A model generated the notes under the pieces. The model was not told the origin of the DNA. It ran no database searches and saw only the letters and a list, made by a program, of their open reading frames with translations. From assembly GCA_944474755.1 (NCBI GenBank), contig OX104123.1, positions 68,193,898-68,257,897 of the forward strand: a stretch of DNA of 64,000 bases, in the 5' to 3' direction. Position numbers and translations under genes: made by a program. Origin of the DNA: Limnoperna fortunei (Eukaryota; Mollusca; Bivalvia; Mytilida; Modiolidae). Positions 1 to 64,000 of this stretch are shown here, in pieces (position 1 is the stretch's first letter; every line of letters starts with the position of its first letter).

Positions 1-2697
1 TGTGTAAATTATCTCCCATTCCAAATATAGTGGTACTACTGTGTAAATTATCTCCCCATCTTATTACAATGGTACTACTGTGTAAATTATCTCCCATTTC
101 AAATACAGTGGTACTACTGTGTAAATTATCTCCCATTCCAAATATAGTGGTACTACTGTGTAAATTATCTCCCCATCTTATTACAATGGTACTACTGTGT
201 AAATTATCTCCCATTCCAAATACAGTGGTACTACTGTGTAAATTATCTCCCTATCTAATTACAATGGTACCACTGTGTAAATTATCTCCCATTCCAAATA
301 TAGTGGTACTACTGTGTAAATTATCTCCCATTCCAAATACAGTGGTACTACTGTGTAAATTATCTCCCATTACAAATACAGTGGTATAACTCTGTAAATT
401 ATCTCCCATTCCAAATACAGTGGTACAACTGTGTAAATTATCTCCCATTCCAAATATAGTGGTACAACTGTGTAAATTATCTCCCTATCTTATTACAATG
501 GTACCACTGTGTAAATTATCTCCCTATCTAATTACAATGTTACCACTGTGTAAATTATCTCCCATTCCAAATACAGTGGTATAACTGTGTAAATTATATC
601 CCATTCCAAATACAGTGGTACAACTGTGTAAATTATCTCCCATTCCAAATACAGTGGTATAACTGTGTAAATTATCTCCCATTCCAAATACAGTGGTACT
701 ACTGTGTAAATTATCTCCCTATCTAATTACAATGGTACAACTGTGTAAATTATCTCCCATTCCAAATATAGTGGTACTACTGTGTAAATTATCTCCCATT
801 CCAAATACAGTGGTACTACTGTGTAAATTATCTCCCATTACAAATACAGTGGTATAACTGTGTAAATTATCTCCCATTCCAAATACAGTGGTACAACTGT
901 GTAAATTATCTCCCATTCCAAATATAGTGGTACAACTGTGTAAATTATCTCCCTATCTTATTACAATGGTACCACTGTGTAAATAATCTCCCTATCTAAT
1001 TACAATGGTACCACTGTGTAAATTATTTCTCATTCCAAATACAGTGATATTACTTTGTAAATTATCTCCCATTCCAAATATACTGGTACCACTGTGTAAA
1101 TTATCTCCCCATCTTATTACAATGGTACTACTGTGTAAATTATCTCCCATTCCAAATATAGTGGTACTACTGTGTAAATTATCTCCCCATCTTATTACAA
1201 TGGTACTACTGTGTAAATTATCTCCCATTCCAAATATAGTGGTACTACTGTGTAAATTATCTCCCATTTCAAATACAGTGGTACTACTGTGTAAATTATC
1301 TCCCATTACAAATACAGTGGTACTACTGTGTAAATTATCTCCCATTCCAAATACAGTGGTACTACTGTGTAAATTATCTCCCTATCTAATTACAATGGTA
1401 CCACTGTGTAAATTATCTCCCATTCCAAATATAGTGGTACTACTGTGTAAATTATCTCCCATTCCAAATACAGTGGTACTACTGTGTAAATTATCTCCCA
1501 TTACAAATACAGTGGTATAACTGTGTAAATTATCTCCCATTCCAAATACAGTGGTACAACTGTGTAAATTATCTCCCATTCCAAATATAGTGGTACAACT
1601 GTGTAAATTATCTCCCTATCTTATTACAATGGTACCACTGTGTAAATTATCTCCCATTCCAAATACAGTGGTACTACTGTGTAAATTATCTCCCATTCCA
1701 AATACAGTGGTACTACTGTGTAAATTATCTCCCATTCCAAATACAGTGGTACTACTGTGTAAATTATCTCCCATTCCAAATACAGTGGTACTACCGTGTA
1801 TATTATCTCCCATTCCAAATACAGTGGTACTACTGTGTAAATTATATCCCTATCTAATTACAATGGTACCACTGTGTAAATTATCTCCCATTCCAAATAC
1901 AGTGGTACTACTGTGTAAATTATCTCCCATTCCAAATACAGTGGTACTACTGTGTAAATTATCTCCCATTCCAAATACAGTGGTACTACTGTGTAAATTA
2001 TCTCCCATTCCAAATACAGTGGTACTACCGTGTATATTATCTCCCATTCCAAATACAGTGGTACTACTGTGTAAATTATATCCCTATCTAATTACAATGG
2101 TACCACTGTGTAAATTATCTCCCATTCCAAATACAGTGATACTAATGTGTAAATTATCTCCCTATCTAATTACAATGGTACTACTGTGTAAATTATCTCC
2201 CATTCCAAATACAATGGTACTTCTGTGTAAATTATCTCCCTATCTAATTACAATGGTACTACTGTGTAAATTATCTCCCCTTCCAAATACAATGGTACCA
2301 CTCTGTAAATTATCTCCATATCTAATTACAATGGTACTACTGTGTAAATTATCTCCCCTTCCAAATACAATGGTACCACTCTATAAATTATCTCCCTATC
2401 TAATTACAATGGAACTACTGTGTAAATTCTCTCCCATTCCAAATGCAGTGGTACTACTTTGTAAATTATCTCCCTATCTAATTACAATGGTACTACTGTG
2501 TAAATTATCTCCCATTCCAAATATAGTGGTACTACTGTGTAAATTATCTCCCATTCCAAATACAATGGTACCACTGTGTGAATTATCTCCCTGTCTTATT
2601 ACAATGGTACCACTGTGTAAATTATCTCCCATTCCAAACACAGTGGTACTAATGTGAAAATTATCTCCCATTCCAAATAGAGTGGTACTACTGTGTA
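1..2697. repeat. 39-bp satellite array, left block
   Basis: Tandem monomers of 39 bp, about 69 copies. Each carries a near-constant core (GTGTAAATTATCTCCC) and a variable second half. Two classes alternate: class A continues with ATTCCAAATACAGTGGTAC, class B with TATCTAATTACAATGGTAC. The array is cut by the window's left edge, so its true start is not visible. It is interrupted at 2,698 by a LINE and resumes at 4,698. Single-base changes are scattered, but period and phase are well kept. Repeat peptides of 13 residues appear in several frames because 39 is divisible by 3; I see no start context, splice site or coding domain that would make them a gene. Confidence 0.97.
1616..2083. repeat. 234-bp higher-order duplication within satellite
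   Basis: Six monomers (234 bp) starting at about 1,616 are repeated, essentially unchanged, starting at about 1,850. The shared private variants include a monomer reading CCGTGTATATTATC and a TATATCCCTATC junction. This shows recent local amplification of a multi-monomer block rather than of single monomers. Confidence 0.85.
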
Positions 2698-4697
2698 AAA
2701 CTTGAAACTTGAAACTTTATTATTTGCTTAAACGCCTGTTTCTACAAATGTATTCAATGGCGTTGTACAATTCAATTCTAAAAAGTATACAAATAATTAT
2801 AAAAAATATATGCCTATATACACACAAATAGACTGCTCATAGAACAATGATTGCTGTTTAAATACTTCCAAAATAAAGCAAAGTAATCTTCAAAGTAAAA
2901 TGATTTCAATTTGCGTTTGAAGATATCAACAGATTTACAAGTTCTTAAAGTAACTGGTAGCTCATTCCAAAGTTTAGGCCCAATTGTACTGAAGCTTCTG
3001 TCAGAGAAAGATTTTTGTTTTATTAAAAGGAATGACAAAACATCCTCCAGACGATTCTGAGGATCTTAATGTACGTTTAGGAACCTGATGGGATAAAAGA
3101 TCAGTTAAATAAGATGGTGCATTCCCTACCGAACAGTTGTACATATATATAAGTATCTTAAAGTTTATTCTCGCTTTTACAGGAAGCCAATGCAAATCGA
3201 ATAATGCCTGTTTTGAACTATCATACTTTGAGCGATTTAACACAAGCTTGGCACACATGTTCTGTATACGCTGACGTTTCATTAGTTCTTTTTTAGCAAT
3301 GCCATACAAAATTATGTTACAATAGTCTAAATGGGAAATGACTAAGGATAATAACAGGGTCTCTGTAGCCTCTTTTGACAAATATTTTCTGATACTCTTA
3401 ATTTTAAAATAATAAAGCATGGCTGTTTTACACTTTCGTTTAACATGTTCCTTAAAATTCAGAGACTTGTCTAAAAAAGCCCCAAGATATCGTATACAAT
3501 TTGTTGACTTGATAACCTCATTACATATTGTTATTTCTTTAGTACTACACTTGTTTAGTTGTAATCGACTACCAAAAAGGATAAATTCAGTTTTTGAATT
3601 GTTCATTTTTAACTTATTGTTGTTCATCCACTTGTTAATTTCGATAGCGCAGTTCTGCAGATCGTCAATGGCACAAGCTTCTTCTGTTGGTGTCGGTTTA
3701 AATCGTGTATTGGCTGTATGATCGTCGGCGAATCCATACACAGTTATAGAAGGGGGCACGATATCAAATATAGTTCCCGCATATGCCAGGTACAACCAAG
3801 GACCCAGACAGCTGCCCTGTGGCACACTACAGTCAAGCGTCCGTTCGGAGGATACAGACGAGTAAACACTTACACGACAGCTGCGGGGGCGCAGATACGA
3901 ATCTACCCATGCTAGTGCGGATCCACAGACGCCATACTGGTTCTCAAGCACATCGAGAAGAATATCGTGGTCAACCGTGTCAAAGGCGGCACTAAGGTCT
4001 ATCGCGATCAATGCAGTGACTTCCTGCTGTTCCATTCCGTCTAGAATGTCATTGACGAGTCGGAGAAGAGCAGACTCGCAAGAATGAAACTGGCGATATG
4101 CTGACTGATTTTTCGGAAGAAGATTGTTGGCACTCACGTGTTTGTTGAGTCGATACAATGCGGATTTTTCTATCAGCTTTGACAAAAATGATAAATTACT
4201 AACTGGACGATAGTTGGAAAACGTAAGTTCAAGTCCAGCTTTTTTCAACAGCGGTCTGACAATTGCCTGTTTCCACTTTAAAGGAAAAATACCTTGAGTC
4301 AAAGAAAGGTTAACAAGCTCGGTAATTGTTGGCAAGAGTTCGTTTAGAAATAACTTAAGCACTTTTGTAGGCAAGATGTCAAGTTCACAAGTTTTACATT
4401 GCAGCTGATTAATCAGAGCTTTTACTTCATGTTGTGAAAGACTGTTAAAGGAACTAAACTCTTGCACGTCTTTAGAAAGCGGCTTATAACTATCGAAGTC
4501 TTTAAGAGAATCGCGTATTCGTTTGATCTTGTCCATGAAATGATCTGCAAACTTGTCGGCGAGAATATTTTCGTCTTCTGCTGGCGGCATGGGGTTTTCT
4601 GATGTACTTCCGGTAAGTTCTTTCACAAGCTTATAGAGTTTTTTAGAGTCACCTTTGAAATCTATTATCTTTTGACTAAGGACGCATTGCTTTTCGT
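2698..4697 (-). mobile_element. 5'-truncated CR1/L2-like LINE inserted in satellite
   Basis: Non-satellite sequence sits between two satellite blocks. On the minus strand it encodes a reverse transcriptase and a C-terminal tail. It ends at 2,698-2,720 with an AATAAA signal followed by tandem 7-bp TTTCAAG units and no poly(A). A short microsatellite 3' tail is usual for CR1/L2-group LINEs. The endonuclease and ORF1 are absent, so the copy is 5' truncated at about 4,697. Satellite on both sides shares a TGTAAA stretch at the junctions, a possible target duplication, although the repetitive target makes this ambiguous. Confidence 0.85.
2814..4697 (-). pseudogene. LINE reverse transcriptase (CR1/L2-like), frameshifted
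   Basis: Read from about 4,697 downwards. Recognisable RT blocks in order are a YRPVSNLSFLSKLIEK-like block, QSAYRQFHSCESALL, the AIDLSAAFDTVDHDILL block carrying the first catalytic Asp, a VPQGSCLGPWL block, and the FADD catalytic box at about 3,721-3,732. The frame stops near 3,003 after an FNKTKIFL end. The expected C-terminal block (SFSDRSFSTIGPKLWNELP) follows in another frame at 3,038-2,814, so one indel in the A/T-rich stretch at about 3,011-3,030 breaks the gene. The open frame also runs upstream into satellite DNA (to 4,755); those residues are not part of the element. No endonuclease domain is present. It is a dead copy in which the RT core remains intact. Confidence 0.9.
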
Positions 4698-6639
4698 TCT
4701 GTAAATTATCTCCCGTTCCAAATACAGTGGTACCACTCTGTAAATTATCTCCCATTCCAAATAGAGTGGTACTACTGTGTAAATTATCTCCCTATCATAT
4801 TACAATGGTACCACTGTGTAAATTATCTCCCATTCCAAATACCGTGGTACTACTGTGTAGATTATCTCCCATTCTAAATACAATGGTACTACTGTGTAAA
4901 TAATCTCCCTATCATATTACAATGGTACCACTGTGTAAATTATCTCCCATTCTAAATACAGTGGTAATCTGTGTAAATTATCTCCAATTCCAAATACAGT
5001 GGTACTTATGTGTAAATTATATCCCCTTCCAAATAGAGTGGTACTACTGTGTAAATTATCTCCCTATCTAATTACAATGGTACTACTGTGTAAATTATCT
5101 CCCTATCTTATTACAATGGTACCACTGTGTAAATAATCTCCCTATCTAATTACAATGGTACCACTGTGTAAATTATTTCCCATTCCAAATACAGTGATAT
5201 TACTTTGTAAATTATCTCCCATTCCAAATATAGTGGTACCACTGTGTAAATTATCTCCCCATCTTATTACAATGGTACTACTGTGTAAATTATCTCCCAT
5301 TCCAAATATAGTGGTACTACTGTGTAAATTATCTCCCCATCTTATTACAGTGGTACTACTGTGTAAATTATCTCCCATTTCAAATACAGTGGTACTACTG
5401 TGTAAATTATCTCCCATTCCAAATATAGTGGTACTACTGTGTAAATTATCTCCCCATCTTATTACAATGGTACTACTGTGTAAATTATCTCCCATTTCAA
5501 ATACAGTGGTACTACTGTGTAAATTATCTCCCATTCCAAATATAGTGGTACTACTGTGTAAATTATCTCCCCATCTTATTACAATGGTACTACTGTGTAA
5601 ATTATCTCCCATTCCAAATACAGTGGTACTACTGTGTAAATTATCTCCCTATCTAATTACAATGGTACCACTGTGTAAATTATCTCCCATTCCAAATATA
5701 GTGGTACTACTGTGTAAATTATCTCCCATTCCAAATACAGTGGTACTACTGTGTAAATTATCTCCCATTACAAATACAGTGGTATAACTCTGTAAATTAT
5801 CTCCCATTCCAAATACAGTGGTACAACTGTGTAAATTATCTCCCATTCCAAATATAGTGGTACAACTGTGTAAATTATCTCCCTATCTTATTACAATGGT
5901 ACCACTGTGTAAATTATCTCCCTATCTAATTACAATGTTACCACTGTGTAAATTATCTCCCATTCCAAATACAGTGGTATAACTGTGTAAATTATATCCC
6001 ATTCCAAATACAGTGGTACAACTGTGTAAATTATCTCCCATTCCAAATACAGTGGTATAACTGTGTAAATTATCTCCCATTCCAAATACAGTGGTACTAC
6101 TGTGTAAATTATCTCCCATTACAAATACAGTGGTATAACTGTGTAAATTATCTCCCATTCCAAATACAGTGGTACAACTGTGTATATTATCTCCCATTCC
6201 AAATATAGTGGTACAACTGTGTAAATTATCTCCCTATCTTATTACAATGGTACCACTGTGTAAATAATCTCCCTATCTAATTACAATGGTACCACTGTGT
6301 AAATTATCTCCCATTCCAAATATAGTGGTACCACTGTGTAAATTATCTCTCCATCTTATTACAATGGTACTACTGTGTAAATTATCTCCCATTCCAAATA
6401 TAGTGGTATTACTGTGTAAATTATCTCCCATTCCAAATATAGTGGTATAACTGTGTAAATTATCTCCCATTCCAAATATAGTGGTACTACTGTGTAAATT
6501 ATCTCCCATTTCAAATACAGTGGTATTACTGTGTAAATTATCTCCCATTACAAATACAGTGGTACTACTGTGTAAATTATCTCCCATTCCAAATACAGTG
6601 GTACTACTGTGGTAATTATCTCCCTATCTAATTACAATG

Positions 6640-9600
6640 GTATAACTGTGTAAATTATCTCCCATTCCAAATACAGTGGTACAACTGTGTAAATTATCTC
6701 CCATTCCAAATATAGTGGTACCACTGTGTAAATTATCTCCCATTCCAAATATAGTGGTATAACTGTGTAAATTATCTCCCATTCCAAATACAGTGGTACT
6801 ACTGTGTAAATTATCTCCCATTCCAAATACAGTGGTACTACTGTGTAACTTATCTCCCATTCGAAATATAGTGGTATAACTGTGGAAATTATCTCCCATT
6901 CCAAATATAGTGGTATAACTGTGTAAATTATCTCCCATTCCAAATACAGTGGTACAACTGTGTAAATTATCTCCCATTCGAAATTTAGTTGTACCATTGT
7001 GTAAATTATCTCCCATTCTAAATATAGTGGTATAACTGTGTAAATTATCTCCCATTCCAAATATATTGGTATAACTGTGTAAATTATCTCCCATTCCAAA
7101 TACAGTGGTACTACTGTGTAAATCATCTCCCATTCCAAATATAGTGGTACCACTGTGTAAATTATCTCCCATTCCAAATACAGTGGTACTACTGTGTAAA
7201 TTATCTCCCATTCCAAATACAGTGGTACTACTGTGTAAATTATCTCCCATTCTAAATATAGTGGTACCACTGTGTAAATTATCTCCCATTACAAAAATAG
7301 TGGTATAACTGTGTAAATTATCTCCCATTCTAAATATAGTGCTATAACTGTGTAAATTATCTCCCATTCTAAATATTGTGGTATAACTGTGTAAATTATC
7401 TCCCATTCTAAATATAGTGGTACCACTGTGTAAATTATCTCCCATTCCAAATATAGTGGTATAGCTGTGTAAATTATCTCCCATTTCAAATATAGTGGTA
7501 TAACTGTGTAAATTATCTCCCATTATAAATATAATGGTATAAATGTGTAAATTATCTCCCATTCCAAATATAGTGGTATTACTGTGCAAATTATCTCCCA
7601 TTCCAAATATAGTGGTATAACTGTGTAAATTATCTCCCATTCTAAATATAGTGGTATAACTGTGTAAATTATCTCCCATTCCAAATATAGTGGTACCACT
7701 GTGTAAATTATCTCCCATTCTAAATATAAAGGTACCACTGTGTAAATTATCTCCCATTCCAAATATAGTGGTATAACTGTGTAAATTATCTCCCATTCTA
7801 AATATAGTGGTACTACTGTGTAAATTATCTCCCATTCCAAATAATAACTGTAAATTATCTCCCATTCCAAATATAGTGGTATAACTGTGTAAATTATCTC
7901 CCATTCTAAATATAGTGGTATAACTGTGTAAATTATCTCCCATTCCAAATACAGTGGTACTACTTTGTAAATTATCTCCCTATCTTATTACAATGGTACC
8001 ACTGTGTAAATTATCTCCCTATCTAATTACAATGGTAGCACTGTGTAAATTATCTCCCATTCCAAATACAGTGGTATAACTGTGTAAATTATCTCCCATT
8101 CCAAATACAGTGGTACAACTGTGTAAATTATCTCCCATTCCAAATGCAGTGGTATAACTGTGTAAATTATCTCCCATTCCAAATACAGTGGTACTACTGT
8201 GTAAATTATCTCCCTATCTAATTACAATGGTACCAATGTCTAAATTATCTCCCATTCCAAATAAAGTGGTACTACTGTGTAAATTATCTCCCATTCCAAA
8301 TACAGTGGTACTACTGTGTAAATTATCTCCCATTCCAAATACAGTGGTACTACTGTGTAAATTATCTCCCATTCCAAATACAGTGGTACTACCGTGTAAA
8401 TTATCTCCCTATCTAATTACAATGGTACCACTGTGTAAATTATCTCCCATTCCAAATACAGTGATACTAATGTGTAAATTATCTCCCTATCTAATTACAA
8501 TGGTACTACTGTGTAAATTATCTCCCATTCCAAATGCAGTGGTACTACTTTGTAAATTATCTCCCTATCTAATTACAATGGTACTACTGTGTAAATTATC
8601 TCCCCTTCCAACTACAATGGTACCACTCTGTAAATTATCTCCATATCTAATTACAATGGTACTACTGTGTAAATTATCTCCCCTTCCAAATACAATGGTA
8701 CCACTCTATCAATTATCTCCCTATCTAATTACAATGGTACTACTGTGTAAATTATCTCCCATTCCAAATACAATGGTACTTCTTTGTAAATTATCTCCCT
8801 ATCTAATTACAATGGTATTACTGTGTACATGATCTCCCCTTCCAAATACAATGGTACCACTCTGTAAATTATCTCCCTATCTAATTACAATGGTACTACT
8901 GTGTAAATTATCTCCCATTCCAAATACAGTGGTACTAATGTGTAAATTATCTCCCATTCCAAATACAGTGGTACAACTGTGTAAATTATCTCCCATTCCA
9001 AATACAGTGGTACTACTGTGTAAATTATCTCCCATTCCAAATACAGTGGTATTACTGTGTAAATTATCTCCCATTCCAAATATAGTGGTATAACTGTGTA
9101 AATTATCTCCCATTCCAAATACAGTGGTACTACTGTGTAAATTATCTCCCATTTCAAATACAGTGGTATTACTGTGTAAATTATCTCCCATTCCAAATAC
9201 AGTGGTACAACTGTGTAAATTATCTCCCATTACAAATACAGTGGTACTACTGTGTAAATTATCTTCCATTCCAAATATAGTGGTATAACTGTGTAAATTA
9301 TCTCCCATTCCAAATACAGTGGTACAACTGTGTAAATTATCTCCCATTCCAAATATAGTGGTACCACTGTGTAAATTATCTCCCATTCCAAATATAGTGG
9401 TATAACTGTGTAAATTATCTCCCATTCCAAATACAGTGGTACTACTGTGTAAATTATCTCCCATTCCAAATACAGTGGTACTACTGTGTAACTTATCTCC
9501 CATTCGAAATATAGTGGTATAACTGTGGAAATTATCTCCCATTCCAAATATAGTGGTATAACTGTGTAAATTATCTCCCATTCCAAATACAGTGGTACAA

Positions 9601-10480
9601 CTGTGTAAATTATCTCCCATTCGAAATTTAGTGGTACCATTGTGTAAATTATCTCCCATTCTAAATATAGTAGTATAACTGTGTAAATTATCTCCCATTC
9701 CAAATATATTGTTATAACTGTGTAAATTATCTCCCATTCCAAATACAGTGGTACTACTGTGTAAATCATCTCCCATTCCAAATATAGTGGTACCACTGTG
9801 TAAATTATCTCCCATTCCAAATACAGTGGTACTACTGTGTAAATTATCTCCCATTCCAAATACAGTGGTACTACTGTGTAAATTATCTCCCATTCTAAAT
9901 ATGGTGGTACCACTGTGTAAATTATCTCCCATTACAAATATAGTGGTATAACTGTGTAAATTATCTCCCATTCTAAATATAGTGCTATAACTGTGTAAAT
10001 TATCTCCCATTCTAAATATTGTGGTATAACTGTGTAAATTATCTCCCATTCTAAATATAGTGGTACCACTGTGTAAATTATCTCCCATTCCAAATATAGT
10101 GGTATAGCTGTTTAAATTATCTCCCATTTCAAATATAGTGGTATAACTGTGTAAATTATCTCCCATTATAAATATAATGGTATAACTGTGTAAATTATCT
10201 CCCATTCCAAATATAGTGGTATAACTGTGCAAATTATCTCCCATTCCAAATATAGTGGTATAACTGTGTAAATTATCTCCCATTCTAAATATAGTGGTAT
10301 AACTGTGTAAATTATCTCCCATTCCAAATATAGTGGTACCACTGTGTAAATTATCTCCCATTCTAAATATAAAGGTACCACTGTGTAAATTATCTCCCAT
10401 TCCAAATATAGTGGTATAACTGTGTAAATTATCTCCCATTCTAAATATAGTGGTACTACTGTGTAAATTATCTCCCATTC
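6640..10480. repeat. Long segmental duplication inside satellite, offset 2,643 bp
   Basis: A run of about 31 monomers (about 6,648-7,845) recurs at about 9,290-10,480 in the same order, with private variants preserved. Examples are the ATTCGAAATTTAGT monomer at 6,975 and 9,618, AACTTATCTCCCATTCG, TATAAATATAATGG and the short AAATAATAACTG monomer. The offset of 2,643 is not an exact multiple of 39 because of the shortened monomers. This indicates unequal exchange or block duplication. Confidence 0.8.
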
Positions 10481-10481
10481 C

Positions 10482-11090
10482 AAATAATAACTGTGTAAAT
10501 TATCTCCCATTCCAAATATAGTGGTATAACTGTGTAAATTATCTCCCATTCTAAATATAGTGGTATAACTGTGTAAATTATCTCCCATTCCAAATATAGT
10601 GGTATAACTGTGTAAATTATCTCCCATTCTAAATATAGTGGTACCACTGTGTAAATTATCTCCCATTCTAAATATAAAGGTACCACTGTGTAAATTATCT
10701 CCCATTCCAAATATAGTGGTATAACTGTGTAAATTATCTCCCATTCTAAATATAGTGGTACTACTGTGTAAATTATCTCCCATTCCAAATAATAACTGTG
10801 TAAATTATCTCCCATTCCAAATATAGTGGTATAACTGTGTAAATTATCTCCCATTCTAAATATAGTGGTATAACTGTGTAAATTATCTCCCATTCCAAAT
10901 GTAGTGGTATAACTGTGTAAATTATCTCCCATTCTAAATATAGTGGTACCACTGTGTAAATTATCTCCCATTCCAAATATAGTGGTGTAACTGTGTAAAT
11001 TATCTCCCATTCTAAATATAGTGGTACCACTGTGTAAATTATCTCCCATTCCAAATACAGTGGCATTACTGTGTAAATTATCTCCCATTC
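10482..11090. repeat. 305-bp higher-order tandem unit in satellite
   Basis: The short-monomer marker AAATAATAACTG recurs at 10,482 and 10,787, 305 bp apart (seven full monomers plus a 32-bp one). The variants between the markers match, so a 305-bp block was duplicated in tandem. The second copy decays towards about 11,000. Confidence 0.7.
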
Positions 11091-12528
11091 CAAATACAGT
11101 GGTACAACTGTGTAAATTATCTCCCATTCCAAATACAGTGGTACTACTGTGTAAATTATCTCCCATTCCAAATACAGTGGTACCACTGTGTAAATTATCT
11201 CCCATTCCAAATACAGTGGTACTACTTTGTAAATTATCTCCCATTCCAAATTTAGTGGTACCACTGTGTAAATTATCTCCCATTCTAAATATAGTGGTAT
11301 AACTGTGTAAATTATCTCCCATTCCAAATATATTGGTATAACTGAGTAAATTATCTCCCATTCCAAATACAGTGGTACTACTGTGTAAATCATCTCCCAT
11401 TCCAAATATAGTGGTACCACTGTGTAAATTATCTCCCATTCCAAATACAGTGGTACTACTGTGTAAATTATCTCCCATTCCAAATACAGAGGTACTACTT
11501 TGTAAATTATCTCCCTATCTAATTACAATGGTAATACTGTGTAAATTATCTCCCATTCCAAATACAGTGGTACTACTGTGTAAATTATCCCCCATCCAAA
11601 TAGAGTGGTACTACTTTGTAAATTATCTCCCTATCTAATTACAATGGTACCACTGTGTAAATTATCTCCCATTCCAAATACAGTGATACTAATGTGTAAA
11701 TTATCTCCCATTCCAAATATAGTGGTACTACTGTGTAAATGTTCTCCCTATCTAATTACAATGGTACCACTGTGTAAATTATCTCCCATTCCAAATACAG
11801 TGGTACTACTTTGTAAATTATCTCCCTATCTAATTACAATGGTACCACTGTGTAAATTATCTCCCATTCCAAATACAGTGATACTACTGTGTAAATTATC
11901 TCCCATTCCAAATATAGTGGTACCACTGTGTAAATTATCTCCCATTCCAAATACAGTGGTACTACTGTGTAAATTATCTCCCCTTCCAAATAGAGTGGTA
12001 CTACTCTGTAAATTATTTCCCATTCCAAATACAGTGGTACTACTGTGTAAATGTTCTCCCTATCTTATTACAATGGTACCACTGTGTAAATTATCTCCCA
12101 TTCCAAATGCTGTGATACTACTGTGTAAATTATCTCCCTATCTAATTACAATGGTACCACTGTGTAAATTATCTCCCATTCCAAATACAGTGGTACTACT
12201 TTGTAAATTATCTCCCTATCTTATTACAATGGTACCACTGTGTAAATTATCTCCCATTCCAAATACAGTGGTACTACTGTGTAAATTATCTCCCATTCCA
12301 AATCCAGTGGTACTACTGTGTAAATTATCTCCCATTCCAAATACAGTGGTACTACTGTGTAAATTATCTCCCTATCATATTACAATGGTACCACTGTGTA
12401 AATTATCTCCCATTTCAAATACATTGATACTACTTTGTAAATTATCTCCCATTCCAAATATAATGGTACCACTCTATAAATTATCTCCCTATCTAATTAC
12501 AATGGTACTACTGTGTAAATTATCGCTT

Positions 12529-13060
12529 GAAATTTTGAAAAGGGCTGCCATCCGAACACCGACCCCTAAAAACGCAAAAATTAAACGTCATCCGATTTCA
12601 CTGAAATTTGGTACACAGATAGCTTAGGGTCCCCTGAGTGTATCCTTTAAAATTTTTGTCCTACTTTCGGTTTCAAAATGGCGGCCATTGTACTACGTAA
12701 AAAAGTCTACTTTGTCTGATTTCAACGAAATTTGATTTCTATATGTATTTTAATGTACAGATTTGAATGAAATACTATTCATGGAGATTTTGGGCGATTT
12801 GTGTGTTGGCGTTCTAACACAAAAATCTTTAATTTATTTTACTGTCAAGTTGATTGACGTACATTTCGGCAAAGGACTATGGTACTTCCAAAAAACTTCA
12901 ACTTCCTGTTTTATAAAAATAGAAAATAGAGATTATAGAATATTTACAGGTAGGACTTTAGTTTTAACATAACCTTCAATTTGTATGATTTACATACCAG
13001 AGTATTTTTACTGGGATAGGAATGTGTAAACTTTTATTCAACATTAAAATAAATATGTCA
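12529..13060. repeat. Dispersed non-coding repeat, copy 1
   Basis: Begins exactly where the satellite ends, with GAAATTTTGAAAAGGGCTGCC. It contains two internal sub-repeats of a GATTTCANNGAAATTTG motif (about 12,593 and 12,718) and two 'ATGGCGGCC'-like phrases. The stretch 12,760-12,990 matches 18,240-18,480 closely, including GGACTATGG, CTTCCAAAAA and TTTACAGGTAGGACTTTAG. No coding content is convincing; a 69-codon frame here lies inside the repeat. Confidence 0.8.
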
Positions 13061-13744
13061 TATATATCCGTGACCTAATTCTTTTTTCCCCACTTGTGAG
13101 CATTTTGCAAATACCCCATTTTAACTTTCAGTTTCTAATGAAATGAATGTAAACAAACTGAATTGTAACAAAATGTATAAAAATGTTATTTTAAAGGATC
13201 TAACACAAATTTGTATCACTATGTAAAACTCAATTCATTCCGAATTACTTAGAAAATATTGTACACATGTCAACACAACATATGTACTCAATACAACCGT
13301 TCTACTACAGAATATGGTATGTGTTTAATGCTTAAAGTGCATTTTTCAGCAACGCTTTTTTTAAAATGTTGTTTTTAAAAGTATAAGTTGTCAGCATATC
13401 AAACAAAACCGTAGTTTATAATTAATATAAGCGAAATATAAGTATCTATTTATCTGCCAAATATTGTCGTCCATTTTGTAATAATTACACACGGTTTATT
13501 CATTATGTGTATGACAATAAAAAATTTTTACATTTAAATATAGATGTCCAAATGTCGCATACAGACGTTTTGCGATATTTGTATAATTGCGCATATTGCA
13601 ATCGACCTACTAATTAAACTATGTGTTTCTACTATGATTACTCCATTTCAAAAGTGTTTATGATTTATTTCTAATTAAAGACTGGTGTATACATTTACCT
13701 GGGGAATGTTAATTGTCAGTACGTGACATTTATTGCAGTATTGA
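13061..13744. other. AT-rich intergenic, nothing recognised
   Basis: AT-rich single-copy-looking sequence. I see no gene, RNA gene or repeat structure that I can support. Confidence 0.5.
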
Positions 13745-13975
13745 ATGGGTAATTCACCCGTGAACAACCACGGCTTTTATTGGGTTCATGTTACACTTTT
13801 TCTCTGTTCATGTTTTTGTTTTGCGTTTTATTTGTTTGTCTATATATGGATTATAATTGTCATTGATTTTCGACTCTTAAACAAAGATTTGAACATTAGT
13901 TTATGTAAAAATGTTTTTGTAATAGGAAAGTATTTTATTGTTGAACGAAAGAAGGTATAACAAAATAAAACGCCA
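13745..13975. repeat. Dispersed repeat relic (shared with 29,602-29,760)
   Basis: The phrase order GGTAATTCACC, TTTTATTGGGTTC, TTTTTGTTTTGCG, TTTGTCTATAT, TTGATTTTCG, CTCTTAA is the same as in 29,602-29,750. Both look like diverged copies of one molluscan interspersed element. The 71-codon frame at 13,745 lies within it and is not supported as a gene. Confidence 0.6.
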
Positions 13976-14244
13976 CTTAAAAAAAATTTCCAAGTTTCTC
14001 AGCTTGCATAAATGACAAAATCCGTAATGCCAAAACATGGAAGAATCAAGACGACGAAGTGGTTGATACATTGTTTTGAACTATAAGCTTTTACTTCAAC
14101 ATCTTATTATCTATGACTTCAAAGCCACCCCTGATTGGTCTTTCTATTATTACCCAAATATAGTTCATTAGGTTTTGTTATAACTAGTATTTGAAAACCA
14201 TCAAAAATATAAAAAGCCTCTGTAACATTTTGTCCAAAAGACAG

Positions 14245-15340
14245 AAACACCATAAACGAAGCGGACTATGTCCTAAAATACGAAAAACAAGATTACAAAG
14301 AGTTTGATACTTTATTGGAATTTATCAAAGGTGTGATATGTTATATATTTTTCATTTACAACAAAATATTAGTATCAGCGGCATCATCAGTCTTCAAAGA
14401 TCCCGATATGACAAAAACCTTGTTTGACATTCATGACAAATATTTTGTTGTTCCAGTGGAAAGGATCCATAATACCATCATTTTTATTTGTAACAACATA
14501 ACATATTATGATAAAATAATAAGGTATTGACAGTTCACGAGGCATTTCTACTAAAACTCATGACGCTTTCAAAAGAGGAAAAATCAAAAGAAAAATCACA
14601 GTTCAATGTTGACTTCATTACAAGAAAATACCAAAGAAAACCGACCGAACAACAAGAACAATACAAATCTCTAGTTAAGATGATGATTACGTGTACCGGG
14701 TACCTAAATTTCACAACAACCAGTAAAAACATCATTACATAGCAAAGGTATGCAATGTGTTCTCCCTTCTTTCAAAACTACTGACAGGAATTTTAACTAT
14801 AAGAAAAAGGACCTTAAAAACAAATATGATATCTGTTATTCCATGAGTGGCACAAATCAAATGTAAAAGTCCTTCTGAACATCTTCAGGTCAGGCTCTCG
14901 TTCAGAATATAACATAAAACCTTCCATTTTTTCCGATTGAGTACTACCATTCTTAATATGCAGCTTAAATTTCAGACTCAAATAGGTGGTCATAAGCTAC
15001 TTTATGTAGGAAAAATGGAAAAAAGCGATACTTGTACCTAGTGATAAATCACAAAATGTCAGTAGTAATACAACACCCAATAATAAATTGACTGCAAAGG
15101 AAATATATCTTATGTAGGATTTTGTAATATAATGGACAGATTTTTAATACAAGCTATTGGCATTCCAATTAGTACAAATTGTGGGGCTCTCCTATCCGAC
15201 TTGTTTTTTACTCGTTTATGGCCGAACTGTTTTAACGTATTAAAAACAAAAAATCATAAAATTATCTTTTGCTTTAAATACGGCCGAAATTACAACAAAT
15301 ATGTTATGCTTTATCATAGGAATCTTAAGATTAAATACTG
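14245..15340 (+). pseudogene. Decayed Penelope-like RT remnants
   Basis: Short coding blocks survive in changing frames. A region at about 14,400-14,525 reads like the N-terminal part of a Penelope-type RT (a TLFDIHDKYFVVPVERIHN-like segment followed by IIFICNN). A second block at 15,132-15,215 reads IQAIGIPISTNCGALLSDLF, matching the RT block GIPMGTNCAPLLADLF seen elsewhere in this window. Stops and frameshifts separate them. The assignment to Penelope-like elements comes from my memory of the family; that they are RT relics is firmer than the subtype. Confidence 0.55.
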
Positions 15341-15840
15341 AAAATCGGAATTTATTGCTTGTATTTATTAAAATTGAGATTCGGGGACCCGTTAGGTCGC
15401 AATAGAAATGTTTCGGAATTATTCAAGATAACTAATTATGAACCAGTTGTATAAAATACATGTTAAATTGTCCATACAATACGGATATAGTGAATAGTCC
15501 CAATACATAAAAAACAGGGCCAATACAGAAAAACATGGCCAATACAGAAAATTAGCATCAATACAGAAAAAATGGGACGTAACGGAAAAAACAGGACCAA
15601 TGCAGGGATGTCATTCCCGGTAATTTATATATAAATGTCATTTTAAAAACAAACACATTTGTTTTGCATTACGTAAATTGCAGAATTTTCAGGGACAAAA
15701 ACATATTCATTCTGCAGGTTGCTCATGTTAATCTTTTATTATGTCCATGAGAAGCCAGTTTGGATCGAGTATAGCTATATTGGTCAATGATAAAATAATA
15801 CTAAAATTTACTCAACTGGTAATAATATACTGTTTACTTA

Positions 15841-16000
15841 TATAATGGGTTTTTTCATATACTACATGTATTATGTCCTCGGGAAGCGGTCTTGGGCCAC
15901 GAATAACTGTATAATCCCTCGGCGTTGCCTCGGGCTAATACAAATATACACCTTCTCTTGGACATAATACAAGTCAAATATGAAAACACCCATTTAATAA
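15841..16000. mobile_element. Foldback (MITE-like) element
   Basis: The ends form an imperfect inverted repeat of about 40 bp. The left arm at 15,841-15,882 contains AATGGGTTTTTTCATAT and GTATTATGTCC; the right arm at 15,959-16,000 contains the reverse complement (GGACATAATAC, ATATGAAAACACCCATTT). The middle has CCTCGG repeats. There is no coding capacity. Target-site duplications are not clear. Confidence 0.65.
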
Positions 16001-16001
16001 C

Positions 16002-16712
16002 ATTAAATTATTACAGTTGTAAGTTTTATTAATGTTTTGTTGTCTATATCAAACACTATACACATCATTTTGTTAAGAAATTAACCCGTGATAATCAAGT
16101 AACGGTTACTAATATTTTTGGTTGTCCAGTAACACGCTAATATGTATCGTACCATTATTTACTTAAATCGCCATGATAGTGCATCACGGATGTATATGTA
16201 TTCCTGATTGGACAATAGACAGCAACAAAAAACCACATTTCTGTTTTAATTATTGTAGTTTCAAAATGTCTATGCTTGACAAAGCTAATAGCAAAGATGT
16301 TGCCGACAAACCCAGAAATTTTCTCCCTTCACTAATCGAATACTACAACTAAAATCGACGTTAAGATAAAAACAGGTAACAATCGATACATTACACAGGT
16401 CCTTGCTCACATTATAAAGAATACCACACGTATAGACCTTCAATTTGGCATAAAAGAAAAATCATTTCGTTCAAACATCATCAACAAAGTTTTCCCCAGA
16501 TTTTCAGGGTTAATGTCTAACAGTGTCAATAGTTGTGCAAAGTTTTGCTCTTACCTAAGTGTAAAAGGAGATCATATGTTCATTGCTAGAAATTATCTGG
16601 TAAACGTGTTTAATTGACAGTAGACTGTCGATTGTGAACACTATATTGCCTAATCTTTTCACGTTTTATAAAATGTTTGTTTTCGTCTTGTGTTTGAAGA
16701 TCAATAATAACT
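16002..16712. other. Intergenic, nothing recognised
   Basis: AT-rich sequence without a supported gene or repeat. Confidence 0.45.
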
Positions 16713-16796
16713 GAAACTTTATCATAACTTTATCATAACTTTATCATAATTTTATCATAACTTTATCATAACTTTATCATAACTTTATCATTTGTT
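16713..16796. repeat. 11-bp tandem repeat (AACTTTATCAT)n
   Basis: About seven head-to-tail copies of AACTTTATCAT, one with AATTTTATCAT. A simple minisatellite with no associated gene. Confidence 0.92.
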
Positions 16797-17159
16797 GTGA
16801 ATACGACATAAATTACGGTAGTATATCCAGTTTTTTGTTGAGACAAGTGCTTCTATTATCCTCTCCATACGAATGATACATAAGGAAGTATAAATACACA
16901 ATAGAAACACGCTTATCAAGTCGGTAATAGTTGCCATATATTGACACGACAAAAAGGAAATAACTGTTTAAACAATCCTTAAAATGCAACATGTAATGTT
17001 CTACATTATAGATTATACCTATGTTAAAGAGGAGATAAATGTATCACACTTTGTCAATAGATAAGCGAAAGTAGAATTGGGAGGTTTAAATATTACGATC
17101 TTAGATCGATTGCATTATTCACAATAATAAAAACATCGTAAACATTTATGAACTTACAG

Positions 17160-17290
17160 TACTACCTATTCAATCTTCATATCTACGACTCAAATGGAAA
17201 AATATACTACAAGCGTGACGACTTTGACTTCCCATTTTCCACTTTCCTTTAATCATCCAAAGCTCCGCGGAATAGTTTTATATTTAAAAA
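17160..17290 (+). pseudogene. Penelope-like RT fragment
   Basis: A short stretch reads LHIYDSNGKIYYKRDDFDFP in one frame, then breaks. It matches the 'LYDKRDDFDFPIVNFPF' block that follows the catalytic box in the RT family represented several times in this window. Only this block remains. Confidence 0.5.
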
Positions 17291-17799
17291 CTCATATAAT
17301 AAGCTAGATCTTGCGATCGTTTTCAGATTGTCTAGACAGGAAGCTTCTGTTGACAAATACATTATTAAAACAGTGATCTGTGGTACAAAGATTAATCACA
17401 TTTCTTCAGAAGTACTGATGCCTTCATCCTTATTTAGCTGAACATTGTGTAAAATCCATCTCCTTCATTTGATCAGTCATTTTTTCTTAGCCTTTCGCTG
17501 GATTTGAATATAACAAGGACGTATCTATGAGTTACTCGATCTAACTAGACACAGGCATTCATTACTCGTCTGAAGCACCAGAGTCCACACATTTTGATTT
17601 ATTAAGCTCTGCTTACTCATTTTACTTTTTGTGTTCTAGGTTAATCTATTAAATCTATTATTATTTAAATGATTAATGACAGCTGAAAAACCATACGGTT
17701 AGAAAGATTACATCATAACAATGAATAAATGACAATATTACTGATACAGCTGTCTATTCTGAGCATGTTTGCGAAAAAAATGCACGCGAATGACACCAT

Positions 17800-18540
17800 T
17801 TTGTAATGGCGGCCGTTTCACCACACTTACCCCCCAAACGTCAACTTAGTCGGATTGCAATGCAATTTAATATGTAGGTAGATTTTAATGCGCAAACTAA
17901 GAATATCATGTGTATTTGGGGGTTTTCAACATGCTTAAGAATACAGTGGCAATGGGGATTCGTTTGGGAGACATTTTGTGTTTGCATCTCAACACAATCA
18001 ACACCAGTTATTATTATTATTCTTTATTTTTTATTGATCATGAACTTGTCCGGAATTTTTTAACTAACGAAGGTTCATACCATCATTATGATACTTGGCA
18101 TAGTGAATTTTTAGGGTTTCAAGTTGTGCATATTGGTTTTGAAATTTTGAAAATGGCCGCCCTCCGAACACCACCATCTAAAAAAGCAAAAAATTCAACA
18201 TCATCTGATTTCCAAATTTAATTTCAGGGCGTATTTTAATGCACTGATTTGAATGAAATACTATCCATGGGTATTTTGGGCGACTTCTGTGTTGGCATCC
18301 TAACACAAAAATCTTTAATTTATTTTACTTTCAAGTTGATTGAAGTACATTTCTGCAAAGGACTATGGGACTTCCAAAAACGTCAACTTCCTGATTTATA
18401 AAAAATAGAAAATAAAGCTGATAGAATATTTACAGGTAGGACTTTAGTTTTAACGTAACCTTCAATTTGTATGATTTACTGGGAGAGGAATTTAAATTTA
18501 AATTTTTATTCAACATTTAAATAAATATGTCATATATATC
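17800..18540. repeat. Dispersed non-coding repeat, copies 2 and 3
   Basis: 17,800-18,000 is a diverged copy (ATGGCGGCC, GTCAACTTAGTCGGATT, then a 'GGGGATTCGTTTGGGAGACATTTTGTGTTTGCAT' -type block split by changes). 18,140-18,480 is a better copy of the repeat at 12,529-13,060 with an internal deletion after GATTTC. The better copy ends about 100 bp before the first coding exon of the HEPN/pseudocaspase gene. The 103-codon frame at 17,910 lies within these copies and is not a gene. Confidence 0.75.
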
Positions 18541-18621
18541 CATATATATCACTGATCCTGAATTCTGAATTCATAACAGGGCACCACATCAAATAATTGT
18601 CTATTCTGTTTAAGAACAACA

Positions 18622-19278
18622 ATGGTTTCCAAGGAACAACGAGATTATCTAACACTCTATAAGTCTATTATGGACACGGGAGCTGAGGTAGTTCGAATGT
18701 ATACTGAATCCAAGTGTAAAAGCAAATACGGTATCGACTTTGCTGCTTACTTAGAGAGTGAGAAACATTATTTCTATCATCAATGGGAAATAAAAAGAAA
18801 GAAATCGTTTTGTTGCGGTTGTCCTCCGGCAGGTTGTAACATACTTAAAACTGGAAATATGAATAACAAAATGTTTACAAAATGGTACAAATTTTATTCA
18901 AATATTCCGGTCCCAAGAGGTCACATGGATGCTCAACATTTTTGCATATGCCAATATACAGCCCAAAATTTATCAATAGAGGGACTCGACTTAAGTGATC
19001 TAAAATTCTTACTTAAAAACACAAAACTGTTATCTCAAGCAGACGCTTATCAGCTTGAAATTATATCGACTGTCAGAAACTCAGTCTGCCATGCTGTGTC
19101 TACGAAAATGTTTACAGAAAAAGATTTGAAAGATTTACGGTTAAAGTTTGAAAGTGCTACTTTGCAATTAACTGAGGAACTGAACAAACGGATGGTTAAG
19201 ATGTTACTTAAAATAGAGCCCTTATTAAGTAACGAGGACGCTGAGAAGTTGATGAAAGAAATTTCAGATTTGCATGTG
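18622..19278 (+). CDS. Exon 1: HEPN-like domain
   Basis: 219 codons, ending phase 0 at the donor CATGTG|GTAAGT. The ATG has a good Kozak context (A at -3, G at +4). An AG acceptor lies at 18,578-18,579, so this may be preceded by a 5' UTR exon. Helical segments flank a Cys-rich patch (SFCCGCPPAGCN, about residue 74) and HFCICQYTAQN. The motif R-N-S-V-C-H at residues 152-157 fits the HEPN R-(x4-6)-H catalytic motif. The domain resembles the DZIP3-type HEPN found in bivalve proteins; without a search I cannot place the exact family. Confidence 0.85.
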
Positions 19279-20598
19279 GTAAGTGGTTACATGTAAATGA
19301 GTTTAAAATGGATTAAAGACAGGATAGCTACGATAATGGTGCATTTGGCTTTACCATGTCGTTTATCGTCTTTAAAACGTTGTGAACTATTCCTTATTTT
19401 GTAGGCTATTATAAATATAGTTATAATTACAAATATTGAAAGATTAATTTACGGTTTAAGTTTGAATCTGCTACTTTGAAATTAACAGAACAACACAACA
19501 TACGAATGGCCAATATACTATTAAAATTAGAACACTTTTAAGTAAATAGAAAAATGTTGATGAAAGAAATTTTTGATTTGCATGTGGTAAGTGGCAAAAT
19601 AAAAATGTGTTATAATCTAACGGGGTCGAGGCATGTTTTCTTTTACGGTTATAATCCCTTTATTATCTTGTAAATTACTGATAATATCGTTTTAAAAATA
19701 AATTCAAAATCTAAGAAACAAAATCAAAGTATCGAGCATGTATTCATTTAATCAGCTTCACTTTTGTAATGGTTTGGTAGCCACATTACATAATAAACAT
19801 GTATTCAAACATCAACTGTATTAACAGGTATCAATGATGAGAAATTGTTACATCTTAATAAAAATAAGGGATTTAGATACATATAACCGTATTGTGTTAC
19901 AAATGGTTATTGCTTATGACTGTCTTGACAGGAAAACAATCATAACATGGACACTGTCATATCAACAATTGATTATTATGTCGGAAAAAGTGAAAACAAC
20001 ATCAAACATAATGTCACAGAAGTGCTCAAAAAGACTGAAAACAACATCAAGGATCATGTCACAGAAGTATTGTCATGTGAAGTACAACAAGTGAAAAATG
20101 AAGTTACGGAAAGAAGTTCAGTTTTAAGAGAAGATATTTTGCAATGTACAGCAAAAATAGGAGACAGAATACAATTAGCAGAAGAACGAATACAAACGAC
20201 AACAACATTAGTTAAACAGGGGCAAAACAAATTAGCAGGCGAAATAACTGAAAGTATCAATGATTCACAACAAAAGATCAGAAGTGATATTAATGCAAAC
20301 AAGAAAGAATTGAACGATTGTCTAAATAAACATATGGAAGATACAACAGTAATAAGATCTGAAATTAAATCATTGAAGGACAACATAGAAGACATAAAAA
20401 GTAAATAGAATTAGTAAAATTATATAACAACAGTGTTTTTTATGTCTACAAACAGACCTGAATATATTAACTATAATAAACTGTTTACTTTGCTTTTTAT
20501 GAAATATTTTTAAAACAACAACATCTACCGATTCAATTGATCTTACAATAAAAGAACGACAACATACATGTATATCATATTGTTGCTGTATCAATTTG

Positions 20599-20665
<67 letters not shown>

Positions 20666-23600
20666 CCAATCAATTAATCAATCAATTGCGAATGCGTGGG
20701 ACAGTACAAAGTGAGATTAGGTAAATTCGAATGCTTGTACACATGTATGAATGTTCTCAGATACTTGTCAAAAACAATTTGACAACTTTTTAAAACCTTT
20801 TCCTCCAGTAAAACATAAAATATCACATGACAGTAAGTCTGCCAAAGAAAATCTCCTAACATAACATTCGTCCCTTGACCGCCGATTCTTTTGGTTTCGG
20901 TGTCCTTACTATTTTTGCCTAACATCTTTATTAGTGACGACAGCCCCTTTTGGAAATTCTTACCGCGTAATCTGGCTTACTCCCAAAACAGGACCTCTTT
21001 GTATAGCTACACAATCATCATTTAACTTCAACATAGAACAAACAAGTATAAATACTGTTTTTATTTATGGGATCTTACATATACGAAAGTTTAATGAACT
21101 GTTTGGAGTAAAATATTTTTTCACTTAGGAGGTCGATAATATAAATGAGCATTCCAACTCACTGAAAAGACAAAAAATAAGCGAGTTAAACAAAAGTTAA
21201 CACAATTATTTATCAGGGAAAATGTACATTTAAACATTTAGAATACAATAAATTCGCTTAAATTGTTAGAAAACAATGACATATCATTTGAAATATGTTT
21301 ATCATTTTTTATTAAAAAGTTTGAAAATTTCTGTAATGGAGGGTAAAATAAAACCAAACCGAGAGTTGTGTTAATACATGCATAAAGTATGATATTTGCA
21401 ATTGTTTTTCTCAATGTAGTATTATATTGTAGGAGTTATGGAAGAAAAGTTCACTGAACTAACAGCCAAGATAGAAATAAACAGTCTAAGGCAGGCTGGT
21501 ACCAACACCAATGAACGTAACTACCAATTTCTTATAAAAATAATAACTAAAATTACCGCGCAACATCTTCTATATTAAAGTATTGCGTCTATTACCGAAA
21601 TTAAAATCTTATTTGTTTCTCATATAATACGAAACGTTAACACCTTGTGTTAGTTAATTTTTTGTAAATAATAGAATTCCTCTATGAAATTATATGTATT
21701 TAATAAAACATATTTATGGAAATGTTTTTACCTGAATATTTCATTTTACAGAACAACGACAAGTGAAATTCGAAATAAAGTTTGAATCAGACGTTCTAAA
21801 CGAGAATACGGCTCAGACAAATCTAACATCGCAGACTGTTCCTTATACAGAGGAATGTGATACCGATGAAAACAAGATTAAGGTACATTCGGTAAAGAAA
21901 AACTGTATACTACTGGAGGCATCGGCATCGTCCAATATATTTAGAAGTGAAGAAACATTGCGGTCTGCAATACGAGCACTGATTCAAAAAGTGTTAGATG
22001 CAGGAGAAGTGGACACAAGTAAAGAATCCACTGTAAAAGTTAATTTTCAAATTATTTCTCCTCTGAATGATGGTGAGTTGAATTTAAGTAATTAAAAAGT
22101 AAATTAAACTAATATACACTAAAAAAATATCAGATGCTCATTGGCACTATGTAACAAAGGATATGTTAGAGCTTCATCAAATTGCATTCAGTTTTGTAGG
22201 AATAGTGTAGGTGAGATGCTCCGTATTTGAAAGAAAGTCCATGTTTTGCTGTGGGAAAATCCCAAATAGCGTTCTGATTAAAATGTTAAATATCAGATGC
22301 ACAATGGAACTATCTGACAAAAATTCTTTTAGAGTAACATCAGATTCAAGTCTTTGGTGTAGGTAACCCAAGTGTAACAGATAGACGGACAAACGTCTAA
22401 TAATTATTATAAATTATATCATTTAATGAACATATTCGGGAGATCTGAGATAATTATAGTGTTATGTTGGTGTCACCAGATTACTAACACTGCATATTTT
22501 GTATTTAGGTTAGCAACTGCCTGTGTTATTTAAAAGCTGATTTCTTCAGCTATTAAAATCATATTAAAGTTCCTCAATTTTTTTAACTACACTTTTAGTA
22601 AATTATATAACGGTAGCAACTAGAATAGTGCATAGTGTTTCGTTCTTATTATTGTATAACATACGAAAATTTTTTCATAATGGTCGTCCTAATATTATTA
22701 TTTTTTGTGTAGACGAAACACAAATTGTTTGTAGAATGATTTGCAGAGAAAAATCCACAAAAGGTAACCAAACCGATAAATGCCAAGAAAATCAACAAGG
22801 AACGGTTGAGGAAGTGTATGTTCAAGGTATGTTAAATACCATTTAAGCAAGCAAGTATATTTTTTGTGTGCAAAGATGACAATTCATTTCAATATTTGCG
22901 TTTGTTATAAAACGGCACTGATGTATATAGCGCTTAATTTGTCTAGAAACACTTACTTTGTCCTTTTATTGTTGTAAAAAACAGGCTTGTAGTATGCTAG
23001 ATTTTCGATGATCGACACCATATATATGTAACTTTTGGAAGATGTTTTTTCAGCAGTCACTCGGAATTTCAATGGGTACAAAATGTGCCCCACTTCTTAC
23101 CGATTTGTTCCTGTATTCTTATGACACGGAATTTCTTCGACGTCTTATTAAAGACAAAAAGATAGCAGAAGCTTGGTCTTTTAATTTACATATAGATATA
23201 TTAATGATGTCCTTTCAATTAACAACCCTCAATTTGCTGGGTGGCTTCCGTTAATATATCCTTAATAACTAGAAATTAAAGAAACTACTTAAACAGCTTC
23301 ATCTACATCCTTTTTAGACTTACACCTCGAATATGATACCAACGGTCATCTTAGCACTAAAATTTACGGCAAACGAGAGGTTTTTATTTTCAAAATTATA
23401 AATGTTCTCACCTATGCAGAAATATTATAGCTTCTCCTGCATACGGTATCTATATTTTTCAATTGATCAGGTATGCAAGAGCTAGGAAGCGAGTATACTG
23501 ATTTTTGCAAACGTCACCAATTTCTTCGGGATAAACTTATAAACCAAGGTTACAAGAAAGAACGACTTGTCCGCGCCTTCAATAAGTTTTACTATAGATA

Positions 23601-24129
23601 CAACTTCCTTGTCGAAAAATCTCGTTTGATAATATAGTTGCAGATAGTTGCTATGATGATTGATTGATACACCTGTTAGTGACTAGTGGTATATGATACT
23701 CATCTATTTTAATCAACTAACCAACTCACATTCTACAGTAATGAAAGCGGTAGGTTTGGCATGCCATAAAACTTGGTTTAAACCACCATTTCATTTTTAG
23801 TGCCTGTACCAAGTCAGGACCATTGCTGTAGTTGCTTATGTTGATTGTTGGTTCTGGAGTTAGCAGGTTTCTCGGACTTTGATTTGTGGATTGTCTTTTT
23901 TGACAGTTTCATCGGTGTTCGGTATTTTGTTATTACCTTCAAGTATTATGCAGCTTATTGTCAACATAACTATTAACCTGGTAATAGTTCTGCTTGAAGA
24001 AAAAAGAGGTTGTTGATATTAGTTTTCAATATAAAATCTAAGTAAAGTATAATTATGAAATGTTTTCCATAATTTATGATGTATCTATCTCAAAACGATT
24101 TTTTAGTCGAAAATATTTTGTTAACAGGG

Positions 24130-24186
<57 letters not shown>

Positions 24187-26258
24187 ATATATAAGGCCAT
24201 TCGTTGGTCAGTCTTTGTCTAAATTTTTGACAAGAAACACCGTCATTTGTATCGTTGCATAATCTTCTAGACTTGTATATTATTATTTGTTTATTCTGTA
24301 TCGTCATGTTTGTCGATCCTATACTTAATAAGCTTTACTGGTCTGTAGACTCTTTAGACGTTTATATAATATTTTGAACTACCTGTATTGTGTTTTTACA
24401 CGATCCCAGTGGACTTATATCATTCCATCATCGAATGAAAAAATACTTGAAGCATTTAGAGTTAAACGCCACTGATGAGTCTTAAGTAGACGAAACGCGC
24501 GTCTGGCGTAAGGAATTTGTCACCTTGGTAATTTTGATTACATCTTGTTGGAATATTTGAGGAAAGCCAAGTAAAAGCGCGGCACGTCCGCGACTGGCGG
24601 ACTTGAAAAGCAACTATTTTGGGTTAAGTTGGAAATGAGAAAGTTTAAGATTAAAATGTTATGACTTGTTTACGTCATTTATTTATATTGACATTCAATG
24701 ACTAAGGCCATTCGTTGGTCAGTCTTTGTCTAAATTTTTGACAAGAAACACCGTCATTTGTATCGTTGCATAATCTTCTAGACTTGTATATTATTATTTG
24801 TTTATGCTGTATCATCATGTTTGTCGATCCGATACTTAATAAGCTTTACTGGTTGGTAGACTCTTTAGACGTTTATATAATATTTTAAACTAACTGTATT
24901 GTGTTTTTACACGATCCCAGTGGACTTATATCATTCCATCACCGAATGAAAAAATACTTGAAGCATTTAGAGTTAAACGCCACTGATGAGTCTTAAGTAG
25001 ACGAAACGCGCGTCTGGCGTAAGGAATTTGTCACCTTGGTAATTTTGATTACATCTTGTTGGAATATTTGAGGAAAGCCAAGTAAAAGCACGGCACGTCC
25101 GCGGCTGGCGGACTTGAAAAGCAACTATTTTGGGTTAAGTTGGAAATGAGAAAGTTAAAGATTAAAATGTTATGTCTTGTTTACGTCATTTATTTATATT
25201 GACATTCAATGACTAAGGCCATTCGTTGGTCAGTCTTTGTCTAACTTTTTGACAAGAAACACCGTCATTTGTATCGTTGCATAATCTTCTAGACTTGTAT
25301 ATTATTATTTGTTTATGCTGTATCGTCATGTTTGTCGATCAGATACTTAATAAGCTTTACTGGTTGGTAGACTCTTTAGACGTTTATATAATATTTTGAA
25401 CTACCTGTATTGTGTTTTTACACGATCCCAGTGGACTTATATCATTCCATCACCGAATGAAAAAATACTTGAAGCATTTAGAGTTAAACGCCACTGATGA
25501 GTCTTAAGTAGACGAAACGCGCGTCTGGCGTAAGGAATTTGTCACCTTGGTAATTTTGATTACATCTTGTTGGAATATTTGAGGAAAGCCAAGTAAAAGC
25601 ACGGCACGTCCGCGACTGGCGGACTTGAAAAGCAACTATTTTGGGTTAAGTTGGAAATGAGAAAGTTTAAGATTAAAATGTTATGACTTGTTTACGTCAT
25701 TTATTTATATTGACATTCAATGACTAAGGCCATTCGTTGGTCAGTCTTTGTCTAAATTTTTGACAAGAAACACCGTCATTTGTATCGTTGCATAATCTTC
25801 TAGACTTGTATATTATTATTTGTTTATGCTGTATCGTCATGTTTGTCGATCCGATACTTAATAAGCTTTACTGGTTGGTAGACTCTTTAGACGTTTATAT
25901 AATATTTTGAACTACCTGTATTGTGTTTTTACACGATCCCAGTGGACTTATATCATTCCATCACCGAATGAAAAAATACTTGAAGCATTTAGAGTTAAAC
26001 GCCACTGATGAGTCTTAAGTAGACGAAACGCGCGTCTGGCGTAAGGAATTTGTCACCTTGGTAATTTTGATTACATCTTGTTGGAATATTTGAGGAAAGC
26101 CAAGTAAAAGCACGGCACGTCCGCGACTGGCGGACTTGAAAAGCACTATTTTGGGTTAAGTTGGAAATGAGAAAGTTAAAGATTAAAATGTTATGACTTG
26201 TTTACGTCATTTATTTATATTGACATTCAATGACTAAGGCCATTCGTTGGTCAGTCTT

Positions 26259-26311
<53 letters not shown>

Positions 26312-29300
26312 GCCTAAAGAGTCTACCAACCAGTAAAGCTTATTAAGTTTAGTTAAAGTGAGAAGGTTCAAGATCAATATTTTAAGACTTGATTACGTTA
26401 TCTATTTAAATATATTGACACTCAAGATTAAGACCATTCGTTGGCCAGTCTGTGTCTATAACCTTGGCAAAAACACCTTCGTTGCAAAATCTTCTAGACT
26501 TGTAAATATTTATGTATGCATAAAACCTTGCACATGCAAATTTGAATATTGCATCAGAATGCATCAGCTGTTTTCATGAGCGATATTGGCCAGGAAAGAG
26601 GGCCAATATATTTTTAAAAATAAAATGAATGTAACATACGTTATTGTTATACATATATTAAATGCTCCCTATAATGGACACCACATATAAGGACAAATTG
26701 TCTTTATTTTGTTTTTCAAGTTGTAGATACACCTGGCGACATCTGCAGTGGTTCTCATGCATCAAATGTATGTGCACGTTGTGATGAACTGCAGAAACTA
26801 CTAGAAGAGAAAAATGATATCATACGTAGGGAGAAAACACATCTGAATCTGTATAGACGTCGTTCTAACGAATTGCAGGGGCTACTAAAAAAGAAAGATG
26901 ATATCATACGTACGAACAAAACACATCTGACTGTGTATGAACGTCGTTGTGAGGAATTGCAGAGGCTACTAGAAAAGAAAGATGATATCAATTGGAAGCA
27001 GAAAACACATCTGACAGTGTGTGCACGTTGTGGTGAACAGCAGCAGCTACTTGAAATGAAACACGAGATGCTGACACTTGAAAAAGAAAAAAGTGAATTA
27101 AAAACTGAATCACTACAAAAAGGTAATTAATACAGCATTTTCTAAATATAATAATAAACATTTAGTCGATTTACTAGCATACTTATTTAACGTATCGAAG
27201 TGCTTTGATTTTTATTTAATTGTGTTTGTTCTTGAGGTTTTGACACATCCAATTTTATAATTGTTTTTTCTTAATTATTGCCAATTCATTCGAGCAGTAT
27301 TCATTAAACAATATCAAGGACATACAAGAACATGTTTAAACAAACAAGGGGACAACAACGCAACACACAGACACACAACACAAAACCAATTACTGTTTGA
27401 CACGAACCGCACAAAAAGCCGGGAGTTAGTCCAGGTGCCCGAAAGGGTAATCACTTCCTGCTGTACGCGTGGCAGCCATCATATCAGTCAGGTAAAAACT
27501 CGATAATTAGTCATATCCTGGGGTAATCATAACCCAGTAAGAAGGAGGGATGGAGACTAGAATTTTCTATGTGATGACTACAATCTTGCCACTCATTCGG
27601 GTTTTAAATATTGTTTGGGTTTTAGCGCAACTGATGGGTCTTAACGCGCGTCTGGCGTAGTAAATTATATTAACCTTGGAATCTTTGATGACATTTTATT
27701 TGCAACCACTGGGTTAATGCCTCTGCTGGTGGAATGTTCGTCCTCGAGGGTGTCACCAACCCAGTAGTCACACTTAGATGCTGACAGGAATATCATTTAT
27801 TCTTTCAGCGGTATAGTCATTGTCTAAATTTACTACCCGTGTCGCCGGGTTATTGTCCCTTGTATGGCATAAATAATAAGTTGTTACCCAAATATTTTAT
27901 TTGTTTGTAAATAAACAATATTACAATAATAATAATACATTTACATTATAATTTAATTCAGTATAAACATTCAAATTTCACTTGAGCAATCCAATAACAT
28001 ATAAACTGAACTGTAAATAAACAGGGAACTATTTCAAAATAGTCCACTCAGACCCACGTACAGTGTTGGAATGACTACAGGTGTTTGAATGATTCAGACA
28101 GGTGCGAAAAGCATGCAAAGGTGTGTTTGACTTTAGGTTTGTAGGAAAAACATGCAAAGGCATTTTTGACTTGAATATACGGTTGATTAGTCAGGCATCA
28201 ATATGAAATGATGAACATATATGGATGATATATGATAATGAAACGAATAAAATATCTGAAAACACCAATCGGAGAGCGTCCAATTTAAATAAAATAATTA
28301 GCTTCCCGTGACACCCGGGAACTCAGCCTCATTAGAGTACAAACACAAGCAAGGATAGAAGCACAATCGGTGATGGTCGTGTAATAACAATCACAGGATT
28401 TAATAACGTTATATTGGGAAAGAGATCAAGTCCTTAAAATGTCTACCACGTCTTTTGAATTAACTTTTCAATACTAAATTGTTGGTTTTTGTATTGAGTG
28501 TCTGTTTTTTTTTTGTCCCCTCTTTAGTGCAACCATGGCTTTTTCTGTCCTTCACTTACTGTTAACGGATCTTTGATTCTTTTTTCTGAGCCAGTGCTAA
28601 AATAGTACCTGCTATAAAGTGTCACTGTATATTTAAAGGCCAGTTTTTATTGCTGTTCAAATATTAGTCAGTAGTTTAGATTTAATTGAAGGAATGAGAT
28701 CTTTCAGAAATCTTCTCAATATACATGGCACATCCCATCAATAAGATCTTTGCGCTACATATTATTTGTTCTTTTATCCAACCTTCAATGTATGAATTCG
28801 CCATTTCAAAGATGTATAACTATGCTTTCGTCTAGACATTGTAACAATTAACAAAACTTGTTTCATTATAAGATCTAAAGCATTTTTTTGAATACAGTAT
28901 TTTGAATGGGAAATTTAAGAACAAGTAGCCCTGGGCTCTAAACAGGTGGCGCAAAAAATCTCCCACTGAAATTGTCTGTAGTTGGTTCTTAAAATCTGGC
29001 GACAGGTAAAAAGTTGTTAAAAAGTTAGAAAATCAAACGGTCAACGAGAATGGATTCCCGCTGGACAGAGATTTAATGGTATTAAATCCAGTCAGAGACA
29101 AAGAAAGATACACATTGACGAGAAACAAAGAACAATAAAAACAAATATGATAAAAACTTATGTCTCCATGTATTTCAGTTGGCAAATATACTTTACATGA
29201 ATGAATATATACGTACAACTTTGCATTTGTGATCAGTTTTCCTTATAATAAAATGGCACGACATGGATAATTCCTCTAGTGAGCATTATTGTATTAAACA

Positions 29301-32300
29301 CATTTAACAATTTGAAGCAACATTCCAGCAGCTCTAGCATATGGTGTGTACATTTCGCAACTTGTACGTTATTCTAGATCCGGCGATCGGTATTCTGATG
29401 CTCTAGAGTGTTCGTTGTACCTAGGTTGATGTTATTTGCCAAGAAGATTTATACGATAGACACCATGACTTAATTAATCGTTATGGGAAATAAATCAATC
29501 TCTAAAATACGATTTGACAGTTTTGCCCAGTCATCCTATTCCCGGATTTGACTTTTTCCTAGACATGACAATGAATAACTCTACGGTGTCTAATTTGTTA
29601 CTCGTACGGAGCACCTGAGTGCACCCCTGATTTTTATTGGGTTCGATTACCCACTTTCTATTTTTGTGTTTTTGGTTTTTGTTTTGCGTCGCATATGTTT
29701 GTCTATATCCGGATTTGAAATTGTCCCTTGATTTTCGGCTCTTGTTGTTCGATCGGTTTTCTTTGTATACTACCTACTTGTAACTCCTAAAGTTTGAAGT
29801 TTATATTATGGTAATACATTGATTGCTCTTAAAAGCAGGTAAGAATGTAGAACATATTTTACTTTTCATTTTAAGATTATGCATTTAAATAATAGCTTTT
29901 TACTGCTTTAATTCTGTTCTCTAAGAATCGATTTTTCTCTTAACGTATAATGTCATTTTTGACGTCTAAAAAGGCTAGTTTGTGCTGGTCTATGCTTTTG
30001 TAAGCATAATTAAATATGAGCAACCATTTATATCGAGGATAAATTATTATTGCTAACAAACTTTTTAATACATGTAAGGAAGTAAATACCTTTCTCCATA
30101 TTGATGTGATGAACCGAACATCTTTTTAGGACCAAAAGCTTATCCTTTGTCTTTATTTTTTGCTTACTGGCGTCTTCCTACACTTTTTTAGCATTTGTAA
30201 ACAATTAACAATTTAGTATGTTATTTTCTGTTTAATTTTGTTCAAACGAAGCACAAGTGATGTAAATAACAGACAAACCTGAATTGTAGACATCTGGTCC
30301 GAAAATAGTCAGTTCATTTCAGGTAACAGAGACAATTCTTGGAATTCATTAGATACATCTCCTCTCAAGTTATTTATAAATGATATTCAAATTTCAGCGC
30401 CAGCGCAACCGTCACCGGCCTCATTGACAGGTATGATGTTTACACTTATAATTAAATTAAGACAAATGACGATGTTTTAATTGATGAAAAACAGCGACGA
30501 TGAAACGAACATATACCTTGAGAAATAAGCTCATACAAAATGATTGCGAGCAGTAAAATATGATATAAAGGCCAACTCGTTTGTGTAAATGATTACAACT
30601 CTGTACACATGATGAGTTATATTTGAGGTCATTTAAAGTTTAAACGCAAAAAACAACCACGGTAGTGTAAAATATAAATGTTAAAAAAGAGTGTATTCTG
30701 TACGTCACTCTCTTATTGAACTACTTAATATGTACTTAAGAGAAAACCATGCAAAGTGGTCCAGGTGACACTTTTGGAACTGTCAAATAATTATGCATAC
30801 TTAAAAGGTATATGCATAGAAAATTGTTTAACATCAATAAAAATGTCCGCACTGTTTCTATTTTTCGAAACAGGGAATTTGATTTTTAGTCGCATCTAAA
30901 AGGTCAAATTTTCTGATTTTAAATTAAAAAGTATGCTCTTTTAATTATGTCACTCTTGAAAAATACGAATGGATACTGTTATCATATGATATCAAGATAA
31001 TCAATAGATCGTCTTTTTTGGACATATTTGCAGAACATAGAAATTGGCACCTTGCCACGAATTTTAAAAACATTCCAAATCATGCATATAGCTTGAATAC
31101 TTATATTTGGCGGTCTATTTAATCAAGGTAAATGCCTAAAATTAATTAAATGTATTAATTACTTATGAAATGAATAATATAAAAATGGGCTAGCTTTTAC
31201 AGCCTTTGAAACATTATATATTTTTGTGAAGATTTGCGTGATTTTACCAGATAATGTTATGTGTATTTGCATTTCGTAATTTCTGTTGTCAACACCTATA
31301 GGTAGATATTGTCAAGCATAGTCTAAACACCCATTAAATTCAATGATTTGCTGTTACGGGTTAAATTTCAAGTCACACATTTAAAATCCTTTACTTTATT
31401 AACTATATGCCCTTCTTGACCCCCTTCCACCCCTCAACTTATATTTCAATATGTTTTATTTATCTTCTAGAGGTCGTACTTGTGACATAACACACATATT
31501 TCACTGAAAATATGAGTTTTCCGATATATGCCATCTCCAAGTAGGGTCCTTTCTCCAAGAACCTGTGCCGTAGACCTATCTTGAGGATTTTCCATATTTG
31601 TATTGAAATGACAAGGCACAACTTTCTAATTTGATTTATTTATACTTTCACCCAAACGTCTGCCTCTACCTGTTTATTTAAGTTATGTCTAGAACAGTAA
31701 AACTAAAAGAGAACTTCTGCAGAGTTGTTCATATGCAAACATAATAGAGAGAGTAGGGACAAGGGAGATAATTACAGTAATATTAAGAAGTGGGGTTCCA
31801 CAGAGGATATCTAAAGTAAAGATGCAATTCCGAAAATTACGGATAAAAATGGATTGTGTTTTTATTTCAACTGCTTCGGATTTAAATAGGGTATTTTCAA
31901 AGTATTTATATATACAATAACAACTTTCTGACTTTGTTTAGTTAAATTTTGTTCGAAATAAACATTAAAATGAGTCAATATTTTGTCTCAAATTTACCAT
32001 CTTTACGCAACAAAAGGAACATCAAATATTAATTTGCAAAGCTAGACAATTTAAAGCAAGCGAATGAAGTCCATGATGGAGATGAACTGATTGCAGCAAA
32101 AAACAGATACTTTAAGTGTTTACTTTCACAATATAGCTCAATGAAGTTTAATCCATATTTAAGTTGACATCTTAAGCGCCTGGCATGCCGCCAATTTCTT
32201 TGATTTTTATTAAAACAACATTTAGCCACCTGTATATAACTCAGAACTACGAAAGCCCAGAAGGCTCATTCGAGATTCGAGAATCGAAATTAGAAATTCG

Positions 32301-35300
32301 AGATTCGAGATTCGAAATTCGAAACTCGAGATTCGAGATTTGAAATTCGAAATTCAATATAGTTATAACCAATCAGCTTGCGTGTGACATAATAGTCTAC
32401 CAATCAGAATAGTTCTTATATAAACGTAGCCACGTGCTATCAAGTTCGCGGGTTTTGTGGAATATAATTGTGTTCTTTAAAATTATTTTTATTTGGGGTT
32501 TTAACTGACTGAGTAGTTTCAAAGGATTTGTCCTGACAAGATAATCAATGGGTATTTTCAGCACATTTCTAAGTTCAATGGGCCAAAATAAGCCAGAGGC
32601 GGATCCAGAAATTTCGAAAAAAGAGGGGGGCACTAACTGGCCCAGGCGGGACTACTTTGGTCATGTTTCAATGATTTCTTATATATCCAACCTAATTTTG
32701 CCGTCAAAAGGGAAGTGGCCCAGGCCCCCTCTGGATCCACCCCTGATAGCCCCACACAATCATTGAGGACTAAAATGCCCTGGTAATATGCAAAACTAAA
32801 TATGTTGTACCTACTATATATCAAGTTTTGTAAAACTCCACACAGTAGTTTCAAAGGAGTAGCTCAGACAAAATGAGTATTTTCAGCAAATTTTAAGTTC
32901 AAAGGCCCATAACTCCCACAAAAATCTGAAGATCGAAATTCCCTGGTAACATGCACAACTACATATAGTGTACTTCCTACAGACTAAGTTTTGTTGAATT
33001 CCGTTCTACAGGTACATTCTTGTTTCTTGATTTGTAAAATCAAAATGTAATTGTGAACTAAATTAATTTGATAAAAAAACAAATAAAGCTTATAAATTTT
33101 ATTTATAACTTATATTCAAATGTCACTTAATATAGGTATGATAATCATGTCCACTTTCCTTACTGCATGCATCATTTACTATATATAAATTCGAGATATT
33201 TATAAGTGGAAGTCAACTAACTTACGAAAGACTTTAATGCAATTTTGCTGTTAATGACATTATAATGATATAACAAACATGTCATTGTAGACTTTATAGC
33301 CCTGGAACTGCAAAGGATGCGTCAAGGTAGTAATGAACTGCAGACAGCATATCCTAAAATTGGATACAAAACAGAACAAGAAAATAAAGATAAACCCCTG
33401 AAACAAGGTTTAGTAATTAGTATTAAAAAGCTGTGAAAAATATATAAATTTATTTTTAGCTTGATAAAAGTACTAAATGTTCTTTTCGAACCATGACTTA
33501 TAGTTATCAGTATCCTACCAGGTTATACTTTATTGCGGCAACAACACTTTTAACACTTCTTTAAAGCTGAAAATGTCACTGAATTAATATTTTTTCTTCT
33601 TGTATATGAACTTGTATATGTTAGACTAGTATAATTAAATAGTTAGAGTACTATATTTATAACAAAATTGGTTATTGTGATTCTTGAAAAATTTATAGCA
33701 GAAGGGATAATAACTGATGATACTTTTGGGCTTTTCACTAAAATATCTTAGTTTCTGTTCAGTAATTGTATGATCAATTTACGTTTTACAGATTTAATCG
33801 AATATCACAGAGCTGCTCCCTTTGCTAAAATGAAAGCTGTTGTTCCCACTATTATGCTGAAAAGCGGAACGATGTACTATGACACTGAAATCAAACCAGG
33901 TAATTTGGTATAACATAATAAATCAACGTTTTGTTCATTTTGAGAACTGACTATCATACAATTGATTTAATATTTCATTGCGACAGTTTTAAAAATGTAT
34001 TAACCTAAATCATAAATTGTTGAAATGCTAAACTTAAAAATTTTAAGCAATTATACTACATACATTTCTTTTTTTTTTCTACACCATTGCTTGTTCCAAT
34101 GTTTACTCCTGCTTTTCGCAACTTTAAATAGAGCACTCTTGATTTCAGTCAGACATAACAAAGTGTGTCTGTTCCTTAAAAGCATTGATGGTGACTTTAA
34201 GTAACCAAATTTTATTCCCCCTCCTCCAAAAAATGTCAAACAATGTGGCGATAGACAACAATCACACATCAAAATGTCAACAGTTAAACTAATTTTAATA
34301 CACTCCAACTAACAAATTACATAGGCTATGGTTATCGCAAATCTTTTTAAATGCTTATTTATTGACCAGCGAAAAATTGTGCAAGTAATAAATTAGACAT
34401 TCTATGCAAACGAAATATGATTAATAACATGACTGACGCTACGCTGACAAATATTATTCCTCGTTGGTTTTTTGATTGGGCTTTTACACTACTTTCTGCA
34501 TTTCTTTGGCCATGTTATTCGTGACCAAGAAATCTAAAGTGTAAAAAGTGGTAGTCTCTGTACTGCAGCAAATAATTTGATTGATGACCTGTTTTATCCT
34601 GTAAGATCTTTACGGTTTTTCATAATCTCTTCGTTATGTAAGAGTTTCAGCACAAAAAATCTTTATTACAAGTATCGTGCTATGAAAACTCAAAAAGCTG
34701 TTTTCAAACTTTTAAATATTCTATAAAACATAATTTAAAATTGTATCTGCAGCAAAAGAAGAAATTAAATTGCTTAAGTATAAAACACGTGGTGTGGACA
34801 TGTTTGGCGGCACATTAAGGTAAAGGACCAACATATAAGTAATTAACTTCATTCTTGATTATTGTTAATAGTTTGTTATAACTGATAATGTTCTTAGTAA
34901 TTTTCTGTCCAGCAATTTTTCGTCTATTTGTGTCATTCTTACTCCTTTGTGTTTGCCTTCAAAATTACAAATTCCGTCTATCTTTTCAAAAATGGACAAA
35001 AGATTCCACTCCTCTTTGTCATCTTTTTGTTCAATGTCTTGTTAACGGCATTCTTTATTTACTTTTGCTCTTTACGATATATTTGTATATTCTGTTATAT
35101 CTGTTATTAGTTCATAGTTAAATTTCGATATTAGAAAATGAAACGTGATCAAAGGAATAAAGGTCAAATCGCTCCACGGTAAAATCGCCCCGGTCAAAAA
35201 CTCCGCCACGTTTTTCAAAATCGCCCCTTGTAAAAACGCCCCCACCTTAAACAAAATCGCCCCGTCAAAACGCACCAGCTTTCACAAAATCGCCCCCATC

Positions 35301-38300
35301 AAAAAGCCCCACATTAAGCCAAAGCGCCCCACTTACAAAAATCGCTATATATTTTTATTTCTTTGATTATATGTTATGATCTCTGTTAAGATAACAAATA
35401 AATATGTGCTGTTTCTTCGGTTTTATTAAAATTATGTATGTTTAAAGTTTTTAATCGTTCTTTCTTTTATATGAAAAGACAAAAAAAAAACAACAACAAT
35501 ATCATTTTTTTATTATAGCAGAAAACAAGATAACAAACAATGGGTACAAACAATAATGTACTAAGAGCAATTTATCTGAATATGGGTTGTGCGGGCACGA
35601 TTTCTTTGCAATCGAGACGACTTGTCTTCCGATAATAGTTTGCATTGGAGAGGATTAATGCTGGCTTCTGTGTATAGGCGCTGTATCAGTGTGTAATTAG
35701 GATAATTAAAGCAAATAACGACATAATCGACCATTATTAATCAAATATTTCTTATTTTTAATCAGCGACAATACACTCCTTAAAGTCGAAAATAGCTGTA
35801 CAACTTTACAATTTTATATTATAAAGTTATTTTTGTAAGTGGGGTGATTTAATTTACGGTGGGGCCGATTTCGCTTTTGGTGCGGGTGTTTTTACCGGGG
35901 GCGACTGCAAATAGTTGGGGTGCTTTTGACGGGGCGATTTTTCCGTGAGGCGATTTGACCAGCTACCGATCAAAGATACCAAGGTTATAGAATTTACTAC
36001 GCCAGAGACAAAAGAGACAACAAAAAATATTAAAAGAAAAGCCCTTATACAGTGTTTGCTGAAATACGTGCAAATCAGATATATGCTTTAGTTATTACTG
36101 CCGAAGTAATCAAAAATAACAGTATACATATCTATACTGCTATCGTCTTATTAAGCAGATTAAATGCGTTGACTGATTATTTGTATCTGATTAACATTTA
36201 CTGGCTTATAAACCATTTTAAGCCACGCCTACATAAAGATTTTAATAATGTACCTTTCTTGCCAACGTAAACAAATCGATGTGCTGCAATCACGCAAATT
36301 ACTTGTTTTGATATTTTTTAATTACTTTTATTAAACGTGTTACGTTTATTACTTTTGAATATATAATTCATTCCGAACAGTAGAACTGTACAAATCTCTC
36401 AATTTTGGACATTCATGCTGATCACAAAAATACTGCACTCACAATACTGTGAGACCTAATACGGGTATACTTTTAAAGGGAATTTTAAAAGAATACAAAA
36501 AGAATGTACTTTGGAGTAAACAGATTGTAGGATAAACTTAAATTAGTGTATTTACTAGACACAAACACAATATATCATCAAAACGAAACGGCTAAGCCTT
36601 GTACTTATATTGTGCTAACGCCAAGTCAATACACTTATATTATAAAATAAATACTGCCTTTGGTATATCATATCTCAAAGGACAAAATACTTTATTTTAT
36701 ATCACCATGATAACCCATATAGGTTTCAATGTCACACAATACTAGTGGAATACAACTTTAAGGAACACTTTAATTCTTTAGAGAAAAATATTTAAGATAC
36801 AAATATAAAAACATCAGAAGCAAATATAAAAGGCAATAACACACTTTTCTGTGATGAATCGGTACCTGTTCGTTCCAAACAGGTGACAATTGTCTAGGCT
36901 ACCTTTTGTTTCTAATGGGTTTTTATTTCAAACTTGTCAAACAGACGTACTTTTGTTTTGGTTGTTGTCTTTTTACGCCTAATTAAAAGCGAAGCCGTGT
37001 ATGAATTCTAAATATGGTAACATTTTAGATCTTTGAAATATAATTTAATTTTAACGATAATACTTGACCCTTTCAAAGGGAAAACAACGAAGACGAATGA
37101 CATGGAACTAATTGAATTTCGAACGGCGTAAAAATAGGTCATGTGATTAACGCAAGTTATATCGTATAATACGAGTTGCTACAAGGATTTTGCTTAGAAC
37201 GCAAAAGAAAGTATTTAATAAAATAATTACTAAACTAAACACATCCAAATGAACTAATAAAATGATATACTACCTATACACCTTAAATGGTGTTTTATTC
37301 ATTTATTTATTTATCTGTTTACGTTTAATTTCCTTATGTATCCTTTTATATTTGTTATTAAATCAACAATAAACGTCGACAAAAATAGTAACAAAACAGA
37401 TGTATTATTGTCGATAAACATAAAAAAATATTAAAATTACTAAATACTAGTATGTCAAACTTTAATAGATTACTTTCGAATAAGTTTCAGCTTCGCAATG
37501 ACTGAATTTTTAGTTTTACAAAGCAGTGATTATATTGTGTTATATAATTTTTTTTAATGTTTTTTAGTTCTGTTTGTTTGCGAGTATTATATTTCTTACA
37601 TATGACACTTTTAGTCTGCCGTATGCATCAGTAAAATCAGATGCCGAACCATGCACAATTAATGCAGGGGCAGTTGTTTTGATTCAAAGAACTAGAAAGA
37701 AAACCGTACCATTAGTTAAAAGGACTACAACAAGTCAAGCTCCTTTTGAAATGCATGTGGAATCGTACAGTGGTAATTAATTAAATGAATGTGACAAAAT
37801 ATATTATTGTAACAATTTTTAATTTTATTATTCTTGGTACACGAAAAGTGTTATTTTTGTGTTTAATACATGTATAAGACGCATACAAACGTTGCTGTAT
37901 TATAAGAAAATATATATACAAAAATAAAATAATTTGTAGGAAACAACAGATATATAAATTAGTGTCCACTTAATACTGACATAATCAACATGTTTACACT
38001 TCAATTGGATAACGGGTCGTAAAAAATAGAAGATAGAAATAAATAGCATATTTTATACATTTCAGCATTTGATGTATATCTTCCTTTATATCACAAAATT
38101 TTAATGTTTCAATGTAATTTTGTTCACCAAATGGTAAAATACGTAAACCCAACTTACAAAGGCGAATGAAATAACCACATTTAAGTCTAAAAAACAGACT
38201 TCATTGCTTGCTGTTTATAAAGAATATTAGTTATTAAACTACTAACCTACATAATTTGTCGAAAAACATCCTATTGGAACAGAACTGAATGACGTCCCGT

Positions 38301-41300
38301 TACACATGCAAATAAACATAGTATGTCTAAATCATTAGTAATTTGATTTTCATACTGAGATGAGGTGAATTTGCGTTTATCTTCAGATGAATCAAAATTG
38401 CACGCAAAAATGACTTCGACCACTGGTACCGACACAAAGAGGTAAATATATTAGTAGCTGCGATATCTTTTATTGTTTGAAAGCTAAATAAATGCTAAAC
38501 TAAAGCGGATGGTCTGATTTCTTTTGTGTGAGTATTCTACTTACTTTAGGAAGTTCAGCCGTTTAGAAATGTTTTAAAGCTAAAGCTAAACGTTAATCTG
38601 TCAAGGAATGTTTATTATAACATCTGCCTTCTACTGATGCTCAGATGTTCTCTGAAATGTACTCTTACTTAAACTTAAAAAAAAACTGGATATCATTACA
38701 ATAGGAAAGGTTCTTTACACAATTTACCACTTGCCTAATCCTTGGTGTTAAGTGTAATATTTAATCAGGTCAGCAAGTGTTTCATTTAACTTTTGAGAAT
38801 TCAACGTTAGGAATTAAAATCTAACTTAAAAATAGTTACACCAAGTGCATGCATTACGAAAACTAAACTGACTTAAGCTTAAGTTGAGTCATTGAAATAC
38901 AAGCATTTGCAAAAATATGATATATTTAAAAGTCATTCCCATCCAATTTATATGGTAACACTCTTTAAATGCTAGTAGATCAAATACCTGCTATCTCTCA
39001 ACAATAAATGGGTAAATAAGGCATTATCATTTAGTCCATTAGGCCATTGATTTCAATAACCATTCTAAATTAAATAATTACCGGAATCTCATGTTGATTT
39101 ACGATATCTTGAATATAATTAAGGTCAGTTTCTAAGCATATGTAATTGGGATTTTGTCGATTCTTGCAATCTGTCGTTTTTACTAACCATACATCATCTA
39201 AGCCCCTTTTTTTCTTGTCTAGAACACTTGTTACTAAATGGTTCATATTGCTTATTTGTTGCAAGCTACTCTGTTGTATTTGAGAGTTGTTTTGTTAGCT
39301 GTGGGTTTTTTTATTGTATCATAGGATTTAAATTGCATATATCTTTTTAACTATTCTTGGGTACCTCATGTCAGTTTGTAAAGAAAATTCAGACAGCATA
39401 TCCACCAATAGACAGTTGTAGTTTGACATTCATAACATTATTGAATTTCATCTTTCTTATGTTGCTGTAATAATATGTAACAGAATCGAAATAATTTAGG
39501 CCTGTCTATTCCCAATCTTTATTGTTCCTTTTTTCTATTTTTAGCCTAAAGCACTTTTAAAATCCACATTTACGAGAAGGAACCTTTGTCTAACTATTTT
39601 CCAATAATTTTTAGACATTAGGAAATGTAAAATTTTTATTGTAATTTTCTTATATAAATAGTATCTGGCTGCTTAATTAAGAGAACACAACACTGAATTA
39701 TATATCTCGACACAATTTGCATCTGAACTGCAAATACAATATTAAGCGCTACAGTTCTTATTTTGAAACGACTTTTACTTGTAATCTTTGACAACCTATA
39801 CGTTTGTTACTTATCTTTTCAGGTCTTCTGATAAAAGGATGTTTTTGGAAGAAAACCCCGCAGATTTTACTGCTATTGCGAAGCGGTTTGCAAAATTTCA
39901 AGGATTTATGTTCCATGAATACATTAATCCATATTGGCATGAAAGTGGTAATTTTATAAATTTTATATTTATGTCGAGTAGTATTGATGTTATACCACAT
40001 AATGCATGTATTATAATTGTCACAGATTCTTTTACTTTAGCTATATTGACTATGTCATAGTTTTGCAAAATAATTTTCCAAGTCGCAATCATAAAAGCAC
40101 AAACAAGGACTTTTATGATATGTTTTTGAGTAAGTTAGGTTTTGTTGATATACCGATAAATCCATTAAAACGTGTTTTACTCTTATTATTCTTTAAAATT
40201 GCATTAATAATTTAATTTTTCATTTTTTTGTTTCTTTTTTGGTAGCGGGACTGACCACGTATGAATTTTTTGTTGAAGTGCCAAATGTTATTCATAAATC
40301 ATCTTTTAATTTATAACACAGTTTAACTTAAATCTATAACTTTATTTTCTTTATCGAACACAAGGAAAGTAAGAATTTAACAAATCCTTCGTCGATATTG
40401 AATGCCGCCATCTTTGTCTACATTGGCTAAACTAAATATAGTTCAGTCAACGTCATGTTTCCAACAATAAATTGAGTCAACTTCATTTATCAAAAAATAA
40501 ATTCCTTTGGAATCCTCAACTGGAAGTAATCTCGGTCAATTAAATAACGTTTTTTTATATATGCAAATTACATTAGAATTATTTACCATTAAAAGGTACC
40601 TCAAAGATTAATTAGGTTAACTTAGCAGGCTCTCATCACAATGATGACATCACACTTATTTTTGTCCATTTATTACACCTCTGGTATCCATTTTGGAGCT
40701 GGATGTGCTAATAGTACTATTTTGTTCAAAGGAAATCGATTTGCTTAATTTCTTGAATGTTTTGACTGTTTGTTTGATTGCTGCGTTCGTACGTTTTTTC
40801 CTCGACTCGATTTTTTATAATGGATTGCATGCTTGTGTTTACACCTCAGTATCTTCTGATTGATATTTAATAGATCAAACATAAGAAAATAATTAGTAAT
40901 ATGTTTTATGTTACACTCGGAATATTTAGCATGTATAACATTTATACAGAATATATAAAACATATATATCTAAAGTTTCTCAGCTCATATTTATGCACGT
41001 CTCGAAACTGGACTGATCTACCTGTATGTATGATTAAATACCCAACGGTGTTATTAAATTGTGTCCCTTGTTCTGATTATGCAAAAAAATATATTTTGAA
41101 GTTTTTGTGGCAACCTGGATTTTTAAGGGCTTTTATTATTCAGGTTTATCGACACAATTATTTACATTAGTGTTTAAACCCTTTAAAAATTAAAACATAT
41201 ACAATTTGAAGCCAAATCTAACGATTTAAAAGATGTAACGTATTTTTAATTGTTTGTTATAGTGTAGAGGCATCAAAACTTTTTCAAATAAATAAATTTA

Positions 41301-43315
41301 TTCCAGTTGTTCATTTTTTAAGAAGAGTCATAAGTGCTGAGACGGATTGCTTGATTGTGCTAATTCCGCAATGGTCAAAATGGAGCGATATTCAACTTAT
41401 AAATATATTCCGTGAAATAACTTCATTGCACAGAATTAGACCAACAGTTATCATTTCGCAGGTATGTCAAAGAAGAAAATGTCAGACAGAAAAGTATATC
41501 AAATGTATTTGCAATGAAGGTGTTGACAAAATACCGAACACCGATGAAACTATCAAAAAGACAATCCGCAAATTAAATTCCAGAAACCGACAAACTCCAC
41601 AACCAACATAAAGCAACTACAAAAATGGTTCTCGCTTGGTACAGGAATTTCAATTAAATGCCTTTACCAAGTCAGGACAACTGCGGTATCTGCGAAACGA
41701 GACGATTTGGATTTCAAAATTATAAAAAAAAATTCACTTGTGCAGTATTAGTCCTGCATCTCCTGAGTACATATTTCGCAATTGATCAGGTATGTAAGAG
41801 ATTGCAGCGAGTATACTGATTTATACAAACTTCACTAATTTCTTCTGGATAAGATTATAAACTAAGGTTACAAAAAAGACTCGTCGCGCCTTTAATAAGT
41901 TGTACTATAGATACCACTCCTTTGTCCAAAAATATTCTTTTGAAAATATCGTTCGAGATAATTTTTCCAAATATTTGAATTCAGTGTAAAGAAAGTGTGC
42001 TGTGATGTTTATTGGATACACCTATTATTAACTAGTGGCATATGATATTCATTTTAATCAACAAACTAAATCACATTCTACAGTAATGTAAGCGGGAGGT
42101 TTGGCATGCACTACAAACCTGGTTTAACCTACCATTTCTTTTGAATGCCTGTACCAGGTCAGGACCATTGTTGTAGTTACTTTATGTGTAGTTTTTGGTA
42201 CTGGAGTTTGCCGGTTACTCGAACTTTGATTTGTGGATTGTCTTTTTGACAGTTTACTCGGTATTCGGTAATTTTTTATTACCTTCAACTGAATTGATTA
42301 TAAGCTAAAGAGGATGATATGATTTCTCTTGTTAGTGTATTTTATTTTGCTTGTAAGTTCAGCTGTTTAGGAATGTGCTTAAGCCGAAACAGATTGGGAC
42401 TTCTGAATTCTCTTCTTTATACGTTCGTCTGTCATTTATACATTGTGCTCAGGTTTTCCATTTACTGTAGTTTGTTTTCCATTTAATTTTTGATTTGTAT
42501 AAAAAATATTTAAAACAATCTGCTAAAGTATTTATTCTTTAATCTGGACTGTGGATGTACCTATTTAAGTTATTTTAATACAAAGGTAATGTACTAAGTA
42601 ATAGTGTACTGTAGTAGTGCTTGTTTGGATAATGTGTCAAGGTGATTAGTTATGTAATTTCCAAAACAAACAAAACATAATGATAGTACACTTCTGTTAT
42701 TGAATTAGACACAGGGAAATGACTATAGAGAAGAAGTGATAGAACAGATATTTAGAAGCCAGGATGTTATTTTCGCTATGTTCAAAGGTATTTTGTTTTT
42801 TGTTGGGAGGGGGGTTAATGTTGATGTACATTGTTTTGCTATCATTTGTTTTCGCGAAGGTCCTACGGGCAATCGTTTTGCGTTAGAGATTTCAACTTAT
42901 TAAATTGTATTAATAAATTATTACGTTTAATATTTTAAGCATGTATACCAGTAAAAAAAGCTTTGAGACTATTACATTTTCGTTTAATTAAGTGCTTGGA
43001 GGAAGACAAAAATATGGAAAGATATAGTGTATTGAGGCTTGTGATCTGTTTTTCTGTTAGTTTTTATTTAAAAGCAGTTGCTTTATGATCTGCCATGATA
43101 CATTTCGTTCTACAGCAGACAGAGAAGAACCAATAGCAGAACTGTTGAATTATGCAATGGACAACATGAAGAGCGGGGACGATTTTTCGAGTGTACTACT
43201 AGCAGTAATCAAAGAATTTAATGCCATGTTTAATTCATATAGTAACAGCTCACCAAGCGTCATGATTTCAACATTATCAAAAGACTTACGTTTTAACATT
43301 AGAGAACAATCCTAG
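18622..43315 (+). CDS. HEPN - coiled-coil - pseudocaspase protein gene (16 coding exons)
   Basis: A spliced gene reconstructed by eye. Sixteen open segments bounded by AG/GT signals join with consistent phase at all 15 junctions, giving 3,177 nt (1,058 residues plus TAG). Layout: residues 1-219 HEPN-like domain with R152-N-S-V-C-H157; 220-400 coiled coil; 404-511 an unrecognised conserved-looking alpha/beta segment; 549-681 four 28-residue coiled-coil repeats; 681-790 linker; about 800-1,058 a caspase-fold region (p20-like then p10-like, ending SVMISTLSKDLRF). The caspase catalytic His and Cys positions are Trp937 and Gln968, and the S1-pocket Arg loop is shortened, so protease activity is not expected. 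HEPN domains often bind or cut RNA, and DZIP3-type HEPN proteins are expanded in bivalves. An immune or death-pathway adaptor role is inference. Upstream non-coding exons and the promoter are not identified. Confidence 0.8.
19442..19590 (+). pseudogene. Decayed duplicate of the end of exon 1
   Basis: This intron-1 stretch repeats 19,137-19,284. It has TACGGTTTAAGTTTGAA, CTACTTTG, TTAACAGAAC, TTGATGAAAGAAATTT and even the same donor, TTTGCATGTGGTAAGTGG. It carries frame-breaking differences (an in-frame TAA after ACACTTT). It is a partial exon duplication that has lost coding potential, although its splice donor is intact. Confidence 0.85.
19932..20400 (+). CDS. Exon 2: coiled coil
   Basis: Acceptor TGTCTTGACAG|GAA, phase 0, joining exon 1 exactly. 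Donor ATAAAAA|GTAAAT, ending phase 1. About 156 codons of Glu/Lys/Asn/Gln-rich helix with heptad-like spacing (KSENNIKHNVTEVLKKTEN, KNEVTERSSVLREDI, then LKDNIEDIK). It is predicted to be a long oligomerising coiled coil. An alternative frame opening at 19,834 is a shadow. Confidence 0.8.
20600..20665. repeat. (AAAT)n microsatellite in intron 2
   Basis: About sixteen uninterrupted AAAT units. The minus-strand frame made of repeated IYLF residues here is an artefact of the microsatellite. Confidence 0.97.
21433..21516 (+). CDS. Exon 3
   Basis: 84 nt. Acceptor TATATTGTAG|GAG, donor GAAC|GTAACT, phase 1 to phase 1. Reads VMEEKFTELTAKIEINSLR then QAGTNTNE, a helical continuation of the coiled coil. 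Confidence 0.7.
21752..22072 (+). CDS. Exon 4: unrecognised alpha/beta segment
   Basis: 321 nt. Acceptor TTTCATTTTACAG|AA, donor GATG|GTGAGT, phase 1 to phase 1. About 107 residues with alternating strand-like and helix-like parts: KFEIKFES, KKNCILLEASAS, SEETLRSAIRALIQKVLDAG, VKVNFQIISPL. It looks like a compact conserved domain, but I do not recognise a named family. Confidence 0.8.
22713..22826 (+). CDS. Exon 5: hydrophilic linker
   Basis: 114 nt. Acceptor TTTTTTGTGTAG|AC, donor TTCAAG|GTATGT, phase 1 to phase 1. Reads ETQIVCRMICREKSTK then a Gln/Asn/Glu-rich tail. An alternative donor AAAAG|GTAACC at 22,765 would shorten it. Confidence 0.65.
23030..23945 (+). pseudogene. Penelope-like RT relic with 3' UTR, in intron 5
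   Basis: Reads FQQSLGISMGTKCAPLLTDL, then LFLYSYDTEFL; next a catalytic-box region that has become YINDVL (Asp to Asn) and shifts frame. It is followed by LDLHLEYDTNGHLSTK and KLINQGYKKERLVRAFNKFY pieces to about 23,625. A non-coding tail follows (GCCTGTACCAAGTCAGGACC, ATTGTCTTTT, ATCGGTGTTCGGTATTTTG). The same tail occurs at 42,145-42,290 and, inverted, at 41,515-41,665 and 43,563-43,660. It is a dead insert. Confidence 0.75.
24135..24193. repeat. (TA)n at left edge of ribozyme array
   Basis: About 29 TA units with one TTTA interruption, directly abutting the first 511-bp unit. Confidence 0.97.
24466..24509 (+). ncRNA. Type I hammerhead ribozyme, unit 1
   Basis: Stem I: ACGCCA (24,466-24,471) pairs with TGGCGT (24,504-24,509). 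Core CTGATGA 24,472-24,478. Stem II: GTCT/AGAC with loop TAAGT. GAAA 24,492-24,495. Minimal stem III: ACGC/GCGT (little or no loop if all four pairs form). Predicted cleavage is after the C of GTC at 24,503. All invariant core bases are present. Such short stem III forms usually work as dimers, which a tandem array supplies. Confidence 0.92.
24586..24602 (+). other. GC-rich hairpin in 511-bp unit
   Basis: GTCCGC GACTG GCGGAC forms a perfect 6-bp stem with a 5-nt loop, about 80 nt after the ribozyme. Each unit has it (also near 25,097, 25,608 and 26,119). In unit 2 the only change, GACTG to GGCTG, is in the loop. Confidence 0.8.
24977..25020 (+). ncRNA. Type I hammerhead ribozyme, unit 2
   Basis: Identical to the unit 1 ribozyme over all 44 positions. 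Predicted cleavage after 25,014. Confidence 0.92.
25488..25531 (+). ncRNA. Type I hammerhead ribozyme, unit 3
   Basis: Identical core and stems. Predicted cleavage after 25,525. Confidence 0.92.
25999..26042 (+). ncRNA. Type I hammerhead ribozyme, unit 4
   Basis: Identical core and stems. Predicted cleavage after 26,036. Cleavage at units 1-4 would give three 511-nt monomers. Confidence 0.92.
26263..26308. repeat. (TA)n at right edge of ribozyme array
   Basis: About 23 TA units. They interrupt the fifth unit after GTCAGTCTTTGTC, and an inverted piece of the unit follows. Confidence 0.97.
26309..26348 (-). repeat. Inverted fragment of the 511-bp unit
   Basis: Reads AACGCCTAAAGAGTCTACC, AACCAGTAAAGCTTATTAAG. 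This is the reverse complement of the unit's CTTAATAAGCTTTACTGG, TTGGTAGACTCTTTAGACG stretch, with one mismatch. In the unit that stretch is followed by TTTATATAAT, so the (TA)n may have grown from this native TATA. Confidence 0.85.
26349..26520 (+). repeat. Diverged older copy of the unit
   Basis: Forward orientation. It matches the end and start of the unit (GAGAAGGTTCAAGAT, GACTTGATTACGT, AAGACCATTCGTTGGCCAGTC, AATCTTCTAGACTTGTA) with many differences and deletions. No ribozyme remains. The 73-codon frame here is not a gene. Confidence 0.75.
26727..27122 (+). CDS. Exon 6: four 28-residue coiled-coil repeats
   Basis: 396 nt. Acceptor TTTTTCAAGTTGTAG|AT, donor CAAAAAG|GTAATT, phase 1 to phase 1. 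From 26,771 there are four imperfect 84-bp repeats (the first spacing is 81 bp): YERRCEELQRLLEKKDDI followed by an N/W-K-x-KTHLTV tail. 28 residues is four heptads, so each repeat adds an in-register coiled-coil segment. The third and fourth repeats differ most at the end (EMKHEMLTLEKEKSELK). Opposite-strand frames here are shadows. Confidence 0.9.
27624..27795 (+). repeat. Decayed hammerhead-bearing repeat
   Basis: CTGATGG at 27,631 and GCGCGTCTGGCGTAG at 27,646 are the two ends of a hammerhead, but the middle (second half of stem II and GAAA) is deleted and the core A is changed to G. Downstream is a tail I associate with mussel hammerhead repeats (AACCACTGGGTTAATGCC, CTGCTGGTGGAATGTTCGTC, ACCAACCCAGTAGTCA). 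It is inactive by sequence. Confidence 0.8.
27800..29250. other. Intron 6, mostly unassigned
   Basis: AT-rich intron sequence. A short local duplication around GCATGCAAAGG / ACATGCAAAGGC at 28,110-28,165 is the only structure I note. No exon-like segment was seen. Confidence 0.4.
29255..29430 (+). pseudogene. Penelope-like RT fragment in intron 6
   Basis: Reads NIPAALAYGVYISQLVRYSR, then SGDRY, at about 29,320-29,395. It is the same block as in the minus-strand relic at 54,392-54,643. Flanking sequence is decayed. Confidence 0.65.
29602..29760. repeat. Dispersed repeat relic (second copy)
   Basis: Contains CGGAGCACCTGAGTGCACCC, TTTTTATTGGGTTCGATT, TTTTGTTTTGCGTCGCATA and TTGATTTTCGGCTCTTG, shared in order with 13,745-13,900. 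This is a common molluscan interspersed sequence type by memory. Confidence 0.65.
30398..30430 (+). CDS. Exon 7: 33-nt microexon
   Basis: Acceptor TTCAAATTTCAG|CG, donor TTGACAG|GTATGA, phase 1 to phase 1. Encodes a Pro/Ala/Ser-rich linker (APAQPSPASLT). Skipping it would keep the frame, so it could be alternative. Its small size makes this the least certain exon. Confidence 0.55.
30431..32260. other. Intron 7, left part, unassigned
   Basis: AT-rich intron with no exon, RNA gene or element that I can support. Confidence 0.4.
32268..32357. repeat. Palindromic TTCGA tandem repeat
   Basis: About ten short units of the forms ATTCGAGA, ATTCGAAA and ACTCGAGA. TTCGAA and CTCGAG are self-complementary, so the run can fold on itself or pair in either orientation. 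Confidence 0.9.
32505..33015. repeat. Two-copy tandem repeat split by a foldback element
   Basis: Copy A (32,513-32,593 and 32,757-32,838) and copy B (32,845-33,010) share GTAGTTTCAAAGGA, GTATTTTCAGCA, AAGTTCAA, TGCCCTGGTAA / TTCCCTGGTAA and AAGTTTTGT. Copy A is interrupted by the element at 32,594-32,756, so that element inserted after the duplication. Confidence 0.8.
32594..32756. mobile_element. GGATCC-ended foldback (MITE-like) element
   Basis: The left end AGGCGGATCCAGAA and the right end CTCTGGATCCACCCC are inverted repeats. Inside them are a G-run (GAGGGGGGC) and C-run (GCCCCCTC), and TGGCCC/GGGCCA-type pairs. There is no coding capacity. This kind of element is common in marine invertebrates by memory. 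Confidence 0.75.
33291..33407 (+). CDS. Exon 8: linker helix
   Basis: 117 nt. Acceptor GTCATTGTAG|AC, phase 1 to phase 1. Reads FIALELQRMRQGSNELQTA then a Lys/Glu-rich tail. The donor CAAG|GTTTAG is weak, and the frame stops soon after, which supports an exon end here. Confidence 0.65.
33792..33899 (+). CDS. Exon 9
   Basis: 108 nt. Acceptor GTTTTACAG|AT, donor AAACCAG|GTAATT, phase 1 to phase 1. Reads LIEYHRAAPFAKMKAVVPTI then MLKSGTMYYDTEIKP. No named domain recognised. Confidence 0.7.
34753..34819 (+). CDS. Exon 10
   Basis: 67 nt. Acceptor TTGTATCTGCAG|CA, donor ATTAAG|GTAAAG, entering phase 1 and leaving phase 2. Reads KEEIKLLKYKTRGVDMFGGT. Confidence 0.7.
35159..35962. mobile_element. 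Long-terminal-inverted-repeat DNA element (non-coding)
   Basis: The left arm starts GGTCAAATCGCTCCACGG and runs to about 35,345; the right arm ends with the inverse (CCGTGAGGCGATTTGACC) and starts at about 35,830. Both arms are built of degenerate copies of a TCAAAATCGCCCC / ACAAAATCGCCCC motif, all reading inward. The centre is AT-rich with no transposase. An 8-bp GATCAAAG lies just outside both ends (35,148 and 35,969), a possible target duplication. It sits in intron 10. The 73-codon frame in the left arm comes from the subrepeats. Confidence 0.85.
35969..36012 (-). repeat. Hammerhead-repeat 3' half relic, minus strand
   Basis: The reverse complement reads GTCTCTGGCGTAGTAAATTC then TATAACCTTGGTATCTTTGAT. 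This is the sequence that follows the cleavage site in the mussel hammerhead repeats. The CTGATGA/GAAA half is missing, so there is no ribozyme. Confidence 0.6.
36020..37614. other. Intron 10, right part, unassigned
   Basis: AT-rich intron. The 72-codon frame at 36,052 shows no domain. Nothing else supported. Confidence 0.4.
37615..37772 (+). CDS. Exon 11: start of caspase-like region
   Basis: 158 nt. Acceptor GACACTTTTAG|T, taken in phase 2 (AG+T gives Ser), donor TACAGTG|GTAATT, phase 1. Reads LPYASVKSDAEPCTINAGAV, then a strand-like VVLIQRTRKK. That position would match the first beta strand of a caspase p20 domain. An upstream AG at 37,566 would force a stop and is rejected. Confidence 0.7.
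38387..38441 (+). CDS. Exon 12
   Basis: 55 nt. Acceptor TTTATCTTCAG|AT, donor ACAAAGAG|GTAAAT, entering phase 1 and leaving phase 2. Reads ESKLHAKMTSTTGTDTKR, a polar linker. Confidence 0.65.
38442..39822. other. Intron 12, unassigned
   Basis: AT-rich. A minus-strand 64-codon frame at 39,070-39,264 shows no domain and I do not support it. Confidence 0.4.
39823..39947 (+). CDS. Exon 13: caspase-like p20, first half
   Basis: 125 nt. Acceptor TTATCTTTTCAG|G, phase 2, donor GAAAGTG|GTAATT, phase 1. Reads FLEENPADFTAIAKRFAKFQ, then GFMFHEYINPYWHE. This fits the caspase helix-strand block of the type 'D..NL...F..LGF.V....DLT'. Confidence 0.8.
41268..41461 (+). CDS. Exon 14: caspase-like p20 core, His position lost
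   Basis: 194 nt. Acceptor TATAGTGTAG|AG, donor TTTCGCAG|GTATGT, phase 1 to phase 0. The segment TDCLIVLIPQW aligns with the caspase 'DCFVCVLLSHG' block; the His position is Trp937. It ends RIRPTVIISQ, aligning with the 'GKPKLFIIQ' strand before the catalytic Cys. An AG five bases upstream would give an immediate TAG and is rejected. Confidence 0.8.
41515..41668 (-). repeat. Penelope-like 3' UTR fragment, inverted
   Basis: ATACCGAACACCGATGAAAC, AAAAAGACAATCCGCAAATT and AAGCAACTACAAAAATGG are reverse complements of the tail at 23,805-23,940. It lies in intron 14 immediately left of a forward copy. Confidence 0.7.
41690..42295 (+). pseudogene. Penelope-like RT C-terminal relic with 3' UTR
   Basis: Parallel to 23,380-23,940: GATTTCAAAATTAT, AATTGATCAGGTATG, ACAAACTTCACTAATTTCTT, then the GCCTGTACCAGGTCAGGACC tail and TCGGTATTCGG end. 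Frames are broken throughout. Intron 14. Confidence 0.7.
42709..42787 (+). CDS. Exon 15: caspase-like, Cys position lost
   Basis: 79 nt. Acceptor TATTGAATTAG|AC, phase 0, donor TTCAAAG|GTATTT, phase 1. Begins TQGNDY right after the IISQ strand, where a caspase has 'QACRG'. The catalytic Cys position is Gln968. It ends SQDVIFAMFK, aligning with the p10 strand 'ADFLIAYS'. Confidence 0.8.
43116..43315 (+). CDS. Exon 16: caspase-like p10 end and stop
   Basis: 200 nt. Acceptor TTCGTTCTACAG|CA, phase 1; TAG at 43,313-43,315. Reads EEPIAELLNYAMDNMKSGDD, FSSVLLAVIKEFNAMF, then SPSVMISTLSKDLRF. The final block matches the caspase p10 ending of the type 'KQMPSIVSTLTKKLYF'. The 'SWR..GSWF' substrate loop is much shortened and lacks the Arg. 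Confidence 0.85.
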
Positions 43316-43766
43316 ATTCTGAATGAATTGTAGTATATACATAAAATTCTTACCAATGTCTAAGTATTGAAGAATTTTCTGTCTTTGTATTTTTCTTTGA
43401 GAATTTATTTTAGAGGTATCTGTTATTGAAACAATGACATCTATAAGCAGTAGTATTTTTATACGGCACTGTTTTGGTCAAAATAAGGCTTAAACTTTTA
43501 AAGTTCTACAAAACGGCCCCTTTGAATCACAGAATCTCTGCAGGTTTACAAAGCAGATTGGATAGTCAATGACGGTAATAACCAAATACCGAACACCGAT
43601 GAAACTGTCAAAAAAGACAATACACAAATCATAGTCCGTCCGAGAAAACTTTGATCAAATGTCTTTAACTAGTTGCATGCTTAATGCATTCCGAGGCTGT
43701 ATATCATAATTTGCTTACAAAACTGTCGTTGAAATGAAATGTATTATCGTTATGCATACTAATAAA
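43316..43766 (+). other. Probable 3' UTR, candidate poly(A) signal at 43,761
   Basis: Downstream of the stop. The first clear AATAAA on the plus strand is at 43,761-43,766, with a T-rich stretch after it. An inverted repeat relic lies inside (43,563-43,660), so the true end could be earlier with a variant signal. Confidence 0.35.
43563..43660 (-). repeat. Penelope-like 3' UTR fragment, inverted
   Basis: AATACCGAACACCGATGAAA, CTGTCAAAAAAGACAAT and ACACAAATCATAGTCCG are reverse complements of 23,880-23,945 and match 41,525-41,590. Confidence 0.7.
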
Positions 43767-43769
43767 TTT

Positions 43770-46700
43770 CTTTCTTTTTCGTTCTGTCTAAGTATTTCTG
43801 AAATAAGTACAGAAAATGTTTTTTTTTCAAACTTACAGAAAATGTAAAAATACACCATTTACCTATTAAAGAAAAATGAAAGGTAGTAGGTACAAGTGTA
43901 TTGTATCAGTTTTATCACAGAGCCTTGCCTATAACAGAATCATGTAAAACTTGCTACATCATGACATTGGCAATAAGTATGGACTCATCAGCCTTCCACA
44001 TATTTTATAAAATTTACAACAAAATCAAATTTTGAATGTTATCCTTCAAAATAAAATACTAAACAACAAATCATTTGTTTAAATAAAACGCTACACAATT
44101 TAAAAAGAAGAAACATAATATTGTTTCATCAACATTTCAAATAACAGCTAAACTACCTTAAAATGGTTTCTGAATGTTTTATAATAAAGACAAAACTTGG
44201 AAAATTCATTTATTTAGAATGTTGTCTAATGTATACAGATAAAATGAACATGCATACGGTATTATGTACCCTATAAGGATAAAGTAAAATATTTCCTTAA
44301 TTATGACAATTAAAATAACTACGTTCATTTGTTTTAGCCTTATACCGAGCAATTTGGATCTTTTAGAAGTCAAATTATTTCCCTTTTTTCTCAAAATGAC
44401 ATAATGACCGAAGTTAAAGTTGAGTTAAAAATTGCACAATGTCAGATTGTTGCTATGAAGAACATGAACAGACTCCAATAGTTAATGCAGAATGAAGCTA
44501 GTTGGTACAATATGCATATTTGTTGTAAAATGTTTATACATACTGAGGTTAAAGTAAACTCGTTGACACGGTATATATGCGTTTTTGTACATTGGGATTT
44601 TTTTTACAAATTATCATTAAGTAAACAGCAAACATGTATTATATATACAAGCAAATTATTTAATGACTACTTAAAGCATAGTTTACATACTTAAAGTAGA
44701 TAATTTATATTCAAACGATAATAGATATTATAATAAATCATTATCATAAAAAATATTATTTACATGTAATAAATTTCTTTGAAACAAACATAAGTACTTG
44801 GTAATAGTTAAATGAAAACTGATACAATTAAAAATGTATACACTCGAACCTAGTAGTCTCGATCTTGGTTGACTTGAAACCTCGATTATTCCGAAATAAT
44901 TTTTAAGTCCCAGCATTTTTCCATATCTACAATGAATTTCTTTCTAAGATGTAATGATCTCCGTTGTCTCAATATTTCGCCTACCGCTGTCAATTCAATA
45001 CAATATCAATTGGTGGCATTTTAACCCCTTCTCTGGAAGTAAATTTTGCTGTCGATAATATATATCATAACTTACAATTTCATTTGTTTTGTTACTAAAG
45101 TCACTTATTAAACTTACTTAATTTTTATCCACACACCTGTTAAACATTGTCTATTGCAATTTAAATTCAATTTGGTAATTTAATAAAACGAATCAATAAT
45201 CAAAGCGCAGTACATGGATTATGAACGTCAATGGATGATCTGCTCATAAATGTCCGAATTATGATTTCATGCTTAATTAAAAAAGATAATAACTGAATTT
45301 TTTAAATCTTGTTAAAGATTTGTGTTTCGTTTATTTGAAGACATTCTGTTATTTTAATTGACTGGTGTATTGTTTTCAATTATGTAACAGTCTGTATTCT
45401 ATATTTAGTGCTTTAGAACTGTAAATTTATAAGTGCTTCTTGCTATGTTTTTCAATGATTTCGTAATAATGTTTATAAATTTGATGGGAATATTTGTTAA
45501 TTATTGTAGATTTACTTGAAGGGATACATAGCGAAAATACTTTGATATATCGCTACAAACACAAACTATGCTGAAAGTTCGAAACCAATATACATTTTTG
45601 ACACATCACATAATGAAAATGACTTCACATCCTCAAACAGATTGACTCGAAGTTCGGATAACTTGATATATAGTTTTAAAACATGTATTTGAGTATATCA
45701 AAGGGTTAGAAAGATTCCATGTTGATTAATACCTTGTAAAGAAGGTTTTTGAAGCACACAATTCATCACACCCTCTTATTCTCTAATTATTCTTATATCT
45801 TTAATATTATTCTGGTACATTCCATTTATCTAATATATTGTACAGATCTTATCTTACACATATAATATAATTAGTATTCAATTGTATGCATGCTCTGTGA
45901 ACGTTCTTTTGTAGCATATTGTATATTTGGAGAAGCCATCATAAATTTGTCTAACTTGAGTCTTATCCTATTTGCAAATTTGAGAAAATAAAATATGTTT
46001 AAACTAAAAAACTCGATATATTTTTACGATCCCACAAACTACGATTGATCAAGATTTGAACTGTAATTATTACTCAATTTAAATGGTTTTTTAAAGTTCT
46101 AATAAAATTTATATTTTACACTAGTATCAATAATGTCTGTTAATGTTAGAACCGAATTAATCATGTACTTGTTCAGATATTGGTTGGAAAATGTCAACCA
46201 AAAACTGTTTGTTACATGTACCTTGAATAGGAGTCTTAATTTTGTTTAATTTTACATTAATTCTACTTAAGGATAGTTCAAACGAAACTATGTAAGAACT
46301 CCATTTAAGTGAATCAATAGAAGACGAAAAATTCCGAAAGAATTAAATTTTTGTCCCGTTTTGTTTATTTACGGTCTTAATTTTCATGACAGTTATTGTA
46401 ACTCATTTGGAAAATCTAATATATAAATGGTGGAAGACCAGTCATGTCTTTTTTATAAATAGTGCAAAATAAAATATATCTTAAAAATATAAGACGTCTA
46501 GATATTTTGCAGATATATGTTCTTTTGGCGACAAACTAGTTTGATCCCGTGGATGCAAGATTGCGCTCTAGCTACTTTAAGACGTTAATCAACTTGCCTG
46601 TAGTGTTTAGCCTCCGTAGTACAGGTTCATCGTTGTAAGTATTTTTTTGTAATTTATTGAGGAAATATGTCATTAAAACTCATTTTACAAGGCGGAAGTA

Positions 46701-48355
46701 CAATACTAGTGGATGAGAGGTATCCGGCGAGCAAGAACAATAACATTTCTCGCCTCCATTTTTAGTCAAAAACAAATCTAGAATACCCAAATATTAAATC
46801 AATTCTGAAGCAAAACCACATTATTTGTGGAAAAAAACGGATGAAATTGTCTACATCAGATTGTTAGAACCGAACGAGAAGACTACACATATTTTTGCGA
46901 GATGTCTTTTAATTTTTTCAACTGTTTACATTACAAATCGACAGGTAGGCATTTTGACCAAACTTGTTTGAAAACACTTAAATACAGCACCCAGTCGTAT
47001 CCATTGACATAAACAGATATAATTAAACCGATAAAACGTAAAATTCATATATTAATTTATTTTTTGTTATTATCAACAAAAATAGCAATATTTAGGAGCT
47101 TTTTTATAAGGGGTATAAAGGAGTTCTAATAAGCAGTCTATATTATATATCACAATCCACCTAAATATTTATTACAATAACGTTTTCTAATGTTGAGAAT
47201 ATATTGGTTCCGGGTTTTCAGTTTTGCTATGATTGTGTAATAACCAGAGCGATGCCCTTTTTACAGTCACTTGCCCTTCTTCAAGTTCCCGGCAGTAACA
47301 AGGCTTTCTCAGCCAATAAATCTATTCTGCCTTAGAAGTCGCAGATAGGATAACCAGTCAAAAACAAATATTCAAATTTTATTTCAAAGTTCATGAAACA
47401 TGTTGAAGTGGTATATAGAACATCAAGTGGCAAAAGAGTACAAGAAAAAATACAAAGTTCTTAGTAACTCAACAAATATTTGCAAAAATGACATATACAT
47501 GTACAAAAAATACATATACAAATAACATCATAGCAAAAACTATACCTCAAAATTCCAATTTGAAAGTTCAGCACTATAACTTGACCAACATTAAGCAACT
47601 ATATGATTTATGCCTAAAAAGCCTAAATTGCTGTCTATAAACTGTATGTGTGTAAATTTTCTCATGTATGAGTGTCAATAGAGCTCGTATACTAAGTACC
47701 TCAATTAGAACATATTGGCACGAAAAGATTAATAAATGTATCTGTTCGTACAAATTGCAAAATATGGATGCATGTAAACAGTGTGTAATTACTTTGAGTG
47801 TCATGAGCACACAAGCAAGCAATTGGTTATCGAGTAATACTAAACATTTGTATCACAAAAAGGGTAGCAAATACAGATACAGTGTATATAAACGTACATT
47901 GTGAGCTGACATGGTTAGGTACAACTTTACTTTGCAAATATCAGGAGACTTCTTCATACAGGGAAACGAAACGTATAAATGTACTAAAACCTGGAGTACA
48001 AAATTTTATTGTTACACTAGGAACAGGACACTCCCCGTCTGATATTTTTCCAGATATCACCCACATCAATTAATTTAAATGTTACAATGCCAAATACCAA
48101 CTAATTTAAGTACTCCAAGAAATCATACAAGCATACTACCAAACATAGTATACACATACCCTGAAAAATCCTAGCATAAATGTAGGATGAAAAGGCGTAA
48201 CATACAAGTACATGACAGATTATAATTAAAAAATGTCAGATACTATTTCATAATAACAAGCTATTCAAAGAGTAACTAGTAATACGAATATATTAGTCCA
48301 CTAGTAATACCAGCTCGTTTATTGGACGAATGTGTTATTTTTTATTCCTTACACA
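43770..48355. other. Intergenic, nothing recognised
   Basis: AT-rich sequence. Several frames of 60-82 codons occur (for example 47,574-47,904 on both strands), but none has a domain, splice support or start context worth calling. Confidence 0.45.
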
Positions 48356-48359
48356 GACG

Positions 48360-48500
48360 AACACTGACTTTTCCAACTAACTGGTCGTAAATGCGAAAAA
48401 ACTTCAGATATGATGCCTAACGGCCATTATACTCTATGAGTGGATTTCTCGCGAAGTAACATCACGTCTCCAATTTTCAGAATGTCATTCACATTTTACA
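48360..48500 (-). pseudogene. BEL/Pao pol C-terminal block
   Basis: LKIGDVMLLREK, then after a stop WPLGIISEVF, matching the conserved integrase C-terminal 'GDVVLL..WP.G.I' region. Broken. Confidence 0.65.
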
Positions 48501-48638
48501 TTTCTGTCTATTTTAAAGAAAATGTAAAAAGTCATTTCTTCAACGTTTCCAAAAGATGTCGGACATTACCTGAACGTGTTTCCACTGTGCGTGGTATATA
48601 TTGTTTGAGTCGTAGGACTCGGCATTTATAGATAGGTA

Positions 48639-49347
48639 TTATACTTTTTCCGTAAGAAGCAATGACGGACTCAAAATCAAAGGTTTTTCCGGGTCTGTTG
48701 AAATTTGAGCAATCGGTCTAGAGTTAATTATAGCGACAACTTCCGCCATAAAGGTGACAAGACATTCGTGAGTCAAGTTTTCATATTTGATTTCATCCAA
48801 GATTTTCCGAGATAACCTAATCATCCTCTCCCACACTCCTCCTATGTGGGAAGAGTGCGGAGGATTGAGTTTCTACACTGAACCAGAGTCACGAAGAAAC
48901 GTTTTGACTGCTTTATCCACCACAAAGATCGCCTCAACATTTAAATCATCTTTGGCTCCTTTGAAATTTGTTCCACACTCTGAGCGATACACTTTTACTG
49001 GACCTCGTAAAGACTGAAAGCGTCTAAGTGCATTAATAAAGGACGAACTGCTAAGATCTAGTTGTCATACAAGTGAATAAAAGGGCCCAACGTTTACTAT
49101 TTGAAGAGCCGTCTCTGGTTTTACGTGTGACAACGTGCCATGACCCAAAGGTATCAACACCCACGTAAGTGAAAGGTGGCCCAGGTGTCAATCGGTCAGT
49201 GGGTAAATCAGCCATTAAAGGTAACGCACTTGTATTCATAGCCTTGACTCCAATCAAAATTTTCTTGTCTAGCTCAGGGTTAACTAACGGAAACCTTTGA
49301 TACCAGAAGAATGCATACCGGATGTTCCGGTCAACGAAGCCATGCAC
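48639..49347 (-). pseudogene. BEL/Pao integrase fragments
   Basis: 49,347-49,051 reads MADLPTDRLTPGPPFTYVGV, then DTFGSWHV, the start of the integrase core with its first Asp. After a frame break, 48,836-48,639 reads VWERMIRLSRKILDEI-like, then FMAEVVAIINSRPI, the late integrase block. The middle of the core, with the other acidic residues, is not continuous. Confidence 0.8.
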
Positions 49348-49399
49348 TTTCTTTCAAATCGATACCACATGTAAACCTTGTGCTACAATCGGCAGGATT

Positions 49400-49640
49400 T
49401 AGATGTGTTGGTACGAAATTTCATTGGTCAGATGATGCGACTTTCAGTATACGTGAGACACGGTTGGATACATATGTATGAAAACGTCTTGTCATATTGT
49501 TCAGGTATCCAAGCACAACCTTGCTATCAGAATAATACTTAATTTATTCTGGTAATACCTTAATATTGCTACAATTGTTCCACTCTGATGCCAAGACTGC
49601 GGCTCACAGTTCAAGCCTAGGAATCCATTCTGAGGTGACA
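49400..49640 (-). pseudogene. BEL/Pao RNase H fragment
   Basis: In broken frames, an RLEL-like start at about 49,610 and the block YYSDSKVVLGYLNN, then RRFHTYVSNRVSRI (about 49,540-49,450) match the BEL/Pao RNase H region. An in-frame stop precedes the SDSK block. Confidence 0.7.
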
Positions 49641-49981
49641 ACTTCGCTTTTCCTCGAAGAAAATCTACATGAATTCCTTCATGATCTACGGTAGGCAAAT
49701 AAGTTTAATGAATCAACTTCACTGACGGAGATGTCAAAGTACATGCGCGTAATTAACAGATTCGTAAGTGATAAGATAGATGCTCTCCAATTATTCCACA
49801 TAATTTGGAATCTTGGTTCCAATGGATCATCCCAATTTGTTCCTGAATGAAAAACTTATCGTAGCAAAATATTTCCACTGATTGTAATCGGAGACATGAA
49901 ACCAATAGGATCGAAAACGAAGACAATATACCTCTACGAGTGCAATGTTTTTCTTTTGTAAATGGATAAAAATTGAAGGTA

Positions 49982-50482
49982 TTATTGTTTTATGTCCCAT
50001 GTAAGACCAAGACTACCATATAGCGGAAACTTACTTTCTCCTATATCTAAAGTGCTTAAATCACTACTAATATCCTGTTTCGGAAAAGCCTTCAAAACAT
50101 ATGACCTAAAAGATACGATTTTATGTGGTCTAATTTGTCCAGTAACTTTAAGCCATTCCTGTGTTCTTGTAAGAATGTCAATCACCAGCTGGGAATCAGG
50201 TAATGAGATTAGCCGGTCATCAACATAGAAATTGTTGCGAACAAATTGTTTAACTTCAGCGTTGTAAGTTTCAACAGTTTTGTGCAAACCAAATATTGCG
50301 ATAGCTGGTGAAGGAGATTTGCAAAAGACGTGTACTCGCAAACGATTTTTGATTAACTCGTTATCTAGTTTGTTGTTTTGGTACCAAAAGAACCGTAAGT
50401 AATCTCTGTTCTTTGTATCAACATAAAATTGGTAGAACATTTGTTCTATATCAGCTACTTTGTCCTTTCGAAATCGGAGCAA
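49982..50482 (-). pseudogene. BEL/Pao reverse transcriptase fragment
   Basis: 166 codons open. Contains KVADIEQMFYQFYV, LRFFWYQNN, LRVHVFCKSPSPAIAIFGL and NNFYVDDRLISLP; the YVDD catalytic box is at about 50,217-50,228. It ends SLGLTWDIK. This block order is diagnostic of BEL/Pao RT. The N-terminal palm and the protease are missing, so it is a fragment of a dead copy. Confidence 0.9.
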
Positions 50483-50549
50483 AATACCAAGAAGATTATT
50501 AGTGAAATCAGGTCACGGCAAAAGCATCTGATTTAACGAAACACTTTCA

Positions 50550-50910
50550 AATGTTGAGAAAAATCCCTCTTATGCGATCTGGTTTGTTGGGTTTGATAGA
50601 CACCAAACAAAGGACTTATGCAGCACTATTCCAATTTTTCTTTCCTACGGTGTTTTTTCAGATTTTTACAAAATCAGCAATTCTAAGGGATAGACGTAAT
50701 AGCCTGTTTTACAAGAAAAATGGCTCGTCCGTGCTTTCATTTAGTTTTACAATAGGAACCATACTTTTGTTGATAAATATTCTCATGTGAATATATGATA
50801 TGCAGAAATTTTTTTACAATTTTTGAATTCAGCACACAATGATTGTACTGTGATAATCATTCTTAAAACTTGTTAGTAAGTAGTTGTGTATGATTCTTCC
50901 TGTCGTTGTG
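50550..50910 (+). repeat. Penelope-like C-terminal/3' debris, copy 1
   Basis: 50,690-50,910 matches 51,740-51,960 (ACAAGAAAAATGGCTCGTCC, TTTCATTTAGTTTTACAATA, GATATTCTCATGTGAA, TTCAGCACACA). Both derive from the region after the RT in the Penelope-like family. The 79-codon frame at 50,551 is not supported. Confidence 0.6.
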
Positions 50911-50929
50911 GGGGTTTGAGAGTACTTAT

Positions 50930-52080
50930 ACTGTATTCTGGCTTGTTCCCGGACGCCTTTATATAGATACACAATGTTAATTTAAGACAAACAAGTAAAA
51001 ATTATGCTGTTGTAACTATTTGTTTGATCTTACATATACAAAAGGTTAATAACATGTTCCGAGTAAGATATTTTGTTTCACTTTTGTAGCAATAAAAGGT
51101 GAAAGTAGACAAAAGTTCAATAAATTTTAAGTCGTAATACATGTATAGTGAAAAGAAAGAAAAATGATTACGACAAACGGAGCAAATCAATGGTAATTTG
51201 TGACACTTCGTAACAATAGCAATGAAACAAGTTTGTGGTATGATTGATCGATAACGTATATGTAATTATCGAAGAACGCGTTTTTCAGCAGGAAATCTCA
51301 TTTCCACTGGGTACAAACTGAGCCAATTTGATTGTGTATTCTTAACAAACGTCTTATTAAAGACAGGAATATACCAGAAGATAGGTCCTTTAATTTCACT
51401 TTTATATAAATTGAAGACGTGCGTACAATTAGCAAACCTCAACTTGCCAAGGGGCTTCTGTTAAGATATCCTTCAGAACTGAAAATTTTAGGAACCACAG
51501 AAACAGCTTCATCTACATAATATTTAAACCTACACCTCAAATATGACGCCAATGGTCATCATAGCACAAAAGGTTTGCGGCAAACGAGATGATTTTAATT
51601 TCAAAATTACACATTTTATATAAGTTTATATTTATGCAGCAATATTTCGGCTTCTCTTGACTACGGTGTCCTTATTGATCAATTGATCAGGTATAAATGA
51701 GCTTGCAGTTAGTATGCTGATATTTGCAAACGACACCTTTTTCGTAGGGATAGACTTATAAGCCAAGTTTACAAGAAAAATGGCTCGTCCGTTAGTTCAT
51801 TTAGTTTTACAATAGGAACCATTCCTTTATTGATAGATATTCTCATGTGAAGATAAGATTTGCAGCAAGTTTTTCCAATTTTTGAGTTCAGCACACAGTG
51901 ATACTATGATAATCATTCAATACGACTGTTACTGAGTAGTGGTGTATGATACCATTTTCAATAACACAAGAACTCGCACATTACAATAAAGGAAGCGAGG
52001 TTTGGCATGCTGGACGACCATGTTTAACCTTTTTAACACAATAGCTCTTTTGAAATGCTCGAACCATGTCAGGAGAGTTG
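50930..52080 (+). pseudogene. Penelope-like RT relic with 3' tail, copy 2
   Basis: From about 51,285: TCAGCAGGAAATCTCATTTC, ACTGGGTACAAACTGAGCC (decayed 'GISMGTKCAP' block), CGTCTTATTAAAGACAGGAA, the palm block, TTTAAACCTACACCTCAAAT ('LDLHLEYD'), then the tail ending at about 52,080 (CATGTCAGGAGAG). 50,930-51,060 resembles 20,950-21,120 in intron 2. All frames are broken. Confidence 0.65.
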
Positions 52081-52099
52081 AACCAGGTTTTATGATTTT

Positions 52100-54240
52100 A
52101 AGTCACAATAATCCAGGTTTGGTGAATCCAGATTAAATCCAGCCACTGCGTCAGCACACGGTATGGTATCCTGGATGCAACCACTGAGATTGAATGTGCA
52201 AATACAGGTGTAGTTATGTTCACAAGCACTAACGGCTTTTCTCCTGTTTGGTCTTCTCTGTCATTAAGATGATCTAAAACTTGTGTGCAGTACTAGTCAT
52301 GGACCGTGTATTTTGGTTATATTAAAGATCTAGAGACTGAAGCATATCTGCGCATCCAGTCAAAACAAACAGTAGGGAGATGTTGTCTTTGAGATGTTAA
52401 AGTTATCGTTCTCCTCGATAAGCTTTATATACGTGTCATTAAATATGCAAACACATTTCAGATTTACGGACCTCTCAGACAGTGGCTGGTCGTCAACGAT
52501 TTACTCTATAAATATTACGAAGATCAAATTATATTCAATTCGACCCTCTAGATTAATTTAAGTGCAAATTAAGTCTAGCATTTATCTGCATGTATTGTCT
52601 AGCTAAGTATACCTCACGATAAAACTGAAAAGAGGATGGATAAAGAGGGAGATATAGCATACGTTACTTGAAATGTTGTATAACAAAAATAAAACATGTG
52701 TCAGTCAGAAACTCATTATGGTCAAATGTCAAAAACTGTGATACGTGGAAAGTCACATTTAAATGATTTACCCACAGGCCAAATATAAAAAGCCTACCTA
52801 CAACGAGGACATAATTAAAGCCCAGATACAATTTTTCATTTATGACACAATAATTGGACTATGAAGTCAAGGTTAATAATTATGGTTTGCATCATGTTGT
52901 CTTAAAATGGTCTCACACATGCCTTATATCACAACCTTAGCTCAAACGAGAAAAGTGAAGAACCGAACGGAAATACTGATAACTATAGTGCAACCGCCCT
53001 GGTCTTGGCGTTGGCGTAGTAAATTATCAGAGTATGCCATTTCTCATAGCTCTGAATAACATGGAGTTTTATCACAATCGCTTTTACTCCGATCAATTCA
53101 TGACTAGAACAAGCGATGGATGTGACATAGAGTGTCTGGAATGCGAAAATAAGAAAACAAAGTGTATTTGTAATAATTCCTAACCATCTCACTAAATGGG
53201 TAAACAGAATAAGATTTGTAGTTTATAAAAACAATACTGAGTAACAATTGGTTATAATGAATAAGGATTTAAAGTGTTAGTGAAGAGATGGAGTAAAGGA
53301 ATAGATTTGATGTTTCACTTTAACAGTGTTTAGTTCAGTTAAATATTTTTAGTACGAATAATGGTATTAATATTGAGTGCAGGTAAAACAAATCTACAAA
53401 TTATGCTTGATTGAGTGCTCTAAAAGTTGCTAAAATAAAAACCTAATGGTATTGAATCAGACAATTTACTCGTTACGTTTAATTAAATTTACAATTAGGA
53501 ATCTACATGATAACAAAGTTGTACAATAAAAGACGATAAAAGGCTATAAGACTAGGATATCTTAAAACAAAGTCATGTTAAACGCTGTATGATTCTCCTA
53601 TTTCACCCTAACAAATTGTTTCCTAGAAGAGACATCGAAATACATTATATTGCTTTGCAATTACAAATGTCTATTGTGAAGAATTTTTTCATAAATAATA
53701 TCTAAGTTTCATTACCTTTTTATATACAAGAGTTGTTAATTCAGAGTTACATTTTCCCTGCTATTTTGTGACCTGCCGCTTTAATTTTAATTTTTTGAAG
53801 ACCTTTCCAATAAGTTGGTTCAAGCCCTTATGTGTAAAACATTTCTGTCGTTTCTTTGCACTACCAGCCTATTTATCTTTATTGCACATGAAATTCCATT
53901 TACTGGATTTGTGGTTATAACTGCTGAAACATTTTTAAAAAGTAGCGAATGACTTACGTCAAAATTTCACGCAGCCCTCCCAACCCTGGTGTTGGATGTT
54001 CTATTTATGATAGGGTTGCATAAAAAATAAAATTCTTTGAATTCAAAACGGAATATCACCTTTATTGACGAAAAATACCTATCCTATCTAAATAAGCCAA
54101 TAGAATAGTCTCGTGCACAATTGTCACTCTGCATGGAGTATATCAACACCATAATGTATGTTCGTAGGAGATACACCTATTAACCAAATTGCCTAAACAA
54201 ATCATACACATGGAAAATGCTAGTGTGTTTAAAAAGTCTC
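52100..54240. other. Intergenic; one possible ribozyme-repeat relic
   Basis: Mostly unassigned. At 52,993-53,030, GTCTTGGCGTTGGCGTAGTA, then AATTATCAGAG, resembles the post-cleavage part of the hammerhead repeat, but no core is present. Nothing else supported. Confidence 0.35.
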
Positions 54241-54970
54241 CATGTTGAGTTGATACTTGTATCAAAACAACCATGTACAATGTTGGGGTTCAGTATACAT
54301 GAATCCCACAAAAATTAAATAAAGCATCCTCCAAATAAATTGACTACATAAGGAAAAGTCAAATCTAGGAATGGGAAACACTACGTATGACTCAGCGTAT
54401 TTGAGACACTGATTTCCCATAACGGTCAATTAAGTCATGGTGACGACCATATAACTTCTGGAGAGATAACATCAACCTAGGTACAACAAACCCTTGTTTG
54501 AGTAGTTTAGCAGTCAACAGCAGTGATCGGTCTAGAAAATCGCAATACCGATCGCAAGATCTAGAATAACGTATAAGTTGTAAAATGTACACACCATACG
54601 CTGGAGTTGCTGGAATGTTGCTGTCGATGAACGGGAAGTTCACAATTGGAAAGTTGAAGTAATCACGTTTGTCGTATAGTCTAGTTTATAATTTTCCTGA
54701 TTATATTTCTAGAAGTAGGTCTAAGTAAGAGGCTGACCTTAGTGTATTGGTGGTGTCTTTAATTTCAAGATCGTTATGGTAAATTGAATGTAAATAGTCC
54801 CCAAATTTTGCATTGTTGGAGGGACAAGACATCATCAATATAGCGGAATGTTAATTTTCTATGTTTCTCAGTGTCTTTTCTTTTTTCGGCAGGCTTTCTA
54901 GGAACTCAGCCACATAAGATTACAAAACAGGTCGGCGAGGAAAGGAGCACAATTAGTACCAATTTGAATA
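54240..54970 (-). pseudogene. Penelope-like RT relic, minus strand
   Basis: Starts at about 54,965 with GTNCAPFLADLF, continues through decayed palm sequence, and has a longer open piece at 54,643-54,392: NIPATPAYGVYILQLIRYSR, then FLDRSLLLTAKLL, then LYGRHHDLIDRYGKSVSQ. These blocks are the usual C-terminal part of this RT family. Frameshifts lie between them. The catalytic YIDD box is not preserved. Confidence 0.75.
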
Positions 54971-54974
54971 TCAT

Positions 54975-55430
54975 AACTAACTCAAACTTACGATAGTAAA
55001 ATTTTATAGAATAATTGAATTTGTGCTTTCCATCCAGTGAAAATTTGTATCTGTTCAGGATAAGAATATTTTTACAAAATAATAAATCTTCTGAAATATA
55101 CAACTGTAAGTGTTCTGGATAAATATTGGGTATTGAGTAGGGATGAAAGTATTAAGTTTTTGTACAGGGAACAATAAGCCTACTATTTTTTCAAAACCTC
55201 TCTTAGTCGTCTTTATTGTTCATGGAGAGTGGAACTCTCTGATAAAGTTACCTATTATACGTGACTAGCATCCATCGGAGGGCTTTCCATATCCCTCATC
55301 TGGGGACGCGCTGGCAGCTCTTTGGACTGAGTACTAAAGATTAACTAACGCGGAATTAAAATGTGTTAATCTACTTGATGTGAGCGAAATCTATTTGTCT
55401 TTAATCCGTCAACGTTCTATAGTCCTTCAG
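54975..55430. other. Intergenic, nothing recognised
   Basis: No gene or repeat supported. Confidence 0.4.
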
Positions 55431-56870
55431 CAATTAGCTAGCAATCAGTCAGATCAGCCAAATTGTTCCCCATCCGTCCATCCGTCAATTGACGGATTTG
55501 GAACGACTTGACTTATCTGACGGATTGATTTGGACTGATCGCTCCTATCCATCCACTCAACTTCTGGCCAGTGAAATTAATATTTCGAAATGTTGAAATT
55601 CGTTTACCTTGCAAATATTCGAAGTTTTAAAATGTCAACTGGTATTTCCTTATTTCTGGCTCGTTTTACCTAAACATGATGCTTAAACTAGTCTAAAGGT
55701 ATTAATGATATAAATGGAAATTCCTCCCAATCTATAACTAATGCATCTGTGACGGAATATAAACATAACATGTGGCATTTGATTTAAAATAATAATACTA
55801 ATAAACAAAAATATAAAAAAACACTAATATCAAATTAATAAATCAATAAAATATGTTATTATTCAAATTGAAGGCCGCTCTTTTAAAGAGCAAGTTTTGA
55901 AAAGGGAATGTTTATTCGATATGACTATACTGACAAGGTTTCAACCGATCATTTCTCCGCAGCGTTATTGGTGCATCGTGGCTGATTGGTAAGTCATCTA
56001 CTATTTATCACATACTCCAACTTAATTGACAAGGATTGTCGGATTTAACTTATATTCCTGGCTTCCTTCCCGCCCACCTCCAATAAAAAATGGACGCCAT
56101 GAAATAACTAAAATGTTGATGAAATCCCTAAATCAAACAATGCAGCGCAATTTTTTTAACCACTTTAATTGCGTGTCAAATAAAACTTGCGATAACTTTA
56201 TATTTAGTAAACAACGTGTTTTCTTTGCCAATTGGTGTTCAACAGTTAAAGAATTGCTTATAAATAACAGTTTATAATTGATTTTAAAATGTTGTAAACT
56301 AAATAAAAACATGCAGGTATACATTTCAGTAACTTGACTTGTTTTTTTTTCTAATTGTTGTGTAAAAATGATGTCTGTCAAAAAGAGACCATGTCCTTTG
56401 CTAAATGTGTAATAACTCTGTTACTGACAGCGACTTACGAAAAAATTTACATGTAACGGGTCACAGGAAATAATCAGAAATCACTTGTCGTGGAAATAAA
56501 AAAGAGGATCAATAATGGATTACGAACATAAAACATTTACCTCGTCGCAATTGATGTGCCTTAAATGAACGGAGTTTTTTAAGGTTACAGCGATGCCCTG
56601 TCTTAAAGAAATTAATGCTTAATTTTATAATGTAAAAAATTGTCTCATGTGTATTAACTGTTCTTTTGAATACATGCGATTATTTTATAAATTCATATAT
56701 ACAATAATTAAATGACGTATTCTGGATCGAACTGATTGGACTGATCGATGACAGTTACCAAGGTTAGGACGGATTCATAATTTTGGACGGATGTATTCGT
56801 TAGCAACCCGTCAGCGTTTTAAAATCCGTCATCTATCAGTTATCAGTCAAAGCGTTGCGTTTACGGGTGC
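55395..56870. repeat. Region bounded by GACGGAT/ATCCGTC heptamer clusters
   Basis: 55,398-55,550 has five GACGGAT or ATCCGTC heptamers, and 56,745-56,840 has three; both clusters also contain TTGG or ATTGGACTGATCG. Arms this far apart could be ends of a decayed element, but I cannot align them well. The interior is AT-rich and non-coding. Confidence 0.35.
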
Positions 56871-56879
56871 AATTACTTA

Positions 56880-58260
56880 AAAAATGTTTAAAAAACCAAG
56901 ACGTTTCATCAAAGGATTCCAAACCCCTACCATTACAGTAACACTTTTATGGAATTAACTCGAAACATCATTCTATACACAAATTTAGAATTGCAATCAT
57001 TTTCAATGAAAGCCATACGCCAGAAATATCCATCTTTGTCTCTCATGAGACCTTCTTTGAAGTACGAACACTAAACCATACCTCCTGCTATTCTTTCTGT
57101 TGAAGGTGCTAAACAGTCATCAGCAACTTCTAGCGTGCATTTCAGATTAACAGTTCCTTCCTATTATTAAAAATATACTTTTTTCTTTTGTTGAAAACAA
57201 TACACACGCTAAGACACAAATTTATATATTTTTAAAATCGAGATGTACTGTTTCCTTAGTAATGTATAATTCCATTTATTTTCTTCGCCATGAGAAATTT
57301 CAAGGTTACTCTTCCCGATTAGATAAGACAATTACAGCTAACATTGGGCTTACCACATTAAAGTAAATACAATTCAGAATAATCACATTTGTATGATTGT
57401 GTTTTACGTGCGAAATCATTTTTTTTTAGATTACTTGTTCTTGTTTAGACAATACTTTACGAACTGAATTCCTTAATTATGATCTAAGCCAGGCCTCCTT
57501 TATTGACAATAATGTAATTGTGTCTAAGAAAAGATATCTAAAACCTAACTGCATGATGGAAAAAACAGCGACGATTAACATGCTTTCACCTTTTTTCCTT
57601 TTGGAATCGAAGTTCAGGAATTACTTTGCTGGGTATGAAATATATACATGAAGTTATTTGGACTAGTTTAAAGTTTTGTTGTGAATTTGCCGTGCAGTTT
57701 GGTAGTTTTTACTGGTAAGCAGACAATGCAGACATATATTTTAGTACATATTGGCTTGTTTAAGTGATTTCATAGTTCTAACCTATGAATGTTTAACAAT
57801 GTATCACGTGGATACACAATTTTCCCTTATTTGAATAATATGTATTAACAGAGTGTTTTTAATTTATAATGTATTCCAATGGTACAATCATAGGTTCTCA
57901 TAACTGATATTTTGAATGTTTTTCATTTGATATTTGTACAGTTTTGTATTTCATTTTAATATTACATTGTAAATATGAAATACACAGTCCGTAAAAGCGT
58001 TTACGCTTCAACCTTTAGCTACTATTTTAAGTAAATGGCTACCATGCAGGAATTGTTCAGGTGTGAAAATTGTACACCTTTTGCACCTATTGGTTTTTTA
58101 CAATAGGATATGATTTATTTCCCACCGAGTAGCTATTGGTGTTTTACTTTACGACTCGTTCACTATACACAATGCATTCAATATGTTGAATTATATATTA
58201 CATAAGTGTTTCATTGGTAAAGAATTAGCTACAGGTTGCACTTTGTAATGCGGGACTCAA
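56880..58260. other. Intergenic, nothing recognised
   Basis: AT-rich with no supported gene or repeat. Confidence 0.4.
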
Positions 58261-58262
58261 TG

Positions 58263-58277
58263 GCGGGGGGGGGGGGG
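58263..58277. repeat. Poly-G run
   Basis: A run of about 13 G. Simple low-complexity sequence. Confidence 0.9.
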
Positions 58278-58559
58278 AGCACCAGCTTAGATCATATTGT
58301 TTCACTTTTTTCACCCATAACATACGTAGCTCAAAAATTCAAATACGTGAAATACTGCATACGCTTGGAAATTTCGATGTTATTTTCGCCGAATCTCGTT
58401 TAGATAGTAATATTAATTCAGGAAAGATTTTATTATTTTGTTTTACAAAATCTACCGGAAAGTCAGAATACTTCGGGTGGGGGAAGACTTAGAATTAGCT
58501 TATGTTGATTCAATGTTGTTTGAACTTCATACTAATCAATCCCTAATACTCGTCAACAT

Positions 58560-59640
58560 TACAGAACGTTTTGAACTCACTTTGCACAAATGATTCAGAG
58601 AACTATTGACAAAAATAATAACATTATATCTCAAACATTTTTGGCAAATGTGTCTAATATTCTTACTGCAAATGAACTAACATAATTTTACATTCAACGA
58701 ATTTTTTGGTAACACTGGGACTTTATTAGATCAAATTCTAGTAACAGATAATATACCAGTGGTTGACCGCGATACTGTTCATATGAACAGACTGACTAGT
58801 GACCACGATGGCACATACATTGCAACACAAACCCGTTCACAATAGAAGCGTGGAATTAAAAGCCATGTAACTACGACCTTATGAGGGAGAGAGCAAGGGA
58901 GACAAACTGGTATGAGATTATTTAAAAACAGACAGACATTAACAGCTTACACAATTTTTTTCGACACATTTCTAAGTATTTGTAAACTTTGCATTTCGTC
59001 ACAAAAAGTCGTCAACAGAGAAGATGAGAGGATATGGTTTAACTGCGACTTACGGAAATCTATCAGACAATTAAAATTCAAAGACAGTAAATTATATTAG
59101 AAAACCAATAAGATGTTAATACATAATGAAAATCCGGACAAACAATCAGCCACCAGCTTTAGCATGGATTTTCGCCAGGACATTTTATTAGTCATCAGCC
59201 TGTCGCAATATATCATGAGCTTGGGATATAAGTCGTGCTTTTGACAGTCTGGATCCAAGGTCCTATTTGTTAAATAGAAAATTAAGGCGTTAAGGGAACA
59301 CTGCTAAGATGGGTGAAGAGATATTTAGAAGATATTAAACAACGATGTGTTCTGAAAAATGGCATATTTGAACTTGGCTACTTAAAACCTGGTGTAACCC
59401 AGGGATTACTTCTTGGTCCTCTCCTTTTCCTCGTATATATTTATAATAATGTTTATGAAATATTAGGACTTTGTCGACTATACGCCAACGACACTTCAAT
59501 GGAACATTCTTCTCCCAATGAACTCTTGTCAGTATTGTTAATATAGATTTAGAAAATCTGTAAGGGGTATACTGTTGGTAAGTCGAACTAAATCTGGAAA
59601 ATCCTGAAATAATTGTATTCACCACTAAAGCTCTATTCCC
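58560..59640 (+). pseudogene. Decayed LINE (endonuclease end, linker, RT piece)
   Basis: 58,690-58,860 reads FFGNTGTLLDQILVTDN, then LTSDHDGTYI, the C-terminal part of an AP-type endonuclease with its SDH motif. 58,950-59,100 reads TFLSICKLCISSQKVVNRED, then RIWFNCDLRKSIRQLK, the usual linker. After a deletion, 59,313-59,546 has RYLEDIKQRCVLKNG, GVTQGLLLGPLLFLVYI, and a catalytic box that reads YAND instead of YADD. It is dead by deletion, frameshift and active-site loss. It resembles the CR1/Jockey group. Confidence 0.8.
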
Positions 59641-59984
59641 CCAATTCTAGAATATTCCTGCGAGGTGGAAAAATTGTAGTCAAGAAAATGCTTAACGTTT
59701 AGAAAATCGCCATTTTCAATTTTTCACAATTATTAAAACATACGAATATTTATGATTGATTGATTGGTCGTTATTTTACGTCCAGCAAGCAATATTTCAG
59801 CTATATTCAGGACGTGAAAGTTATAATAATTGGATTATAATAAAAATAATAATAATTGGATTATTTGCAACAAGACATCTCTCCCTTAGTAATTAAACGT
59901 TATTTCATACAATAATATGAGCATATATACAGCTAAAAAGGAAAATTAAACAATAAAAATATAGATCACAAATTGCCGGAAAAA

Positions 59985-60464
59985 TTAAATTTTACTGTAC
60001 AAATTAATTTCCTTTAAAAAATTTAAAATTGTGTCGCCTGCGACAGTTGTAAACAAACTACTGTAAGTATTTACAGTATAAAAACGTTCCCGAATGTGCG
60101 CCACGTCAATACAGTCCATCAAGACATGCTTGACAGTGTATGGACTGTTGCATGGCACACATTCAGGGCGCGGCTCATTATTTAAAATATAATTATGTGT
60201 CGTCCTAGTATGGCCAAGACGACACCTTGTTAAAACAACTTGATCTCTACGATCTTTATAATTTTTAAAATTATTTGTTTGCAGTAGTGGCTGGATCTCG
60301 TGAAGTTTATTATGAACTTGAAGATCCCAACCACTCTGCCACAAACCGGAAATATATTTAAAAATTACTGGTTTAAAAGGAAAAGGAATATCACAGTTTA
60401 TAACATTATTCTTAAGGGCATTCTTTGCCTCCTGATCCACGACTGTGCTCCCATGGATTCCCAC
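59985..60464 (-). pseudogene. LINE RNase H end and Cys/His tail
   Basis: 159 codons open. Starts VGIHGSTVVDQEAKNALK-like, the last RNase H block, which in intact elements follows 'WIPSHVGI'. Near the end is C-V-P-C, 7 residues, H, 4 residues, C, a zinc-knuckle-like motif typical of this LINE group. The upstream part lies in another frame. Confidence 0.85.
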
Positions 60465-60811
60465 ATGACTTGGGATCCAGAAAAAAACACAACCTCTTTT
60501 CCCAAAGCTATTAGAGATTTGTAAATTTCACAAATTTTTAAAATATAAGGGTTTTTAATTTTGAAATTTTGAATAGCAAGTAGACACGAGAGGGAATCCG
60601 AGCAGATAATAAATTTGGAATCGTCTGACGAAGCAACTATTTTCATGGCAAGAAGCTTGCGCCTCAGCAGTAAATACGGATGAGGCAGACGGGAGACGAC
60701 GAGTTTCAACACACTCTCCGAAGACAGCGGCTGAGGCAACTTTAGCATCGTCTTTTGACCCGTCTGTATAAATAGTACTATAGTCAGGGTAACAAGATTT
60801 AATTTCTGCAA
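60465..60811 (-). pseudogene. LINE RNase H middle, shifted frame
   Basis: FIICSDSLSCLLAIQN and ILKICEIYKSLIALGKEVVF are the second and third RNase H blocks. The frame differs from both neighbours, so two indels split the domain: one near 60,680-60,640 (after the FTAEAQA start) and one near 60,470. Confidence 0.85.
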
Positions 60812-62613
60812 AATGTTGTTGTATTATTAAAGTGTTTGTGTCCGACTTTTTATGTTTTCGTAAATCAAAAATAAATACCGGTCTGTGGTTTAACCAAGGG
60901 GGATTATGTGGAATTTCGACTGCAGCAATTTCATCTAAATTTATACATGAATTTTCTAAATGAGATTTAATTCTTAGGCCAAAAGGTTGAATTTTGTTTG
61001 GATGTTTTTCGAAAATGTTTTGGTAAAGAGGTTTGAAAACACAGTCGTGGGCAGGGTTGCCAGGATATGCCTTTAATTTGGTTGCATATTGCAAAGCGAG
61101 CTTTATTCTTCTTTGATACAAAGAAGGCTCGCCTGCTTCTACATATAAGCTGTCTATAGGTGTGGTTCGAAAGGCTCCAAGACATAGTCGCAATCCTTGA
61201 TGATGAACCGTATCAAGGATTTTGACATATGACTTGCTAGCCGAACCATAAATAAAACAACCATCATCCAATTTAGATCGAACCAGCGATCTATACAAAT
61301 TAAGTAAAACGTCGCACTCAGCACCCCAGTCGGTGTTGGCTACGACTTTTAAAATATCTAATGCCTTTAGGCATTTATTTTTTAACATTTTGATATGGGG
61401 AAGAAAGGTGAGCTTTGAATCGAATATTAAACCAAGAAAAGTAGTTTCTTTCACAATTTTTATAGGATTGTTATATAATGTAAGTTCGGGATCTGGATGC
61501 ATTTTTCTTTTGTTGCAAAAATGCATGCCAACAGTTTTGGCAGTGGAGAATTTAAAACCATTCTCCATTGCCCATTTTTCTATTCTATTTAAACATAACT
61601 GTAGTTGACGTTCAATATTATTCATGTTTTTTCCTCGATAACAAATGAGAAAATCGTCAACATATAGAGAACCATCAATATTATCTTTCAAGACTTGAGC
61701 AAGACTATTAATTTTAATACTGAATAAAGTAACAGAAAGGATGCTACCTTGAGGAACACCTATTTCTTGTTCAAAAGGGTCAGATAGAGTTGAATTCACA
61801 CGAACTTTAAATTCTCTATCAGACAAAAAATTTGAAATGAAGGTAGGAAGTCTACCTTTCAACCCCATATCAAAAAGATCTTTTAAAATGCCATATTTCC
61901 ATGTTGTGTCGTAAGCTTTTTCTAGATCGAAAAAGATCGACACAACATTTTCATTTTTGGCAAATGCGTTTCTTATGTATGTTTCGAAACGTACCAGATG
62001 ATCTAGGGTACTTCGCCCTTGTCTAAATCCACATTGCATATTTGACAGAAGGTTGTTTGATTCTAAGAACCAGACCAGGCGATCATTAATCATCATTTCC
62101 ATGGTTTTACAAAGACAGCTTGTGAGGGCTATAGGCCGATAGTTAGACGCTTCTGAGTGATCTTTTCCTGGTTTTGGAATAGGCACAACAGTGGCCATTT
62201 TCCAAATAGATGGTAAGTCACCCGTTTCCCAAATGTTGTTTACAAGATTCAGAAGACATTGGAGAGAAGATTGTGGCAGATGTTTGAGAAGTTGATAATG
62301 GATGTCATGGACCACATGCTGTAACGTGAGATTTGTTCAATGAAGTTTTTAGCTCTTCCAAAGAAAAAGGTTTATTATAATCTTCTAAATTTTTTGACAG
62401 GAAATTAAGTTTTGATTTTTCTTTTTGAATTTTGATCCGCTGAAAATTGGGATGATAATTTTCAGCAGAGGAGTGTGTTGCAAATGTTTCGGCTAATTTA
62501 TTTGATATGTCTGACTCTGATGTTAACAAGTCTTGTCCATCCTTTAAATGATGGACATTTGCTTTACTGTTTTTACCTTTAATTTTACGAATCATGTTCC
62601 AAATTTTATTCAT
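60555..62613 (-). pseudogene. LINE ORF2 reverse transcriptase plus RNase H start
   Basis: The linker 62,613-62,305 (FSLEELKTSLNKSHVTA) shifts frame into the 586-codon RT piece 62,315-60,555. Blocks in order: DLPSIWKMATVVPIPKPGKD, NYRPIALTSCLCKTMEMMI, CGFRQGRSTLDHLVRFE, SIFFDLEKAYDTTWKYGIL, GVPQGSILS, YVDDFLICY (box at 61,653-61,664), KTVGMHF and TFLGLIFDSKLTF. It ends with STIYTDGSKDDAKVASA, the RNase H start with its first Asp. The RT core itself is unbroken. Confidence 0.92.
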
Positions 62614-62675
62614 AGGGGTATGGTTGTTTAATTTAGAAACAAAGTTACGCCAAGAGGTGCGTCGATTTTATTTCG

Positions 62676-62930
62676 TTACCCTGCGAGCTTTCGCTCAAAA
62701 AATTCGGAATTGGTTAAGATTATTTTGAGTTGGTTGTTTATTAAAGCGTCGCTCGGCTTTTTTCCGGTCTTTAATAGCGTCCTCACAGCTGTCATCGAAC
62801 CATGGTTTACTAGGATGTTTTGGATTTGTCGAGGTCTTAGGAATTGTTTCATCAGCAATTGAAATAAGTATTTCATTGAATTTTAAAATTGGATCAGAAA
62901 TAGCTTCAAAAGTACCCGAGTTAAGTCGCT
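62676..62930 (-). pseudogene. LINE ORF2 linker between endonuclease and RT
   Basis: The frames carry pieces such as EILISIADETIPKTSTNPKH in one frame and NILVNHGSMTAVRTLLK in another, so the endonuclease-RT linker is frameshifted more than once. Confidence 0.6.
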
Positions 62931-63661
62931 CTATACATAGTTGTTCAAATAGAGGCCAATTGGCTCTATTAAATTTATACCGAGCGAGCCGCTCTGTTCT
63001 GTGACGGAGGAGTGCAAAGATTCCAATATAATGGGAAAGTGATCACTGCCACAGAGATCGTCATGGACTTTCCATGAGAAATCGGGCAGCAGAGAAGGAT
63101 CTGCTATTGCAAGATCAAAAGCCGAATATGATCCATTCCCAGGATGTAAATATGTATTGGTTCCATCATTAAAAATACACAGATCTTCCTGATTCATTAA
63201 GCCTTCAATAATTTTTCCTTTATCATTTATTGTGTTACTGCCCCATAAAGGGTTGTGTCCGTTGAAGTCCCAAGTAATATATAAGGGGCCGGAAGCTGAT
63301 CATTAAGATGTTTCAACTGATTTAAATTTAATGAAGAATTCGGAGGGATATACACAGAGCATAAAGTAATTGTTTTGTCTAAAGATATTCTAACAGCAAA
63401 GGCCTGACGATCAGTGTTGAGATCTACAGGGCTATGTAGAACTTGATCTTTTACAAGAATGGTAGAGCCGCCAGCAGCTCTATCATTCTCGTCTACATAT
63501 GTGCTGTATATAGAGTAGTTTTTTAAGGACATGTTATCACTTCGTTTTAGGTGGGATTCTTGGAGGCAAAATGCAACAGGAAGAAAGGCTTGAACTAATA
63601 AAGTAATTTCAAGAAAATTAATCTTAAGACCTCGACAATTCCATTGTATTATTGTACCCAT
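62931..63661 (-). pseudogene. LINE ORF2 AP-endonuclease, frameshifted
   Basis: The ATG at 63,661 begins with IIQWNCRGLK (Asn of the first block), then VAFCLQESHLKR with the catalytic Glu, AGGSTILVKD and LCSVYIPP. A frame break at about 63,230 hits the 'LLGDFNGHN' block, and the domain resumes at 63,197 with YSAFDLAIADPSLLPDFSW and CGSDHFPI, the final catalytic Asp-His. All blocks are identifiable; only the frame is lost. Confidence 0.9.
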
Positions 63662-64000
63662 TATGGTCTGCGAATAGGGGAATAGTTTTTTTGGGGCTAT
63701 TCCGCCGGTTTCTGCTGGGGGATCTACTTTTAGATCCAGTATCTGGGGGTAGTGTATCCATGGGATCGCCCCAGATAGTAGTGTCTAGATGATCTAGACT
63801 TCCAAACCTGTTGTGGACCTTTATGGGATCCCTCAGCAGTTTTGGAGTACGATCTCCTTTTTGATTTGAGTTTTTATTTGAGTTAGAAGAATTTAAATTG
63901 GAGTTGATATTTTTTGAATTTTTTTTTTGGCTGCTTGAAGAATTGGTTGAGGATTGAGAGGGTACTGAAGACGTAGCAGTTTGAGAGGGTGCTGAAGACG
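63624..64000 (-). CDS. LINE ORF1 C-terminal end (partial)
   Basis: An open frame from the window edge to a TAA at 63,626-63,624. It is Ser/Gln/Asn-rich (SSAPSQTATSSVPSQSS), then has NRFGSLDHLDTTIWGDPM and an Arg/Ser-rich SRSPSRNRRNSPKK tail. Its last 13 codons overlap the ORF2 start in another frame. Position and overlap fit the ORF1 (gag-like) protein of I/Nimb elements; the N-terminal part lies outside the window. Confidence 0.65.
   Translation of the reverse strand, partial: SSAPSQTATSSVPSQSSTNSSSSQKKNSKNINSNLNSSNSNKNSNQKGDRTPKLLRDPIKVHNRFGSLDHLDTTIWGDPMDTLPPDTGSKSRSPSRNRRNSPKKTIPLFADHNGYNNTMELSRS

Follow-up and report, generated by a model that had tools for sequence, protein, structure and literature searches.

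A tandem array of self-cutting ribozymes inside a gene raises the question of whether it acts on that gene or merely travels with it, and, if it travels, what moves it. Four hammerhead ribozymes lie in a row in an intron of a predicted gene of Limnoperna fortunei, within a stretch of 64,000 nucleotides (64 kb) that was analyzed as a whole and that we call the window. We compared the array with its relatives in the genome, modeled the folding of its ribozymes, and mapped where the copies of the repeat end.

The array and its host gene

In an Rfam search over the 64-kb window, four hammerheads of family RF00163 were the only matches above the gathering score for any family. All are full-length matches that score 39 bits (gathering score 34), and they are identical type I ribozymes, spaced 511 bp apart on the coding strand of the intron (Table 1). 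A sequence-only reading of the window had called four real hammerheads at these places and on this strand, with cuts at 24,503, 25,014, 25,525 and 26,036, and the same sites are predicted here. It had further taken them to be in sense, intronic, and of the retrozyme kind, all of which was borne out by Rfam, by an exon model, and by the dispersed family described below. Its expectation of 511-nt RNAs agrees with the natural monomer prediction, but four cut sites yield three complete monomers, not four.

Table 1. Features of the window, with positions counted from its first nucleotide
Feature	Position	Strand	Basis or remark
predicted host exon D, 5' neighbor of the intron	22713..22826	+	splice sites and phase
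(TA)n, left array edge	24135..24193	.	TRF
retrozyme array	24193..26264	+	units 24193-24703, 24704-25214, 25215-25725, 25726-26235, and 29 bp of a fifth
site B, unit 1, AATCTTCTAGACTTGTATAT	24261..24280	+	favored 3' end, 13/43 pooled 3' ends
site A, unit 1, GACTCTTTAGACGTTTATAT	24348..24367	+	favored 3' end, 19/43 pooled 3' ends
type I hammerhead 1	24466..24509	+	RF00163, 39 bits, E 2.4e-6; predicted cut after 24503
type I hammerhead 2	24977..25020	+	RF00163, 39 bits, E 2.4e-6; predicted cut after 25014
type I hammerhead 3	25488..25531	+	RF00163, 39 bits, E 2.4e-6; predicted cut after 25525
type I hammerhead 4	25999..26042	+	RF00163, 39 bits, E 2.4e-6; predicted cut after 26036
(TA)n, right array edge	26263..26308	.	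TRF
inverted fragment of the 511-bp family, unit 131-180	26298..26348	-	49/51 aligned columns identical
diverged copy, unit 431-511 then 1-94	26347..26513	+	75-76% identity
predicted host exon E, 3' neighbor of the intron	26721..27122	+	splice sites and phase
broken remnant, second retrozyme family	27606..27838	+	82% identity over 244 columns to locus L021
short retrozyme remnant	35969..36006	-	matches the 27.6-kb remnant at 92% over 39 columns

The array is composed of three units of 511 bp and one of 510 bp, followed by the 29-bp beginning of a fifth, and the single deletion in the 510-bp unit is sited downstream of the last ribozyme. Among the four units, 15 of the 511 columns vary and none of these falls within the 44-nt ribozyme, where about 1.3 would be expected, a difference that is not significant. 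All but one of the variable columns (14/15) are private to a single unit (6, 5, 2, and 1 across the units). The pattern looks as if the four units had been made together from one template and had then drifted, not as if they had arisen by stepwise doubling, though a single burst of DNA amplification would give the same picture. The G+C content is 35%, under the 45-50% below which retrozymes lie, and the longest stop-to-stop stretch is 68 codons, leaving the array without coding capacity, as for metazoan retrozymes.

Our model of the host gene joins five exons whose splice sites are plausible and whose phases agree (18622-19278, 19932-20400, 21752-22072, 22713-22826, and 26721-27122), and the array sits in sense in the 3894-bp intron between exons D and E (22827-26720). 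The earlier placement in "intron 5" thus stands as to intron and coding strand, but in the five-exon model this is the fourth intron; the other numbering may count one exon absent from our model. The label of a HEPN/pseudocaspase gene was not confirmed: Pfam gave no convincing hit for the host protein and NCBIfam likewise no confirmation, a homologue search found none, a PDB sequence search returned no useful match, and an unaided structure model reached a pLDDT of 37. A string in exon A, RNSVCH, would presumably fit the Rx4H motif of HEPN domains. By eye, the 3' part of exon A recurs with its splice donor as a decayed duplicate in the next intron (19460-19590), and exon E contains 2.8 copies of an 84-bp repeat (26786-27020) that encodes 28-residue coiled-coil-like repeats. 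Toward the ends of the window, positions 1-12524 hold a 39-bp repeat in about 320 copies, with a frame for a LINE-type reverse transcriptase breaking the series (3001-4791, minus strand), and a broken-up LINE with RVT_1 and weak Exo_endo_phos stretches occupies 60555-63784 (minus strand), its relatives in the protein collection including a mollusc protein at 58% identity.

The effect of the array on splicing was computed for a polymerase moving at 3.1-4.1 kb per min, with the sites taken as independent and the wait for a second unit ignored. At 0.1 per min, the published rate of a mussel hammerhead, cutting would precede the appearance of the 3' splice site in 13-17% of transcripts; with 0.8 per min, the rate for coral, this share rises to 68-78% (rates as given in PMC7229834 and PMC10919898). 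A strong effect on the host gene, as the sequence-only reading had envisaged, is not predicted at the mussel rate, at which the model casts the array as a passenger with a modest effect on splicing. That the array regulates its host gene seems to us highly improbable, the identical kind of units being scattered through the whole genome and a majority of transcripts being cut in time only at the coral rate. Such regulation would fit the sense orientation in a 3.9-kb intron, and there are precedents: the Cpeb3 intronic ribozyme is described as showing that spliced mRNA can be lowered (PMC10919898), and hammerheads within introns are known from C10orf118 and RECK (PMC3088659). The latter, as described there, are single and conserved across species, while those of the window belong to a tandem mobile repeat. 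Passenger or not, the array offers a natural test of how intronic self-cutting influences the splicing of a host gene.

A dispersed retrozyme family and the predicted fold of its ribozyme

The genome searched comprises 1,335,373,924 bases in 285 contigs. It contains at least 57 matches to RF00163, all above the cut-off (74 scored of 160,719 first-look candidates), and at least 217 matches to the unit (39 scored of 979 candidates). The unit matches listed lie on the contig of the window and on 12 others, with identities of up to 98%. In the loci that were read, ribozymes are spaced 498-556 bp apart, save for two gaps of 1533 and 1641 bp, which are near three units, and one array elsewhere in the genome carries at least 18 ribozymes at a spacing of exactly 510 bp. 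Judged by these sequences, the window array is one insertion of a dispersed metazoan (non-LTR) retrozyme family (retrozymes being retroelements that carry a hammerhead and are not autonomous), having a type I hammerhead in a short tandem repeat that is dispersed in many copies. The suggestion that an array of this kind was new as a feature of such a gene is not supported, given a family found on at least 12 other contigs; a copy in some intron is to be expected because the family is dispersed and about 5000 hammerhead copies have been published for mussel retrozymes (PMC7229834).

Two further groups of copies deserve mention. About 50 kb to the right of the window (C13:68307896-68327698), 12 scored hammerheads on one strand, 959-2875 bp apart, probably form a long retrozyme array, with several spacings near multiples of 479 bp. 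The three retrozyme copies of locus L019 (1519-1755, 3460-4133, and 6155-6549) lie next to an identical or closely similar flank, as though local duplication had multiplied a single old insertion. Locus L021 and the broken remnant in the window belong to a second retrozyme family, whose repeat measures about 355 bp; the ribozyme of the remnant is without the 3' strand of stem II and the GAAA. This shorter family, to which the short remnant also belongs, has the hammerhead sequence in common with the 511-bp family and little else.

The closest described systems share only some of these traits. The retrozymes of Mytilus galloprovincialis, as described in PMC7229834, likewise combine a tandem type I hammerhead, low G+C, lack of coding capacity, and many dispersed copies. 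Their repeat of 350-390 bp fits our second family in size, and with RNAs of about 170-400 nt they differ from the 511 bp (498-556) of the first. The 511-bp repeat is thus longer than published, lying outside a retrozyme range of about 150-450 bp that is the printed one and not a definition, the same authors also mentioning circles of 150 to over 1000 nt (PMC7229834). A stable, highly self-paired monomer RNA, as published for metazoan retrozymes, was not seen here: the circular fold of the unit is no more stable than that of shuffled sequences (z -0.13, 100 shuffles), which speaks against our reading, and we rejected a stable circular fold as support for the retrozyme assignment. The pDo500 satellite of Dolichopoda cave crickets also has a hammerhead in a repeat of about 500 bp, for which single and double forms were proposed; it is a satellite of insects that accounts for about 5% of one genome, and the account we drew on describes no insertion signature (PMC2837043). 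As for relatives outside the genome, two sequence patterns compared with viral contigs gave no match; two matches to a third pattern were set aside as chance, being without a hammerhead core. A search of the literature for the ribozyme letters found none.

How such a ribozyme would fold bears on what a transcript of the array could do. Helix III of the window hammerhead has two pairs closed by a palindromic GCGC loop, and since ACGCGCGT is palindromic, two units would be able to share an eight-pair helix III. In ViennaRNA, whose energies take in secondary structure alone and leave tertiary contacts and folding kinetics outside the model, the double hammerhead is the optimum for two 44-nt ribozyme copies (-34.3 kcal/mol); for a single 44-nt copy the optimum (-11.3) is not a hammerhead, the hammerhead fold itself reaching -8.1 to -8.9. 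Within a 611-nt transcript of two units, forming the dimer takes 2.5 to 3.9 kcal/mol relative to the unconstrained fold and forming two separate hammerheads takes 13.1, paired units being favored over separate ones by 10.6 kcal/mol. A single hammerhead costs 5.4-7.2 kcal/mol in contexts of 101 to 401 nt, and in contexts of 201 and 401 nt the hammerhead stems have a pairing probability of at most 0.01, which counts against the explanation that we prefer. On these models the active form of the array ribozyme is predicted to be a dimer of two units, and the earlier view of each motif as a self-sufficient ribozyme appears doubtful in light of the two-pair helix III and the energy that favors the dimer. 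Palindromic helices III and dimers have been described for repeat-type hammerheads (PMC3088659), as has dimer action for amphibian retrozymes (PMC7229834).

Ends and inverted partners of the copies

The ends of copies were mapped by BLAST with the third unit of the window array as the query; ends mapped in this way may overrun a few bases into (TA)n. Set 1 consisted of loci L003-L030 and the window, and set 2 of loci L031-L060, which were fetched later, when the sites had already been fixed. Left out of set 1 were matches shorter than 90 bp (L004, L024-L027, L029, L030, and one piece each of L014, L020, and L021), two pieces of the other family in L021 and L028 (3' ends 351 and 359), ends cut by the edge of a locus, the 5' ends of L017 beside Ns, and two of the three flank-sharing L019 copies. 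In set 2, ends were merged only where flanks were identical.

The 3' ends are strongly clustered. Set 1 has 22 usable 3' ends, and 16 of them are no more than 12 nt from unit position 88 or 177 (sites B and A, respectively); when ends were drawn uniformly at random, the two best windows captured a mean of 7.2 and never more than 11 in 200 trials. Set 2 gave 24 distinct 3' ends, 3 of which are the window's own, and 16 of the 21 new ones fall at the sites defined by set 1; the remaining five are at unit 115, 149, 293, 294, and 511. Under uniform independent ends this result has a P of 8.9e-13, an upper bound on the surprise because one locus adjoins a set-1 locus and some flanks are shared (L039 adjoins L011, and its repeat flanks are common to L048 and L052, with different ends), so that the ends of loci with common repeat flanks are not fully independent. 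The 5' ends are scattered, with 2 of 22 usable ones in set 1 and 1 of 25 in set 2 (a hand count) at the preferred sites.

At both end points the unit reads TAGAC, a few bases, and then TATAT (TAGACTTGTATAT and TAGACGTTTATAT). Other copies have 1-4 bases between the two motifs, and some carry variants such as TAGGC. Directly after most of the preferred 3' ends comes TA-rich DNA, often a long (TA)n, as read by eye without a background test, and in such flanks target duplications are unreadable. Each unit has four TATAT sites. Pooling the two sets, 19 and 13 of 43 3' ends lie at the TAGAC sites and 11 elsewhere, and the TATAT sites at unit 224 and 492 account for none of the 43. All 32 ends at TATAT sites therefore fall on the two with TAGAC, and 32 against 0 indicates that the shared letters TA alone are an insufficient explanation. 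We infer that sites A and B are where reverse transcription starts. The window's own sense array does not agree with this, as it terminates at neither and ends at unit 29 in a junction that occurs once in the genome; the 11 pooled ends elsewhere also count against it. An AC-rich hairpin at unit 29 was considered as a start site by analogy with an anole element. The richest 12-nt AC window does adjoin this end (4.9% of positions do equally well), which is not so at 20 or 30 nt, and the idea was dropped once end sites at the remaining loci proved to be different.

Copies in opposite orientation no more than 250 bp apart occur at 14 of 26 distinct loci. The count covers 27 fetched stretches at these 26 loci and excludes L004, L021, and L024-L030 (ribozyme-only or of the other family) as well as L006-L008, L010, and repeats of one array. 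Thirteen of the inverted pairs are head-to-head, 12 of them separated by at most 45 bp, and 6 are tail-to-tail. The window is counted among the loci, with the sense array, (TA)n, the inverted fragment, and the diverged sense copy in succession: the inverted fragment faces the array tail-to-tail and has its end at site A, next to (TA)n, and the diverged copy, which terminates near site B, stands flush head-to-head with the fragment. Twin priming, at one point considered for the inverted fragment of the window, was replaced by this general pattern of inverted pairs.

Penelope-like elements and other candidate movers

Penelope-like elements are described as beginning reverse transcription at two adjacent internal sites, preferring AT-rich DNA, and cutting and extending both target strands (PMC11167929); adjacent inverted pLTRs, simple AT-rich targets, and action in trans on another gene have also been reported for them (PMC3846280). 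The retrozyme copies share with them an AT-rich target, an internal start (the preferred 3' ends at 16/22 and 16/21), inverted partners that are mostly head-to-head, and tandem units. They differ in that the repeat is without a reverse transcriptase or GIY-YIG frame and has a helix III, and in that two end sites about 88 nt apart take the place of a tail of 30-40 bp (PMC11167929, PMC3846280). With no frame above 68 codons, the array is thus not itself a Penelope-like element. Type I hammerheads in both, their tandem occurrence, and their co-existence were the basis on which a 2020 retrozyme paper proposed Penelope-like elements as strong candidate carriers (PMC7229834). The end sites and inverted pairs, features absent from the description of mussel retrozymes that we used (PMC7229834), fit the hallmarks of Penelope-like elements and so, at the level of sequence, support that published proposal for animal retrozymes. 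In the open-licence literature we found no earlier report of end-site evidence for retrozymes.

Candidate enzymes are present in the same genome. The genome gave at least 149 GIY-YIG matches (150 scored out of 1068). In L061, the only such region read, RVT_1 and GIY-YIG share a single frame of 735 aa. This element, one of many candidates, has neither sequence nor motif in common with the unit. By eye, a string resembling a minimal hammerhead (CTGAAGA ... GAAA) occurs twice beside its frame, 3708 bp apart (L061:176 and 3884), and no Rfam match to it reached E 1. What looks like a tandem Penelope-like array lies at C11:18713545-18724832, where four GIY-YIG matches follow one another on the same strand at intervals of about 3.68 kb, three in open frames of 772 aa and one in a frame of 281 aa.

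We put at roughly 0.7 the probability that the window array is a retrozyme insertion of a family whose transcripts are cut as double hammerheads, circularized, and moved in trans by a Penelope-like element. A transcript through at least two units would fold as a double hammerhead, which would cut it into 511-nt monomers, and a host RNA ligase, as published for other retrozymes, would close these into circles. A reverse transcriptase supplied in trans, with a Penelope-like element as its most likely source, would then copy the circle: the enzyme would open TA-rich DNA, begin inside the RNA at a TAGAC-TATAT site, and travel one or more times round the circle. The expected outcome would be units in tandem whose 3' end is preferred and whose 5' end varies, often accompanied by a partner copy in inverted orientation.

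An ordinary LINE would be another candidate mover, acting by target-primed reverse transcription accompanied by 5' truncation and twin priming. A preferred 3' end and 5' truncation fit LINEs too, the window itself holds two LINE-type reverse transcriptases, and retrozymes of Nematostella are described as carrying 15-bp target duplications resembling LINE insertions (PMC4918200). Yet both end sites lie inside the unit, and what follows them is TA-rich DNA rather than poly(A), and while twin priming yields an inverted 5' part it gives no tail-to-tail partner; 13 head-to-head pairs, mostly flush, together with 6 tail-to-tail pairs form a Penelope-type pattern, and we consider a LINE origin unlikely. 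That same pattern is what one would see if the repeat were itself a fragment or non-autonomous derivative of a Penelope-like pLTR and not a separate retrozyme lineage, and tandem hammerheads are indeed known from these pLTRs (PMC7761336). The pLTR hammerheads are described there as minimal and usually without helix III nucleotides, whereas helix III is present here, and the unit shows no similarity to L061, the one element compared; we regard this derivation as very unlikely.

Nor do we give more credence to ordinary satellite DNA, which would spread by unequal crossing-over or DNA circles and would acquire its ends when TATAT in the unit recombines with TA microsatellites. The use of only the two TATAT sites that have TAGAC, 32 to 0, is hard to reconcile with such recombination, and the dispersed loci hold many copies under a few units long. 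The changes private to single units oppose stepwise doubling, though not one burst. What a satellite would account for is the array with at least 18 ribozymes at exactly 510 bp and the TA-rich sequence adjoining the ends. Unequal crossing-over may have contributed to long even arrays, but as the source of the family a satellite process is, in our estimation, just as improbable as derivation from a pLTR.

Extending the Penelope-like mechanism beyond this locus, we lean toward the view that animal retrozymes in general are circular-RNA parasites of Penelope-like elements, whose enzyme would recognize TAGAC-TATAT, use a TA-rich break, make multiple rounds of the circle, and often copy onto the other strand as well. 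Parasitism of this kind would explain the arrays, their preferred ends, and their inverted partners together. The new element contributed here is the insertion signature of retrozyme copies, with which the question of what moves animal retrozymes becomes testable. The end sites and inverted partners provide a direct sequence signature; they name the RNA site for a test with purified protein and can be searched for in any genome that bears retrozymes.
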